From a virus, in the IMG/VR virus record IMGVR_UViG_3300025141_000274, positions 1 to 39,026 of that record: a stretch of DNA of 39,026 bases; one strand, 5' to 3'. Positions 1 to 39,026 of the stretch are shown here, one piece after another (position 1 is the stretch's first letter; every line of letters starts with the position of its first letter). The position numbers were made by a program, and so were the translations under genes. Under the pieces are notes generated by a model. The model ran no database searches. It was not told where the DNA came from and saw only the letters and a program-made list of their open reading frames with translations.

Positions 1-150
1 GGGCGCAAGTTGAACCGGCAACAGCTCGACACCATCATAGCGCGAGCAGCGTCGAAGGTGGCGCAAGACATGTTCTTCAACTACCGGCAAGTGTCCATGT
101 TGAATGAGGTGGTGCGCCGAATGCCCATCCTTTCGACGGGCTCATCGTTT
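1..150. repeat. Left copy of 150-bp end-to-end direct repeat
   Basis: These 150 bases recur at the right end of the window (38877-39026) in the same orientation. The only difference is position 24 (G) against 38900 (A), which changes CAG to CAA, both Gln. The giant reading frame runs through the repeat in phase on both sides. This is what a circular or circularly permuted genome looks like when an assembler cuts it at an arbitrary point, giving a unit of about 38,876 bp. A true terminal repeat would normally sit between genes, so assembly redundancy is the better reading. Confidence 0.93.
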
Positions 151-1314
151 TACACCTGGTTCTTCAAGGCGATGGACTTCCCCGGCAAGAAGGGTCTCGG
201 CAGCAGGCTCGTCGATTTTACCGGGATGCCTTGGATGGAAACGAACAATGCGGCCATCAACGCTAGAATCGGCAGGAGCGCTCTTGGTGTTTCTGCCAGG
301 CGCTCTGCCATCATCCAAGGCTTGCAGAGCGACATGAACCCCGACAAAGAGCGCATTCGTCGCATGTTGTCCTTTTTCCCGAGAGGCGAAGGTCTCAGCC
401 TGGTTCGCACCACCAATGAGCCTGGCATTATCGATGTGATGGGACTGACCGGCTATAGCTGGTCAGAGCCGACCGACACGGTGTTCAGGGGTGGACTGCG
501 AATGCTGGCGCCAGCGCTAGCGGCGATGAACGCTGACGATGAGACCCTTCTGGCCGACGACGAGGCGTCCGCGCAGGAAACCCTCAAAGACCCGTCCAAA
601 GAGCTGCCAAAGGAAGTCCGAGACCGCATCAAACAGCGCCGCAAGTTCTACGACAAGGTTGACAACAACGAGATATTCATCCCCGCAGATGCCGCTAAAA
701 TAGTGGGCCAGGGCGGTGGACTTCTATACAACACGGTTCATACGCTGCTAAACACCAGAGAGGCACCTACCGAGCAAAGAATTGGAAGCATTGCGCGCTC
801 GCTGGCAAAGATGTTCATCGGAGGGACGCCAGCGACGGCGGTCGAGATGGCAATCTTGGGTGTCGAGAGCCCGCTGGCCAAATACACCGGACGGCAGTGG
901 GCATACATGGACTGGCAGAAAGAGATGCCGCCGAAGGTCGATAAGCTCATAGACTATATGGCTTATCGAATGAGCGGGGTTGGCTGGAGAGAGGCGGCAG
1001 TAGCCAATAAACTAGGAAGCTACAAACATCGAACCGAGAAGTCGTGGAACAAGGGCATCAATGAGAACGCCAAAAGGCTCAACAAGGTCATAGATAACCA
1101 GATAAAACAGCACAAGAAGGAGCGGGGCGAGAAGTGGGTAAAAGCGAAGAAGGCAGAGAAGGTGCGAAACAAGGCTCTCGCGAAACTGCTGACAGATAGG
1201 CGCAAGCGAATTATGAAGAGAGCTGATGACGACGCAAAGGAATTTAAGGATTCCAGTCGCCGGCGCCGAACTCCGCCGACGACGACGACGCTCTCAATTC
1301 CGCCCCCTCAATGA
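1..1314 (+). CDS. Giant internal virion protein, C-terminal 437 residues
   Basis: This is the 3' end of the gene that begins at 32766. Joined across the repeat, codon 2038 starts at base 1 and the stop is at 1312-1314. The segment MFFNYRQVSMLNEVVRRMPI followed by a hydrophobic aromatic stretch resembles the C-terminal part of very large phage internal virion (ejection) proteins, where a Tyr/Phe-rich motif precedes an Arg-Arg-x-Pro turn. The last 100 residues are strongly basic and helical (many K and R), ending in RRRRTPPTTTT. The TTG at 10 could be mistaken for a start, but the frame is open through base 1 and no ribosome site precedes it. The final 71 bp overlap the convergent helicase gene. 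Assignment to a virion protein is inferred from size, position and motif style. Confidence 0.8.
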   Translation, partial: GRKLNRQQLDTIIARAASKVAQDMFFNYRQVSMLNEVVRRMPILSTGSSFYTWFFKAMDFPGKKGLGSRLVDFTGMPWMETNNAAINARIGRSALGVSARRSAIIQGLQSDMNPDKERIRRMLSFFPRGEGLSLVRTTNEPGIIDVMGLTGYSWSEPTDTVFRGGLRMLAPALAAMNADDETLLADDEASAQETLKDPSKELPKEVRDRIKQRRKFYDKVDNNEIFIPADAAKIVGQGGGLLYNTVHTLLNTREAPTEQRIGSIARSLAKMFIGGTPATAVEMAILGVESPLAKYTGRQWAYMDWQKEMPPKVDKLIDYMAYRMSGVGWREAAVANKLGSYKHRTEKSWNKGINENAKRLNKVIDNQIKQHKKERGEKWVKAKKAEKVRNKALAKLLTDRRKRIMKRADDDAKEFKDSSRRRRTPPTTTTLSIPPPQ

Positions 1315-2860
1315 CACCCTTCCAGTGCATGGCGCCGGTCTTCTTGGTCTCTTCATGTCCGCGCTTTCTCATCCTGGCACACATCGCTCGAGCGCTCATT
1401 GGTCGGATGCCCTGGTCCTTGCACCACATCTCGTACAGCCCGCGTAGTTTGCTGCGAGATATCGAGCCGTAGTTGCATGGGTTGGTGCATTCCTCAAGGA
1501 ATTGGCCGAATACGTCTTCCTCTTCCCGGTAGGTTTTCGTTTCGGCTACCACTGACGCTGGCACGTCGAGACCCCTTTCAAACCACTTCACCGCACCGTC
1601 AACCGCCCAACTCAAGATGGCGTCACCCTCTTGCAGCAATTCGATGTCGAGGTCTGCGTTGCGCTCGTTCGCCCCTATCGTGTTATCGAACGGTATCAGC
1701 AGCATACGGCGCCAGATACCATGGTCTGTTCCGGTGATGCGGGGCTTGTGGTTGCCTGAGAGCCAGAGGGTATGCGTCGGATCGAACGTAGTGAAGTCCT
1801 GCTTCATGCCTCGAGCGGTGATGGCATCGCCACCTGTGAGCATCTTCAGCTTCGCCTCATCGAACCCGGCACCCTCGGCAACCTCACTGCCAACCGCCAT
1901 TCGCAGGCCGCGCAAGAACATCATGTCCGTTGGGTGAACCCTGGACCGCTGCTTGATCAACAGGTCCGGTGGCGCTGCGCTCGCATAATCGCCCATCACC
2001 TTGAGCAGCACCCGAAACACGGTGCCCTTGCCGTTGGCGCCAGCGCCATGACAGAACAGGATGTGGTGGTCTCGCGTTGAGCCGGTCAGACTGTAGCCGA
2101 CCGCTCTCTGCATGAAATCGACCAGGTTATGATCACCCCGAAACACCCAAGAAAGGAACTCGAGCCACTTTGTTGGTTCGACACCCGGCGTATAGCGGTA
2201 CGGCGCCATCTTGGTGCATAAGAAATGTGGCTTTCGGGGCTTGAGCTCTCCGCTTCTGAGGTCTATAATGCCCGATTCGCAATTCAGCAACCATCGGTTT
2301 GCGTCCAGCTGTTCTGGCGTTACCGGAATGCCGCCCTCAGACGACGCCAGCTTCATCATCGCCGCACGTTTCGCCGCTGACTCGCTGCTTCTGGCGTGTT
2401 TGTTGATGGCTTCCTTGAGGTCTGCGTCGTCTTCGATCTTCTCAGCCTCGACAAAGATGTTCCGCACGACGTTCTTGACGTGCTTCTCGACCGCGCCGAC
2501 ACGGTCCTTGCCCCAGCGCTTGCCGTCCCAAACCAACCAGGTGTTCCAGTCGTGGCAGTAGCGCACCACTTCGCCGCATTGCTCCGAGAACCGCTCGGCG
2601 TTGCCGGTGTCGGTCAGACCCTTGGTGCGAAGCGGCGCTGGCTTGGAGGCATTGGAGATGGCGGCGCCAGCGGCCAGGGCGACATCGCCAGCGCTCAGAT
2701 TGTGCTTGTCGGCCCAATAGGTAAAGGCGTACCACATGTCGTCTTCGCTGACGCGCATCGCCTTGCCGCGAAACACCAACTCTTTGAGTTGCATCTCGAG
2801 GTTGGAGGACGGTGTCTGCTTGAGCAGCCACTCTTTCCACTTGTCCGACTGTTTGCTCAC
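1244..2860 (-). CDS. SF3 helicase, D5/P4-type (phage/plasmid primase C-terminal family)
   Basis: Likely replicative DNA helicase of about 538 aa. The SF3 core is clear: Walker A GAGANGKGT, then the Walker B-like segment RMAVGSEV, sensor motif LWLSGNHKP, and the arginine-finger region GIWRRMLLIPF. A D5_N-type region precedes it (about residues 100-260). The N-terminus is too short for the archaeo-eukaryotic primase domain that such proteins often carry, and no primase motifs are seen. The frame extends upstream to an ATG at 2899, but the GTG at 2860 overlaps the stop of the upstream gene as GTGA, with GGGG just before it, so coupled initiation there is preferred. The last gene of the leftward replication operon, it overlaps the convergent giant gene by 71 bp. 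The family is firm, the start less so. Confidence 0.9.
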   Translation of the reverse strand: MSKQSDKWKEWLLKQTPSSNLEMQLKELVFRGKAMRVSEDDMWYAFTYWADKHNLSAGDVALAAGAAISNASKPAPLRTKGLTDTGNAERFSEQCGEVVRYCHDWNTWLVWDGKRWGKDRVGAVEKHVKNVVRNIFVEAEKIEDDADLKEAINKHARSSESAAKRAAMMKLASSEGGIPVTPEQLDANRWLLNCESGIIDLRSGELKPRKPHFLCTKMAPYRYTPGVEPTKWLEFLSWVFRGDHNLVDFMQRAVGYSLTGSTRDHHILFCHGAGANGKGTVFRVLLKVMGDYASAAPPDLLIKQRSRVHPTDMMFLRGLRMAVGSEVAEGAGFDEAKLKMLTGGDAITARGMKQDFTTFDPTHTLWLSGNHKPRITGTDHGIWRRMLLIPFDNTIGANERNADLDIELLQEGDAILSWAVDGAVKWFERGLDVPASVVAETKTYREEEDVFGQFLEECTNPCNYGSISRSKLRGLYEMWCKDQGIRPMSARAMCARMRKRGHEETKKTGAMHWKGVIEGAELRASSSSAEFGAGDWNP

Positions 2861-3099
2861 TTCAACCCCATAAGCGCCCAAGCGCGACTGTCCGGCCATC
2901 GACCAGGCCGAAGTCTCTCTGCCGCTCTGACGAGCTCAAGAGCCTGCTGGGCAGACGTAATGCGCTGTAATCTCAGGCACTCGTGGAGGTAACTGCGCGA
3001 GATAATCTTGCGCCCCCTCTCAGTGCGCGCCTGCGCGGTGCGCGAGATGTTACCAAAGGTTTTGATCAAAGACTCTAGCGTTGTGTTTTTCCGTTTCAT
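2857..3099 (-). CDS. Small basic protein, possible HTH (Cro/YdaS-like)
   Basis: An 80-aa basic protein with no family I can name securely. A segment near the N-terminus (SLIKTFGNISRTAQ) followed by GRKIISRSYLHECL and RITSAQQALEL has the spacing of small Cro/YdaS-like helix-turn-helix proteins, in which a short first helix precedes a recognition helix and an R-I-x-x-x-x-A-L helix. Its ATG overlaps the stop of the XRE gene as ATGA, and its stop overlaps the GTG of the SF3 helicase. It is therefore translated from the same message between a regulator and a helicase. It could be a regulator, an origin-binding helper or a helicase loader. The gene itself is well supported by coupling, the function is not. 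Confidence 0.7.
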   Translation of the reverse strand: MKRKNTTLESLIKTFGNISRTAQARTERGRKIISRSYLHECLRLQRITSAQQALELVRAAERLRPGRWPDSRAWALMGLK

Positions 3100-3317
3100 C
3101 TTCCAACCTTGCGAAGTACATCGCTTGCCAGCATCCCAAGCGAGTCACACCATTGGACAAAACCGTCGAGAGTCAAACCGTCTCCCTTCTCCCAGTTCGC
3201 CATCGTATTGGCATGAACGCCAGCCCGAAACGCCAGCTCTTCCCGAGACAGGTTTCGCCGCTCGCGCGCCTCTTTCAGGAACTTGCTCAGTATTTTTCTT
3301 GTGTTACCAACCGCCAT
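3096..3317 (-). CDS. XRE-family helix-turn-helix regulator
   Basis: A 73-aa DNA-binding protein of the XRE/HTH_3 type. Residues about 10-65 carry the standard five-helix pattern: LKEARERRNLSREELAFRAG, then VHANTMANWEKGDG and a final helix ending LASDVLRKVG. The ATG at 3317 overlaps the upstream VRR-NUC stop (TGATG), which fixes the start. An upstream in-frame extension to 3389 lies inside that nuclease gene and is rejected. It probably regulates phage transcription. The palindrome over the promoter at 7614-7628 is a plausible operator because the regulator lies within that operon, which would make the circuit autoregulatory. That link is inference, and binding specificity cannot be read from the sequence. 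Confidence 0.9.
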   Translation of the reverse strand: MAVGNTRKILSKFLKEARERRNLSREELAFRAGVHANTMANWEKGDGLTLDGFVQWCDSLGMLASDVLRKVGR

Positions 3318-3679
3318 CACAGCCCCACTGCCTTGAGTGCCTCTTCCACAGAGCGGACGATGGCGTAGAGACCTCCGCGCCGCTCCCATACGTTCTGTTG
3401 CCAGTTCTTCTGGACCTTCGATTGCCTGCCCGTGGCAGTCTTGACCTCGAGCGCATAGGGCAGCGGGTGGACCTCATGTCCGCAGCGAGCGCAGACCTGT
3501 CCACCAATGATGCCCTGAAGGTCGGCCTCACCAGGCGTGCCGATTCGTTGCGGCCTGCCGTCTCGCGTGTAGAACGTGCCGACGTTGCGCCGCTGAACCA
3601 GCACAGTCGGCAGCGAGCCGAGAGCCATGCGAATGCGCTGCTGTATGACGTTTTCTTTTACGCCCATCGCCGGGTCCAC
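3317..3679 (-). CDS. VRR-NUC domain nuclease
   Basis: A 120-aa stand-alone VRR-NUC protein, a branch of the PD-(D/E)xK nuclease fold found in phages and in the nuclease FAN1. The signature reads GTPGEADLQG (catalytic Asp), then ALEVKTATGRQSKVQKNWQ (E-x-K with the following Gln-rich helix), then a C-terminal RGGLYAIVRS strand. A CARCGHEVH insertion supplies two cysteines and a histidine between strands. The GTG at 3679 has GAGGG eight bases upstream; an ATG at 3667 is the alternative. The start overlaps the end of the SF2 helicase gene, so the two are made together. It probably trims branched or single-stranded intermediates in replication or recombination, or degrades host DNA. Confidence 0.88.
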   Translation of the reverse strand: MDPAMGVKENVIQQRIRMALGSLPTVLVQRRNVGTFYTRDGRPQRIGTPGEADLQGIIGGQVCARCGHEVHPLPYALEVKTATGRQSKVQKNWQQNVWERRGGLYAIVRSVEEALKAVGL

Positions 3680-5106
3680 TTACGCACCCTCGAGGACGGT
3701 GGCGTTCGCACAAACTGCAGACCTGGAGGCTGAACGCCAACCTGGTGGTAGGACCATCGCCAGTGTCGGCCAGAGCGTATGCGAGCGCGCTCGGCCTCTT
3801 CCCAGTCCTGCTTGGTCACACCGGGCGGGCATGGCCGCGCACGTCGCATCTTGCCGTCTGGTGAGGTGATAGGCGCAGACTCTGGCGGCAACTCGACCAG
3901 TTCGCCCTTGACCAGGCGCACGCGCCGTTCTTTGATCAACAACTCGCCGCCACAAACAGAGCACACCGTTGCGTGCGCTGGCATGACAGCTGCACAGGCG
4001 CCGCACAACTTCGCCCTCGGCACCGCTTCGCTCGCTTCTTTCTTGGTGCGCGCCGCAATGTTCCACTCCATCGGATAGTCAAGGTTGCCGTGACGCAAGG
4101 CGCAACCGCCATGATCAAGGATGACCGCGTCCTTCTTGCCCTCGAGCGTCCTCAGAGCCCTGCCAGCCATCTGCCGCCACAACGACAGGCTGAGAGTCGC
4201 GCGAGCCACAGAGATGGCGCTGACGCGCCGCACATCGAGCCCTTCAGTGCAAACACCGACGTTGCAGACAACCATGGTCTCGCCAGACTCGAGCCTACCC
4301 AAGATAGCTTTGCGCTCGACGGTAGGGGTTTCGCCGTCGAGGTGCTCTGCCGTTGTCCACTTGCCTATTTCAGCGGCAAGAGCTCTGGAGTGTTTGACCG
4401 ACGAGGCAAAGACAATGGCACTTCTGTCGCCAGCGTACTTACGCAGGTTGTCGGACACTCCACCGACGAGCGGTTGCGACTCGTATTGCTGCGATTGCGA
4501 TGCGGAGGTGAACTCGCCCATACGCACGCGCAGGTCTTTGTAGTTGAGCATTGGAATTGAGTACGTCTTGAACGGCACCAGGTAGCCACCGCTGACCAGG
4601 TCGCGAATCGATGGACCCTCCATCAGGGTGGTCGCCCACGGGAAGCCGCCACCGTCAAGCCGCCAAGGCGTTGCCGTTAGGCCGAGTCGTCGCGGAGTCG
4701 GCCAGCGCCTAATCACCTTGAGGTAGCTTTCGGCAGCACCAAGGTGCGCCTCGTCAATCAGCAGGTAGTCTGGAGTCCAGGGCAGCGGTTTCTTGCGTCG
4801 AGCCAGCGTCTGAACCATGCAAATCTGTAGTGGCGCCCACGGGTCGGCGTTGCGCGGCCACTTGGCAGCTACAACGCCGGCCCGCAGGCCAAACTTTTCG
4901 GCAGTCTCGAGCCACTGCGAGACCAGCTCATCGCGATGGACGACGACTGCAACGCGGCCATGTACCGAATGAATCATCCGACACACCTCGACCGCCAGCA
5001 CCGTCTTGCCAGCACCCGTAGGTAGCTGCAAGACGACGCCATGGTGGTCTTGGTGGACGCGCCGCAGTCGATCAACCAGGTCGCTCTGGAAAGGACGTAG
5101 GTCCAT
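3658..5106 (-). CDS. SF2 DEAH-box helicase with C-terminal zinc ribbon
   Basis: A 482-aa superfamily 2 helicase or translocase resembling phage UvsW/RAD25/type III restriction-like enzymes. In order: Q-type segment LRPFQSDLV near residue 5, Walker A LPTGAGKT at about 28-35, DEAH box LLIDEAHLG, motif III LTATPW, motif V-like region NVGVCTEGLDV and motif VI QMAGRALRT. A CxxC-x9-CxxC zinc ribbon (CGAC ... CSVCG) follows the helicase core. The ATG at 5106 overlaps the preceding stop (TAATG), so the longer upstream frame is rejected. Coupling with a VRR-NUC nuclease suggests joint action on branched DNA, such as fork reversal, recombination or origin remodelling. Family certain, precise role inferred. 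Confidence 0.92.
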   Translation of the reverse strand: MDLRPFQSDLVDRLRRVHQDHHGVVLQLPTGAGKTVLAVEVCRMIHSVHGRVAVVVHRDELVSQWLETAEKFGLRAGVVAAKWPRNADPWAPLQICMVQTLARRKKPLPWTPDYLLIDEAHLGAAESYLKVIRRWPTPRRLGLTATPWRLDGGGFPWATTLMEGPSIRDLVSGGYLVPFKTYSIPMLNYKDLRVRMGEFTSASQSQQYESQPLVGGVSDNLRKYAGDRSAIVFASSVKHSRALAAEIGKWTTAEHLDGETPTVERKAILGRLESGETMVVCNVGVCTEGLDVRRVSAISVARATLSLSLWRQMAGRALRTLEGKKDAVILDHGGCALRHGNLDYPMEWNIAARTKKEASEAVPRAKLCGACAAVMPAHATVCSVCGGELLIKERRVRLVKGELVELPPESAPITSPDGKMRRARPCPPGVTKQDWEEAERARIRSGRHWRWSYHQVGVQPPGLQFVRTPPSSRVRKWTRRWA

Positions 5107-5552
5107 TAGAGCGGCAGCATCATTTTGGTCACATCGACCGCCGACTCGCCAGTGTCGATCAGACCCTGCAGCTTGTCGGCCATGAGTTGCGCGTTCGACG
5201 GCGAACTGCACATCACCTTGTAGCCCTGGTCGCCCTCGTAGTAGCGCAAGGTCATGTCCTCATCGACCTCGACCCGGCGATCCTGAGTCTCGCCAACGAT
5301 GTCCATCGCCGCTTGCTGCTGCTCGGGGGTCACCACCTTGGCGACCTTGGGCTTGACCATCGGAACAAACGCCCGCTTGACCTCGACGCGCCCCATCTCG
5401 AGCACCTCGACCAGCATCACAATGCAGTTGTCATCGGCGTCAGCAACAACCTGGTCGCGGACCCTGTTCGCCTGCCTCTTGCCCCTGAACTCCTCGCTGA
5501 CGATGGCAACCACATCGCTGCCCTCATCCTTGGTACACCAAAAAACGCTCAT
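5106..5552 (-). CDS. Conserved-looking phage protein of unknown function
   Basis: A 148-aa protein with no recognised domain. The N-terminal half alternates hydrophobic and acidic residues and has a possible beta-alpha pattern (VAIVSEEF, then CIVMLVEVLEM). The middle is K/V/P rich (MVKPKVAKVV), and the C-terminus is mixed helical. The ATG is preceded by GAGGAGGG four bases upstream, and its start overlaps the exonuclease stop as ATGA. The stop couples to the SF2 helicase start. Position between two DNA enzymes suggests a replication or recombination accessory factor. Nothing in the sequence itself shows an active site. Confidence 0.72.
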   Translation of the reverse strand: MSVFWCTKDEGSDVVAIVSEEFRGKRQANRVRDQVVADADDNCIVMLVEVLEMGRVEVKRAFVPMVKPKVAKVVTPEQQQAAMDIVGETQDRRVEVDEDMTLRYYEGDQGYKVMCSSPSNAQLMADKLQGLIDTGESAVDVTKMMLPL

Positions 5553-6799
5553 CGCGCCCTCCTCGTATGCTGGGTATAAATCGGCTCGATGGTCACCCCA
5601 GCGATATTGACATCGCCATCGAGTCGTTCTGCTAGTTCTGCGATCTTGGCGACATCGACCGTCAGGTACTCTTGCGGCACCTGCGCCCGGTCAATCACCT
5701 CGACCCGATACTTCACCTTGATCTTGGCGAACCCAAGGTCGGTCTGAGTCGTCGCAGACTCCATCGCCTTGCGGTTGCGCCGTTCGATTTCCTCGTCGTA
5801 AACGACATCGGCGTAAGCGTTCGACGCTCGCTCGCTCAGACCCTTGTCGCGTTGCTTGGCGCCCTCGGCGTCAGCAACTTGCTGCGCCGCCAACTCTGCA
5901 GCTAGCAACGCCTCTTTGCGCTCGAGATGTTGTTTGTGCAAGTACGGTTGCTGAACCTGCTCGATGTGCGCCAACGCTTCTTTGATAGGCGCGAGCGCAC
6001 CTTGGCGAAACGCGGTGTCAATTTCCTTTTTCTTTTCATGCAGTGGCGCAGTGTGCGTCTTGCGCAACTTTTCTATGCGCTTGCTTGCGTCTTTCAACGC
6101 GATGACGGCCTTGACGCACCTGTCATGGTCCTCGTCGGTCGAGCAAACCAAGTCAAGGGCAGCGTTCGCCCATCGGCGCGATTCGGCAGATAGCGGCGCC
6201 AAGTCCTGCAGAGCTCTGGCGACCAGCCCGGTTGGCGCCAGGTCAGCAGGCAACTCCGGTTGTGGTTCGCTCGCGACCATGCCACGCATACCCTCGAGCA
6301 CGTTCATCAGGATGCGCACGTCCTTGCCCGCGCGATGTGCGCCTTCGACCGAGACGCTGAAGTGTTCCGCAACGTCGACCAGGCGGAACCGTTTCAGCGG
6401 CAAGGTCTTGCGGGCGATGGGAAGCAAGTCAACCCAAGCGGTCGCCGGCATGGCGAGACCGTGCCGCGCCAACTCAGCCTCGAGCATTGGCCGGTCGAAT
6501 CGGTCACCGTTGTAGGTCACCACTGGAGGCGGTGGCGAAACCCAGCGCAGCACCTCACTCGCCTTGGTGTACGAAAACGGCGCGTAGCTGGCCGCGCGCT
6601 CGTCGGTTATGCCGTGGACCCGTGTCGCCATCCTGCCGATAGGTCGCTCTGGATTGACCAGGAAGGACCACTCGCGCAGGACGGCGCCAGCGCGAACCTC
6701 GAGTAGACCGACCTCAACGATGCGGTCATTCGCAACGTCAAGGCCGGTCGTCTCGAGATCGAGCACGATGTAATGGTCTGGAAGTTTGACCCGTTTCAT
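5549..6799 (-). CDS. DnaQ-like DEDDh exonuclease fused to a coiled-coil domain
   Basis: A 416-aa two-part protein. Residues about 8-170 form a DEDDh 3'-5' exonuclease: Exo I LDLETTGLD, Exo II VTYNGDRFDRPML, and Exo III GAHRAGKDV with the catalytic His-Asp pair. Residues about 225-400 are charged and helical (IALKDASKRIEKLRK, then a Gln/Glu-rich helix and a hydrophilic tail). This second part resembles the DUF1351-like or Gam-like coiled coils that phages place beside recombinases and SSBs. The ATG at 6799 overlaps the previous gene (ATGA). Such exonucleases normally proofread or trim 3' ends. Fusion to a phage coiled coil suggests targeting to ends or forks. The exonuclease is certain; the name of the second domain is tentative. 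Confidence 0.9.
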   Translation of the reverse strand: MKRVKLPDHYIVLDLETTGLDVANDRIVEVGLLEVRAGAVLREWSFLVNPERPIGRMATRVHGITDERAASYAPFSYTKASEVLRWVSPPPPVVTYNGDRFDRPMLEAELARHGLAMPATAWVDLLPIARKTLPLKRFRLVDVAEHFSVSVEGAHRAGKDVRILMNVLEGMRGMVASEPQPELPADLAPTGLVARALQDLAPLSAESRRWANAALDLVCSTDEDHDRCVKAVIALKDASKRIEKLRKTHTAPLHEKKKEIDTAFRQGALAPIKEALAHIEQVQQPYLHKQHLERKEALLAAELAAQQVADAEGAKQRDKGLSERASNAYADVVYDEEIERRNRKAMESATTQTDLGFAKIKVKYRVEVIDRAQVPQEYLTVDVAKIAELAERLDGDVNIAGVTIEPIYTQHTRRAR

Positions 6800-6975
6800 C
6801 GTCGACCAACGAGTGCGACGTATTCGTTGAACTGATCGGTGTACTTCCAGGGTTTCTCAATGGCGTACAAGACCACATCCATATCGTTGTCGCACTTCTC
6901 GGCGAGCCAAGAGATGAAACCAGAGAACAGCTCATGGTTTCGGTCCACCAAACGGTCTACGGTCAAATCATCCAT
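6796..6975 (-). CDS. Small acidic protein, 59 aa
   Basis: A 59-aa acidic protein beginning MDDLTVDRLVDRNHELF. The start is chosen because GGGGGTG lies four bases before the ATG at 6975; the longer upstream frame is Arg-rich shadow of the neighbouring gene. Helical predictions by eye (DRNHELFSGFISWLAEKC) suggest an amphipathic helix that could contact a partner. Its stop overlaps the exonuclease start (ATGA), and only ten bases separate it from the SSB-like gene upstream. No homologue is recognised. It is likely a small accessory of the replication operon. Confidence 0.72.
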   Translation of the reverse strand: MDDLTVDRLVDRNHELFSGFISWLAEKCDNDMDVVLYAIEKPWKYTDQFNEYVALVGRR

Positions 6976-6985
6976 CACACACCCC

Positions 6986-7576
6986 CTAGAACGGCAAGTC
7001 CGCGCCATCGTCGGCCAACTGCGCCTTGCGATGGTCGTACACCGCTTTGTACTCAGCCCGCAACGCCTCGTCGCTGGTCGACTTCCAAGCGCTGGCGAAC
7101 ACCTCGCGCAGGTAGTCTTCCTTGTCGGCGCCACCAATCGCCGCAACGAAGTCGACGTCATCCGACTCGCCCGACTCGCCCTGGTCCGGCGCGACCTCAC
7201 ACACGTAGGTGTGGTAGGTGTTGCCGGTGTGAGGGTTCTTGATGCCCTTGCAGGTCACCTCAATGACAACGTCCTTCATGGACTTGCCCTCGGCGGCGAG
7301 CCTGTCATCCAGTTCGATCAGCTTGGGAAGGTTCTTGCTAGCTGGTGACCAGCGTCGATCTTCCTCGATGACCATGACAGTGCCGTTCGCGTCTTTTTTC
7401 GACACAACGTAAGCGTCGATCGGCACGACTTCCCAGCTCCCGTTGGCGTTCGACGCCTGCTCAGGTTCATGGACATCCTTGATCTTCAGGCAGAGAGTCT
7501 CGCCAAGACCGATCTTGACGTACCCCGTCCCGTTGTTGCCAATGCTCTGACGAGCAGCCTTGTTGAATAGTGCCAC
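6986..7576 (-). CDS. Putative single-stranded DNA-binding protein
   Basis: First gene of the leftward replication operon, 196 aa with a GTG start. The choice rests on GGAGGTG five to six bases upstream; the frame stays open to 7630 but that extension crosses the promoter. The body has alternating hydrophobic strands compatible with an OB fold (YVKIGLGETLCLKI, SWEVVPIDAYVV, VVIEVTCKG). The C-terminus is an acidic stretch ending DGADLPF, close to the DDDIPF-type tip that bacterial SSBs use to recruit partner proteins. That tip and the operon position are the main evidence. An OB fold is inferred, not demonstrated. A related possibility is a general phage replication accessory such as a T7 gp2.5-like protein. 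Confidence 0.6.
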   Translation of the reverse strand: MALFNKAARQSIGNNGTGYVKIGLGETLCLKIKDVHEPEQASNANGSWEVVPIDAYVVSKKDANGTVMVIEEDRRWSPASKNLPKLIELDDRLAAEGKSMKDVVIEVTCKGIKNPHTGNTYHTYVCEVAPDQGESGESDDVDFVAAIGGADKEDYLREVFASAWKSTSDEALRAEYKAVYDHRKAQLADDGADLPF

Positions 7577-7613
7577 AATGCACCTCCGTTGCGCATTTAG
7601 CGCGGTTGTGCTG

Positions 7614-7645
7614 GTCTGATTATCAGACACAGCGGTTTATGTCAA
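7614..7645 (-). promoter_or_regulatory. Leftward promoter with palindromic operator
   Basis: On the minus strand a perfect -35 TTGACA (7640-7645) is followed after 15 bases by GATAAT (7619-7624). The -10 is covered by the perfect 15-bp palindrome GTCTGATTATCAGAC at 7614-7628, so a bound dimeric repressor would block RNA polymerase. The element sits just upstream of the SSB-like gene and in front of the whole replication operon. The operon's own XRE protein is the nearest candidate repressor. The 15-base spacer is shorter than the 17-base optimum. Confidence 0.7.
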
Positions 7646-7649
7646 CTAA

Positions 7650-8831
7650 TCAAACCAACTCTGATGCCAGGCGCAACGCCAACTGAGCCTGCGCCGGCAC
7701 CACTGCGTTGCCTAACGCGCGCAGTCTAGCTGGCCGGTGCGGCGGCTTGCCCGTGACCGTGCGCGGTGGCTCATGATCATACTGTGGCGAGTCGCCCCAT
7801 TGACCCTTGATCATGGGCGCTGGAAAGGGCAGCGGTTGCGGTGCGTCACACTCGAGGTCAGTCCAGCCGAGCGGGAACCCCATCAACAATTCTACGAATG
7901 ACGGGCTGAGTTTCCCTGGCACCTGCATGTCCAGGGTCACTTGCTTGCCGATAGCGATGCGCCGCTTGATGCTAGGGTTGCGGTAGTCGCCACGGTTCTT
8001 ATCACCGTCTACCTTGACAGGGCTTGCCCATCGCTTCACCGCAACCGTCAGTTGCATCCCGGCGCCGTTGCCGTTGTTGTACAGCTTCTTGAGACGGTCT
8101 CGCCTTGCTTGGAATGCCTCGAGCGTCATGCCGTCGTTGAACACCCCGGCGTTCGGCGTCGGCCAGCGGTCGCCCCCCTTCACTTTCGGCCTGTCGGCTC
8201 GCACCGCATCAGTCAGCGACAAACCGCCGTGTGCCTTGCTACCGGGCGCATAGCGACCGCCAGACGACTTCGCATCGCCAGCGGTTGCGGTTGGCCAGCG
8301 ACCGGGTTGCGGTGCCTTGCCAGCCCGAATCACCCGGTGACCTTCGCGGCCTCGCTCTGCGAGGATGAACACGCGCCAGCGGAGGTGAACCGCGCCTGTG
8401 TGAGCGGCAGCAACGCGCACCCACGTCAAGCCATAGCCGATGTCGCCAAGCGCACGTTCGACCTCGGGCTGCCACTTCGATAGCAGGGCTTGGACGTTTT
8501 CAATGACGAGGTATCGCGGCTGCAATTCGGCAGCGAGTCGCACCATTTCAAAGAACAGCGCGCTACGTTCGCCGTCGACCAGACCAGCTTGCGTGCCAGC
8601 CGACGACAGGTCTTGGCAGGGAAAGCCGCCAGCGAGCACGTCGACCGGCTCGAGGTTTTCTGCGGTGACCAGGCGCACGTCATCATAGACGGGCACGCCC
8701 GGCCAGCGTTTCTCGAGCACCTTCTGGCAGTAGGGGTTTTGTTCGACAAACCATGCAGGGGTTGCCCCGAAATGGCGCTCACACGCCAAGTCGAGACCCC
8801 CGATGCCACTAAACAGACTACCGACCTTCAT
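7650..8831 (-). CDS. DNA (cytosine-5) methyltransferase
   Basis: A 393-aa C5-cytosine methyltransferase. Motif I SLFSGIGGLDLACE binds AdoMet, motif IV GGFPCQDLSSAG contains the catalytic Cys of the PCQ loop, motif VI VIENVQAL supplies the Glu, motif VIII is VHLRWRVFIL and motif X RALGNAVVP closes the fold. Motif VIII normally starts Gln-x-Arg; here the first position is His. Target recognition lies in the stretch between motifs VIII and X. The ATG at 8831 has GGAGGTG six bases upstream; about 120 upstream in-frame codons lie in the next gene and are rejected. No matching restriction enzyme is nearby, so it probably protects phage DNA from host restriction or marks it for regulation. Confidence 0.96.
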   Translation of the reverse strand: MKVGSLFSGIGGLDLACERHFGATPAWFVEQNPYCQKVLEKRWPGVPVYDDVRLVTAENLEPVDVLAGGFPCQDLSSAGTQAGLVDGERSALFFEMVRLAAELQPRYLVIENVQALLSKWQPEVERALGDIGYGLTWVRVAAAHTGAVHLRWRVFILAERGREGHRVIRAGKAPQPGRWPTATAGDAKSSGGRYAPGSKAHGGLSLTDAVRADRPKVKGGDRWPTPNAGVFNDGMTLEAFQARRDRLKKLYNNGNGAGMQLTVAVKRWASPVKVDGDKNRGDYRNPSIKRRIAIGKQVTLDMQVPGKLSPSFVELLMGFPLGWTDLECDAPQPLPFPAPMIKGQWGDSPQYDHEPPRTVTGKPPHRPARLRALGNAVVPAQAQLALRLASELV

Positions 8832-9229
8832 TTCAACACCTCCAGACTGGCCGACCGCTCGCACCAGATACAGCGACCGCAGCCGCAAGGGTGAGCTCGT
8901 GTGCGACATGTGATGCACAGGCCGTCTGGTTGCTCGTCCGGTTCGATGCAGATGTTGCAGTTCGCGCAGTTGTACCATTCTTCCGGTATCGTCACCTGTT
9001 CGCCATACGCCCAGTGGCTGAACGGCGACCCGTCGTCGTCGTCGGCTTTCTCGAGCGTGAACAGGACGCGGTTTTCTGCGACGATGGCCCATGGCGCGGT
9101 CTCGACATCGCGACCGTATTTCTCGCGACGTGCAGCGGTTATGGTGAGTCCAACTACCTTGGCGCGGCGGGCACGGTCTCGACCCCAACCACCGCGCCAT
9201 TCGACTGTGTCTCCGATTGCTACGTTCAT
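8828..9229 (-). CDS. Cys-rich zinc-ribbon-like protein, 133 aa
   Basis: A two-part protein of 133 aa. The N-terminal half (MNVAIGDTVEWRGG onward) looks like a small beta-rich domain with basic residues. The C-terminal half is Cys-rich: CANCNIC, then CITC, then CGCGRCIWC, enough ligands for two zinc sites. GGAGGTG five bases before the ATG at 9229 fixes the start. Its stop and the methyltransferase start overlap as ATGA, so the two are translationally coupled. It could be a nucleic-acid-binding partner of the methyltransferase. No homologue is recognised. Confidence 0.75.
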   Translation of the reverse strand: MNVAIGDTVEWRGGWGRDRARRAKVVGLTITAARREKYGRDVETAPWAIVAENRVLFTLEKADDDDGSPFSHWAYGEQVTIPEEWYNCANCNICIEPDEQPDGLCITCRTRAHPCGCGRCIWCERSASLEVLK

Positions 9230-9453
9230 CCTGTCACCTCCACCCGTCGATCGGGCATTGCTTCGATACCATGGTCGGCACAATCGGCAGCTTCGCAGCC
9301 ATCCGAGGTCATGCCGCACGCACCAGGCGCCTCGCCAAGACCCCAACACCAAGAACTCGAGCACTCGACGTTGGGCCAGCCGAACCGCGACAGGTCAGTT
9401 TGTAGGGTTTCCGTTGTATGGCCGCACGCGCGGCAAGCTTGCTGGAGTGTCAT
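9226..9453 (-). CDS. Small Cys-rich protein, 75 aa
   Basis: A 75-aa protein starting MTLQQACRACGHTTETLQ, with further cysteines spread through the middle (VECSSSWCWG, GACGMTSDGC, ADCADHG). The first CxxC pair is zinc-ribbon-like; the later ones are irregular. GGAGGTG sits five bases before the ATG. Coupled by ATGA overlaps on both sides to the other Cys-rich genes. Unknown function. Three such genes in a row suggest a related set rather than chance. Confidence 0.7.
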   Translation of the reverse strand: MTLQQACRACGHTTETLQTDLSRFGWPNVECSSSWCWGLGEAPGACGMTSDGCEAADCADHGIEAMPDRRVEVTG

Positions 9454-9653
9454 TGTGTCACCTCCGATTTCTCCGCCTTGCGACACGTCCAAGAACAGAC
9501 CTGCAAGTATGCTTCGACCGAACCTTCCCAGCGGTCACAAACTGTGCCGCAACCGGCGCAGTCGTAGCGAACCATCATCTTGCACGAGTAAACCCGTTGC
9601 CCCGTTGGCATATCTGCCAGCCTCGTTCGTTGTGTATATCTTGCTGCTATCAT
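9450..9653 (-). CDS. Small zinc-ribbon-like protein, 67 aa
   Basis: A 67-aa protein with a basic start (MIAARYTQRTRLADMPTG), a CAGCGTVC cluster at about residues 32-39 and a second VCSWTCRKAEK pair near the C-terminus. The CxxC-x-n-CxxxC layout is that of a treble-clef or ribbon finger. GGAGGTG precedes the ATG by six bases. The stop overlaps the next start (ATGA). Most likely a small nucleic-acid or protein-binding module. No specific function can be assigned. Confidence 0.7.
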   Translation of the reverse strand: MIAARYTQRTRLADMPTGQRVYSCKMMVRYDCAGCGTVCDRWEGSVEAYLQVCSWTCRKAEKSEVTQ

Positions 9654-9674
9654 CTCTCACACCTCCTCAAGTGT

Positions 9675-10526
9675 TTATCCAACCAATCCAACAACGCGCC
9701 GTGATGCACTGAGCACCTCGATCGCTACGTTTCCGTTTCGTTTCTTTGCCGCTCGCTTGCGCGACGAATCGCCGCCGCCATGACGAACGACGAACACCGA
9801 CGAGCGCCGATCATCCTCGCGCCTTGCACCATCGCAAGCGCCGCATGCATGACACGGCAGGCCGCGACCACGTAGCGCGATTGACTCTGTCGACGATGGG
9901 CAGAGCATGAAACCGGCAGGTACTCGCGTTGCGAGCGGATCGCCAACGAGGAACACGCGCCAACCGAGAGCGATGGCACGTCGCGCCTCCGCTTCACTGT
10001 GAACCGATAGCATGTGCGACGATTGTAGGTGGACGGCTTGCGCCTCGTGCGTATAGCCCAGCATGCTGAACCCTCGACGCTTGGCGGTCTCGAGGATCGC
10101 CAGCGCCACATCGACCGGCAGCGCGGCAAGGTCGCCAGCGACCGCCGAGCGGACCCGATCGATGCGGTATCGCTTGGCGAGTGTCAGCGTCAACCGCCAT
10201 GCGTCCGCGTCGAAGCCTTCGCACGTCTCGATGGCGCGTGCCAGGTTCGCCGCCGGTTGCGTTGCCGCTTGCACGTTGTGCTGGACGTAGCACTTGCCGG
10301 TCTCGATGAACGGGCAGGAACCGCACACCGTCTCAATCTGCGGGCGAACGCTCCGAACATATGCCGCGCCGCGCGCGAGGCTTCCGCCTTTGAACGCTTG
10401 CATCTCCTGCCACGTTGACTCTGGCGCGATGGTCAAGCCGACCACCTGCCCGGTTTTCTTGTTGCCCTTGTTTATGGTTGCGATGGCGACGATGCCACTG
10501 CCCTTGTAGATCATTGCGTCAAACAT
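9675..10526 (-). CDS. DUF7227-like phage protein with Cys clusters
   Basis: A 283-aa protein that I match by pattern to a phage family I know as DUF7227; the number should be checked. Diagnostic features are NKKTGQ near the N-terminus, a first cluster VCGSCPFIETGKCYV, a middle segment VRSAVAGDLAALP, GYTHEAQ, then LGWRVFLVGDP, and a C-terminal CPSS ... CHACGACDG cluster. Six or more conserved Cys could hold a metal or Fe-S centre. The ATG at 10526 follows a G/A-rich ribosome site (GGGGGGAG). Its first eight residues, MFDAMIYK, are identical to those of the next gene upstream. Biochemical role unknown. The stop lies 21 bases before the next gene. Confidence 0.72.
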   Translation of the reverse strand: MFDAMIYKGSGIVAIATINKGNKKTGQVVGLTIAPESTWQEMQAFKGGSLARGAAYVRSVRPQIETVCGSCPFIETGKCYVQHNVQAATQPAANLARAIETCEGFDADAWRLTLTLAKRYRIDRVRSAVAGDLAALPVDVALAILETAKRRGFSMLGYTHEAQAVHLQSSHMLSVHSEAEARRAIALGWRVFLVGDPLATRVPAGFMLCPSSTESIALRGRGLPCHACGACDGARREDDRRSSVFVVRHGGGDSSRKRAAKKRNGNVAIEVLSASRRVVGLVG

Positions 10527-10896
10527 CGTCTCCCCCCTTGGTGGCACCTTCGCTCATCTTGATCAACAGCGCCCGCGCTTCCAAGTTGAACCACAGTTCA
10601 GCCGGTGGTGTGGGTTGTGTGTTGTCCATCCAACAAAGAACGAAGGACACACCGCCCTGGTCGCGCTCCTTCATCATGTAGCGGGCAGTCCAATGGTCGC
10701 TGTTCTCTTGCATCGTCCACACCCGATCGAATTCAAAGCCATCTCCGCCCCGATGAACCATCACAGTGCAGTCAACGCGCCGCCATCGAACGACGCTGGC
10801 CGTTGTATTGCCCGGCGCCCGGTACAAGTCGCGCCGATGGCCAACCACCTGAAAGCGTCCGCGCCATGCTCGCTTGTAGATCATCGCGTCAAACAT
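10519..10896 (-). CDS. Unknown protein sharing the MFDAMIYK start, 125 aa
   Basis: A 125-aa protein with a basic N-terminal part (KRAWRGRFQVVGHRRDLYR) and a Trp/Met-rich body (VWTMQENSDHWTARYMMKER). No family recognised. The ATG at 10896 has GAGGTGG five bases upstream; the frame extends further but overlaps the XF1762-like gene. The first eight codons are almost identical at the DNA level to those of the DUF7227-like gene that follows (27 bp with one difference). Its stop overlaps that gene by eight bases. The shared start may mark a duplicated translation initiation cassette or a common localisation tag. Confidence 0.68.
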   Translation of the reverse strand: MFDAMIYKRAWRGRFQVVGHRRDLYRAPGNTTASVVRWRRVDCTVMVHRGGDGFEFDRVWTMQENSDHWTARYMMKERDQGGVSFVLCWMDNTQPTPPAELWFNLEARALLIKMSEGATKGGDDV

Positions 10897-11333
10897 CGTA
10901 GCCACCTCTGCTTTTTTTCGGTTGGATAGAGCCCCGTCTTTCGGGGTCTCGCTTTGCAATTCCACTCGCCACCGCCAGCGGTCGCCGCGTCCAGGGTCCA
11001 ACCCGATGCGCGAAGAGACGTGCCCGGCTCGCTGACCAGCGTATAGGTGAAAATCCGACGATAGCCGATGGCCTTGGCTGCCCGTGCCGCTGCGCCGTAG
11101 AGCATCGAACAAGCGTTGCGCGTGCCATCGCTGGCAAGCCGCACGACCTCGCACGTCCAACCGTCCTGCAAACGACGCGCAACCGGGCGCCCAACGATGG
11201 CGACCGCGCGCACCTGGTCATCATCATCGATGACCGAGATGCAGAACAGGCAACCGCGCGCGGCCTTGTGGTGGCGATGATTCGCCGTGATAAAGGCGTT
11301 CGCCGCGCGGAGTGTAATCGGTTTCAGTTTCAT
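10881..11333 (-). CDS. XF1762-like protein, GNAT-type acetyltransferase fold
   Basis: A 150-aa phage protein of the XF1762 type, which looks like a GNAT acetyltransferase. Recognisable blocks are ITANHRHHKAARGC near residue 15, AVAIVGRPVARRLQDG, CEVVRLASDGTRNACSMLYG, the AA-rich helix ARAAKAIGYRRIFTYTL, and EPGTSLRASGW. The RxxG/A-type acetyl-CoA loop is not obvious in a strict form. GGGGGTG lies five bases before the ATG. These proteins are frequent in phage accessory regions, often with small Cys-rich genes. The acetyl acceptor is unknown. Its stop overlaps the next gene by 16 bases. Confidence 0.82.
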   Translation of the reverse strand: MKLKPITLRAANAFITANHRHHKAARGCLFCISVIDDDDQVRAVAIVGRPVARRLQDGWTCEVVRLASDGTRNACSMLYGAAARAAKAIGYRRIFTYTLVSEPGTSLRASGWTLDAATAGGGEWNCKARPRKTGLYPTEKKQRWLRCLTR

Positions 11334-11776
11334 GACTGCACCCCCTCAACCAACGCCTTCGACACGGCGAACGTAACGAACTGCTCCAACAGTTCACCGG
11401 TCGGCATGTCGTTGTCATCGAAGTGCGCGCGGATGGCCAGGATGTCACCGTCATCGAAGTCATGCGAGACGGTGATCGTGGCGAACTCTTCGCGAACCTT
11501 CTTGCGATAGGTCGCCATCTCCGCGTCATAAGTGTCCATGGCGATGCGCTTGGCCTGCATGATGTTCAACCGATAATCGCCACGCCACCTGTCGCCGGCC
11601 TCGCGATTCAACTCCGCGAAACACTCATCGATGGTGTCAAGCACGTTGGCCGCGTACGACTTTTCGGCGCCATCGAAACCATCGAACGTGTCATCATGTC
11701 GGCTCATGAATGCGTTGTATGCGTTGCACTCGCCGACGCTGACCGCCTTGTCTTTGCTTAGATCCTGAAACTCCAT
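11330..11776 (-). CDS. Unknown acidic protein, first gene of accessory operon
   Basis: A 148-aa acidic, helical protein (MEFQDLSKDKAVSVGE..., then ANVLDTIDECFAELN, YDAEMATYRKKVREEF, and a C-terminal LLEQFVTFAVSKALVEG). No domain recognised. The ATG is preceded by GGAGGTGACAAG, the strongest form of the leader shared by this operon. It overlaps the XF1762-like gene as ATGA. As the first gene after the divergent intergenic region at 11777-11939 it is probably expressed early and strongly. Confidence 0.7.
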   Translation of the reverse strand: MEFQDLSKDKAVSVGECNAYNAFMSRHDDTFDGFDGAEKSYAANVLDTIDECFAELNREAGDRWRGDYRLNIMQAKRIAMDTYDAEMATYRKKVREEFATITVSHDFDDGDILAIRAHFDDNDMPTGELLEQFVTFAVSKALVEGVQS

Positions 11777-11939
11777 CTTGTCACCTCCGAAAATGTTTTT
11801 TTCTTCTTAGAGTGCCTGAGGAAATCGGGATTGTCAACAATATCTTGTGTCTGCATGACCGGACACGGTTGCCTAGCTGTTGCGTCTTTGGCGAGAGCTG
11901 AGTTGACGCGGGCGGCGCCTGGTCGATAGTCTCCGAGAC
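11777..11939. promoter_or_regulatory. Divergent intergenic region with leftward promoter candidate
   Basis: This 163-bp gap separates the leftward accessory operon from the rightward HTH gene. On the minus strand there is a perfect -35 TTGACA (11832-11837), but no convincing -10 at 16-18 bases, the nearest being CACTCT, so this promoter is weakly supported. The -35 lies inside the inverted repeat ATTGTCAACAAT. A second inverted repeat, GTGTC/GACAC, sits at 11847-11851 and 11862-11866. Either could be an operator. Confidence 0.4.
11903..11930 (+). promoter_or_regulatory. Rightward promoter candidate, near-leaderless
   Basis: TTGACG (11903-11908) is followed after 16 bases by GATAGT (11925-11930). 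The expected transcription start falls within a few bases of the ATG at 11940, and there is no good Shine-Dalgarno sequence, so the HTH protein may be made from a leaderless or nearly leaderless message. The match is fair (five and four of six consensus bases). Confidence 0.45.
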
Positions 11940-12554
11940 ATGAACGAAGCGGAACCAGGCGGAACGTCGGCGACGAGGAAACACATCCTTCTCTGTAGCG
12001 AAGAGAAGGAGGAGCTTCAGCGGATTCTCGCCGACAAGAGAATCGACCCAGACTTGCGGATCCGAGCCCGAATCGTCTTGGATGCCGGCGACGGTTTGCA
12101 CTGGACGCACACCGCAAACGAACTGAAAATATCGCGCGCTCGAGTGCATCGCTGGCGCGGCCGGTTCCGGTCGCATGGCTTGCCAGGCATCACAATCAAA
12201 CTCGCGAACGGTCGCACACCGATCAAACGACTTGATCACACGCTCTCGCGCATGCCCGGCGATGGCGCCGAGGCAACGCCCGCCGACGTCAAGCGTGCAA
12301 TCGTCGCGTTCATGGCTGAACTGCCAGACGATGACCCGCGTTCGCCGCACGCGCCAAGGGCAAAGGTCAAACTTGGAGCGCTGACCCTACTCGCGCGCAT
12401 CGCATCCACCGAAGCCAAATCAGGAAACGAAAAGGAAGCCGATCAAACGCTGAGCTTATTGGAGACCTTGCGAGATGAAGCCGACGCCATCGCGGAGATG
12501 CCAGCACGCGAACCCCCGACGCTCGAGGATATCGTGTTTGACCTGGCGAAATGA
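11940..12554 (+). CDS. HTH protein with IS630-type DNA-binding domain
   Basis: A 204-aa protein. Residues about 18-95 match the IS630-transposase winged HTH: EEKEELQRILADKRIDP, then LRIRARIVLDAGDGLHWT, then ANELKISRARVHRWRGRFRS, then HGLPGI and a GRTP turn. No DDE catalytic domain follows. Instead there is a region with ADVKRAIVAFMAELPDDDP and a helical C-terminus (LGALTLLARIASTEA ... LEDIVFDLAK). This looks like a transposase DNA-binding domain recruited for phage use. Its position just upstream of the iteron region suggests an origin-binding, packaging (small terminase) or regulatory role. The downstream 741 bp hold no convincing gene. Family of the HTH is confident, role is open. Confidence 0.8.
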   Translation: MNEAEPGGTSATRKHILLCSEEKEELQRILADKRIDPDLRIRARIVLDAGDGLHWTHTANELKISRARVHRWRGRFRSHGLPGITIKLANGRTPIKRLDHTLSRMPGDGAEATPADVKRAIVAFMAELPDDDPRSPHAPRAKVKLGALTLLARIASTEAKSGNEKEADQTLSLLETLRDEADAIAEMPAREPPTLEDIVFDLAK

Positions 12555-12637
12555 ATCGCGGCGCTTCGCGCCTTCACGCTAGCGAGTACATACGTCCGTG
12601 GAGCTCGAGGCTGCGCCTCTCGCAGGGTAGGTGGTAA
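12551..12637 (+). CDS. Possible 28-aa coupled peptide
   Basis: An ATG overlapping the HTH gene's stop as ATGA opens a 28-codon frame (MNRGASRLHASEYIRPWSSR...) that ends at TAA 12635-12637. The overlap is the same coupling used throughout this genome. However, the frame runs across two GC-rich mini-hairpins, so the base composition may be dictated by structure rather than by protein. I keep it as a weak candidate only. Confidence 0.25.
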   Translation: MNRGASRLHASEYIRPWSSRLRLSQGRW

Positions 12638-12660
12638 GCCGCGCTCGTCGCTCGCTTCGC
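12560..12660. repeat. Trinucleotide-loop mini-hairpins
   Basis: GGCGC-TTC-GCGCC (12560-12572) and GAGGC-TGC-GCCTC (12607-12619) are perfect five-bp stems with three-base loops. On the minus strand the loops read GAA and GCA, that is GNA loops, and the core GCGAAGC occurs at 12563-12569 and again at 12654-12660. Single-stranded DNA with GCGAAGC forms an unusually stable hairpin, known from single-stranded phage origins. CGCTCG-like direct repeats fill 12641-12675. A role as protein-bound or single-strand-specific structure is inferred. Confidence 0.6.
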
Positions 12661-12848
12661 TCGCTCCTCGCTCCTGAGGTTGGGTGTCTGGGATAAAAGA
12701 CCGAAGACCCTCCCCCCTTTTTTATTTTTCTCTATGGTTTTTTTGCGGCGACCCTACTTTTTCACAAGAGCTGGGGTCTTTGCGCCCCAAAACACCCCAA
12801 CACTAAACGCCCGTTCAGTACAAAGGCCAAAACGCTGGGGCCTTTACA

Positions 12849-13167
12849 CCCCAAAGTACCCCGAAAGTACCCCGAAAGTACCCCAAGAACAAAAGCGAAC
12901 AATAACGCCCACCTACACCCCCATCCATCAGCTAAAGCATTTCGCTCCGGGGTACTTTGGACGACTTTTGTGCATAGCACTTGGGTTTCTGGAATGTTAA
13001 AACATCTGGGTTAGGATCACAAAAAACGGCTCTATCTACCCCGGATCAGGGTCTTTTCGTAATGATTTTGTATAGTTAGATACCCTCCCCAAAGTGCCCC
13101 GAAAGTACCCCGGATCGTGACACTGCTCTCCACCCCAAAGTGCCCCTAAAGTACCCCAAAGTACCCC
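12849..13167. repeat. Iteron array, nine AAAGT(A/G)CCCC copies
   Basis: Copies at 12853-12862, 12864-12873, 12875-12884, 12949-12958 (inverted), 13091-13100, 13102-13111, 13137-13146, 13148-13157 and 13158-13167. Within clusters the spacing is 11 bp (once 10), about one helical turn, so a protein would bind on one DNA face. Most copies are flanked on the left by CCCC plus one base. The inverted copy lies between two clusters. There are no unique spacers, so this is not CRISPR. Typical of initiator-binding iterons, but operator or packaging arrays are alternatives. Confidence 0.88.
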
Positions 13168-13170
13168 TAA

Positions 13171-13188
13171 CCTGACCGGGTGGTCAGG
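13171..13188. repeat. Seven-bp inverted repeat next to iterons
   Basis: CCTGACC (13171-13177) and GGTCAGG (13182-13188) are separated by GGGT. It lies four bases after the last iteron. Without a following T tract it is not a typical terminator. It may be a dimer binding site or a cruciform. Confidence 0.6.
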
Positions 13189-13201
13189 ATTCGGCCCACC
13201 C

Positions 13202-13235
13202 CCAGCTCTCTCCAGCTCTCTCCAGTTCGCTCCAG
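13202..13235. repeat. Ten-bp phased direct repeats
   Basis: Two exact copies of CCAGCTCTCT (13202-13211, 13212-13221) and a diverged CCAGTTCGCT (13222-13231), then CCAG. Exact 10-bp spacing is close to one helical turn, so a protein oligomer could contact each copy from the same face. Sits 60 bases before the first virion gene. Confidence 0.65.
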
Positions 13236-13295
13236 AAAAACTTGCCACCCTCGTCAGCGGCGTGTTATCACTCGCGCACGACCAGGAGGGTTGAT

Positions 13296-13703
13296 ATGAC
13301 CGAGCGTATTCCAGCCACCAGCGTGATCGCTGACGCCACTGGCATCGATTTGATGGCCCGACAGAGCAGCGAGTTTTTCGTCATCGAGAAGCAGTTCGCG
13401 ATTCTTGGGCTCGCTGCGACGACGAACACCGAGGACTTGTTTGAGGCTATCAACACGACGTTGGATGATATGGGGATGAGCGAAAAGGTGCCGAAAGCCA
13501 TCACGATGATGCCCACCCATGGCGATGGGATGTATCTGAAGACGTTCAACACCGACCCGGTGAACAACTTTGGTGCGGGCGCCGATGATCAGGGAATTTT
13601 GGTTGCCGAAGGGGACCGCATCACTCTGAAGATTGCTCAACCATCTGATGACGCACTCGGCTACCAGACGGCAGGTAGGGTGTACTGTGCCTGTTATTTC
13701 TAA
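13296..13703 (+). CDS. Unknown protein, first gene of the virion operon
   Basis: A 135-aa protein with no recognised domain. The N-terminus is MTERIPATSVIADATG and the body has beta-strand-like stretches (SEFFVIEKQFAIL, GDRITLKIAQ) and Gly-rich turns. It lacks transmembrane segments and has a conserved-looking Met-Gly-Asp turn region (HGDGMYLKTF). AGGAGG seven bases before the ATG at 13296 is the strongest ribosome site in this area and sets the start; the frame extends upstream to 13242 but without a site. The gene opens the rightward structural block and could be a virion surface protein or a late regulator. Confidence 0.72.
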   Translation: MTERIPATSVIADATGIDLMARQSSEFFVIEKQFAILGLAATTNTEDLFEAINTTLDDMGMSEKVPKAITMMPTHGDGMYLKTFNTDPVNNFGAGADDQGILVAEGDRITLKIAQPSDDALGYQTAGRVYCACYF

Positions 13704-14172
13704 GGATATTTCTACCATTGCGAGCCCACCTCGAGAGATTGTCGAGGGGATGCTGGTGGATACGCTCTGTCAGATAAAGGCGTCGATGGACGTGCTTTAT
13801 GAGATGCCAGACGTGATGGACCCGGTCGAGAACCTCAAGGCGACGTATGTCGTCGCCAGGATGGAGGTGAAGAATGCCGTCGAGCTCCTCCAGCACCACC
13901 ACGATGCGTCACTGAACCCGCGCCACCGCGCCGCTCGCCAGGTGATGCAGCGGTTTTTGGCGCTGCTCGAGGAGGACAACCTCGGCGCGGCGAAGATTGA
14001 CAGCCTGGCCGACGAGCGGTGCGTGCGATTCGTAAGAGAGCTGGTGCGGTTTATGACTGCCGTACACACGCTGCTTCATGTGGATACAGAGGCGAAAGAA
14101 CGAAAGGCGTTTCTGAGCGAATACATTGGCGACTGGATTCTGCCAGCGGCAGATACAGTTATCGAGGCATAG
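13687..14172 (+). CDS. Helical protein, small-terminase-like position
   Basis: A mostly alpha-helical 161-aa protein. A GTG at 13687 with GGTAGGG upstream and a 17-bp overlap of the previous gene is taken as the start; an ATG at 13750 is the alternative. Features: LVDTLCQIKASMDVLYE, a His-rich helix LLQHHHDASLNPRHRAARQ and a helical tail (RFVRELVRFMTAVHTLLH). No HTH is clear. The location two genes upstream of TerL would suit a small terminase subunit, but the sequence gives no proof. It is equally possible that the IS630-type HTH protein or one of the basic proteins is TerS. Confidence 0.68.
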   Translation: MPVISKDISTIASPPREIVEGMLVDTLCQIKASMDVLYEMPDVMDPVENLKATYVVARMEVKNAVELLQHHHDASLNPRHRAARQVMQRFLALLEEDNLGAAKIDSLADERCVRFVRELVRFMTAVHTLLHVDTEAKERKAFLSEYIGDWILPAADTVIEA

Positions 14173-14173
14173 A

Positions 14174-14605
14174 ATGGCAGCTAAGGGTAAGGGTAAGGCA
14201 CGCGCCGCAGCAGCGGAAAAACTGCTGAAGACGGCGAAGAAGACGACGACGGCGAAGGGGTATCCACCTCACAAGGATTTTGGCTATCCAGAGTATGGCG
14301 ACCACTCGGATTCCAACATGTGGTACACCTATGGGGATGGGGATGGCTATCCGAAGAAGGACAAGGCCGGCAAGCTGATTCCGTTGTGGGAGCAGGGCAA
14401 GAGATACGATGGCAAGACGGACACGGTGGTTCCTTTGAGCCCCATGAAACCTCCTCCTCGAGGCGAGACAGCGTCGTCCTGGTTCCAGTCGGCACCCAGC
14501 AAAAAGGTGCCCAAGGCAATCAGTCGCCCGATGACCGCGATGATCACGCGAATGCCGCTCGCCAAGAAGAAGACGAAGAAGACGAAGAAGACGAAGAAGA
14601 AATGA
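14174..14605 (+). CDS. Lysine-rich basic protein, 143 aa
   Basis: A 143-aa basic protein. It starts MAAKGKGKARAAAAEK, has an aromatic-acidic middle (GYPPHKDFGYPEYGDHSD, YTYGDGDGYP) and ends in a repeated KKT tail (from about residue 131, codons mostly AAG and ACG). The start follows GAGG, one base after the previous stop. The basic N- and C-terminal parts suggest DNA or RNA contact, perhaps inside the capsid or at packaging. Its N-terminal block reappears in the next gene (18 identical bases). No family known. Confidence 0.7.
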   Translation: MAAKGKGKARAAAAEKLLKTAKKTTTAKGYPPHKDFGYPEYGDHSDSNMWYTYGDGDGYPKKDKAGKLIPLWEQGKRYDGKTDTVVPLSPMKPPPRGETASSWFQSAPSKKVPKAISRPMTAMITRMPLAKKKTKKTKKTKKK

Positions 14606-14802
14606 GCAACGCACGCGCCGCAGCAGCGAAAAAGATGTACGCACACGCGAAGAAGACATCGAAACCTGGCGATGGCAAGCGGTTTGCTGCCATGGTCAAA
14701 GGTGGCATGTCGCCAGCACTCGCGGCGTTTGTTGGCCGCAAGAAGTACGGCAAGAAGAAGTTTGCCGCGATGTCGACGGCAGGCAGAGCCCGTAAAGCGT
14801 GA
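14602..14802 (+). CDS. Lysine-rich small protein, 66 aa
   Basis: A 66-aa basic protein (MSNARAAAAKKMYAHAKKTS, then GDGKRFAAMVKGGMSPALAAF, then VGRKKYGKKKFAAMST). The start overlaps the previous stop (ATGA) and the stop overlaps the TerL GTG (GTGA). The ARAAAAxK block is a near copy of the one in the preceding gene. Likely nucleic-acid binding. Direct coupling to TerL suggests a packaging-related helper. Confidence 0.7.
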   Translation: MSNARAAAAKKMYAHAKKTSKPGDGKRFAAMVKGGMSPALAAFVGRKKYGKKKFAAMSTAGRARKA

Positions 14803-16421
14803 ATCCCAAGAAGCGGCTGCGTGAGATACGCAAGTGTGCCACTGACTTTGATTACTTCTGCAAGAAGTACGTCAAGATTGTCAACAAGAAGGGCAAGCTG
14901 GTCGCGTTGCGGCCCAACCAGGCTCAAGCGGTGCTCGGCGCCGCGTTCGACAGAGCCCCGCACTCGGCGAATATCTACAATCTGAAGGCCCGAAAACTGG
15001 GGTCATCGACGTATACAGCTGCACGGTTTTTCCATCGAGCGCTGTTTACGCCCAACTACTCGGTGATGGTTGTCGCTCACAAGGTCTCGAGCGCCAAGGA
15101 TATCTTCAGGATTTACAAGCGGTTCTACGAGCACTTGCCAGAGTTTTTGCAGTTAGGACTGCGCGGCAAGAGCGCTGATACGATGGAGTTTTCGCACGGC
15201 TCGCGAATCATGTGTACCACCGCGAACTCCGACTCCGCTCGAGGCTCGACCAGTCAGGCCCTGCACCTCTCTGAGTTTGCGTTCTATTCGGACTTGCCCA
15301 ACACCATGGCGTCGATCATGGGCTCGGTGCCAGATAGCGCCATCGTTGTGCGCGAGACGACCGCGAACGGGCTGAACGACGCTCACAGGCTATGGGTCGA
15401 CCAGGATGGATACGAGAAGCTATTCATGCCCTGGACTATCGATCCAAAGTTGATCAGCAAGAAAGAGCCGAAGAGCGTTCCGAAGTTCATCGAGGAGTAT
15501 GGCGAGGAGCACGGTCTCTCCAGAGCTCAGATATGGTGGGTCACCAACACCTGGCGCCACAAGCTGGCGGGCAACTGGCGGCTGTTCAACCAGGAGTTTC
15601 CGGTCAACGCCGAGGTCGCCTTCGTTACCAGCGGCGACAAGTTCTTCCCGATATCGTTCCCGGCCATTCGCATATCCAAGGAGAACGAGCACATCTATTG
15701 CGGCCAGCGGGAGTATGAAAAGCCAAGGAAGTTCCCGATTTACACCACAGGGGTCGATACGGCGAGCGGGTCGGTCGATGGAGACTTCTCGTCATACGTC
15801 ACGATGGACGTCACCGACAAGCAAAAACCCCGTATTGTTTCGGCGTATTACGGTCGCGTGCCGCCGAGAAACTTCTCTGCCAAGGTTTACGAGGAGTGCC
15901 GGCGCTACGGCTCGCTGGCGGTTGTCGAGAGCAACAGCTACGGGCTCAGTGTCATCGAGTACCTGGTTGAGAAGATGTACGCCAACCTGTACCGCCGCAC
16001 TTCGTATGACAAGATAGGCAACCGCTGGTCGGAGAAACTGGGATTCAGCACCAATAGGGGAAGCAGGCCGGTGTTGGTGTCGCGTCTCCATGAGTATGTG
16101 GTGAAGGGCTGGCTGCAGATAAACGACGATCGGCTCAAGAGCGAGGTCAACACGTTTGTCTACCACAAGGGAAAGCCGCAAGCGGAGGAAGGGGCGCACG
16201 ACGACATGATCATGGCTACGGCGCTGGCCATCGAGGGGTTGAGCCAGGTTGATTCGGTGGTTTCGGAAAAAAAGAAAATTCGTCCTCGAGGCGTCAGGGA
16301 GATAATCGAGTGGGAATTGGTCAATGGCACCACGTTTGCCAGCCATGCCCATGAATTTGAAAACCCAAAGGACGAATGGGAAAATGAAAGAGAACTCTTG
16401 TCAATCTTGGATAACATGTGA
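14799..16421 (+). CDS. Terminase large subunit
   Basis: A 540-aa packaging motor. The ATPase shows an NLKARKLGSSTYTA Walker A-like loop of the KARQLGFST variety, in which the Lys precedes the loop rather than sitting in GKT, and a Walker B-type LHLSEFAFY with catalytic Glu. The nuclease domain has GVDTASGSVDGDFS (Asp), VVESNSYGLSVIEYL (Glu) and AHDDMIMATALAI (Asp), the usual RNase H-like set. The GTG start overlaps the upstream stop (GTGA). It cuts concatemers and pumps DNA through the portal. The ATPase and nuclease are both complete, with no sign of truncation. Confidence 0.96.
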   Translation: MNPKKRLREIRKCATDFDYFCKKYVKIVNKKGKLVALRPNQAQAVLGAAFDRAPHSANIYNLKARKLGSSTYTAARFFHRALFTPNYSVMVVAHKVSSAKDIFRIYKRFYEHLPEFLQLGLRGKSADTMEFSHGSRIMCTTANSDSARGSTSQALHLSEFAFYSDLPNTMASIMGSVPDSAIVVRETTANGLNDAHRLWVDQDGYEKLFMPWTIDPKLISKKEPKSVPKFIEEYGEEHGLSRAQIWWVTNTWRHKLAGNWRLFNQEFPVNAEVAFVTSGDKFFPISFPAIRISKENEHIYCGQREYEKPRKFPIYTTGVDTASGSVDGDFSSYVTMDVTDKQKPRIVSAYYGRVPPRNFSAKVYEECRRYGSLAVVESNSYGLSVIEYLVEKMYANLYRRTSYDKIGNRWSEKLGFSTNRGSRPVLVSRLHEYVVKGWLQINDDRLKSEVNTFVYHKGKPQAEEGAHDDMIMATALAIEGLSQVDSVVSEKKKIRPRGVREIIEWELVNGTTFASHAHEFENPKDEWENERELLSILDNM

Positions 16422-16475
16422 GAAGGTCGGCTCAAGCCCCGGCCCCAAAGCCGTGAAACTTGAGTAGGTGGTAAT
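16422..16475 (+). other. Short intergenic segment with inverted repeat
   Basis: Between TerL and the scaffold gene, CTCAAG (16431-16436) and CTTGAG (16459-16464) flank a GC-rich stretch, and CGGCT/AGCCG pairs overlap it. AGGTGG follows, four bases before the scaffold ATG. A messenger structure that tunes scaffold translation is possible. No T tract is present, so it is not a standard terminator. Confidence 0.35.
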
Positions 16476-17273
16476 ATGGGATTGTTGAGTGTAGAGGAAA
16501 GAGGACGTCTTCAGGATGTAATGGAGACGCCCGAGAGCGAAGAGCCAGCGGGGGTGCAAGACCCTGTTACCTCAGAGGCACAGCCGGTTGAAGCGTCTGG
16601 TTCGGAAGAGTCGTCTGAAGTTGAGGAGGCCGTTGAGGCATCCGAGGTTGAGGAAGAAGGTGGTCACAAGGTTCCGTATGATCGGTTCCGCACCATCAAC
16701 GACCAGCGCAAGTCTGCAGTAGAAGAGAGAGATGCCCTTCGCGGGCAGCTTGAAGAGATGCGGCAGCAACTGGGAAGCAAGCAATCCAAGCAGTCGGAGG
16801 CAGCACCTGAGTCGTCAGACGATGACAGCTGGCTCGACAGTTTGCTGGGTGAAGAAGAGGATGGTGATGGGCACGCAGATCGATTCAGTTCGATCGAAGA
16901 GCGCATCGCCAAATTCGAGGTTGCCCAAGCCAGAGTAGAACTAACCGAGGAAGTGGGTGCTGCGCGCACTGACTACCCTGGGGTTCCAGAGGAACTTCTT
17001 CTACAGGCAGTTATTCAAGATCCAACGGTGAACGTGCGCGAAGTTGCTGAACATTATTCAGCATTCATCGCCTCGATCGAAGAGGCAGCGTTGGCTCGAC
17101 ATGTAAAGGGTGGGAAATCTGTTGTGGAGGAGAAAGCGGCACCGCCGCCTAGACCTCCCTCAACTGGCTCGAGCGGCGGAAACGAGATGCTCGGGGCAGA
17201 TGACGCCAGGCCAACCACCCTGAAAGATGCGAGCTCCGCTGCCAGACAATGGCTTTCAAAGGCGGGCTGGTAG
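16476..17273 (+). CDS. Capsid scaffolding protein
   Basis: A 265-aa protein with the composition of a phage scaffold: Glu-rich N-terminal region (EASGSEESSEVEEAVEAS), a coiled-coil helix (RSAVEERDALRGQLEEMRQ type), acidic DSWLDSLLGEEEDG, and a Pro/Gly/Ser-rich linker before the C-terminus (KASWLSKAGW-like end). It directly precedes the major capsid gene, the standard order. Scaffolds direct procapsid assembly and leave before DNA enters. No protease is seen nearby, so it probably exits intact. AGGTGG sits four bases before the ATG. Confidence 0.85.
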   Translation: MGLLSVEERGRLQDVMETPESEEPAGVQDPVTSEAQPVEASGSEESSEVEEAVEASEVEEEGGHKVPYDRFRTINDQRKSAVEERDALRGQLEEMRQQLGSKQSKQSEAAPESSDDDSWLDSLLGEEEDGDGHADRFSSIEERIAKFEVAQARVELTEEVGAARTDYPGVPEELLLQAVIQDPTVNVREVAEHYSAFIASIEEAALARHVKGGKSVVEEKAAPPPRPPSTGSSGGNEMLGADDARPTTLKDASSAARQWLSKAGW

Positions 17274-17279
17274 CCCGCC
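17261..17279 (+). promoter_or_regulatory. Perfect hairpin across scaffold stop codon
   Basis: GGCGGGCT-GGT-AGCCCGCC, an eight-bp perfect stem with a three-base loop, spans the scaffold TAG (17271-17273). No T tract follows, so termination is unlikely. It stands 19 bases before the capsid ATG and could separate scaffold from capsid translation levels or protect the 5' end of a processed capsid message. Confidence 0.7.
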
Positions 17280-17298
17280 AGGGTAATAGGTAACGACA

Positions 17299-18774
17299 AT
17301 GGCAGCATTTCCTGGCGCAAGCATTGCGACCACAGTCAACAGTATCAACAAGATACTGAAAGAGTTCTATCTCGGGCCGATTCAGAATCAGCTCAACAAC
17401 GAGGTCATGGCCGTCGAGATGTTCGACAAGGGCAGTTTCGATTGGGCCGGCAAGCAAGTGGTCATCCCGCTCAAGGTGGGTCGGAACACGGGTGTCGGCT
17501 ATCGCGGCGAAGCGGACAGCACCAGTGATTCGGACGTGACGCTGCCTACCGCTGGCAAGCAGATTTACGACCAGATCAACTGCACGTCGAGCTTCCTCTA
17601 TGGGCGTTTCGCCCTGACGGGACCGGCGATTGCCAGCGCTCGCAAGGGTGGCAAGAACAGCTTCATTGGCGCCCTCGATGGTGAGATGGAGGGGTTGGTC
17701 GACGATGTCAAAAACCTCGCCAACGAGACCTTCTTCATGGGTGGCGGCGTTGTTGGCTTCCTCACTCAGCACCGGGCTGGAACGGGAACCACTGACAAGT
17801 TTGATGGTGGCGGCGCCAGCAACAGTACTGACCAGACCTGGCAGTACAGCGGGTCTTACCTGCCGTTTGCTGGCATTACTACGGGTGGTGCTCCTGCGGC
17901 CACAGACACCTGGGTTCACGTCGATCTGATTGACATGGACACCTATGAGTTGTTGAGGGTCGATGGCGCGGGCGCGAGCGACACCAACTCTGGCATCTTC
18001 GTCAGTGACAACACTGCCGCCCTGCGGGCTGCCGGAAGCCTGGTTCTTCAGTCTGTCGGCAGTATTGCTGCTGGTCCTGCACCCAACCAGAAGTTTACTA
18101 CCGCCGGCGTTCCCGTTGGCGTTGGTATCGCGGTTCGGTTGAGCTCCTTCGTTGTGGAGGATATTGGCGGCACTCAGTTTGGCACCCAGATTGACTTCTC
18201 CAACCAGCCCTCCGGCATCTTCACCAACCTGGCCGACACGTCGTTGTTCAACATCGATCGTGGCGACACCGATGGTGGCGATGCGGTGATTCTGAAGTCA
18301 ACGGTGTTCACGCAGTCCACTGCGGCGAATGGCGAGGCGGACGCTCTGAGCCTGTCTCGGTTGCAGAACCTTCTCGATGAGATTTACCTCTTGTCGGGGG
18401 CTACTCCGAATGTCTGGCTCATCAATCCGACCATGCGGCAGAAGTACATCGCGTTGTTGAATGCGAACATTCAGATGAACGCCCAGCAGCCGATCAAGGC
18501 CGCTGATGGTGGGTTCAGGGTTGATGGTCTCGGCTATGCCGGCATTCCGTTCAAGGTGAGTCGTCACTGCCCTCGAGGCATGTGGATTGCCCTGAAGACG
18601 GACAGTTGGAAGATGGCAGAGCTCCAGGCTGGCGGGTTCGCTGACGACGACGGCGCGGTGTTGAGCCGCGAGTCGGGCAAGGATGCTTGGGAAGGTTTCT
18701 ACCGCTGGTACTACCAGTTGGTGTGTTCCAGGCCCAACAACAACGGCATTCTGGTTGGCATCGAACTGCCGTAA
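17299..18774 (+). CDS. Major capsid protein, HK97-like
   Basis: A 491-aa capsid protein placed after the scaffold. N-terminal helix (INKILKEFYLGPIQNQLNN) and a long charged region are followed by P-domain-like strands (QVVIPLKVGRNTGVGYRGEA, TSSFLYGRFALTGPAI). An insertion of about 100 residues (roughly 190-300) is Gly/Ser/Thr-rich, typical of surface insertion domains. The C-terminal half contains NVWLINPTMRQKYIALLN and FKVSRHCPRGMWIALK, where capsid floors usually lie. The start has only a modest AGGT site. Its stop overlaps the start of a possible longer downstream frame (TAATG). Family is inferred from order and pattern; it is clearly the abundant head subunit. Confidence 0.88.
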   Translation: MAAFPGASIATTVNSINKILKEFYLGPIQNQLNNEVMAVEMFDKGSFDWAGKQVVIPLKVGRNTGVGYRGEADSTSDSDVTLPTAGKQIYDQINCTSSFLYGRFALTGPAIASARKGGKNSFIGALDGEMEGLVDDVKNLANETFFMGGGVVGFLTQHRAGTGTTDKFDGGGASNSTDQTWQYSGSYLPFAGITTGGAPAATDTWVHVDLIDMDTYELLRVDGAGASDTNSGIFVSDNTAALRAAGSLVLQSVGSIAAGPAPNQKFTTAGVPVGVGIAVRLSSFVVEDIGGTQFGTQIDFSNQPSGIFTNLADTSLFNIDRGDTDGGDAVILKSTVFTQSTAANGEADALSLSRLQNLLDEIYLLSGATPNVWLINPTMRQKYIALLNANIQMNAQQPIKAADGGFRVDGLGYAGIPFKVSRHCPRGMWIALKTDSWKMAELQAGGFADDDGAVLSRESGKDAWEGFYRWYYQLVCSRPNNNGILVGIELP

Positions 18775-18821
18775 TGCTACTGTGGAGGCGCCACACCTCC
18801 TCTGTGCGCGTGGGGGCAACC

Positions 18822-18983
18822 ATGCTTGATGTTACGTTAGGCATGGTTGCCCTCACTCTCCTGCACTGCAACTTCCTCATCTTCACCTTCATGCGAAGGC
18901 ACCAGGAAGAAGAGCGGCGCCTCAAGGAGCGTATCGCGGTGACCGACATAGTCGGGCCGTGGGAGGACTTGGCCGATGGCTGA
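18822..18983 (+). CDS. Small single-pass membrane protein, 53 aa
   Basis: A 53-aa protein with one transmembrane helix (MLDVTLGMVALTLLHCNFLI) and a charged cytoplasmic tail (MRRHQEEERRLKERIAVTD). GGGGG lies five bases before the ATG at 18822. An ATG at 18774 overlapping the capsid stop would add 16 residues. Between the two, competing hairpins TGTGG/CCACA and GGAGG/CCTCC (18781-18800) may set its translation. It may be a head-associated membrane anchor or a small lysis-related protein. Function unknown. Confidence 0.6.
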   Translation: MLDVTLGMVALTLLHCNFLIFTFMRRHQEEERRLKERIAVTDIVGPWEDLADG

Positions 18984-19332
18984 AAACCCCATCTATGGAC
19001 CTCCACCGCAGACTCAAAACCAAAGCACTGCAGGGTATCTGGCAAACAGGGGTAAGGCGGCGAGGGACGCTCTGTCCCAACGGTCAGCGCAGCAAGAGGA
19101 AGAGAGCAAGGCGCAGACCGCCGAGGGCTCTGGCCAGCTTGGCGGCATCATCGCCTCGCTTGCGGCTCTTTTGACTCAGAACTATGCTGCAATTCCAGCT
19201 GCATATCAGGTTGGAAAGACGGGCACCGAGGCTGTGGTGGCAGGGCTTCAGGGAGATCCCAAAACGGCTCTGAACAAAGGCATGTATGCGGCCAGCGGCG
19301 CACAGTCCATATACAAAAAGCAGCAGGCTTAG
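18976..19332 (+). CDS. Small virion-module protein, 118 aa
   Basis: A 118-aa protein with a Gln/Ser-rich hydrophilic N-terminal half (YGPPPQTQNQSTAGYLAN) and a hydrophobic Gly/Ala segment (GGIIASLAALLTQNYAAIPA) that might enter a membrane or a pore. Ends in GMYAASGAQSIYKKQQA. GAGG lies about ten bases before the ATG and eight bases overlap the preceding gene. It sits directly against the portal gene. A minor head or internal core protein is possible. Confidence 0.68.
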   Translation: MAENPIYGPPPQTQNQSTAGYLANRGKAARDALSQRSAQQEEESKAQTAEGSGQLGGIIASLAALLTQNYAAIPAAYQVGKTGTEAVVAGLQGDPKTALNKGMYAASGAQSIYKKQQA

Positions 19333-21174
19333 ATGGCGTTTGAGTATCCCAAAAACCTGAAGACCCTTCTTCAAAGCAGCGCATCTCAGCGTCGTTCGAC
19401 ATCTCGAGTATGGGACTTGTGCGTCCTGTACCTAGAAGGCAAGCAGCACCTGGACTGGGACACCACCAGGAAGCGCTTCAGCACCAGCGACCGATATCGC
19501 TCAGAGCGGGTGACGGTCAACCGAATCATTGGCATCTATCGGACGGTCTTGTCGAAACTCGACACGGCATATCCAAGCGTTGCGGTGCTGCCGGCGAGCA
19601 ACTCCTGGGAGGACATCACTCGAGCGCTCGCCTCTGAGCAAGCGCTTCACTACTATTGGGCCAACGCCAAGATAAAGTATACCATCCAAGAGGCTATCGG
19701 TTGGATGCTGACCACCGGCAACGTGGCTCTCCACACCTTCTACAGCAAGGAAGAGGGCAGAATCATTACCAATGTGGTGCGCCCCTACGACCTCTTCTTT
19801 GAAAAGAATGCGTCGAGTTGGGATGAGAGTGACTGGGTCTCCGTTCGCTCTATCGTCAAGCGCGATGACCTCAAGGAAGCCTACCCCGACAAGGCCGAGG
19901 AAATCGACGCAGTGGCCGAGGCGCAGACCGACGAGTTAGGCACCAAGATACCAACCGGGCGCGTCGAGCTCTACGAGACCCACTGGCACAACGGCAAGTA
20001 CGCCATCTCCATTGGAAGCACCTATCTGTACAAGGGAACGTGCCCGGGCAACATAATGCCCATCCAGTTCATTCGATACACCAAGATACCAAACAGGATA
20101 TGGGGCATCGGCCTGGTCAGCGGCCTGATTGACCTACAGAACCAGTACAACCGCTCGCGCAGTCAGCAAATGCTCAATGTGCGCTTGATGTCCAACCCCG
20201 TTTGGCTCATCCCCAAGACCGCTGGCGTCAGTCGCATTCAGAACCGGGTTGGCGAGAACGTCTACTACAACGCCGCTGGCGGCAAGCCAGAGCGAGTTGC
20301 GGCGCCACCTCTGCCTGGCTACGTTGGCGAGAACGTGATGCAGCTTCACAACGAGATGATGGATGTTGCTGGCGTTCACAACACGTCGCTAGGCAAGCGC
20401 GCTATCGGCATCACCAGCGGAAAAGCCATCGAAGCGCTTACCGCACAGGACACCAGTCAACTCGACTCGACCATGCAGGAAATCGAGAAGGCTGTCGCTG
20501 AGATGGCGAGGGTTGCCCTCGTATTGATGAAGACCTACTACGACGAGCCCCGCATGATCAGGATGATGGACAACGCTGGCGCCGTCATTCACAAAGAGCT
20601 GAGTGGCACGTCCCTAGTCACCACCCCCGAGATTCACATCGAGGCTGGCTCTTTGTTCAGGAAAGAGGCGCAAGACAGGGACGCGAAGGTCATGGACTTG
20701 CTCGAGGCTCAGTTGATAACTCCAGAGCAAGCGCTCAAGGAATTGAGCTTCCGCACGGCAAACACCTTTATTCTCGACAAGATGCAGTCATTGTCACATG
20801 CGATGGACATGCTCGATGCGGCCAAGTCAGGCTTGCGAATTGAAATCTTCCCAGAGGACGACCTGGCGTCATTCGCGGAGGTGTTTGGCCAGTTCATTCG
20901 CTCTGAGGCGTACTATTCGCTGGACGCAGAGAAGCAGAACTATATCAGGGACATCTTTGTGAGCATCACCACCTTTGGACAGGCGCCAGAGGCATACGCA
21001 ATGGCCCAACAGCAGAAGGTGTTCCCTCGCCAAGAAGAACCCTCCGATGTTGCCCAGACCATCTCCGTGACAGAAAGCGCTGACGCTCAAGGCCAGATTG
21101 CCACCGAAGACGTAGAACTGCAGCAAATGAAGGCCCAGGCGGGGTCAGTTCAGGGCATGAGAGGGCCAGCATGA
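19333..21174 (+). CDS. Portal protein, P22/podovirus-like
   Basis: A 613-aa portal. Recognisable features: the N-terminal helix-rich region (RRSTSRVWDLCVLYLEGKQHLD), VTVNRIIGIYRTVLSKLDTA, the conserved TGNVALHTFY segment, the RPYDLFFEKNASSWDESDW strand pair, and an exit tunnel region with LVSGLIDLQNQYNRSRSQQM. C-terminal crown is helical (DAKVMDLLEAQLITPEQALK) and ends in a Gln-rich tail. Shorter than P22 gp1 (725 aa). It starts immediately after the previous stop. The dodecamer would form the DNA gate and dock the TerL motor. Its stop overlaps the adaptor start (ATGA). Confidence 0.9.
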   Translation: MAFEYPKNLKTLLQSSASQRRSTSRVWDLCVLYLEGKQHLDWDTTRKRFSTSDRYRSERVTVNRIIGIYRTVLSKLDTAYPSVAVLPASNSWEDITRALASEQALHYYWANAKIKYTIQEAIGWMLTTGNVALHTFYSKEEGRIITNVVRPYDLFFEKNASSWDESDWVSVRSIVKRDDLKEAYPDKAEEIDAVAEAQTDELGTKIPTGRVELYETHWHNGKYAISIGSTYLYKGTCPGNIMPIQFIRYTKIPNRIWGIGLVSGLIDLQNQYNRSRSQQMLNVRLMSNPVWLIPKTAGVSRIQNRVGENVYYNAAGGKPERVAAPPLPGYVGENVMQLHNEMMDVAGVHNTSLGKRAIGITSGKAIEALTAQDTSQLDSTMQEIEKAVAEMARVALVLMKTYYDEPRMIRMMDNAGAVIHKELSGTSLVTTPEIHIEAGSLFRKEAQDRDAKVMDLLEAQLITPEQALKELSFRTANTFILDKMQSLSHAMDMLDAAKSGLRIEIFPEDDLASFAEVFGQFIRSEAYYSLDAEKQNYIRDIFVSITTFGQAPEAYAMAQQQKVFPRQEEPSDVAQTISVTESADAQGQIATEDVELQQMKAQAGSVQGMRGPA

Positions 21175-21830
21175 ACACGGGTGAGGTAGCAAGCCTGTTT
21201 CGCGGCTATACCGACGAGGCAGACAAGACGTTCCTCACCGACGCTGACGTGGCGCTTTATCTCGACATTGGCTACCGTCAGTTCCGTAGATACGTCAACA
21301 CGCTCATGCCGCCCGCCTATGCGGCCCAGGTCGACATTGAACTAGTCGACGCCGACAGTTACAACCTGGCGACCGGCGCGGTCAAATTGCTTGGGTCATC
21401 AGCGACCACCAAGCTGCACAAGCTCTTGGGCATCTCTTCACTGGACAGCGCCGACAACGTCTCTCTGTTTTACACAGCCGTGGCGAGCAGGGAAGTGTTG
21501 ATGGACATGGTCACCTTTGGTGGCGGCTTGTACTGCTTTGAAAACTCTACTCTTTATTTCTCCACCAAGATGACGCGAACCTTTCGCCTCACCTACATCC
21601 CGCAACCAACGGTGGACTTTTCGGCGGCATCGGCGTTCATCGATGATTACGAATCATTTCACGACCTTATCGCGTTGCTAGCCTATGACCAGTATGCGGT
21701 GCGCGATACAGCAACCAACCTGCAATTGGCACCGTTGCTGAACAGGAGGATCGCGGAATTTCAAGACTTTCTCTCTGTTGGGCGAACTCCAGATGCCTAT
21801 GCCACCGTCATAGACACACAGAATTGGTGA
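21171..21830 (+). CDS. Head-to-tail adaptor (T7 gp11/P22 gp4-like)
   Basis: A 219-aa protein in the place where podoviruses carry their first portal-bound tail ring. N-terminal helices (MNTGEVASLFRGYTDEADKT, DADVALYLDIGYRQFRRYVN) match the helix bundle of these adaptors, followed by beta strands (LFYTAVASREVLMDMV, RTFRLTYIPQP) and a C-terminal helix (LIALLAYDQYAVRDTATNLQ). ATGA overlap with portal. The start of a long helix with a conserved Tyr-Arg pair is typical. Assignment by order and fold pattern. Confidence 0.75.
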   Translation: MNTGEVASLFRGYTDEADKTFLTDADVALYLDIGYRQFRRYVNTLMPPAYAAQVDIELVDADSYNLATGAVKLLGSSATTKLHKLLGISSLDSADNVSLFYTAVASREVLMDMVTFGGGLYCFENSTLYFSTKMTRTFRLTYIPQPTVDFSAASAFIDDYESFHDLIALLAYDQYAVRDTATNLQLAPLLNRRIAEFQDFLSVGRTPDAYATVIDTQNW

Positions 21831-21834
21831 TGCG

Positions 21835-22077
21835 ATGAGTTGGCAAGAGGTCGCCACCATCACCACCGCGCTCGGCTTTCTGATAACGATTGCTGCCATA
21901 GGGTGGAGGGCCGGCAGTTTCCTGCGCTCGATTGACCACAAGGTGGACATCGCCACGGTTCTGATCCAGCGCCACGATGAAATGCTTGACGCAGCCACGA
22001 AGAGCAGGCACGAAATGCACCAGAGCATCCATGAGTTGCAAACCTGGGCACAGGTCCATGAGAAGAGACACGCATGA
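21835..22077 (+). CDS. Membrane-anchored coiled-coil protein, lysis candidate
   Basis: An 80-aa protein with one N-terminal transmembrane helix (VATITTALGFLITIAAIGW) and a helical, charged C-terminus (RSIDHKVDIATVLIQRHDEM, then LQTWAQVHEKRHA) of coiled-coil type. Topology like an inner-membrane spanin or a class II/III holin. The gene starts the lysis block and its stop overlaps the next ATG. Holin or i-spanin cannot be separated by sequence alone. Confidence 0.68.
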   Translation: MSWQEVATITTALGFLITIAAIGWRAGSFLRSIDHKVDIATVLIQRHDEMLDAATKSRHEMHQSIHELQTWAQVHEKRHA

Positions 22078-22157
22078 CCGAAGGGCACAACCGACTCAAC
22101 CCAATCGAGTCCAAGATGGGTCAGATTGAGGGCTGGATTGAGGCGCAGAAGAAATGA
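22074..22157 (+). CDS. 27-aa gene coupled on both sides
   Basis: A complete 27-codon frame, MTEGHNRLNPIESKMGQIEG followed by WIEAQKK. Its ATG overlaps the stop of the 80-aa gene (ATGA), and its stop overlaps the endolysin ATG (ATGA), so ribosomes can pass directly through it. Hydrophobic residues L, I, M, I, W and I are spaced as a short amphipathic helix that could pair with the coiled coil just upstream. The double overlap is good evidence that it is translated; function unknown. Confidence 0.6.
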   Translation: MTEGHNRLNPIESKMGQIEGWIEAQKK

Positions 22158-22849
22158 ACGCAGCGGAGTGGCTAAAGAGAAGAGTCGAGCAGGGCAAACT
22201 CTCCTGGGACCAACTGGCTAGGGTTGTTGAGTTCGCTCAAACAGAACTTGGAGTGTCGGCAGACGGCAAGTGGGGGGCTAAGAGCGCCGCAGCCCTGCTA
22301 GAGTGCGTGGGACCGCCACCAGCCGTGGTTATCCCCATCCCAAAGGGAAGGGCGGCTGTCAGGCGCACCTACGGCTCGTTCTCGTGGGAGTGGGACGGGA
22401 ACCCCAGGGACCGTAGGGTCAAGGCAGACCCGGCTTGGATAAGAAAGAACATCAAGACATTTGTGCTTCACGATGGGCGCAAGCGCCGACTGCACCGCCT
22501 GGTCGGAGACGAGTTCATTGAGCTTTTTAAGAAGGCTTGCGGGGTGTCTGGCTACACCCCCAAAAGCGTGCAGACATTCAACCCTCGCCTGATCCGGGCG
22601 AAAGAGGGCTCAAACTTGAGCTACCACAGTTACGGGATCGCCGTAGACTTCGATAGCCGCGCCAATCCGTGGGGCGGGGTCCAGGCGAATGGGGAGCCGT
22701 CGTTGATGCGTCAACACCCCGATTTCTTTCGGACTTTTGAAGAGGCAAATTGGACTTGGGGTGGTCGGTGGAGGTCCAAAAAGGGTACTAAAAAAGTCGC
22801 GGGCATAGTGGGTGCTGGGGACGATATGCACTTTGAGAGGAAGCAGTGA
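22154..22849 (+). CDS. Endolysin, M15-family peptidase with N-terminal wall-binding region
   Basis: A 231-aa endolysin. Residues about 20-50 resemble a peptidoglycan-binding repeat (VEFAQTELGVSADGKWGAK). The M15 zinc peptidase follows: SYHSYGIAVDFDS supplies the HxxxxxxD metal site and a C-terminal WTWGGRW ... DDMHFE supplies the third His and catalytic Glu. Such enzymes cut peptide cross-links as L-Ala-D-Glu or D-Ala-D-Ala peptidases. No signal peptide or SAR domain, so export needs a holin. The start overlaps the 27-aa gene and the stop overlaps the next gene's GTG. Confidence 0.92.
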   Translation: MNAAEWLKRRVEQGKLSWDQLARVVEFAQTELGVSADGKWGAKSAAALLECVGPPPAVVIPIPKGRAAVRRTYGSFSWEWDGNPRDRRVKADPAWIRKNIKTFVLHDGRKRRLHRLVGDEFIELFKKACGVSGYTPKSVQTFNPRLIRAKEGSNLSYHSYGIAVDFDSRANPWGGVQANGEPSLMRQHPDFFRTFEEANWTWGGRWRSKKGTKKVAGIVGAGDDMHFERKQ

Positions 22850-23043
22850 ATTATATTACGGAAAACTGGGAACACATTGCAGCTATCGCCTTGGGTGTAC
22901 ATGCCCTGGCGTCTGCCATCACCGCCATGACTCCGACACCGGAAGACGACAAGTGGGTTGCCAAGGTGTATAAGGTTGTGGAAATGCTGGCGTTAGTCGT
23001 TGGCAAGGCGAAGCACAGTGGCAACGGTAAGAGCGTTTCTTGA
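22846..23043 (+). CDS. Holin candidate, 65 aa
   Basis: A 65-aa protein (GTG start, GTGA overlap with the endolysin stop). Hydrophobic helix EHIAAIALGVHALASAITAM, a Pro-Thr turn with charged DDKWVAK, then a second, shorter hydrophobic helix MLALVVGKAK. Two helices with a short charged loop fits a class II holin. The TPTPEDD-K segment is common in small phage membrane proteins next to endolysins. Best holin candidate of the region, though the 80-aa protein upstream competes. Confidence 0.7.
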   Translation: MNYITENWEHIAAIALGVHALASAITAMTPTPEDDKWVAKVYKVVEMLALVVGKAKHSGNGKSVS

Positions 23044-23269
23044 AGCGCTTACGTTGGCGCTAAGGGCGCTGACGCCGTTTCTTGCGGAGCTGGCGGTTGA
23101 TGCCAGGCGCAAGAGGCTCGAGGCCGAGTATCGGGGGCGTGTCGATGGGATTGCCGATGCGCTGGGGAAAGAGGATGCTGTTGGGGTTAGCGCTGCTTGG
23201 GCTGCCTTTGATGACGACCTCTTGTCAGGGGGCATCACAACCGAGGACGATAGTGGTTCAGAAGGGTGA
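23018..23269 (+). CDS. Possible inner-membrane spanin (Rz-like), 83 aa
   Basis: An 83-aa frame (GTG start assumed at 23018; a TTG at 23000 is possible) overlapping the holin-like gene by 26 bp. N-terminal VRAFLEALTLALRALTPFLA is hydrophobic but contains charged residues, so the membrane anchor is uncertain. The rest is a charged helix (VDARRKRLEAEYRGRVDGIA), as in i-spanins. The lipoprotein gene that follows starts inside it in another frame, which is the classic Rz/Rz1 layout. No clear RBS. Tentative. Confidence 0.5.
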   Translation: MATVRAFLEALTLALRALTPFLAELAVDARRKRLEAEYRGRVDGIADALGKEDAVGVSAAWAAFDDDLLSGGITTEDDSGSEG

Positions 23270-23396
23270 AATCACGCGACTCGACGATGGCGGCTATCGT
23301 GTCACCGCCGGATGGATGCACCATAGGATGCAGGTTGAGGCCGCTTTGAAGGGGGCGCTTGACAGGTGTCAGACACGACTGGAGAGGTTCCAATGA
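23145..23396 (+). CDS. Lipoprotein, o-spanin (Rz1-like) candidate
   Basis: An 83-aa protein with a basic N-terminus (MRWGKR), hydrophobic core (LLGLALLGLPLM) and a lipobox-like TTSC at about Cys27. The box is weaker than the LAGC ideal. The mature part has IVVQKGEITRLDDGGYRVTA and a C-terminal helix (VEAALKGALDRCQTRLERF). GGGGG precedes the ATG at 23145; ATGs at 23157 and 23175 are alternatives. It begins 125 bp inside the previous gene in a different frame, as Rz1 does. Outer-membrane lipoprotein role inferred; the next gene has a better lipobox. Confidence 0.62.
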   Translation: MGLPMRWGKRMLLGLALLGLPLMTTSCQGASQPRTIVVQKGEITRLDDGGYRVTAGWMHHRMQVEAALKGALDRCQTRLERFQ

Positions 23397-23551
23397 GATC
23401 GCTACTGTTTCTGTTTTTCATCTTGGTGATGCTCGGCTGCACAAAGGTTGCCGAGAAAACTGTTGAAACCAAGGATGGCGATGCGGTTGACTTGCCGCAC
23501 AGCGCCAGCCAGACCGGAATGCCAGAGGATGCCACTGCCGACAAGGGATGA
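23393..23551 (+). CDS. Small lipoprotein, 52 aa
   Basis: A 52-aa lipoprotein: MRSLLFLFFILVMLGC is a standard signal with a lipobox MLGC at Cys16. The mature part is short and hydrophilic (TKVAEKTVETKDGDAVDLPH). GGAGAGGTT lies about three bases before the ATG, and its ATG overlaps the previous stop (ATGA). Either this or the preceding protein may be the o-spanin; together they are two lipoprotein candidates in a row. Ends three bases before the nozzle gene. Confidence 0.75.
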   Translation: MRSLLFLFFILVMLGCTKVAEKTVETKDGDAVDLPHSASQTGMPEDATADKG

Positions 23552-23554
23552 ACG

Positions 23555-26335
23555 ATGGCCGTCACGGGCACAGAACTTGAAATCATTGCGGCTGGCCTCA
23601 ACGTAAACCGGGTCGATAAGGGTACATACGTCCAGAATCTCGAGGTCAAAGAGAACACCTGGCGCGTTCGTTCTGGTTTCGGCCAGGTCGGCCAGTTCGA
23701 TACTGGTCTTGGGCTCACGACCGGCCAGTCTGGCAACTACGGCTACACCAAGCACCTCGGCAGCCATTCAATCCTCACTGACTTTGGCGACATCCAAATC
23801 ATCTCTGTGATGTCTGGCCGCGCCTTCACTGGCGAAGAGGAAGACCAAGGCACCTGGCATGACCTGTACTTCGTCAGCATCTTCGACGTGACGACACGCA
23901 GCAGGTGGGAGGACGTGATCATCGTCCACACCTCCCAGTTCAACGAGTCGATACGGTCGATGCCGCAATGGCACGGGGTATACGAGAGCGACCGCAACAA
24001 GAACTACGAGAGCTATCCGCGCTCGCTGGAAAAGCCCATCTTTTTCACCGAGTTTGGCGACATGCTTCTTTTCGGCAATGAAAACATGGGGATGTATGGC
24101 TACAATCCCGCGACCTTCTACAAGGGTCGGCGCAAGCAGACTGACGGCATCGCCACCAACGACTGGAAGACTCCATACAGCGAGTCGAGCCTGATATGGG
24201 TGGTTCATCCAACAGACGGCTTGTTTGCGAATGAATGGAAGTACATGAACACGTCGTCTTTCCCGGTGCCGGTCGATGCCGTGATGACCAAGGAGTTCCG
24301 CATCGCGATGGCGGCTGGCAAGGAAGTGTTCTTCAGTGACAGTGGAATGCCTGCGTCCATCATTACGGACAACGTCATTCAGATTCCTACGGACAGGCCA
24401 ATCGTGGCTATCGAGGAGATGTTGGGCAGTTTGCTTATCTTCACCGAAAGCGAACTGTTTCACTACACCCCTCCGCTGGATGTGCTGCAAGTTGGCGGTC
24501 GGATGACGCGACTCTCAGACAGCATTGGCGCTTTGTCGCCATCTGCCATGACCAAGGGCGACGAGGTGTTGTATTGGGCCGACAGGAATGGCATCTATTC
24601 GACTGACGGGTCGATGTCCATCACAACGCTCTCCGAAGACATTGCGCCGCTGTTCTACGACCAAATCAGCTCTCCGATGACCTCGTACTATGTGGACTCT
24701 GGCTTTACGACTCTGGCAGGCGCACAGCCGCGTCTCACCTACGACCTCAAGGACAAGGCGTTCATCAACCTGGCTTACGATGCAACGCTGAACAATCTGT
24801 TCGTTGCGGCGCCCCTTCAGAACGCCATCCTGGCACTCAATGGCGCGTCCTGGTCGCTCTGGCCGCTCGAGAGCTCCATCTCGCCCACTCAAGATGTCGT
24901 TGGCGTCACCGCAAACATCGAGAATCCTTGGGTTGTTGCTCGAGATGGCGAGGTGTTTGTCGTTGGTTCAGTCGAGACCTACAACACGGACGATGTGTCG
25001 GTGAACTACTCCACGGGCTCGGCGGTGGACAATGACCTCAACGCCAAGAGTTACTCTTACTATGTGCTCCAGCTTGGCATTGGTGGCTCGCTCGACAGAA
25101 CCGTTGATATCTCTGAAGACAATCGGACGATGGCTGGCTACTACAAGAAGCACGCGGGGGTGGTGACGGGCAGTGATGGCTACTTCTTCCTCGATGAGCC
25201 CATCGAGTTGCCTGACAACTTCTGGTTCTCTCCGCCGGTAACTGCCAGCAATGTGGTGCTGTTCCCGTTGCGGATAGTGCCTGACACACGGTCTGCAACC
25301 TATGCTGGCGCCATCTTAGACCTCGACCTGGTCTTTACCTTTGATGACTCTCATTGGGAACCAGTTCTGATTACTGATACCGATCAGATTGATGTCATCC
25401 TGCCTCCAACCAGAACGCCAAATGGGCCGGGTTGGGGTCTTGCGCCAGGAACCCCTCAAGCGACTGCCGAGGTGACCTACACGTCAGCGAGTCATCAGAT
25501 TGAATTGCGGTGGTCTGGTGCTTATCGTCACACGCAGACTGGATCTTTCAGTTGGCAGGTCAATGTTGGTGGAACGGACTATGCGGTGATGAACTGCAAC
25601 AGGGACTACAAGAACGACCTCCTCTTCCTACCCTTCAAGCGAAAGGTTCAGCCGCCAACGAACGCCACCATGTCGATGGGGATCACACCAACAGTCGCCA
25701 CCATGATGGATTATGGTGGAACAAGCCGCAACATGGGTTTCTACACCTGGGAGTACGCCAGCATAAACAACAGGCACAGCGCTGATGACGTTGCTCAACC
25801 GATCGACTGGTGCATGAAGAGCGCACAGGTTGGTCTTGATATTGACGGCCAGGTCAAGAGCCGTGGGGTGTATGCCAGGTTCCTTTCTCACGGTCGAGGC
25901 GACGTGCAGCAAGGGGTGACCTGGCGACACGGCTTGATCAACGCTGTGCTCGGCTCAGACTGGAAAGATTGGGTTAGTCAGATTATTGACTACGACGATG
26001 ACATCCAAGAGGCGCACTCCAAGACTCCGTTGATAGCTGGCACCTATATCAATGGCATTCGCACTCGCATCATTGTGAGTGGCATTGAGTTGTACAAGAC
26101 CTTCAACAACCAGACTGCCGACATCCTGTGGGGCGACCGTAGCCAGCCGACCGAGGGCAACTACCTTATCGATGACGAGGAGTACGACGTTCTGTCCATC
26201 TCTGAGTCGGTCAAGGGAGACAGTTTCAGTTGGATGTTGTTTGGTCATCTGAGAAACCGTGCGGAGAAGCTCGTCGTTGGCTCGATAAAGGCTGTTCTGC
26301 GTCCCGCTGGCGGGCGCAGGAGGACTGGACGATGA
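23555..26335 (+). CDS. Large tail (nozzle/hub-like) protein
   Basis: A 926-aa beta-rich protein in the position of the podovirus tail nozzle (T7 gp12 is 794 aa, P22 gp10 472 aa). It contains repeated sheet-like blocks of the type ...DLYFVSIFDVTTRS, FTEFGDMLLFGNENMGMYGY, KEVFFSDSGMPAS, EEMLGSLLIFTESELFHYTP and DEVLYWADRNGIYSTDGS, spaced like propeller blades. The C-terminal third is a different beta domain with many Thr/Ser/Gly. Begins with a weakly placed site two codons after the lipoprotein stop. Assigned by order, size and sheet pattern; attachment of tail fibres to it is inferred. Confidence 0.75.
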   Translation: MAVTGTELEIIAAGLNVNRVDKGTYVQNLEVKENTWRVRSGFGQVGQFDTGLGLTTGQSGNYGYTKHLGSHSILTDFGDIQIISVMSGRAFTGEEEDQGTWHDLYFVSIFDVTTRSRWEDVIIVHTSQFNESIRSMPQWHGVYESDRNKNYESYPRSLEKPIFFTEFGDMLLFGNENMGMYGYNPATFYKGRRKQTDGIATNDWKTPYSESSLIWVVHPTDGLFANEWKYMNTSSFPVPVDAVMTKEFRIAMAAGKEVFFSDSGMPASIITDNVIQIPTDRPIVAIEEMLGSLLIFTESELFHYTPPLDVLQVGGRMTRLSDSIGALSPSAMTKGDEVLYWADRNGIYSTDGSMSITTLSEDIAPLFYDQISSPMTSYYVDSGFTTLAGAQPRLTYDLKDKAFINLAYDATLNNLFVAAPLQNAILALNGASWSLWPLESSISPTQDVVGVTANIENPWVVARDGEVFVVGSVETYNTDDVSVNYSTGSAVDNDLNAKSYSYYVLQLGIGGSLDRTVDISEDNRTMAGYYKKHAGVVTGSDGYFFLDEPIELPDNFWFSPPVTASNVVLFPLRIVPDTRSATYAGAILDLDLVFTFDDSHWEPVLITDTDQIDVILPPTRTPNGPGWGLAPGTPQATAEVTYTSASHQIELRWSGAYRHTQTGSFSWQVNVGGTDYAVMNCNRDYKNDLLFLPFKRKVQPPTNATMSMGITPTVATMMDYGGTSRNMGFYTWEYASINNRHSADDVAQPIDWCMKSAQVGLDIDGQVKSRGVYARFLSHGRGDVQQGVTWRHGLINAVLGSDWKDWVSQIIDYDDDIQEAHSKTPLIAGTYINGIRTRIIVSGIELYKTFNNQTADILWGDRSQPTEGNYLIDDEEYDVLSISESVKGDSFSWMLFGHLRNRAEKLVVGSIKAVLRPAGGRRRTGR

Positions 26336-26946
26336 CGCTCATCCCGCCAGCGCACAAGCAGGTTCTCGAGTCCATATTCAACCCAACCAAGGGGGAGTTG
26401 GAGAATGTCGCAATCAGAGAGGATGTTGCGCGCCTGGTCAGCTCTCTTGGCGAGCGCATCTTGCTTCCAGAGGATGCCTACAAGAGCCTGAAGACGGCAG
26501 ACAACCGAATGTTCATGGGCAGTGGCGACCACCCTGGGATAAAGGTTGACGCCGACGACACCCTGTTCGTTGCTGCGCCTGGTGTGCGCGTGACCAGGAA
26601 GGTTGTCATCGAAGAGTCGTGTGTGTTTTCTGGCATTCACTTTACATCTACCGCCATTGAGGACTCCAACAACACCGACGTGTTGGTCGATATCACCACC
26701 TCAAGGGCTACTGTCATCTTTGAAAGATGTGTTTTTGAGAAGGGGCCGACTCATGCTACAAATGCGGTGAACATCGCAGCCGGGTCCAAGGCGCAGTTTA
26801 TTGGCTGTATCTTTCGCCCGGTGATGACTTCGACTGGCGTTGTCATCAACAACGCTGGCGTCCCGGCAGATGTAAACACCGTTGCGTGCAGCAACATCAC
26901 GGGCAGGCTGCATAACAACGTGACGAACATTGCGGAGACAACGTGA
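26332..26946 (+). CDS. Tail fibre/spike-like protein with beta-helix pattern
   Basis: A 204-aa protein. N-terminal helical part (HKQVLESIFNPTKGELEN, REDVARLVSSLGERI) is followed by strands in a right-handed beta-helix rhythm: DTLFVAAPGVRVTRKVVI, ESCVFSGIHFTST, ATVIFERCVFEKG, KAQFIGCIFRPVM, then TGVVINNAG. Alternating turn-strand repeats of this kind are typical of tailspike or fibre tips. The gene is coupled to the nozzle gene (ATGA) and to the next one (GTGA), suggesting joint assembly. Too short for a full enzyme tailspike. Confidence 0.68.
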   Translation: MTLIPPAHKQVLESIFNPTKGELENVAIREDVARLVSSLGERILLPEDAYKSLKTADNRMFMGSGDHPGIKVDADDTLFVAAPGVRVTRKVVIEESCVFSGIHFTSTAIEDSNNTDVLVDITTSRATVIFERCVFEKGPTHATNAVNIAAGSKAQFIGCIFRPVMTSTGVVINNAGVPADVNTVACSNITGRLHNNVTNIAETT

Positions 26947-27878
26947 GCAGCAGCATCCGTAGATTGACGCGCGAGCAGTTTGCCGATGGGACCACCATCG
27001 ACGGCAATCGGCTCGAGGGTGCGCTCGATGACGTCGTCAACCGGGTCAATGCGGTCCAGATTGGCGACCTCAAGCGCCGCTTCTTTCAAACCCAGTATGT
27101 GGGCGGTTACATGCCGATGCCAAAGAGGGCGTATGGCGACGTTCTGTTGGGTGCCCCTGGCGTTCAGGACGTGTTCCCCTGGTTGCCGGTGTATAACGGC
27201 AGGGAGACAACCACAAACGCTGCTGCGGACGATTTTGTCACCCCTGCTGCCGGGTTCAGCAATCGCTATCGGATGAAAGGGACGTTCAATGACGACATTG
27301 AGCCCGAACGGATTGATGCGGAATATCTTTTTGATCAATTTGTTTGGTCCTCTTCGATGTTCTTCTTTCGACCATGCGTTGTGGTGGGTGTCTCTGTTTT
27401 CGTTCATGTTGATGGTGTTGAGTATGAAAACGACTTGGCGTACTCCGCTGGTGCACCTCCAGAGCACAAGACTCCCAGCGGAACCTTGCGTGACTTTGTC
27501 GCAGAATTGAGCGTTGACAACCCCGTCTCTCAAGAGGCTCGCAATCTCAATGACATTGAGTACCATAGGGTCAACTTTCGTTTTGATTCTCGCAGGTTCT
27601 CCAACCTTGGCGGCGTCAACGGGACCGAGCCTGGCTCTCATACACCAACGGACATGAGCCCTGCCCATCCGGTCAATGACGGTGAGGTGCTAACGCTTGG
27701 CGGCATGTGGCTTGACGACCAGAACCTGAACATTCCGATCCATGAGGGTGCTAGGGTCCGATTGAACTTTTTGATTCCACAATATGGCGGCGTCTATCCT
27801 TCTGGTTGGGACGACGGAGACACTTATCAGGGACAATACTGGTCATGGACCCTGACTGTCCTCGAGGAGATAGAATAA
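26943..27878 (+). CDS. Virion structural protein, 311 aa, unknown
   Basis: A 311-aa protein starting with GTG at the overlap with the fibre gene. A short N-terminal region (IRRLTREQFADGTTIDGNRL) has the look of a phage baseplate or fibre attachment segment. The body is rich in aromatic residues and beta turns (EYLFDQFVWSSSMFFFRPCV, VSVFVHVDGVEYEN, YWSWTLTVLEEI). No enzymatic motifs. Ends at the ATG of the GIY-YIG-like gene. Probable receptor-binding or fibre component. Confidence 0.66.
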   Translation: MSSSIRRLTREQFADGTTIDGNRLEGALDDVVNRVNAVQIGDLKRRFFQTQYVGGYMPMPKRAYGDVLLGAPGVQDVFPWLPVYNGRETTTNAAADDFVTPAAGFSNRYRMKGTFNDDIEPERIDAEYLFDQFVWSSSMFFFRPCVVVGVSVFVHVDGVEYENDLAYSAGAPPEHKTPSGTLRDFVAELSVDNPVSQEARNLNDIEYHRVNFRFDSRRFSNLGGVNGTEPGSHTPTDMSPAHPVNDGEVLTLGGMWLDDQNLNIPIHEGARVRLNFLIPQYGGVYPSGWDDGDTYQGQYWSWTLTVLEEIE

Positions 27879-28225
27879 TGGCGAAGACAATCTATGCGTT
27901 GATCAACATGAAGAACCACAAGTCTTATATTGGCGTCTGCAGTGGATATGTCGGGGATGCTCTCGACAACTTGCGCCGAGACTTGGCCAATGGCGATGGG
28001 CCGAACAAGGACATGCAGGCCGACTGGGACAAGCAGGGTGGGCAGCACTTTGTTCGTCGCGTTGTTGAAAAGGTCGAAGACTCCGAGGCGTCCAAGGCGA
28101 TGAAGTATCACATCGAAAGGACGGGTGGCGATTACAACGTCGTTGAGGTGGCGCCCAAGCCCGTCGCCAAGCCCAAGCCCGTCGCCAAGCCCGTCGCGAA
28201 GAAGAAGAAGAAGAAGAAGAAGTAA
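27878..28225 (+). CDS. GIY-YIG-like protein with poly-lysine tail
   Basis: A 115-aa protein. Its first 85 residues follow the GIY-YIG nuclease pattern: IYALINMKNHKSYIGV (Y6 and YIG at 17-19), then a helix LDNLRRDLANGD, DMQADWDKQGGQHF, then VVEKVED and a closing KAMKYHIERTGGDYNVV. The catalytic Arg usually found about ten residues after YIG is absent at that spacing (GDAL there), so catalysis is doubtful. The C-terminus is Pro-Lys-Ala repeats followed by a run of Lys encoded by AAG triplets. It sits between structural genes and is coupled by ATG/TAATG overlaps. May be a DNA-binding virion protein or a degraded endonuclease. Confidence 0.75.
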   Translation: MAKTIYALINMKNHKSYIGVCSGYVGDALDNLRRDLANGDGPNKDMQADWDKQGGQHFVRRVVEKVEDSEASKAMKYHIERTGGDYNVVEVAPKPVAKPKPVAKPVAKKKKKKKK

Positions 28226-30006
28226 TGGCAAAGGTTACCAAGGAAAACCTGACCCGAGGGGTCAAGCTGACGACTCAGCACGTCTTTACGCCTTTGACGG
28301 CGATTGAGACTGAGCTGGAGGATGTCAACATTGAGGCCGACCAGGTCAATGTTGAGGGTGGTTCGTTTCGGGTAAATCTGAACATCCCGTGCATAGACAG
28401 CTCTGCCTTTCCAACGCTCAATGTGTCGAACTATTCAGAGCCTTTGCGTATTGAACACTCCATCCCCTTTACGCTACCTCCGCTTCAGGCGTTCTTTGAC
28501 GAGCGAGGGACCACCGGGGTGCCGTCCCTGGTGCTCGAGGAGTTCAGCTTCTCGTTTGACCAGCGGGCCGAACCAGCGGCAATCGCTGACTATTTCTTTA
28601 AGAGCGGTGGCGACGAGGGGAAGAGGGACGGTTATTTGAACTACGAGCACTTGGATGCTTATGAAATCGAGGTTGCCCTGGTGGAAAAGCCGGTCATCGC
28701 CAAGATGGCCAATGCCGGGTACGTCCCTCAGAGAGAGATATTTTCGGTGAGTCTGCGCTCTTCGTTGTTTGTCGGTAAGCTGCGACGTGCCAATCCGATG
28801 GTGCTTCCCAACATCAATAAGTCGATCGATCCGTTCAGAAGCTACCTGCTGATGATTCACGCGCCTAACCTGCTCTCTGCGACCAGCAAGGCCGCGATGC
28901 CGTCCATTCAGGTCTCTATGAAGTTTCGCCACGAGCTGGTGGTGCGCGACAAGATGGCCAGCGTCACAGTCCAGAACATGCCGACGCACAATGGCGCCCA
29001 AGCCGGCCCATCCATCACCATTGGCAACCCCGCTGGTGATGATGTTATCACCGCCGACACCGCCGATGGCGTGCAGTTTTCGATTCATGCCCTCGATGAT
29101 GTCTTTGTCGATGGTCTGAAGGGTGGTTACGGCAAAGACAGTGCTCCGTCTCCGAAAGAGGAAATCAAAGACGACAGCTGTTACGACGTGATTGCCGTGC
29201 CGATGTGGTCGAACTTCACCGCACAGCGCTATATGAGCAGTTACTCTGACCCAGATGCCGACCCGGCGTATTCCATTGGCGATGCGAGCAGTCTGCCATA
29301 CGTTGGCGATGAGACCGACGACCCAACCTGCGATCGACGGATCATCCCGATCAACTACCCCTTTGTCGTTCACCACGTCATTGCGGCGGTGAGTTATGCT
29401 GCGCCTGGCAACACTCGAGAGCCCACGCACCCCAAGTCGAAAACCTTCCTAAATGAGGTTGGTGTGGGCATTGGCACTGGATTCATGGGTGATTTGTTTG
29501 AGTATCAGCAAGTTGCCTATGGCAAGTGGACGCCTCCTGGTGGCGCCAGTCCGAAGGCCGCTGTGACCATCGACCAGATCAAGGCTAGAGAAAATGGCCT
29601 GTTGAGCCAGGATAGCGACGAGCCGTGGGACTACGAGCTCATTAGTATTCCCTTGGTCAAGAATGGTGCCACTGAGACCGGCACTGGCTACGTTAGTCAG
29701 GGCAAGCCGTTTTTCATTGGAAAGGCAACGAATCTGTATAGCGCAGCGGTGCCAGCGTCGGTGCGGCGAACGTCTTGCGGTAACGTATCGAACGTCACGG
29801 GCATCCCTCTCACGCAGGGGTGTGAGCAGTTTGTAGAGGTGCGTTGGGCGTTTGGCGACCCGACGCAGGGTTTGTTGGCGTCTGAAGATCCAGTCGTTGA
29901 TGGCATTCAGTCGTCTGGAGAAATCTATGTTGGATATGGCGGCTTTTGGGTGTACATAATTGGCAAGAAAGCCCTCGCGGGCTCGCCTGATGACATTCCG
30001 CTGTAA
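28225..30006 (+). CDS. Large virion structural protein, 593 aa
   Basis: A 593-aa beta-rich protein with no known family. N-terminus MAKVTKENLTRGVKLTTQHV, then many strands with Asn/Val/Ile and loops rich in Gly, Asp and Ser (EDVNIEADQVNVEGGSFRVN, FRSYLLMIHAPNLLSATSKA, EVGVGIGTGFMGDLFEYQQV). Size and location after the fibre genes suggest a major tail or fibre component. The start overlaps the previous stop by one base (TAATG). No pectate lyase or glycosidase motif was seen. Confidence 0.7.
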   Translation: MAKVTKENLTRGVKLTTQHVFTPLTAIETELEDVNIEADQVNVEGGSFRVNLNIPCIDSSAFPTLNVSNYSEPLRIEHSIPFTLPPLQAFFDERGTTGVPSLVLEEFSFSFDQRAEPAAIADYFFKSGGDEGKRDGYLNYEHLDAYEIEVALVEKPVIAKMANAGYVPQREIFSVSLRSSLFVGKLRRANPMVLPNINKSIDPFRSYLLMIHAPNLLSATSKAAMPSIQVSMKFRHELVVRDKMASVTVQNMPTHNGAQAGPSITIGNPAGDDVITADTADGVQFSIHALDDVFVDGLKGGYGKDSAPSPKEEIKDDSCYDVIAVPMWSNFTAQRYMSSYSDPDADPAYSIGDASSLPYVGDETDDPTCDRRIIPINYPFVVHHVIAAVSYAAPGNTREPTHPKSKTFLNEVGVGIGTGFMGDLFEYQQVAYGKWTPPGGASPKAAVTIDQIKARENGLLSQDSDEPWDYELISIPLVKNGATETGTGYVSQGKPFFIGKATNLYSAAVPASVRRTSCGNVSNVTGIPLTQGCEQFVEVRWAFGDPTQGLLASEDPVVDGIQSSGEIYVGYGGFWVYIIGKKALAGSPDDIPL

Positions 30007-30015
30007 GGGGTTGAG

Positions 30016-30897
30016 ATGGCTGTTCAAAATGTAAAGCCGACACCGTTCAAGTCAGACGCGATATTGAGGAAAGAAGAGGTACTTGGTGTCGCCAAGACAG
30101 CCAAAGAGCGCGCTGACGAGCGCGCCAAGGCAGCCCGAGAGCGTCTCGACCGATTGCGCGGTGGTTTCGGTGGTCAGCGGGAGTCTCTGGTGGGGCGTCA
30201 GGAAGCGGCCAGACTCGAGACGCAGCGGGCTGGCGGGCGCAATGTGGCGAGGGCGGTGGCTAGTACGCCGTTCAGCGGTGCCACCAGCTCGATTGTGGCC
30301 GCAGAGAGCGTTCAAGAGAGGCTCGACAAGCAACAGCAGGAGGCGGCTCTCAGGGGTGAGGCGGCGCTTGCACAGTTGCAGGCGACTCAGTTGGGGCAAG
30401 AGCAGGCCGGCATTAAGGATGTGGAGAAGGCAGAGGACGTTGCCCTCGAGCAAACGGCACTGGAGATCAAGGCCAGAGAGGACTTGCCGAAGATGGCCGA
30501 GCAGCATGACATAAATATCGGCACTGAGACGGCTGAGATAAATAAAATTATCTCAGAAAATGAGCACAACATCTTCATGGGTGGAGATGACCCAGGCAAG
30601 GCGGCTGGCGCGATTGAGGCGCGGGCTGTGACCTACAAAAACACCGATCCCAAAATGTACAAAATGCTTCTGTACGTTGCCGATGCCGTCCGCGCCAATG
30701 ACCTGCCGAGAGAGTTTTCAAGCACGGGAGGTATTGGCTCTGGCACGGCTATCTCTCTGACGCGAGGGTCCTGGCCATGGGTGCAGGGCATGGAGCCGAT
30801 CGACCCGAATCTGGAGTATATCGATGCCGCCACCGGAGAGGTTATTGAAAATCCAACCGCTGGACCCGTGGGCGAGTGGGCTCAATACGGCTACTAG
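30016..30897 (+). CDS. Internal virion protein, small (ejection protein 1)
   Basis: A 293-aa protein rich in Arg, Gln, Ala and Glu. Long helix-forming segments (KTAKERADERAKAARERLDR, VQERLDKQQQEAALRGEAAL, VEKAEDVALEQTALEIKA) with few strands suggest a coiled-coil core. A Gly-rich middle includes a hydrophobic patch (GGIGSGTAISLTRG). First of three internal virion proteins in increasing size, as T7 gp14, gp15 and gp16. Starts nine bases after the previous stop with GGGG (GGGGTTGAG) upstream. Function as a DNA-ejection channel part is inferred from order. Confidence 0.7.
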   Translation: MAVQNVKPTPFKSDAILRKEEVLGVAKTAKERADERAKAARERLDRLRGGFGGQRESLVGRQEAARLETQRAGGRNVARAVASTPFSGATSSIVAAESVQERLDKQQQEAALRGEAALAQLQATQLGQEQAGIKDVEKAEDVALEQTALEIKAREDLPKMAEQHDINIGTETAEINKIISENEHNIFMGGDDPGKAAGAIEARAVTYKNTDPKMYKMLLYVADAVRANDLPREFSSTGGIGSGTAISLTRGSWPWVQGMEPIDPNLEYIDAATGEVIENPTAGPVGEWAQYGY

Positions 30898-30906
30898 GAC
30901 AAGATA

Positions 30907-32763
30907 ATGGCACGCATCATACCGATCGACACCGCGCCGTTTCAACAGCGCCAAATTATTCCGCGCCCACAGCAACCCGCTGGCCAGGGCTTGCGTGATG
31001 CCGCGCAGAACGCACAGAGCATTGGTGCCATCATAAAAGCCCTGAGTCTTGCGTCAGACTTCTTTGGGCCAGCTGTTACTGGAGCCAGCAAAGGTGTAGA
31101 CGCCCTGAGAAGCGCACCAAAGCAGCGTGCAGCGCTCGACCAAGCCGCACAAGCGAGAGCCAAAGCACAACGACAGAAGGGTGTTGCTGTTGGTGCGGAA
31201 GACAGGGCTCAGTACGATGCCATGCGTAAGAGCAGAGGCATCGCCCCCGCCTATGCCGGTGAACTTGGCCAGCCAGGTCCGCTTACGGAAGATGAACTTC
31301 TTTCTATCGACGTGATCGTGAAAAATACCGGGGCGACCAGGAAAGACGCAACAGCCCAGGTCAAAGCAAAGAAACTGGAAGACTTCCAGTCACAGCAAGC
31401 GGTCACAGCGCGAAGACGTGAGGTGCGGCGCGGCCCGCAACTGCCAGGTCTCACCGAGAGCCAGCGCCAAATCGTTATGCGCGAACCTGCCGGTGAGCGG
31501 CGCCGGGCAGCTCTTAGGCGTGTTCTTGAGACGCCTGTTCGTCAAACGTATGAAGAGAGCCAGCGGCGCGAGAAAATGAGTGCCGAGGACAGGAAGGCGT
31601 TGGAGGCAGAGGAGCGGCGCGAAATCACAACGCCACCAAAAACCGCACTCACCACCCCAACGCCAACACCCAGTCAACTGGGCCAGCAGATGCCCTCATA
31701 TGCAGAGCGCATGAAACCACGCGCCCTGACCGAGGGCCAACTGCAGCAGGCTGGCGCCGCTGCCGTCGAGCGCGAGGGCAAGTACAACTTCAATGAACTC
31801 AAGCGCAGGGCTGCATTGGCGACAGACCAGAAGCAGCTTGACCAAGTCATGCAACTGTTTGAGCGCTCTGGCGGCATTGGCGTTCATCCAGAGACCGTTG
31901 GTGAGATATTCAGCGGCGCCCACCTGGACAGAGCCCGCAAAGAGCTGGCCGGTCACACCAAGCGGTTTGTCCCGCAGAGCGCGCTCGAGGCTGAGAGGGT
32001 AAGGACTGCACAGCAAAGGACGAAGTGGCGCAAGGAGACTACAAAGTCGGCAGAGCAACTTACGAAAATAAGAAAGCAAAAGGCGAAAGACTTGAAGGAC
32101 CGGGCGCAACACAAAGTCGACATCTTGAAGGAGCGTCTAGCCATCCTCAAGGCCAGGCGCTCTAGCGCCGAGAATAGGGAAGATGTCGATAAGCAGACCA
32201 AGCAGGTCAGGATAGACCTCGAGCAGGCGAAGCTGGACCTCAAGAATGCTCAAGCGAGGGCGGCAGCGGGTCGGACGGCAGCATCTTACGCTTCAGCGGC
32301 CAGGTCGAGGGCGGCAAAGGACGCGCAAACAGCACTGACTAACGTCAGGAACTCAAAGGTGGCTCTCTCTCAAAGACAAAAAGATGATGTTGCCAGGACC
32401 AAGAGGCTCTTGCTGGAACAAAACGCTGACCAGAAGAGGCTAGACGACCTTGAGTCAACGAAAGTCGGCCAAGGCAAGGTTAACATTGATGATATCGATG
32501 AGAAGAAGCGGCCCGCTGAGAGACAGAAAAGGGGTGCGACAGAGGCGAACATAACGAAGGTGCGCGCTCGCATCGCGAAGCGAGTCACTGAGCTAGATAA
32601 ACTCGCGAAAAGGCTGAAGAAGATACCGAAGGCGAAGAAGGCGAAGAAGACGAAGAAACCCATGGGCACGTCGAGTGCTCGCAGCGTGCTGCCCGCTGAA
32701 TACACGACGAAGACATCGAAGAAGACGGAGCCGCCGGTCTTCCTCCCTGGCGATAAATCATAG
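30907..32763 (+). CDS. Internal virion protein, middle-sized, 618 aa
   Basis: A 618-aa protein dominated by charged helices (AALDQAAQARAKAQRQ, VRTAQQRTKWRKETTKSAEQ, KAKDLKDRAQHKVDILKERL, EQAKLDLKNAQARAAAG). The N-terminus has a hydrophobic patch around AIIKALSLASDFFGPAV, and the C-terminus ends in a KKAKKTKKP block, again lysine-rich. Position and size between the 293-aa and the giant gene fit a gp15-like core ejection protein. Coiled-coil dominance explains the lack of recognised domains. Confidence 0.7.
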   Translation: MARIIPIDTAPFQQRQIIPRPQQPAGQGLRDAAQNAQSIGAIIKALSLASDFFGPAVTGASKGVDALRSAPKQRAALDQAAQARAKAQRQKGVAVGAEDRAQYDAMRKSRGIAPAYAGELGQPGPLTEDELLSIDVIVKNTGATRKDATAQVKAKKLEDFQSQQAVTARRREVRRGPQLPGLTESQRQIVMREPAGERRRAALRRVLETPVRQTYEESQRREKMSAEDRKALEAEERREITTPPKTALTTPTPTPSQLGQQMPSYAERMKPRALTEGQLQQAGAAAVEREGKYNFNELKRRAALATDQKQLDQVMQLFERSGGIGVHPETVGEIFSGAHLDRARKELAGHTKRFVPQSALEAERVRTAQQRTKWRKETTKSAEQLTKIRKQKAKDLKDRAQHKVDILKERLAILKARRSSAENREDVDKQTKQVRIDLEQAKLDLKNAQARAAAGRTAASYASAARSRAAKDAQTALTNVRNSKVALSQRQKDDVARTKRLLLEQNADQKRLDDLESTKVGQGKVNIDDIDEKKRPAERQKRGATEANITKVRARIAKRVTELDKLAKRLKKIPKAKKAKKTKKPMGTSSARSVLPAEYTTKTSKKTEPPVFLPGDKS

Positions 32764-32765
32764 CA

Positions 32766-35700
32766 ATGGCCACTCCAGCAAAAACCGCCCCCGAGCAATC
32801 GAAGTGGACAAGCCTTCGTGACTTTGTCGCTCAGGACGTGAAGTTTGGCCACACGCGGGAAGAGGCGCTGCGTAAGGCAGTCGGTCGCCTCACAGACCTG
32901 GGTGTTGATGTAGAGCGCACCGACAGGCGCGTCATCGAAGAGATGTTCGACGTAGATGTCGATGAAATCAAACAGCGGTTGCCGGGATGGGTCTATGCCA
33001 AACTCCCCGTAGACATGTCGGTGCTGCGGCCTGGCATGGAGAACATTGCCGCTGGCCTTGGCGCCCTCACAAAGCGCGCCCCCAAAAAGCCCAAAAAGCC
33101 AACCGAATACTCTCCGCAACAAAAGCGAATGCTTAAGGTTGCTGGCGGCAGCATCGATCGCACGTTCATTGATGACTACGACTCTATGGAGCAGTTTTTG
33201 TCCGACAAAGAGAGGTCTCCCTCGAGACCACTGACCCTGGAGGGGCAGGTTATACAGTGGCGCGAGTTCAATAAAGTGCCCCGAGACAAGGCAATGCTCC
33301 GAGTGCAGAGGCTGTTGGGGAAAAGCAAAGCCGAAATGGCTGAGATGACCGAGGACGATTATAAAGTCCCGATGCGAAAGGTCGCTGCCCAATACCTCCA
33401 AAGAAGCGCTGAACTGGCGAAAAGGGCACCAAAGAAAGAGCCGACGACCAGGCCGACCGGCACATATACTCCTGGCGCGGTGACTGCCGGTGGAGCGCTC
33501 AGAGCCCAAGGTGGGCCAGGTTTCGCGCTTGCCAGCGACCTCGCCGCCAAGGCGGGGCGCGGTATCGCTGGTGCCGTTGGTGGTGTCGCTGGCGCCGCTG
33601 CTGCCATACCCGAGGGGGTGGGTGAGATAGTTGGACTCGACATCAAGGTTGCCAAGGCTCGTCTGGAAAACGACAGGAGGGCGCGCAAGGCGCGCAAAGC
33701 CGGGAGGGGCAAATTCAAGCCGGTGGACGTGGCGATGAAGGGAACGCTTTTCGGCGATGCATTTGATGTTTTCGGGGTTGCGGACATCCTAGAGCCCGAA
33801 TCTACCCCCCAAAGCCACATCCTGCCGCTGCCAGAAAGGTTTGAGCTCGAGATGCGCGTTGCTGGAGCCAAAGGTCAGTTTGGTCCTGGCGTGATGAAAG
33901 TGTTCGATGAGTACGAAAACAACATCGAAGAGCGACTGGGTATGGCTGGATATGAGGCGGCCAGGTCGGATGTTGCTGAAGTCCAAGAGGCTCTTTTGGG
34001 TCTCGCCGCCTCTCTGGGTGGTCTAACGAGAAGCGGACGCGCCGACAAAGACTTTCTCGATGCGTTCTCCAAAGACTTCAAGGCCAGCAACCACATGTGG
34101 ACTAACATGATTACCGGAGGCTTTGGCGCCACCGGAGCCTCGATAAAGATGCTTGCCACCGGCAAGGGTCTCGGCATGATCAAGGCTCGCCCCGTATCGA
34201 CAGCTCTTATCTTTGCGCCGTTCGCCAAGGGTGTCGGCAGGTTGGCCAAGTCAGGTAATCGTGGGGCGATGGCGATTGCCAAAAAGTTCAACCTAAACAA
34301 GGTGGTCTCTACTCTCGACAAGATAGAGCAGGCGACCGAAGCGGTGACAACCAAGCCCGAGGGCTCGGCTTTCAACGTGTTTCGCGGTGGCTCAGAGCGT
34401 TTTCGCTGGAAGGGCGCTGAAGGGCAGCCGTTGCCGACATCGAAACCTGTTGCGTATTCCGTTGAAGCAGCACAGAGAATGCTTCACAGCGTCAAACAGG
34501 CCGGCGTTGGTCTGGTTTCGCTCTCAGGTCTCACCCCCGATGCGGTGGCTGCAGCGGTTGGCGTCCTGGTGCCCGAGGTGTCGAAGTTCCTGTGGGGCGA
34601 GATAAGCCCCGGTCGGCGGGCAGCGATTCAGCGCTGGCTAATCAGCACGTCGATAAACAAGAACAAGAACCTGGGCCAAATTATTGAGCAAATTGCCGAC
34701 GACCCGGCGATAGCGAGGGCTGAAATTGAGAGCCTTGGCTCTGAGATGGCGGTTAGAACGAAGAAAGGCCAGGTCGAAATGGCCGAGGTGGTCGAGGGAG
34801 AGCCGACTGCGCCACCGCGCCGAGGACCACCACCAGAGGCCGGCCCAGAGCCACCCACTGAATCTCGCATAGAGGTAGCGAGAAGCGTGTATCCCGAGGA
34901 GTTTGCACAGCGTTGGGTAGATGACCTGAAAAAGGCAGACGCTGGCGACGAGGCAGCTAGCGCGCGTGTCGCGGAGCTCGAAGACGGTCTCATATCGGAG
35001 GGTTCAGAAGGCAAGAGAGCCGTGGACCGCATGGCCAGGGCGACGGTCGAAGAGGGGCAGACCGTGACGGGTGTTGCCGACAAGATAAGCCGTGGCGAAA
35101 AACTTACTCCAATGGAGGAGCAATACAGGAGAAACAACGCACAAGCCGTGGAAGCCGCCCTTGAGGAAGTGCGCCAGGCGCCACCCCGAGGAGAGCCACG
35201 CGAGCCACCAGGCCCGCCAGAGGTTCCTGAGAGAGTGCAAGCCCTTGAGGCGGCAGAGTGGTGGCTCAAAGAGGCAGAGCGCTCTGGAGAGGGCATAGAG
35301 GCCGCGCAAGCAGCAGTTGGTGAGGCCAAGGCGAACCTAAGAACTCCCATGGAGCAGAGGGGGCCGGTCGCAGAGCTTCAGGCGGCGTTGGAAAAGCTAG
35401 AGGAGACCAACTCGAGATGGTTTGAGGCCACCGAGAGGTGGGAAGACGCGGTGGACCGAAAGGATCCGTTCGCAGGGGGCTTTAGGAAAAAAGCAGACAA
35501 CCTAAAGAACGAATTGGATGCCCAATCGAGGGAGGTCGCAAGGCTTGAGGATGCCGCTGGCATACCGGAGAGGGACTGGCAGGTGCCCCACGGGGATGAA
35601 CTGATTGCGATTGAGGGGCCTGCTGCCAGGGCAGCACCAGAGCCCGTCGTAGAGACGCCACCAGAGGTGCCCAACGAGTTGCTAGACGCATACAGGAAGC

Positions 35701-38700
35701 ACGACAAGCTTTACGACGAACTAATGGAGGTCACCAAAGCGGCGAGCAAGGCGCGTGCCAAGCCCGGCCTTGCCGTATTCAAAGACCCGATCCTGAAGGC
35801 TCTTCACGAAAAGTGGGGCGCAATCAGCGATGAGATAGCGCATCAGGATCGCGTGATTGCGGGTATAGAAAAAACAATTGAGTTACCGGAGAAATTCCGG
35901 CAGGCAGATCCTGACGCTGGCCCTCCCATATTCATCCGTTCAGCACCAGAGCCTGCCGCCAAGCCTGCCGCCAAGCCTGCCGCCCCAGAACGGGTTGACA
36001 TTTATGGCGACCCCTTGCCGCCAGAGCCCCCCGCTGGCCGCAGCGCCGAAGCCGTCGCCGCCGCCGCCAAATTGGCACCACCGACCGCAAGGATGGCTGC
36101 CCGCGACCTGAAGGCACTCTACGACGCATACAACAACAAGGGAGAGGGCTGGTCAAAGAAACAACTCAGAGCCGCGAAGGCGAAGCTGACCAAACTATCC
36201 AGAAAGGTTGACCCCAACGCCCCAGAGGCGTCCTACGTTGATGTTCTTGGCACGCGCATGGGGCACAAAAACCCAATAAAGATATTGAAGGAGCGGGAGG
36301 GAGCCTCGAAGCGAGACACCCCACGCAAGGAACTGGCTGCGGCAGAGCGACTCAAAGGAGAGGTCGGCGCTGAGTATTCTAAGGCGCTAGATGCACTAGA
36401 TGAGGCGAGGGCTAGAAACGACCAGTTCTTGGAGGGCTACCAGAAGAGAGCACGGCGTCTTCACGACCAAGAGCGTGCCTTAGACAGCGAGATATTTGGT
36501 GAGGGGGGGCTACAGGAGGCTGTCCACGGCCCTCCCTCGCGAAGCTGGATGGCTACCTATGCGCCAGAACGCTTGGCTGCCCTAGAGGCCGCGAAGGCAG
36601 CGCCAGAGCCCGTCGTAGAGCCCGTCGTAGAGCCCGTCGTAGAGCCCGCGCCACCCAAGAAACCGTCCAAGTTTGAGGTGGTGGAAGAAGATCCCTTTGG
36701 GGAGTGGAGCGTCGAAGATCCAGCCGCAGCAAAAGCCGAACTTCGCGCCGCAAGAGAGGGGTTGGAGGCGACAGAGAGGCATCAGGGAGAATTGAGAGGA
36801 CATTCCGAGAAGGCCAGAGAAGAGTGGGTTCGCGCGGTTGAGGAGGGCAAGCGCGACACCCCCGAGGGAGTGAGGGCGAGCCACGACCTCGCGTCCGCTG
36901 ACTACACTGAGATAGTCAACGACTATCAGGGACTCAAAAGGGCCGCGCTTGAGGGTTCTGAAAAAGCGAGGATCGATGCGTTGCTGGGTGAGTACACTAC
37001 AGTTCTCGATCAATTTATGCGCGGGAAGGCCGACCTCGCCACGCTGAAATCGGCCAGAAAGAAATTTCACAACGCCACCGAGTCACTACCGGATGTGGCA
37101 GGTAAACAGAAGTTTGGCGCTGGCGACCCCTTTGAGATGGCCGAGCCTGGGGCCGCAGAGCCCCATTTTAGCGGCATCCCCGTCAGGCAACGACCACCAC
37201 CAACAGCACCTGGCGTTGAGCCGACACCCCGTCCCGACCCGGTAGTCACCGAGTTGCTGCCCGAGGGGTTGGTGGATGTTGTCGTTATTAGCGATGACGG
37301 CCATTATGATGTCCTCGCAGGCAGAGCTGGCAAGCGGGCCGCTCGAGATGTGCCGGTCGAGACCACCTCGCCAGAGTTCAATTCTGCCATCGAAGAGGTC
37401 CACAAGGCGATCACCGACCTGAAGGTAGAGGGATTGCCAACCCGCTCGCTGGCGCGCACCAAGGCAGTTCTGACCGATGCGCTGAGAGATACCGGGCTGT
37501 ACATCATGCACGACCCCAAGGTGCTCAAGTCGGTTATCGCCCATGTCGTCAGCAAACTGAATCTGAGCGCAAAGGCCAAGCGAGCCATTCTGAAAGACAA
37601 GGGATTCAGAGACCAAATCAGAAAATACGTCAGACACAGTCTGCAGAAGGGTCGCTCGCAGACTGCCACCTTCAAGGTCGCTGGGTCCGATGTTCACATC
37701 TCCCTGGACAATGCCGTCGCAGCTGTCGTCAAGTCGATGACCAAGAAACAGCTACGCAAAGCGCAGGCAAAGGCGATCAGCGTCGTTACCCAAAATCTCG
37801 CGCAGAATGCCTACACCTCGCGCATGGTGGGCGCCCTCGAGGGGCAGTGGCGCCGCTTTGGCAAGGACAGAGAGAAGTATGTTGCGGAGAAAGAGAAGGG
37901 CGGCATGACGACAGAAGAGGCTGGTCTGGCATGGGAAGCCGACTATTCGGGCGATGTCGTCCGCAACATGCTAGACGGGGAGCACCCGGCAATGCTGCAG
38001 ATTGACGCCCAAGCAATCAGGAACACCATCGCCTTGAGGGGAAGGGGGGCGCCCTCCATCAAACAGTCAGCAATAGACAAATACACGCCAGAGGGGGCGA
38101 CGTTTGCCGAGCAAACTGTAGTGGTCGAGGGGTTACAGAAGGTTGCCAAGGCTCTTGAAGAGGACTTCACCCCGGTGAGCAAGAAGGGGAAGCTGGATAT
38201 GTATCTGCGCGAACTCTACAAAGAGGGGGGCACCGCTGAGAAGATATTTGGCCGTGAGAACCTGTCGGAGAGTCTCGAAAAGGGGTCCGTCCAGAAGGGG
38301 TTTGGGAGCACCCTGCGCGCAAATTTGTGGGTCGAGTCCACGATGAACGAGAATGCGGCCTTGTTGTGGAAGATAGATAGAACCGCTCGCGCCCATGTGC
38401 TGTCGTGGAACTTCCCAACTCACGTTCGCAACAAGATCCAAAACATCGTCTATTCGGGCCTCATGTTTGGCGAGACCCCGGTCGAGGTCATCGCCCACAG
38501 CGCCAAAGCCACCAAGCAATGGTTCGACTACAAGGCTGGAAAACTCAAGGCCGGCAGAGAGCTCGACAAGATGCGTGCGCTCGGCAGAACGGAATTGATG
38601 CAGACAACCATGATTGAGAGCGAGGTTGGTGTAGCCGGCACTCGAGACATATTCAACCTCAAAGAACATGCGCCTGGTGTAGCCAAGGTTCTGAAGATGC

Positions 38701-39026
38701 CCGACGAGGCATACGCCTTTGGCGACTCATCTGACAAGATCAACGTGGCATCGCGAATGTTTGATGTTGTTGAGCGCTCCGTATCAGACCTTGTAGATGG
38801 CGACTATTTGATGCTGGCTGTTGGAGCAGGGAAGCGGGTGCGACTCCAGAAGAAGGGGTTTGGCCTGTTCCTGAAGGGGCGCAAGTTGAACCGGCAACAA
38901 CTCGACACCATCATAGCGCGAGCAGCGTCGAAGGTGGCGCAAGACATGTTCTTCAACTACCGGCAAGTGTCCATGTTGAATGAGGTGGTGCGCCGAATGC
39001 CCATCCTTTCGACGGGCTCATCGTTT
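32766..39026 (+). CDS. Giant internal virion protein, N-terminal 2,087 residues
   Basis: Starts at ATG 32766, three bases after the preceding stop, and stays open to the window edge. Joined to 1-1314 it encodes 2,474 aa. Features by approximate residue: helical start (DFVAQDVKFGHTREEALRKA, 18-40); Gly/Ala segment GIAGAVGGVAGAAAAIPEG (260-285) that may insert in a membrane; GGFGATGASIKML (450s); coiled coil and Pro-rich stretches (700-1,300) with short tandem repeats; and a C-terminal part with VLSWNFPTHVRNKIQNIVYS (about 1,880). The pattern suits large ejection proteins that carry accessory domains and form a periplasmic channel. No lysozyme, RNA polymerase or protease motif was found. Confidence 0.8.
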   Translation, partial: MATPAKTAPEQSKWTSLRDFVAQDVKFGHTREEALRKAVGRLTDLGVDVERTDRRVIEEMFDVDVDEIKQRLPGWVYAKLPVDMSVLRPGMENIAAGLGALTKRAPKKPKKPTEYSPQQKRMLKVAGGSIDRTFIDDYDSMEQFLSDKERSPSRPLTLEGQVIQWREFNKVPRDKAMLRVQRLLGKSKAEMAEMTEDDYKVPMRKVAAQYLQRSAELAKRAPKKEPTTRPTGTYTPGAVTAGGALRAQGGPGFALASDLAAKAGRGIAGAVGGVAGAAAAIPEGVGEIVGLDIKVAKARLENDRRARKARKAGRGKFKPVDVAMKGTLFGDAFDVFGVADILEPESTPQSHILPLPERFELEMRVAGAKGQFGPGVMKVFDEYENNIEERLGMAGYEAARSDVAEVQEALLGLAASLGGLTRSGRADKDFLDAFSKDFKASNHMWTNMITGGFGATGASIKMLATGKGLGMIKARPVSTALIFAPFAKGVGRLAKSGNRGAMAIAKKFNLNKVVSTLDKIEQATEAVTTKPEGSAFNVFRGGSERFRWKGAEGQPLPTSKPVAYSVEAAQRMLHSVKQAGVGLVSLSGLTPDAVAAAVGVLVPEVSKFLWGEISPGRRAAIQRWLISTSINKNKNLGQIIEQIADDPAIARAEIESLGSEMAVRTKKGQVEMAEVVEGEPTAPPRRGPPPEAGPEPPTESRIEVARSVYPEEFAQRWVDDLKKADAGDEAASARVAELEDGLISEGSEGKRAVDRMARATVEEGQTVTGVADKISRGEKLTPMEEQYRRNNAQAVEAALEEVRQAPPRGEPREPPGPPEVPERVQALEAAEWWLKEAERSGEGIEAAQAAVGEAKANLRTPMEQRGPVAELQAALEKLEETNSRWFEATERWEDAVDRKDPFAGGFRKKADNLKNELDAQSREVARLEDAAGIPERDWQVPHGDELIAIEGPAARAAPEPVVETPPEVPNELLDAYRKHDKLYDELMEVTKAASKARAKPGLAVFKDPILKALHEKWGAISDEIAHQDRVIAGIEKTIELPEKFRQADPDAGPPIFIRSAPEPAAKPAAKPAAPERVDIYGDPLPPEPPAGRSAEAVAAAAKLAPPTARMAARDLKALYDAYNNKGEGWSKKQLRAAKAKLTKLSRKVDPNAPEASYVDVLGTRMGHKNPIKILKEREGASKRDTPRKELAAAERLKGEVGAEYSKALDALDEARARNDQFLEGYQKRARRLHDQERALDSEIFGEGGLQEAVHGPPSRSWMATYAPERLAALEAAKAAPEPVVEPVVEPVVEPAPPKKPSKFEVVEEDPFGEWSVEDPAAAKAELRAAREGLEATERHQGELRGHSEKAREEWVRAVEEGKRDTPEGVRASHDLASADYTEIVNDYQGLKRAALEGSEKARIDALLGEYTTVLDQFMRGKADLATLKSARKKFHNATESLPDVAGKQKFGAGDPFEMAEPGAAEPHFSGIPVRQRPPPTAPGVEPTPRPDPVVTELLPEGLVDVVVISDDGHYDVLAGRAGKRAARDVPVETTSPEFNSAIEEVHKAITDLKVEGLPTRSLARTKAVLTDALRDTGLYIMHDPKVLKSVIAHVVSKLNLSAKAKRAILKDKGFRDQIRKYVRHSLQKGRSQTATFKVAGSDVHISLDNAVAAVVKSMTKKQLRKAQAKAISVVTQNLAQNAYTSRMVGALEGQWRRFGKDREKYVAEKEKGGMTTEEAGLAWEADYSGDVVRNMLDGEHPAMLQIDAQAIRNTIALRGRGAPSIKQSAIDKYTPEGATFAEQTVVVEGLQKVAKALEEDFTPVSKKGKLDMYLRELYKEGGTAEKIFGRENLSESLEKGSVQKGFGSTLRANLWVESTMNENAALLWKIDRTARAHVLSWNFPTHVRNKIQNIVYSGLMFGETPVEVIAHSAKATKQWFDYKAGKLKAGRELDKMRALGRTELMQTTMIESEVGVAGTRDIFNLKEHAPGVAKVLKMPDEAYAFGDSSDKINVASRMFDVVERSVSDLVDGDYLMLAVGAGKRVRLQKKGFGLFLKGRKLNRQQLDTIIARAASKVAQDMFFNYRQVSMLNEVVRRMPILSTGSSF
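35951..35985 (+). repeat. Twelve-bp tandem repeat in giant gene (Pro-Ala-Ala-Lys)
   Basis: GCCTGCCGCCAA repeated twice and then partially, encoding PAAKPAAKPAA. A Pro-Ala-Lys linker between domains of the giant protein. Confidence 0.8.
36606..36647 (+). repeat. Twelve-bp tandem repeat in giant gene (Glu-Pro-Val-Val)
   Basis: GAGCCCGTCGTA three times plus a half copy, encoding EPVVEPVVEPVVEP. A single related copy lies at about 35640. Probably a stiff linker prone to copy-number change. Confidence 0.85.
38877..39026. repeat. Right copy of 150-bp end-to-end direct repeat
   Basis: Same bases as 1-150 apart from A at 38900. The giant frame continues through it in phase, showing that this gene crosses the artificial ends and that the true molecule is circular or permuted in the assembly. 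Confidence 0.93.

Follow-up and report, generated by a model that had tools for sequence, protein, structure and literature searches.

What is the function of a nine-copy repeat array lying in the only long gap between the genes of an uncultured phage, and could it be where replication of this genome starts? To our knowledge, replication origins have been established for hardly any uncultured phages. The window analysed here is a whole viral record of 39,026 nt. Its first 150 (1-150) and last 150 bases (38877-39026) matched with one difference, and one long gene of roughly 2,500 aa (32766 through 1314) spanned the join of the record, so the record, although handled as linear, is probably circularly complete; the genome, whether circular or redundant, would be entire or almost so. 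The gene-free gap (12555-13296) was located between the stop of an HTH gene at 12554 and a gene start at 13297; the array in it lies just to the left of the structural operon, with TerL 1.6 kb further on. Described in a preliminary account as 741 bp long, it measured 742 bp, or 687 bp if a TTG start at 13242 is used.

Nine exact copies of AAAGTRCCCC were observed within 12853-13167, eight of them forward (starting at 12853, 12864, 12875, 13091, 13102, 13137, 13148 and 13158) and one inverted (12949), in agreement with the number and orientation in the preliminary description. The count expected by chance was close to zero: when the 742-bp gap was resampled 5,000 times under a first-order Markov model, the mean was 0.008 copies and the maximum 1. 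The commonest repeated 10-mer of the genome was AAAGTACCCC, which accounted for seven of the nine array copies, the other two being AAAGTGCCCC. A tenth copy, also AAAGTGCCCC, was found inside a structural gene at 33273 and looks like a chance occurrence. With up to one mismatch allowed, no other intergenic copy was found in the genome, including the region between divergent genes at 11777-11939. The copies formed three clusters (3, 2 and 3) plus the lone inverted copy, with steps of 10-11 bp inside the clusters only. Since the clusters and the lone copy were separated by start-to-start distances of 74, 142 and 35 bp, the helical phasing previously ascribed to copies mostly 11 bp apart holds inside the three clusters but not for the array as a whole. 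The features of the gap and of the replication module are listed in Table 1.

Table 1. Positions of the iterons, conserved blocks and associated genes in the 39,026-nt window (L012, sister phage; L095 and L138, other genomes with the iteron core).
Feature	Position	Strand	Remarks
D5/SF3 helicase, 551 aa	1244..2899	-	Pfam D5_N 1.9e-30, DUF5906 1.7e-7; putative iteron-binding initiator
80-aa small protein	2857..3099	-	directly upstream of D5, overlapping it; 85% identical in L012; possible accessory factor
XRE-type HTH regulator	3096..3389	-	no match in L095 or L138 genomes
SF2 helicase, replication module	3658..5211	-	phrog_16 3.5e-83
HTH protein left of array	11940..12554	+	HTH_23 9.1e-8; 58% identical to L012
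Left iteron cluster	12853..12884	+	three AAAGTACCCC, 11 bp apart; L012 counterparts 8499, 8510, 8521
Lone inverted iteron	12949..12958	-	96 bp from first copy; L012 8595-8604, same offset, one mismatch
Block identical in L012, between the two iteron sets	13015..13042	+	28 bp
Right iteron cluster, first part	13091..13111	+	two copies, 11 bp apart
Right iteron cluster, second part	13137..13167	+	three copies, 11 and 10 bp apart
Two conserved runs	13230..13273	+	26 and 17 bp; just before rightward operon, outside array

Conservation of the iterons in related phages had been proposed as a check, and it was borne out in a sister phage (L012, part of a 32-kb fragment found by a TerL alignment scan; TerL 88% identical), which retained all nine copies in the same order, orientation and spacing. 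The layout of 3 + 1 inverted + 2 + 3 again lay in the gap separating the HTH gene from the first rightward gene, and the offsets from the first copy (0, 11, 22, 96 inverted, 237-238, 248-249, 283-284, 294-295 and 304-305) agreed within one base between the two phages. Identity was 97% for iteron bases (87 of 90) but 64% for the DNA between iterons (143 of 225; Fisher p 3e-11), and two of the three iteron changes hit the position already variable within the window. The base linking adjacent copies changed from G in the window to T in the sister phage at several places, indicating that selection acts on the 10-mer and its spacing. The L012 record stops short of D5, and the comparison therefore covers the array and not its co-conservation with the helicase.

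The longest run identical to the sister phage (37 bp, 13143-13179) overlapped the right iteron cluster. The conserved runs just before the rightward operon are a possible promoter region; a promoter consensus scan returned no promoter at 13230-13273, and promoter, terminator and Rfam scans of the gap gave nothing decisive. Elsewhere in the gap, a 29-bp pyrimidine-rich tract after the HTH gene (12703-12731), identical in L012, may belong to a terminator, and three to four tandem units of a short CCAGCTCTCT-like repeat, fewer in L012, were observed between the array and the next gene at 13202-13237.

The AT-rich stretch reported earlier was modest by base count (up to 67% AT), yet nearest-neighbour energies placed 13022-13082 within the least stable 0.06% of all 60-bp windows in the genome, and the matching stretch of the sister phage was the least stable of its locus. 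We regard 13022-13082 as the probable melting site. The other D5 arrays examined behaved alike: in each, the least stable 60-bp stretch between copies fell within the lowest 0.01-0.43% of its locus. Adjacent iteron groups were also separated by gaps of 72-75 bp in the window (12877-12949), L138 (3223-3296), L104 (8463-8537) and L182 (15352-15427), a recurrence across four unrelated D5 arrays that may be due to chance.

The 551-aa helicase contained the D5_N and SF3 ATPase domains of the D5-type SF3 initiator class and matched PHROG primase/helicase families down to 1e-122. Its Pox_D5 match was weak and sub-threshold, while among 43 aligned proteins Pox_D5 was matched in 26 and RFX in 5. An AlphaFold2 model built from 43 sequences (pLDDT 89.5) aligned with the SaPI5 primase-helicase (Z 29.6, 4.6 A over 392 residues, reaching residue 540), with African swine fever PrimPol, vaccinia D5 and NrS-1, and, through its ATPase part, with AAV Rep40. 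Residues 463-531 were modelled with pLDDT above 90 as helix-strand-helix-helix-strand-strand, the element order of a winged helix, and we predict a C-terminal winged-helix domain there. No primase domain was found in D5, and a genome-wide search for Prim-Pol domains found none. Domain searches and PHROG scans of the genome found no PolA, PolB or Prim-Pol families, consistent with the original description of an SF3 helicase without a recognised polymerase. Besides D5 itself, which matched families named primase or polymerase/primase via its helicase part, the only polymerase-labelled match was an exonuclease subunit (RNase_T domain). Like the window with its SF2 helicase, phage P185 has a DEAD/DEAH helicase near D5.

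A Mom-like DNA modification protein (10881-11333, minus strand; phrog_1384, 5e-34; 97% identical in L012) shares a cluster with a DNA methyltransferase gene (7650-9200), and a phrog_2554 protein of unknown function (9675-10547, minus strand; 93% identical in L012) was among the most conserved genes of the pair. On the plus strand, 27806-28225, set among the structural genes, encodes a lysine/proline-rich tail behind an N-terminal domain of homing-endonuclease type (phrog_7168, 1.5e-6), and 13633-14172 encodes an unknown protein whose counterparts lie immediately before TerL in most of the distant relatives (L001, L013-L015, L017-L020, L022, L023), with no match in L016/L021.

We scanned 2.9 million IMG/VR viral contigs and about 85,000 GTDB genomes for the pair pattern AAAGTRCCCC-N0-2-AAAGTRCCCC, which gave 8 and 72 matches, respectively. 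A first, three-copy pattern with a purine linker had returned zero matches because the linker base is T in the sister phage. Outside the window and the L012 family, only two matches, L095 and L138, had at least 8 copies of AGTRCCCC within about 1 kb. Both of these dispersed arrays co-occurred with a D5 helicase, whereas D5 was absent from the locus of every low-density match (whole contig for viral matches, about 8 kb around each bacterial match), a contrast for which the density threshold was picked after the counts were seen. L095 is an actinophage contig with a D5 33% identical to that of the window and its array 7.6 kb further on, before a TerS/TerL operon whose terminase is unrelated to that of the window. 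In L138, an Actinomadura contig or element, D5 ends at 3113 and the array occupies 3135-3355. No shared recognition helix was seen among the three D5 proteins with AGTRCCCC, and their C-terminal regions were not visibly more alike than those of other D5 proteins. Two matches with six compact copies each (L111 and L146) were set aside as tandem repeats without D5; the six 11-bp GGGGCACTTTT-like repeats of L111 (2787-2849) fall within a rumen bacterium's gene for an ATP-binding regulator.

D5 loci were collected more broadly by an alignment-based scan, a single-protein D5 scan having given no matches. At least five copies of one 8-mer were found within 620 bp 3' of D5 in 26 of 79 IMG/VR loci, compared with 4 of 72 upstream and 0 of 80 inside the gene; many of the loci are close relatives, so these counts are not independent. 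A strong 3' array was absent at about two thirds of the loci. In a small sample, scored by the top array of each record or locus (the 8-kb locus for L138), the top 8-mer array was directly 3' of D5 in all six elements with no polymerase gene listed or seen, whereas none of three D5 phages with DNA polymerase I (L181, L183, L184) had an iteron array after D5. In the cultured D5 phages checked, the array, where present, adjoined the helicase gene. Sixteen D5 records, mostly the closest in sequence, each contained at most five scattered AGTRCCCC and no cluster, which indicates that the iteron varies within the D5 family.

Several other functions of the array were weighed against these results. 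It could be a packaging site, with a small terminase (possibly the 11940-12554 protein) binding the repeats and the terminase starting headful packaging or cutting there. The position just left of the structural operon fits this, as does the array of L095 in front of its terminase operon; small terminases are encoded in a similar place in the distant relatives L014 and L024, and the C-terminal half of the 11940-12554 protein matched 88-aa proteins upstream of TerL in L016/L021. That protein is possibly a small terminase or a regulator. Its HTH half, however, had diverged from L012 while the iteron was unchanged, which makes it an unlikely iteron binder, and its structure model (pLDDT 68.6) had no PDB match and no terminase match. 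No relatives of it were found in the viral contigs by single-sequence and L012-pair scans, or in the phage collection. One iteron core was moreover found with two unrelated terminases, and the L138 array adjoins D5 in an 8-kb locus where no terminase was recognised, so we judge packaging to be quite unlikely. An operator array, at which the XRE, 80-aa or 11940-12554 protein would regulate the rightward late operon or else the early genes transcribed leftward, agrees with the presence of three small proteins, each either a DNA binder or resembling one, with the position upstream of the rightward operon and with the use of short direct repeats by some regulators. The motif was nevertheless missing from the other intergenic regions, where an operator shared by several promoters would recur, and the possible promoter block sits at least 60 bp beyond the array. 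The L095 contig yielded no relatives of the 80-aa, XRE or HTH protein, and in the L138 Actinomadura genome the first two were unmatched, while HTH gave only weak partial domain matches on another contig. We consider control of transcription very unlikely.

The same distribution speaks against the three proteins as iteron binders, the role suggested for them initially, as D5 is present in both L095 and L138. It bears in particular on the proposal that the array is an origin at which a small initiator distinct from D5, such as the 80-aa protein, binds the iterons and then loads D5. Such an arrangement has a precedent in RSF1010, where RepC is a separate iteron binder (PMC4234260); the 80-aa gene overlaps D5 from directly upstream, and a D5 without a primase domain means that initiator roles may be split over several proteins. 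Against it, the 80-aa protein was unmatched in both other genomes with the iteron, and Cch2 and SaPI Rep bind iterons by the helicase's own C-terminal domain (PMC7581432), which leaves a separate initiator unlikely. The repeats might instead act as structural DNA, with G-quadruplex or i-motif tracts involving the GGGG strand, given that the minus strand of the left cluster, and likewise of the outer right cluster, contains four GGGG runs separated by loops of 6-7 nt. The loop letters AAAGTR were conserved, though, while T replaced G as the linker base, and the single inverted copy, unable to form a quadruplex alone, was kept at its exact spacing. A protein site fits both observations better, and we give the structural alternative hardly any credence.

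We conclude that the array is probably the replication origin of the phage, bound by the D5 helicase, with a host polymerase extending the strands. This reading builds on the array, its conservation, the low-stability core, the D5 fold, the lack of recognised phage polymerase families and the association of iteron and D5 in unrelated phages. From these we infer D5 binding, hexamer assembly, melting, recruitment of the host polymerase and the direction of replication as follows. D5 would recognise the AAAGTRCCCC iterons via its C-terminal winged-helix domain, assemble as hexamers on both iteron sets, melt the weak DNA between them (13015-13082) and leave outward as the replicative helicase, and host primase and host DNA polymerase would copy the strands. 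The idea first put forward, an iteron origin with an SF3 helicase and host polymerase, is in its core the best supported of the readings (PMC7581432, PMC6092414), with the binding step proposed. The GC-skew check suggested with it proved uninformative, as the minimum at 13,283 coincides with the flip in gene direction. Third-codon-position skew was near zero in most long genes of both arms, so GC skew reflects gene direction and was not counted as origin evidence. Some points weigh against an origin served by D5. Compact tandem repeats of similar sequence occur without D5 (L111, L146), most D5 loci lack a strong 3' array, and the D5 proteins that accompany this iteron show no special likeness in their C-terminal recognition regions. 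In addition, the array, the top array of the genome, is about 10 kb from D5 and none lies 3' of the helicase gene, whereas the arrays of PICI, SCCmec and most D5 phages examined here directly follow it. The 7.6-kb separation in L095 is a parallel.

More tentatively, we suggest that this podovirus lineage uses an SF3 origin 10 kb from its initiator gene with no recognised primase or polymerase and that, in general, D5 phages lacking a polymerase use PICI-type iteron origins, an organisation described until now as peculiar to satellites, with the AGTRCCCC core recurring in unrelated phages; we hold this broader proposal to be possible, a little short of an even chance. A suggested rule would be that phages encoding a D5/SF3 helicase but lacking a DNA polymerase should carry an iteron array, usually directly after the helicase gene, and that this array is the origin. 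Such a rule would link free-living phages to PICI and P4-type satellites, and the D5 helicase with its 330-bp origin offers a ready-made pair for testing.

Among known systems, the closest model is the SF3 type of origin found in PICI/SaPI satellites and P4, whose helicase binds the iterons itself, and not the Rep-iteron plasmid implied by the plasmid-like initiation first envisaged. The kind of origin is already known, and the phage is best read as a variation on it, with an initiator that lacks a primase domain and is encoded 10 kb away. Iteron plasmids (Rep) and the lambda origin (O) resemble the phage in having direct repeats beside a melting region and in using the host replisome. Rep and O are not helicases, however, and their iterons are about 18-22 bp long; the P4 iteron also differs in sequence from that of the phage. 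P4 alpha is, like the phage D5, an SF3 helicase with a C-terminal winged helix, which binds the origin repeats (PMC4234260, citing Yeo et al. 2002), but it carries a Toprim-type primase (PMC4234260). Some primase-SF3 phages have been proposed to use a stem-loop instead (PMC4234260), so iterons are not universal. Cch2 of SCCmec is a D5_N helicase whose C-terminal domain (residues 400-538) binds direct repeats downstream of its gene, a domain predicted in the phage D5 as well, and its unwinding requires the iteron AAGTG, which is contained in the phage AAAGTGCCCC (PMC7581432). SCCmec differs in that its iterons number only three and follow cch2 directly, and in its partner primase-polymerase, CCPol-MP. 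In PICI origins an AT-rich region is always bracketed by two sets of iterons, a layout described as common to no other known bacterial replicon (PMC6092414). The phage shares with PICI/SaPI elements such as SaPI5 (Rep) the two sets of short iterons around a weak AT-rich stretch, the D5-type SF3 helicase and the expected use of a host polymerase (PMC6092414, PMC7581432), but the PICI/SaPI origin directly follows rep, and SaPI5 Rep has the primase domain that the phage D5 lacks.
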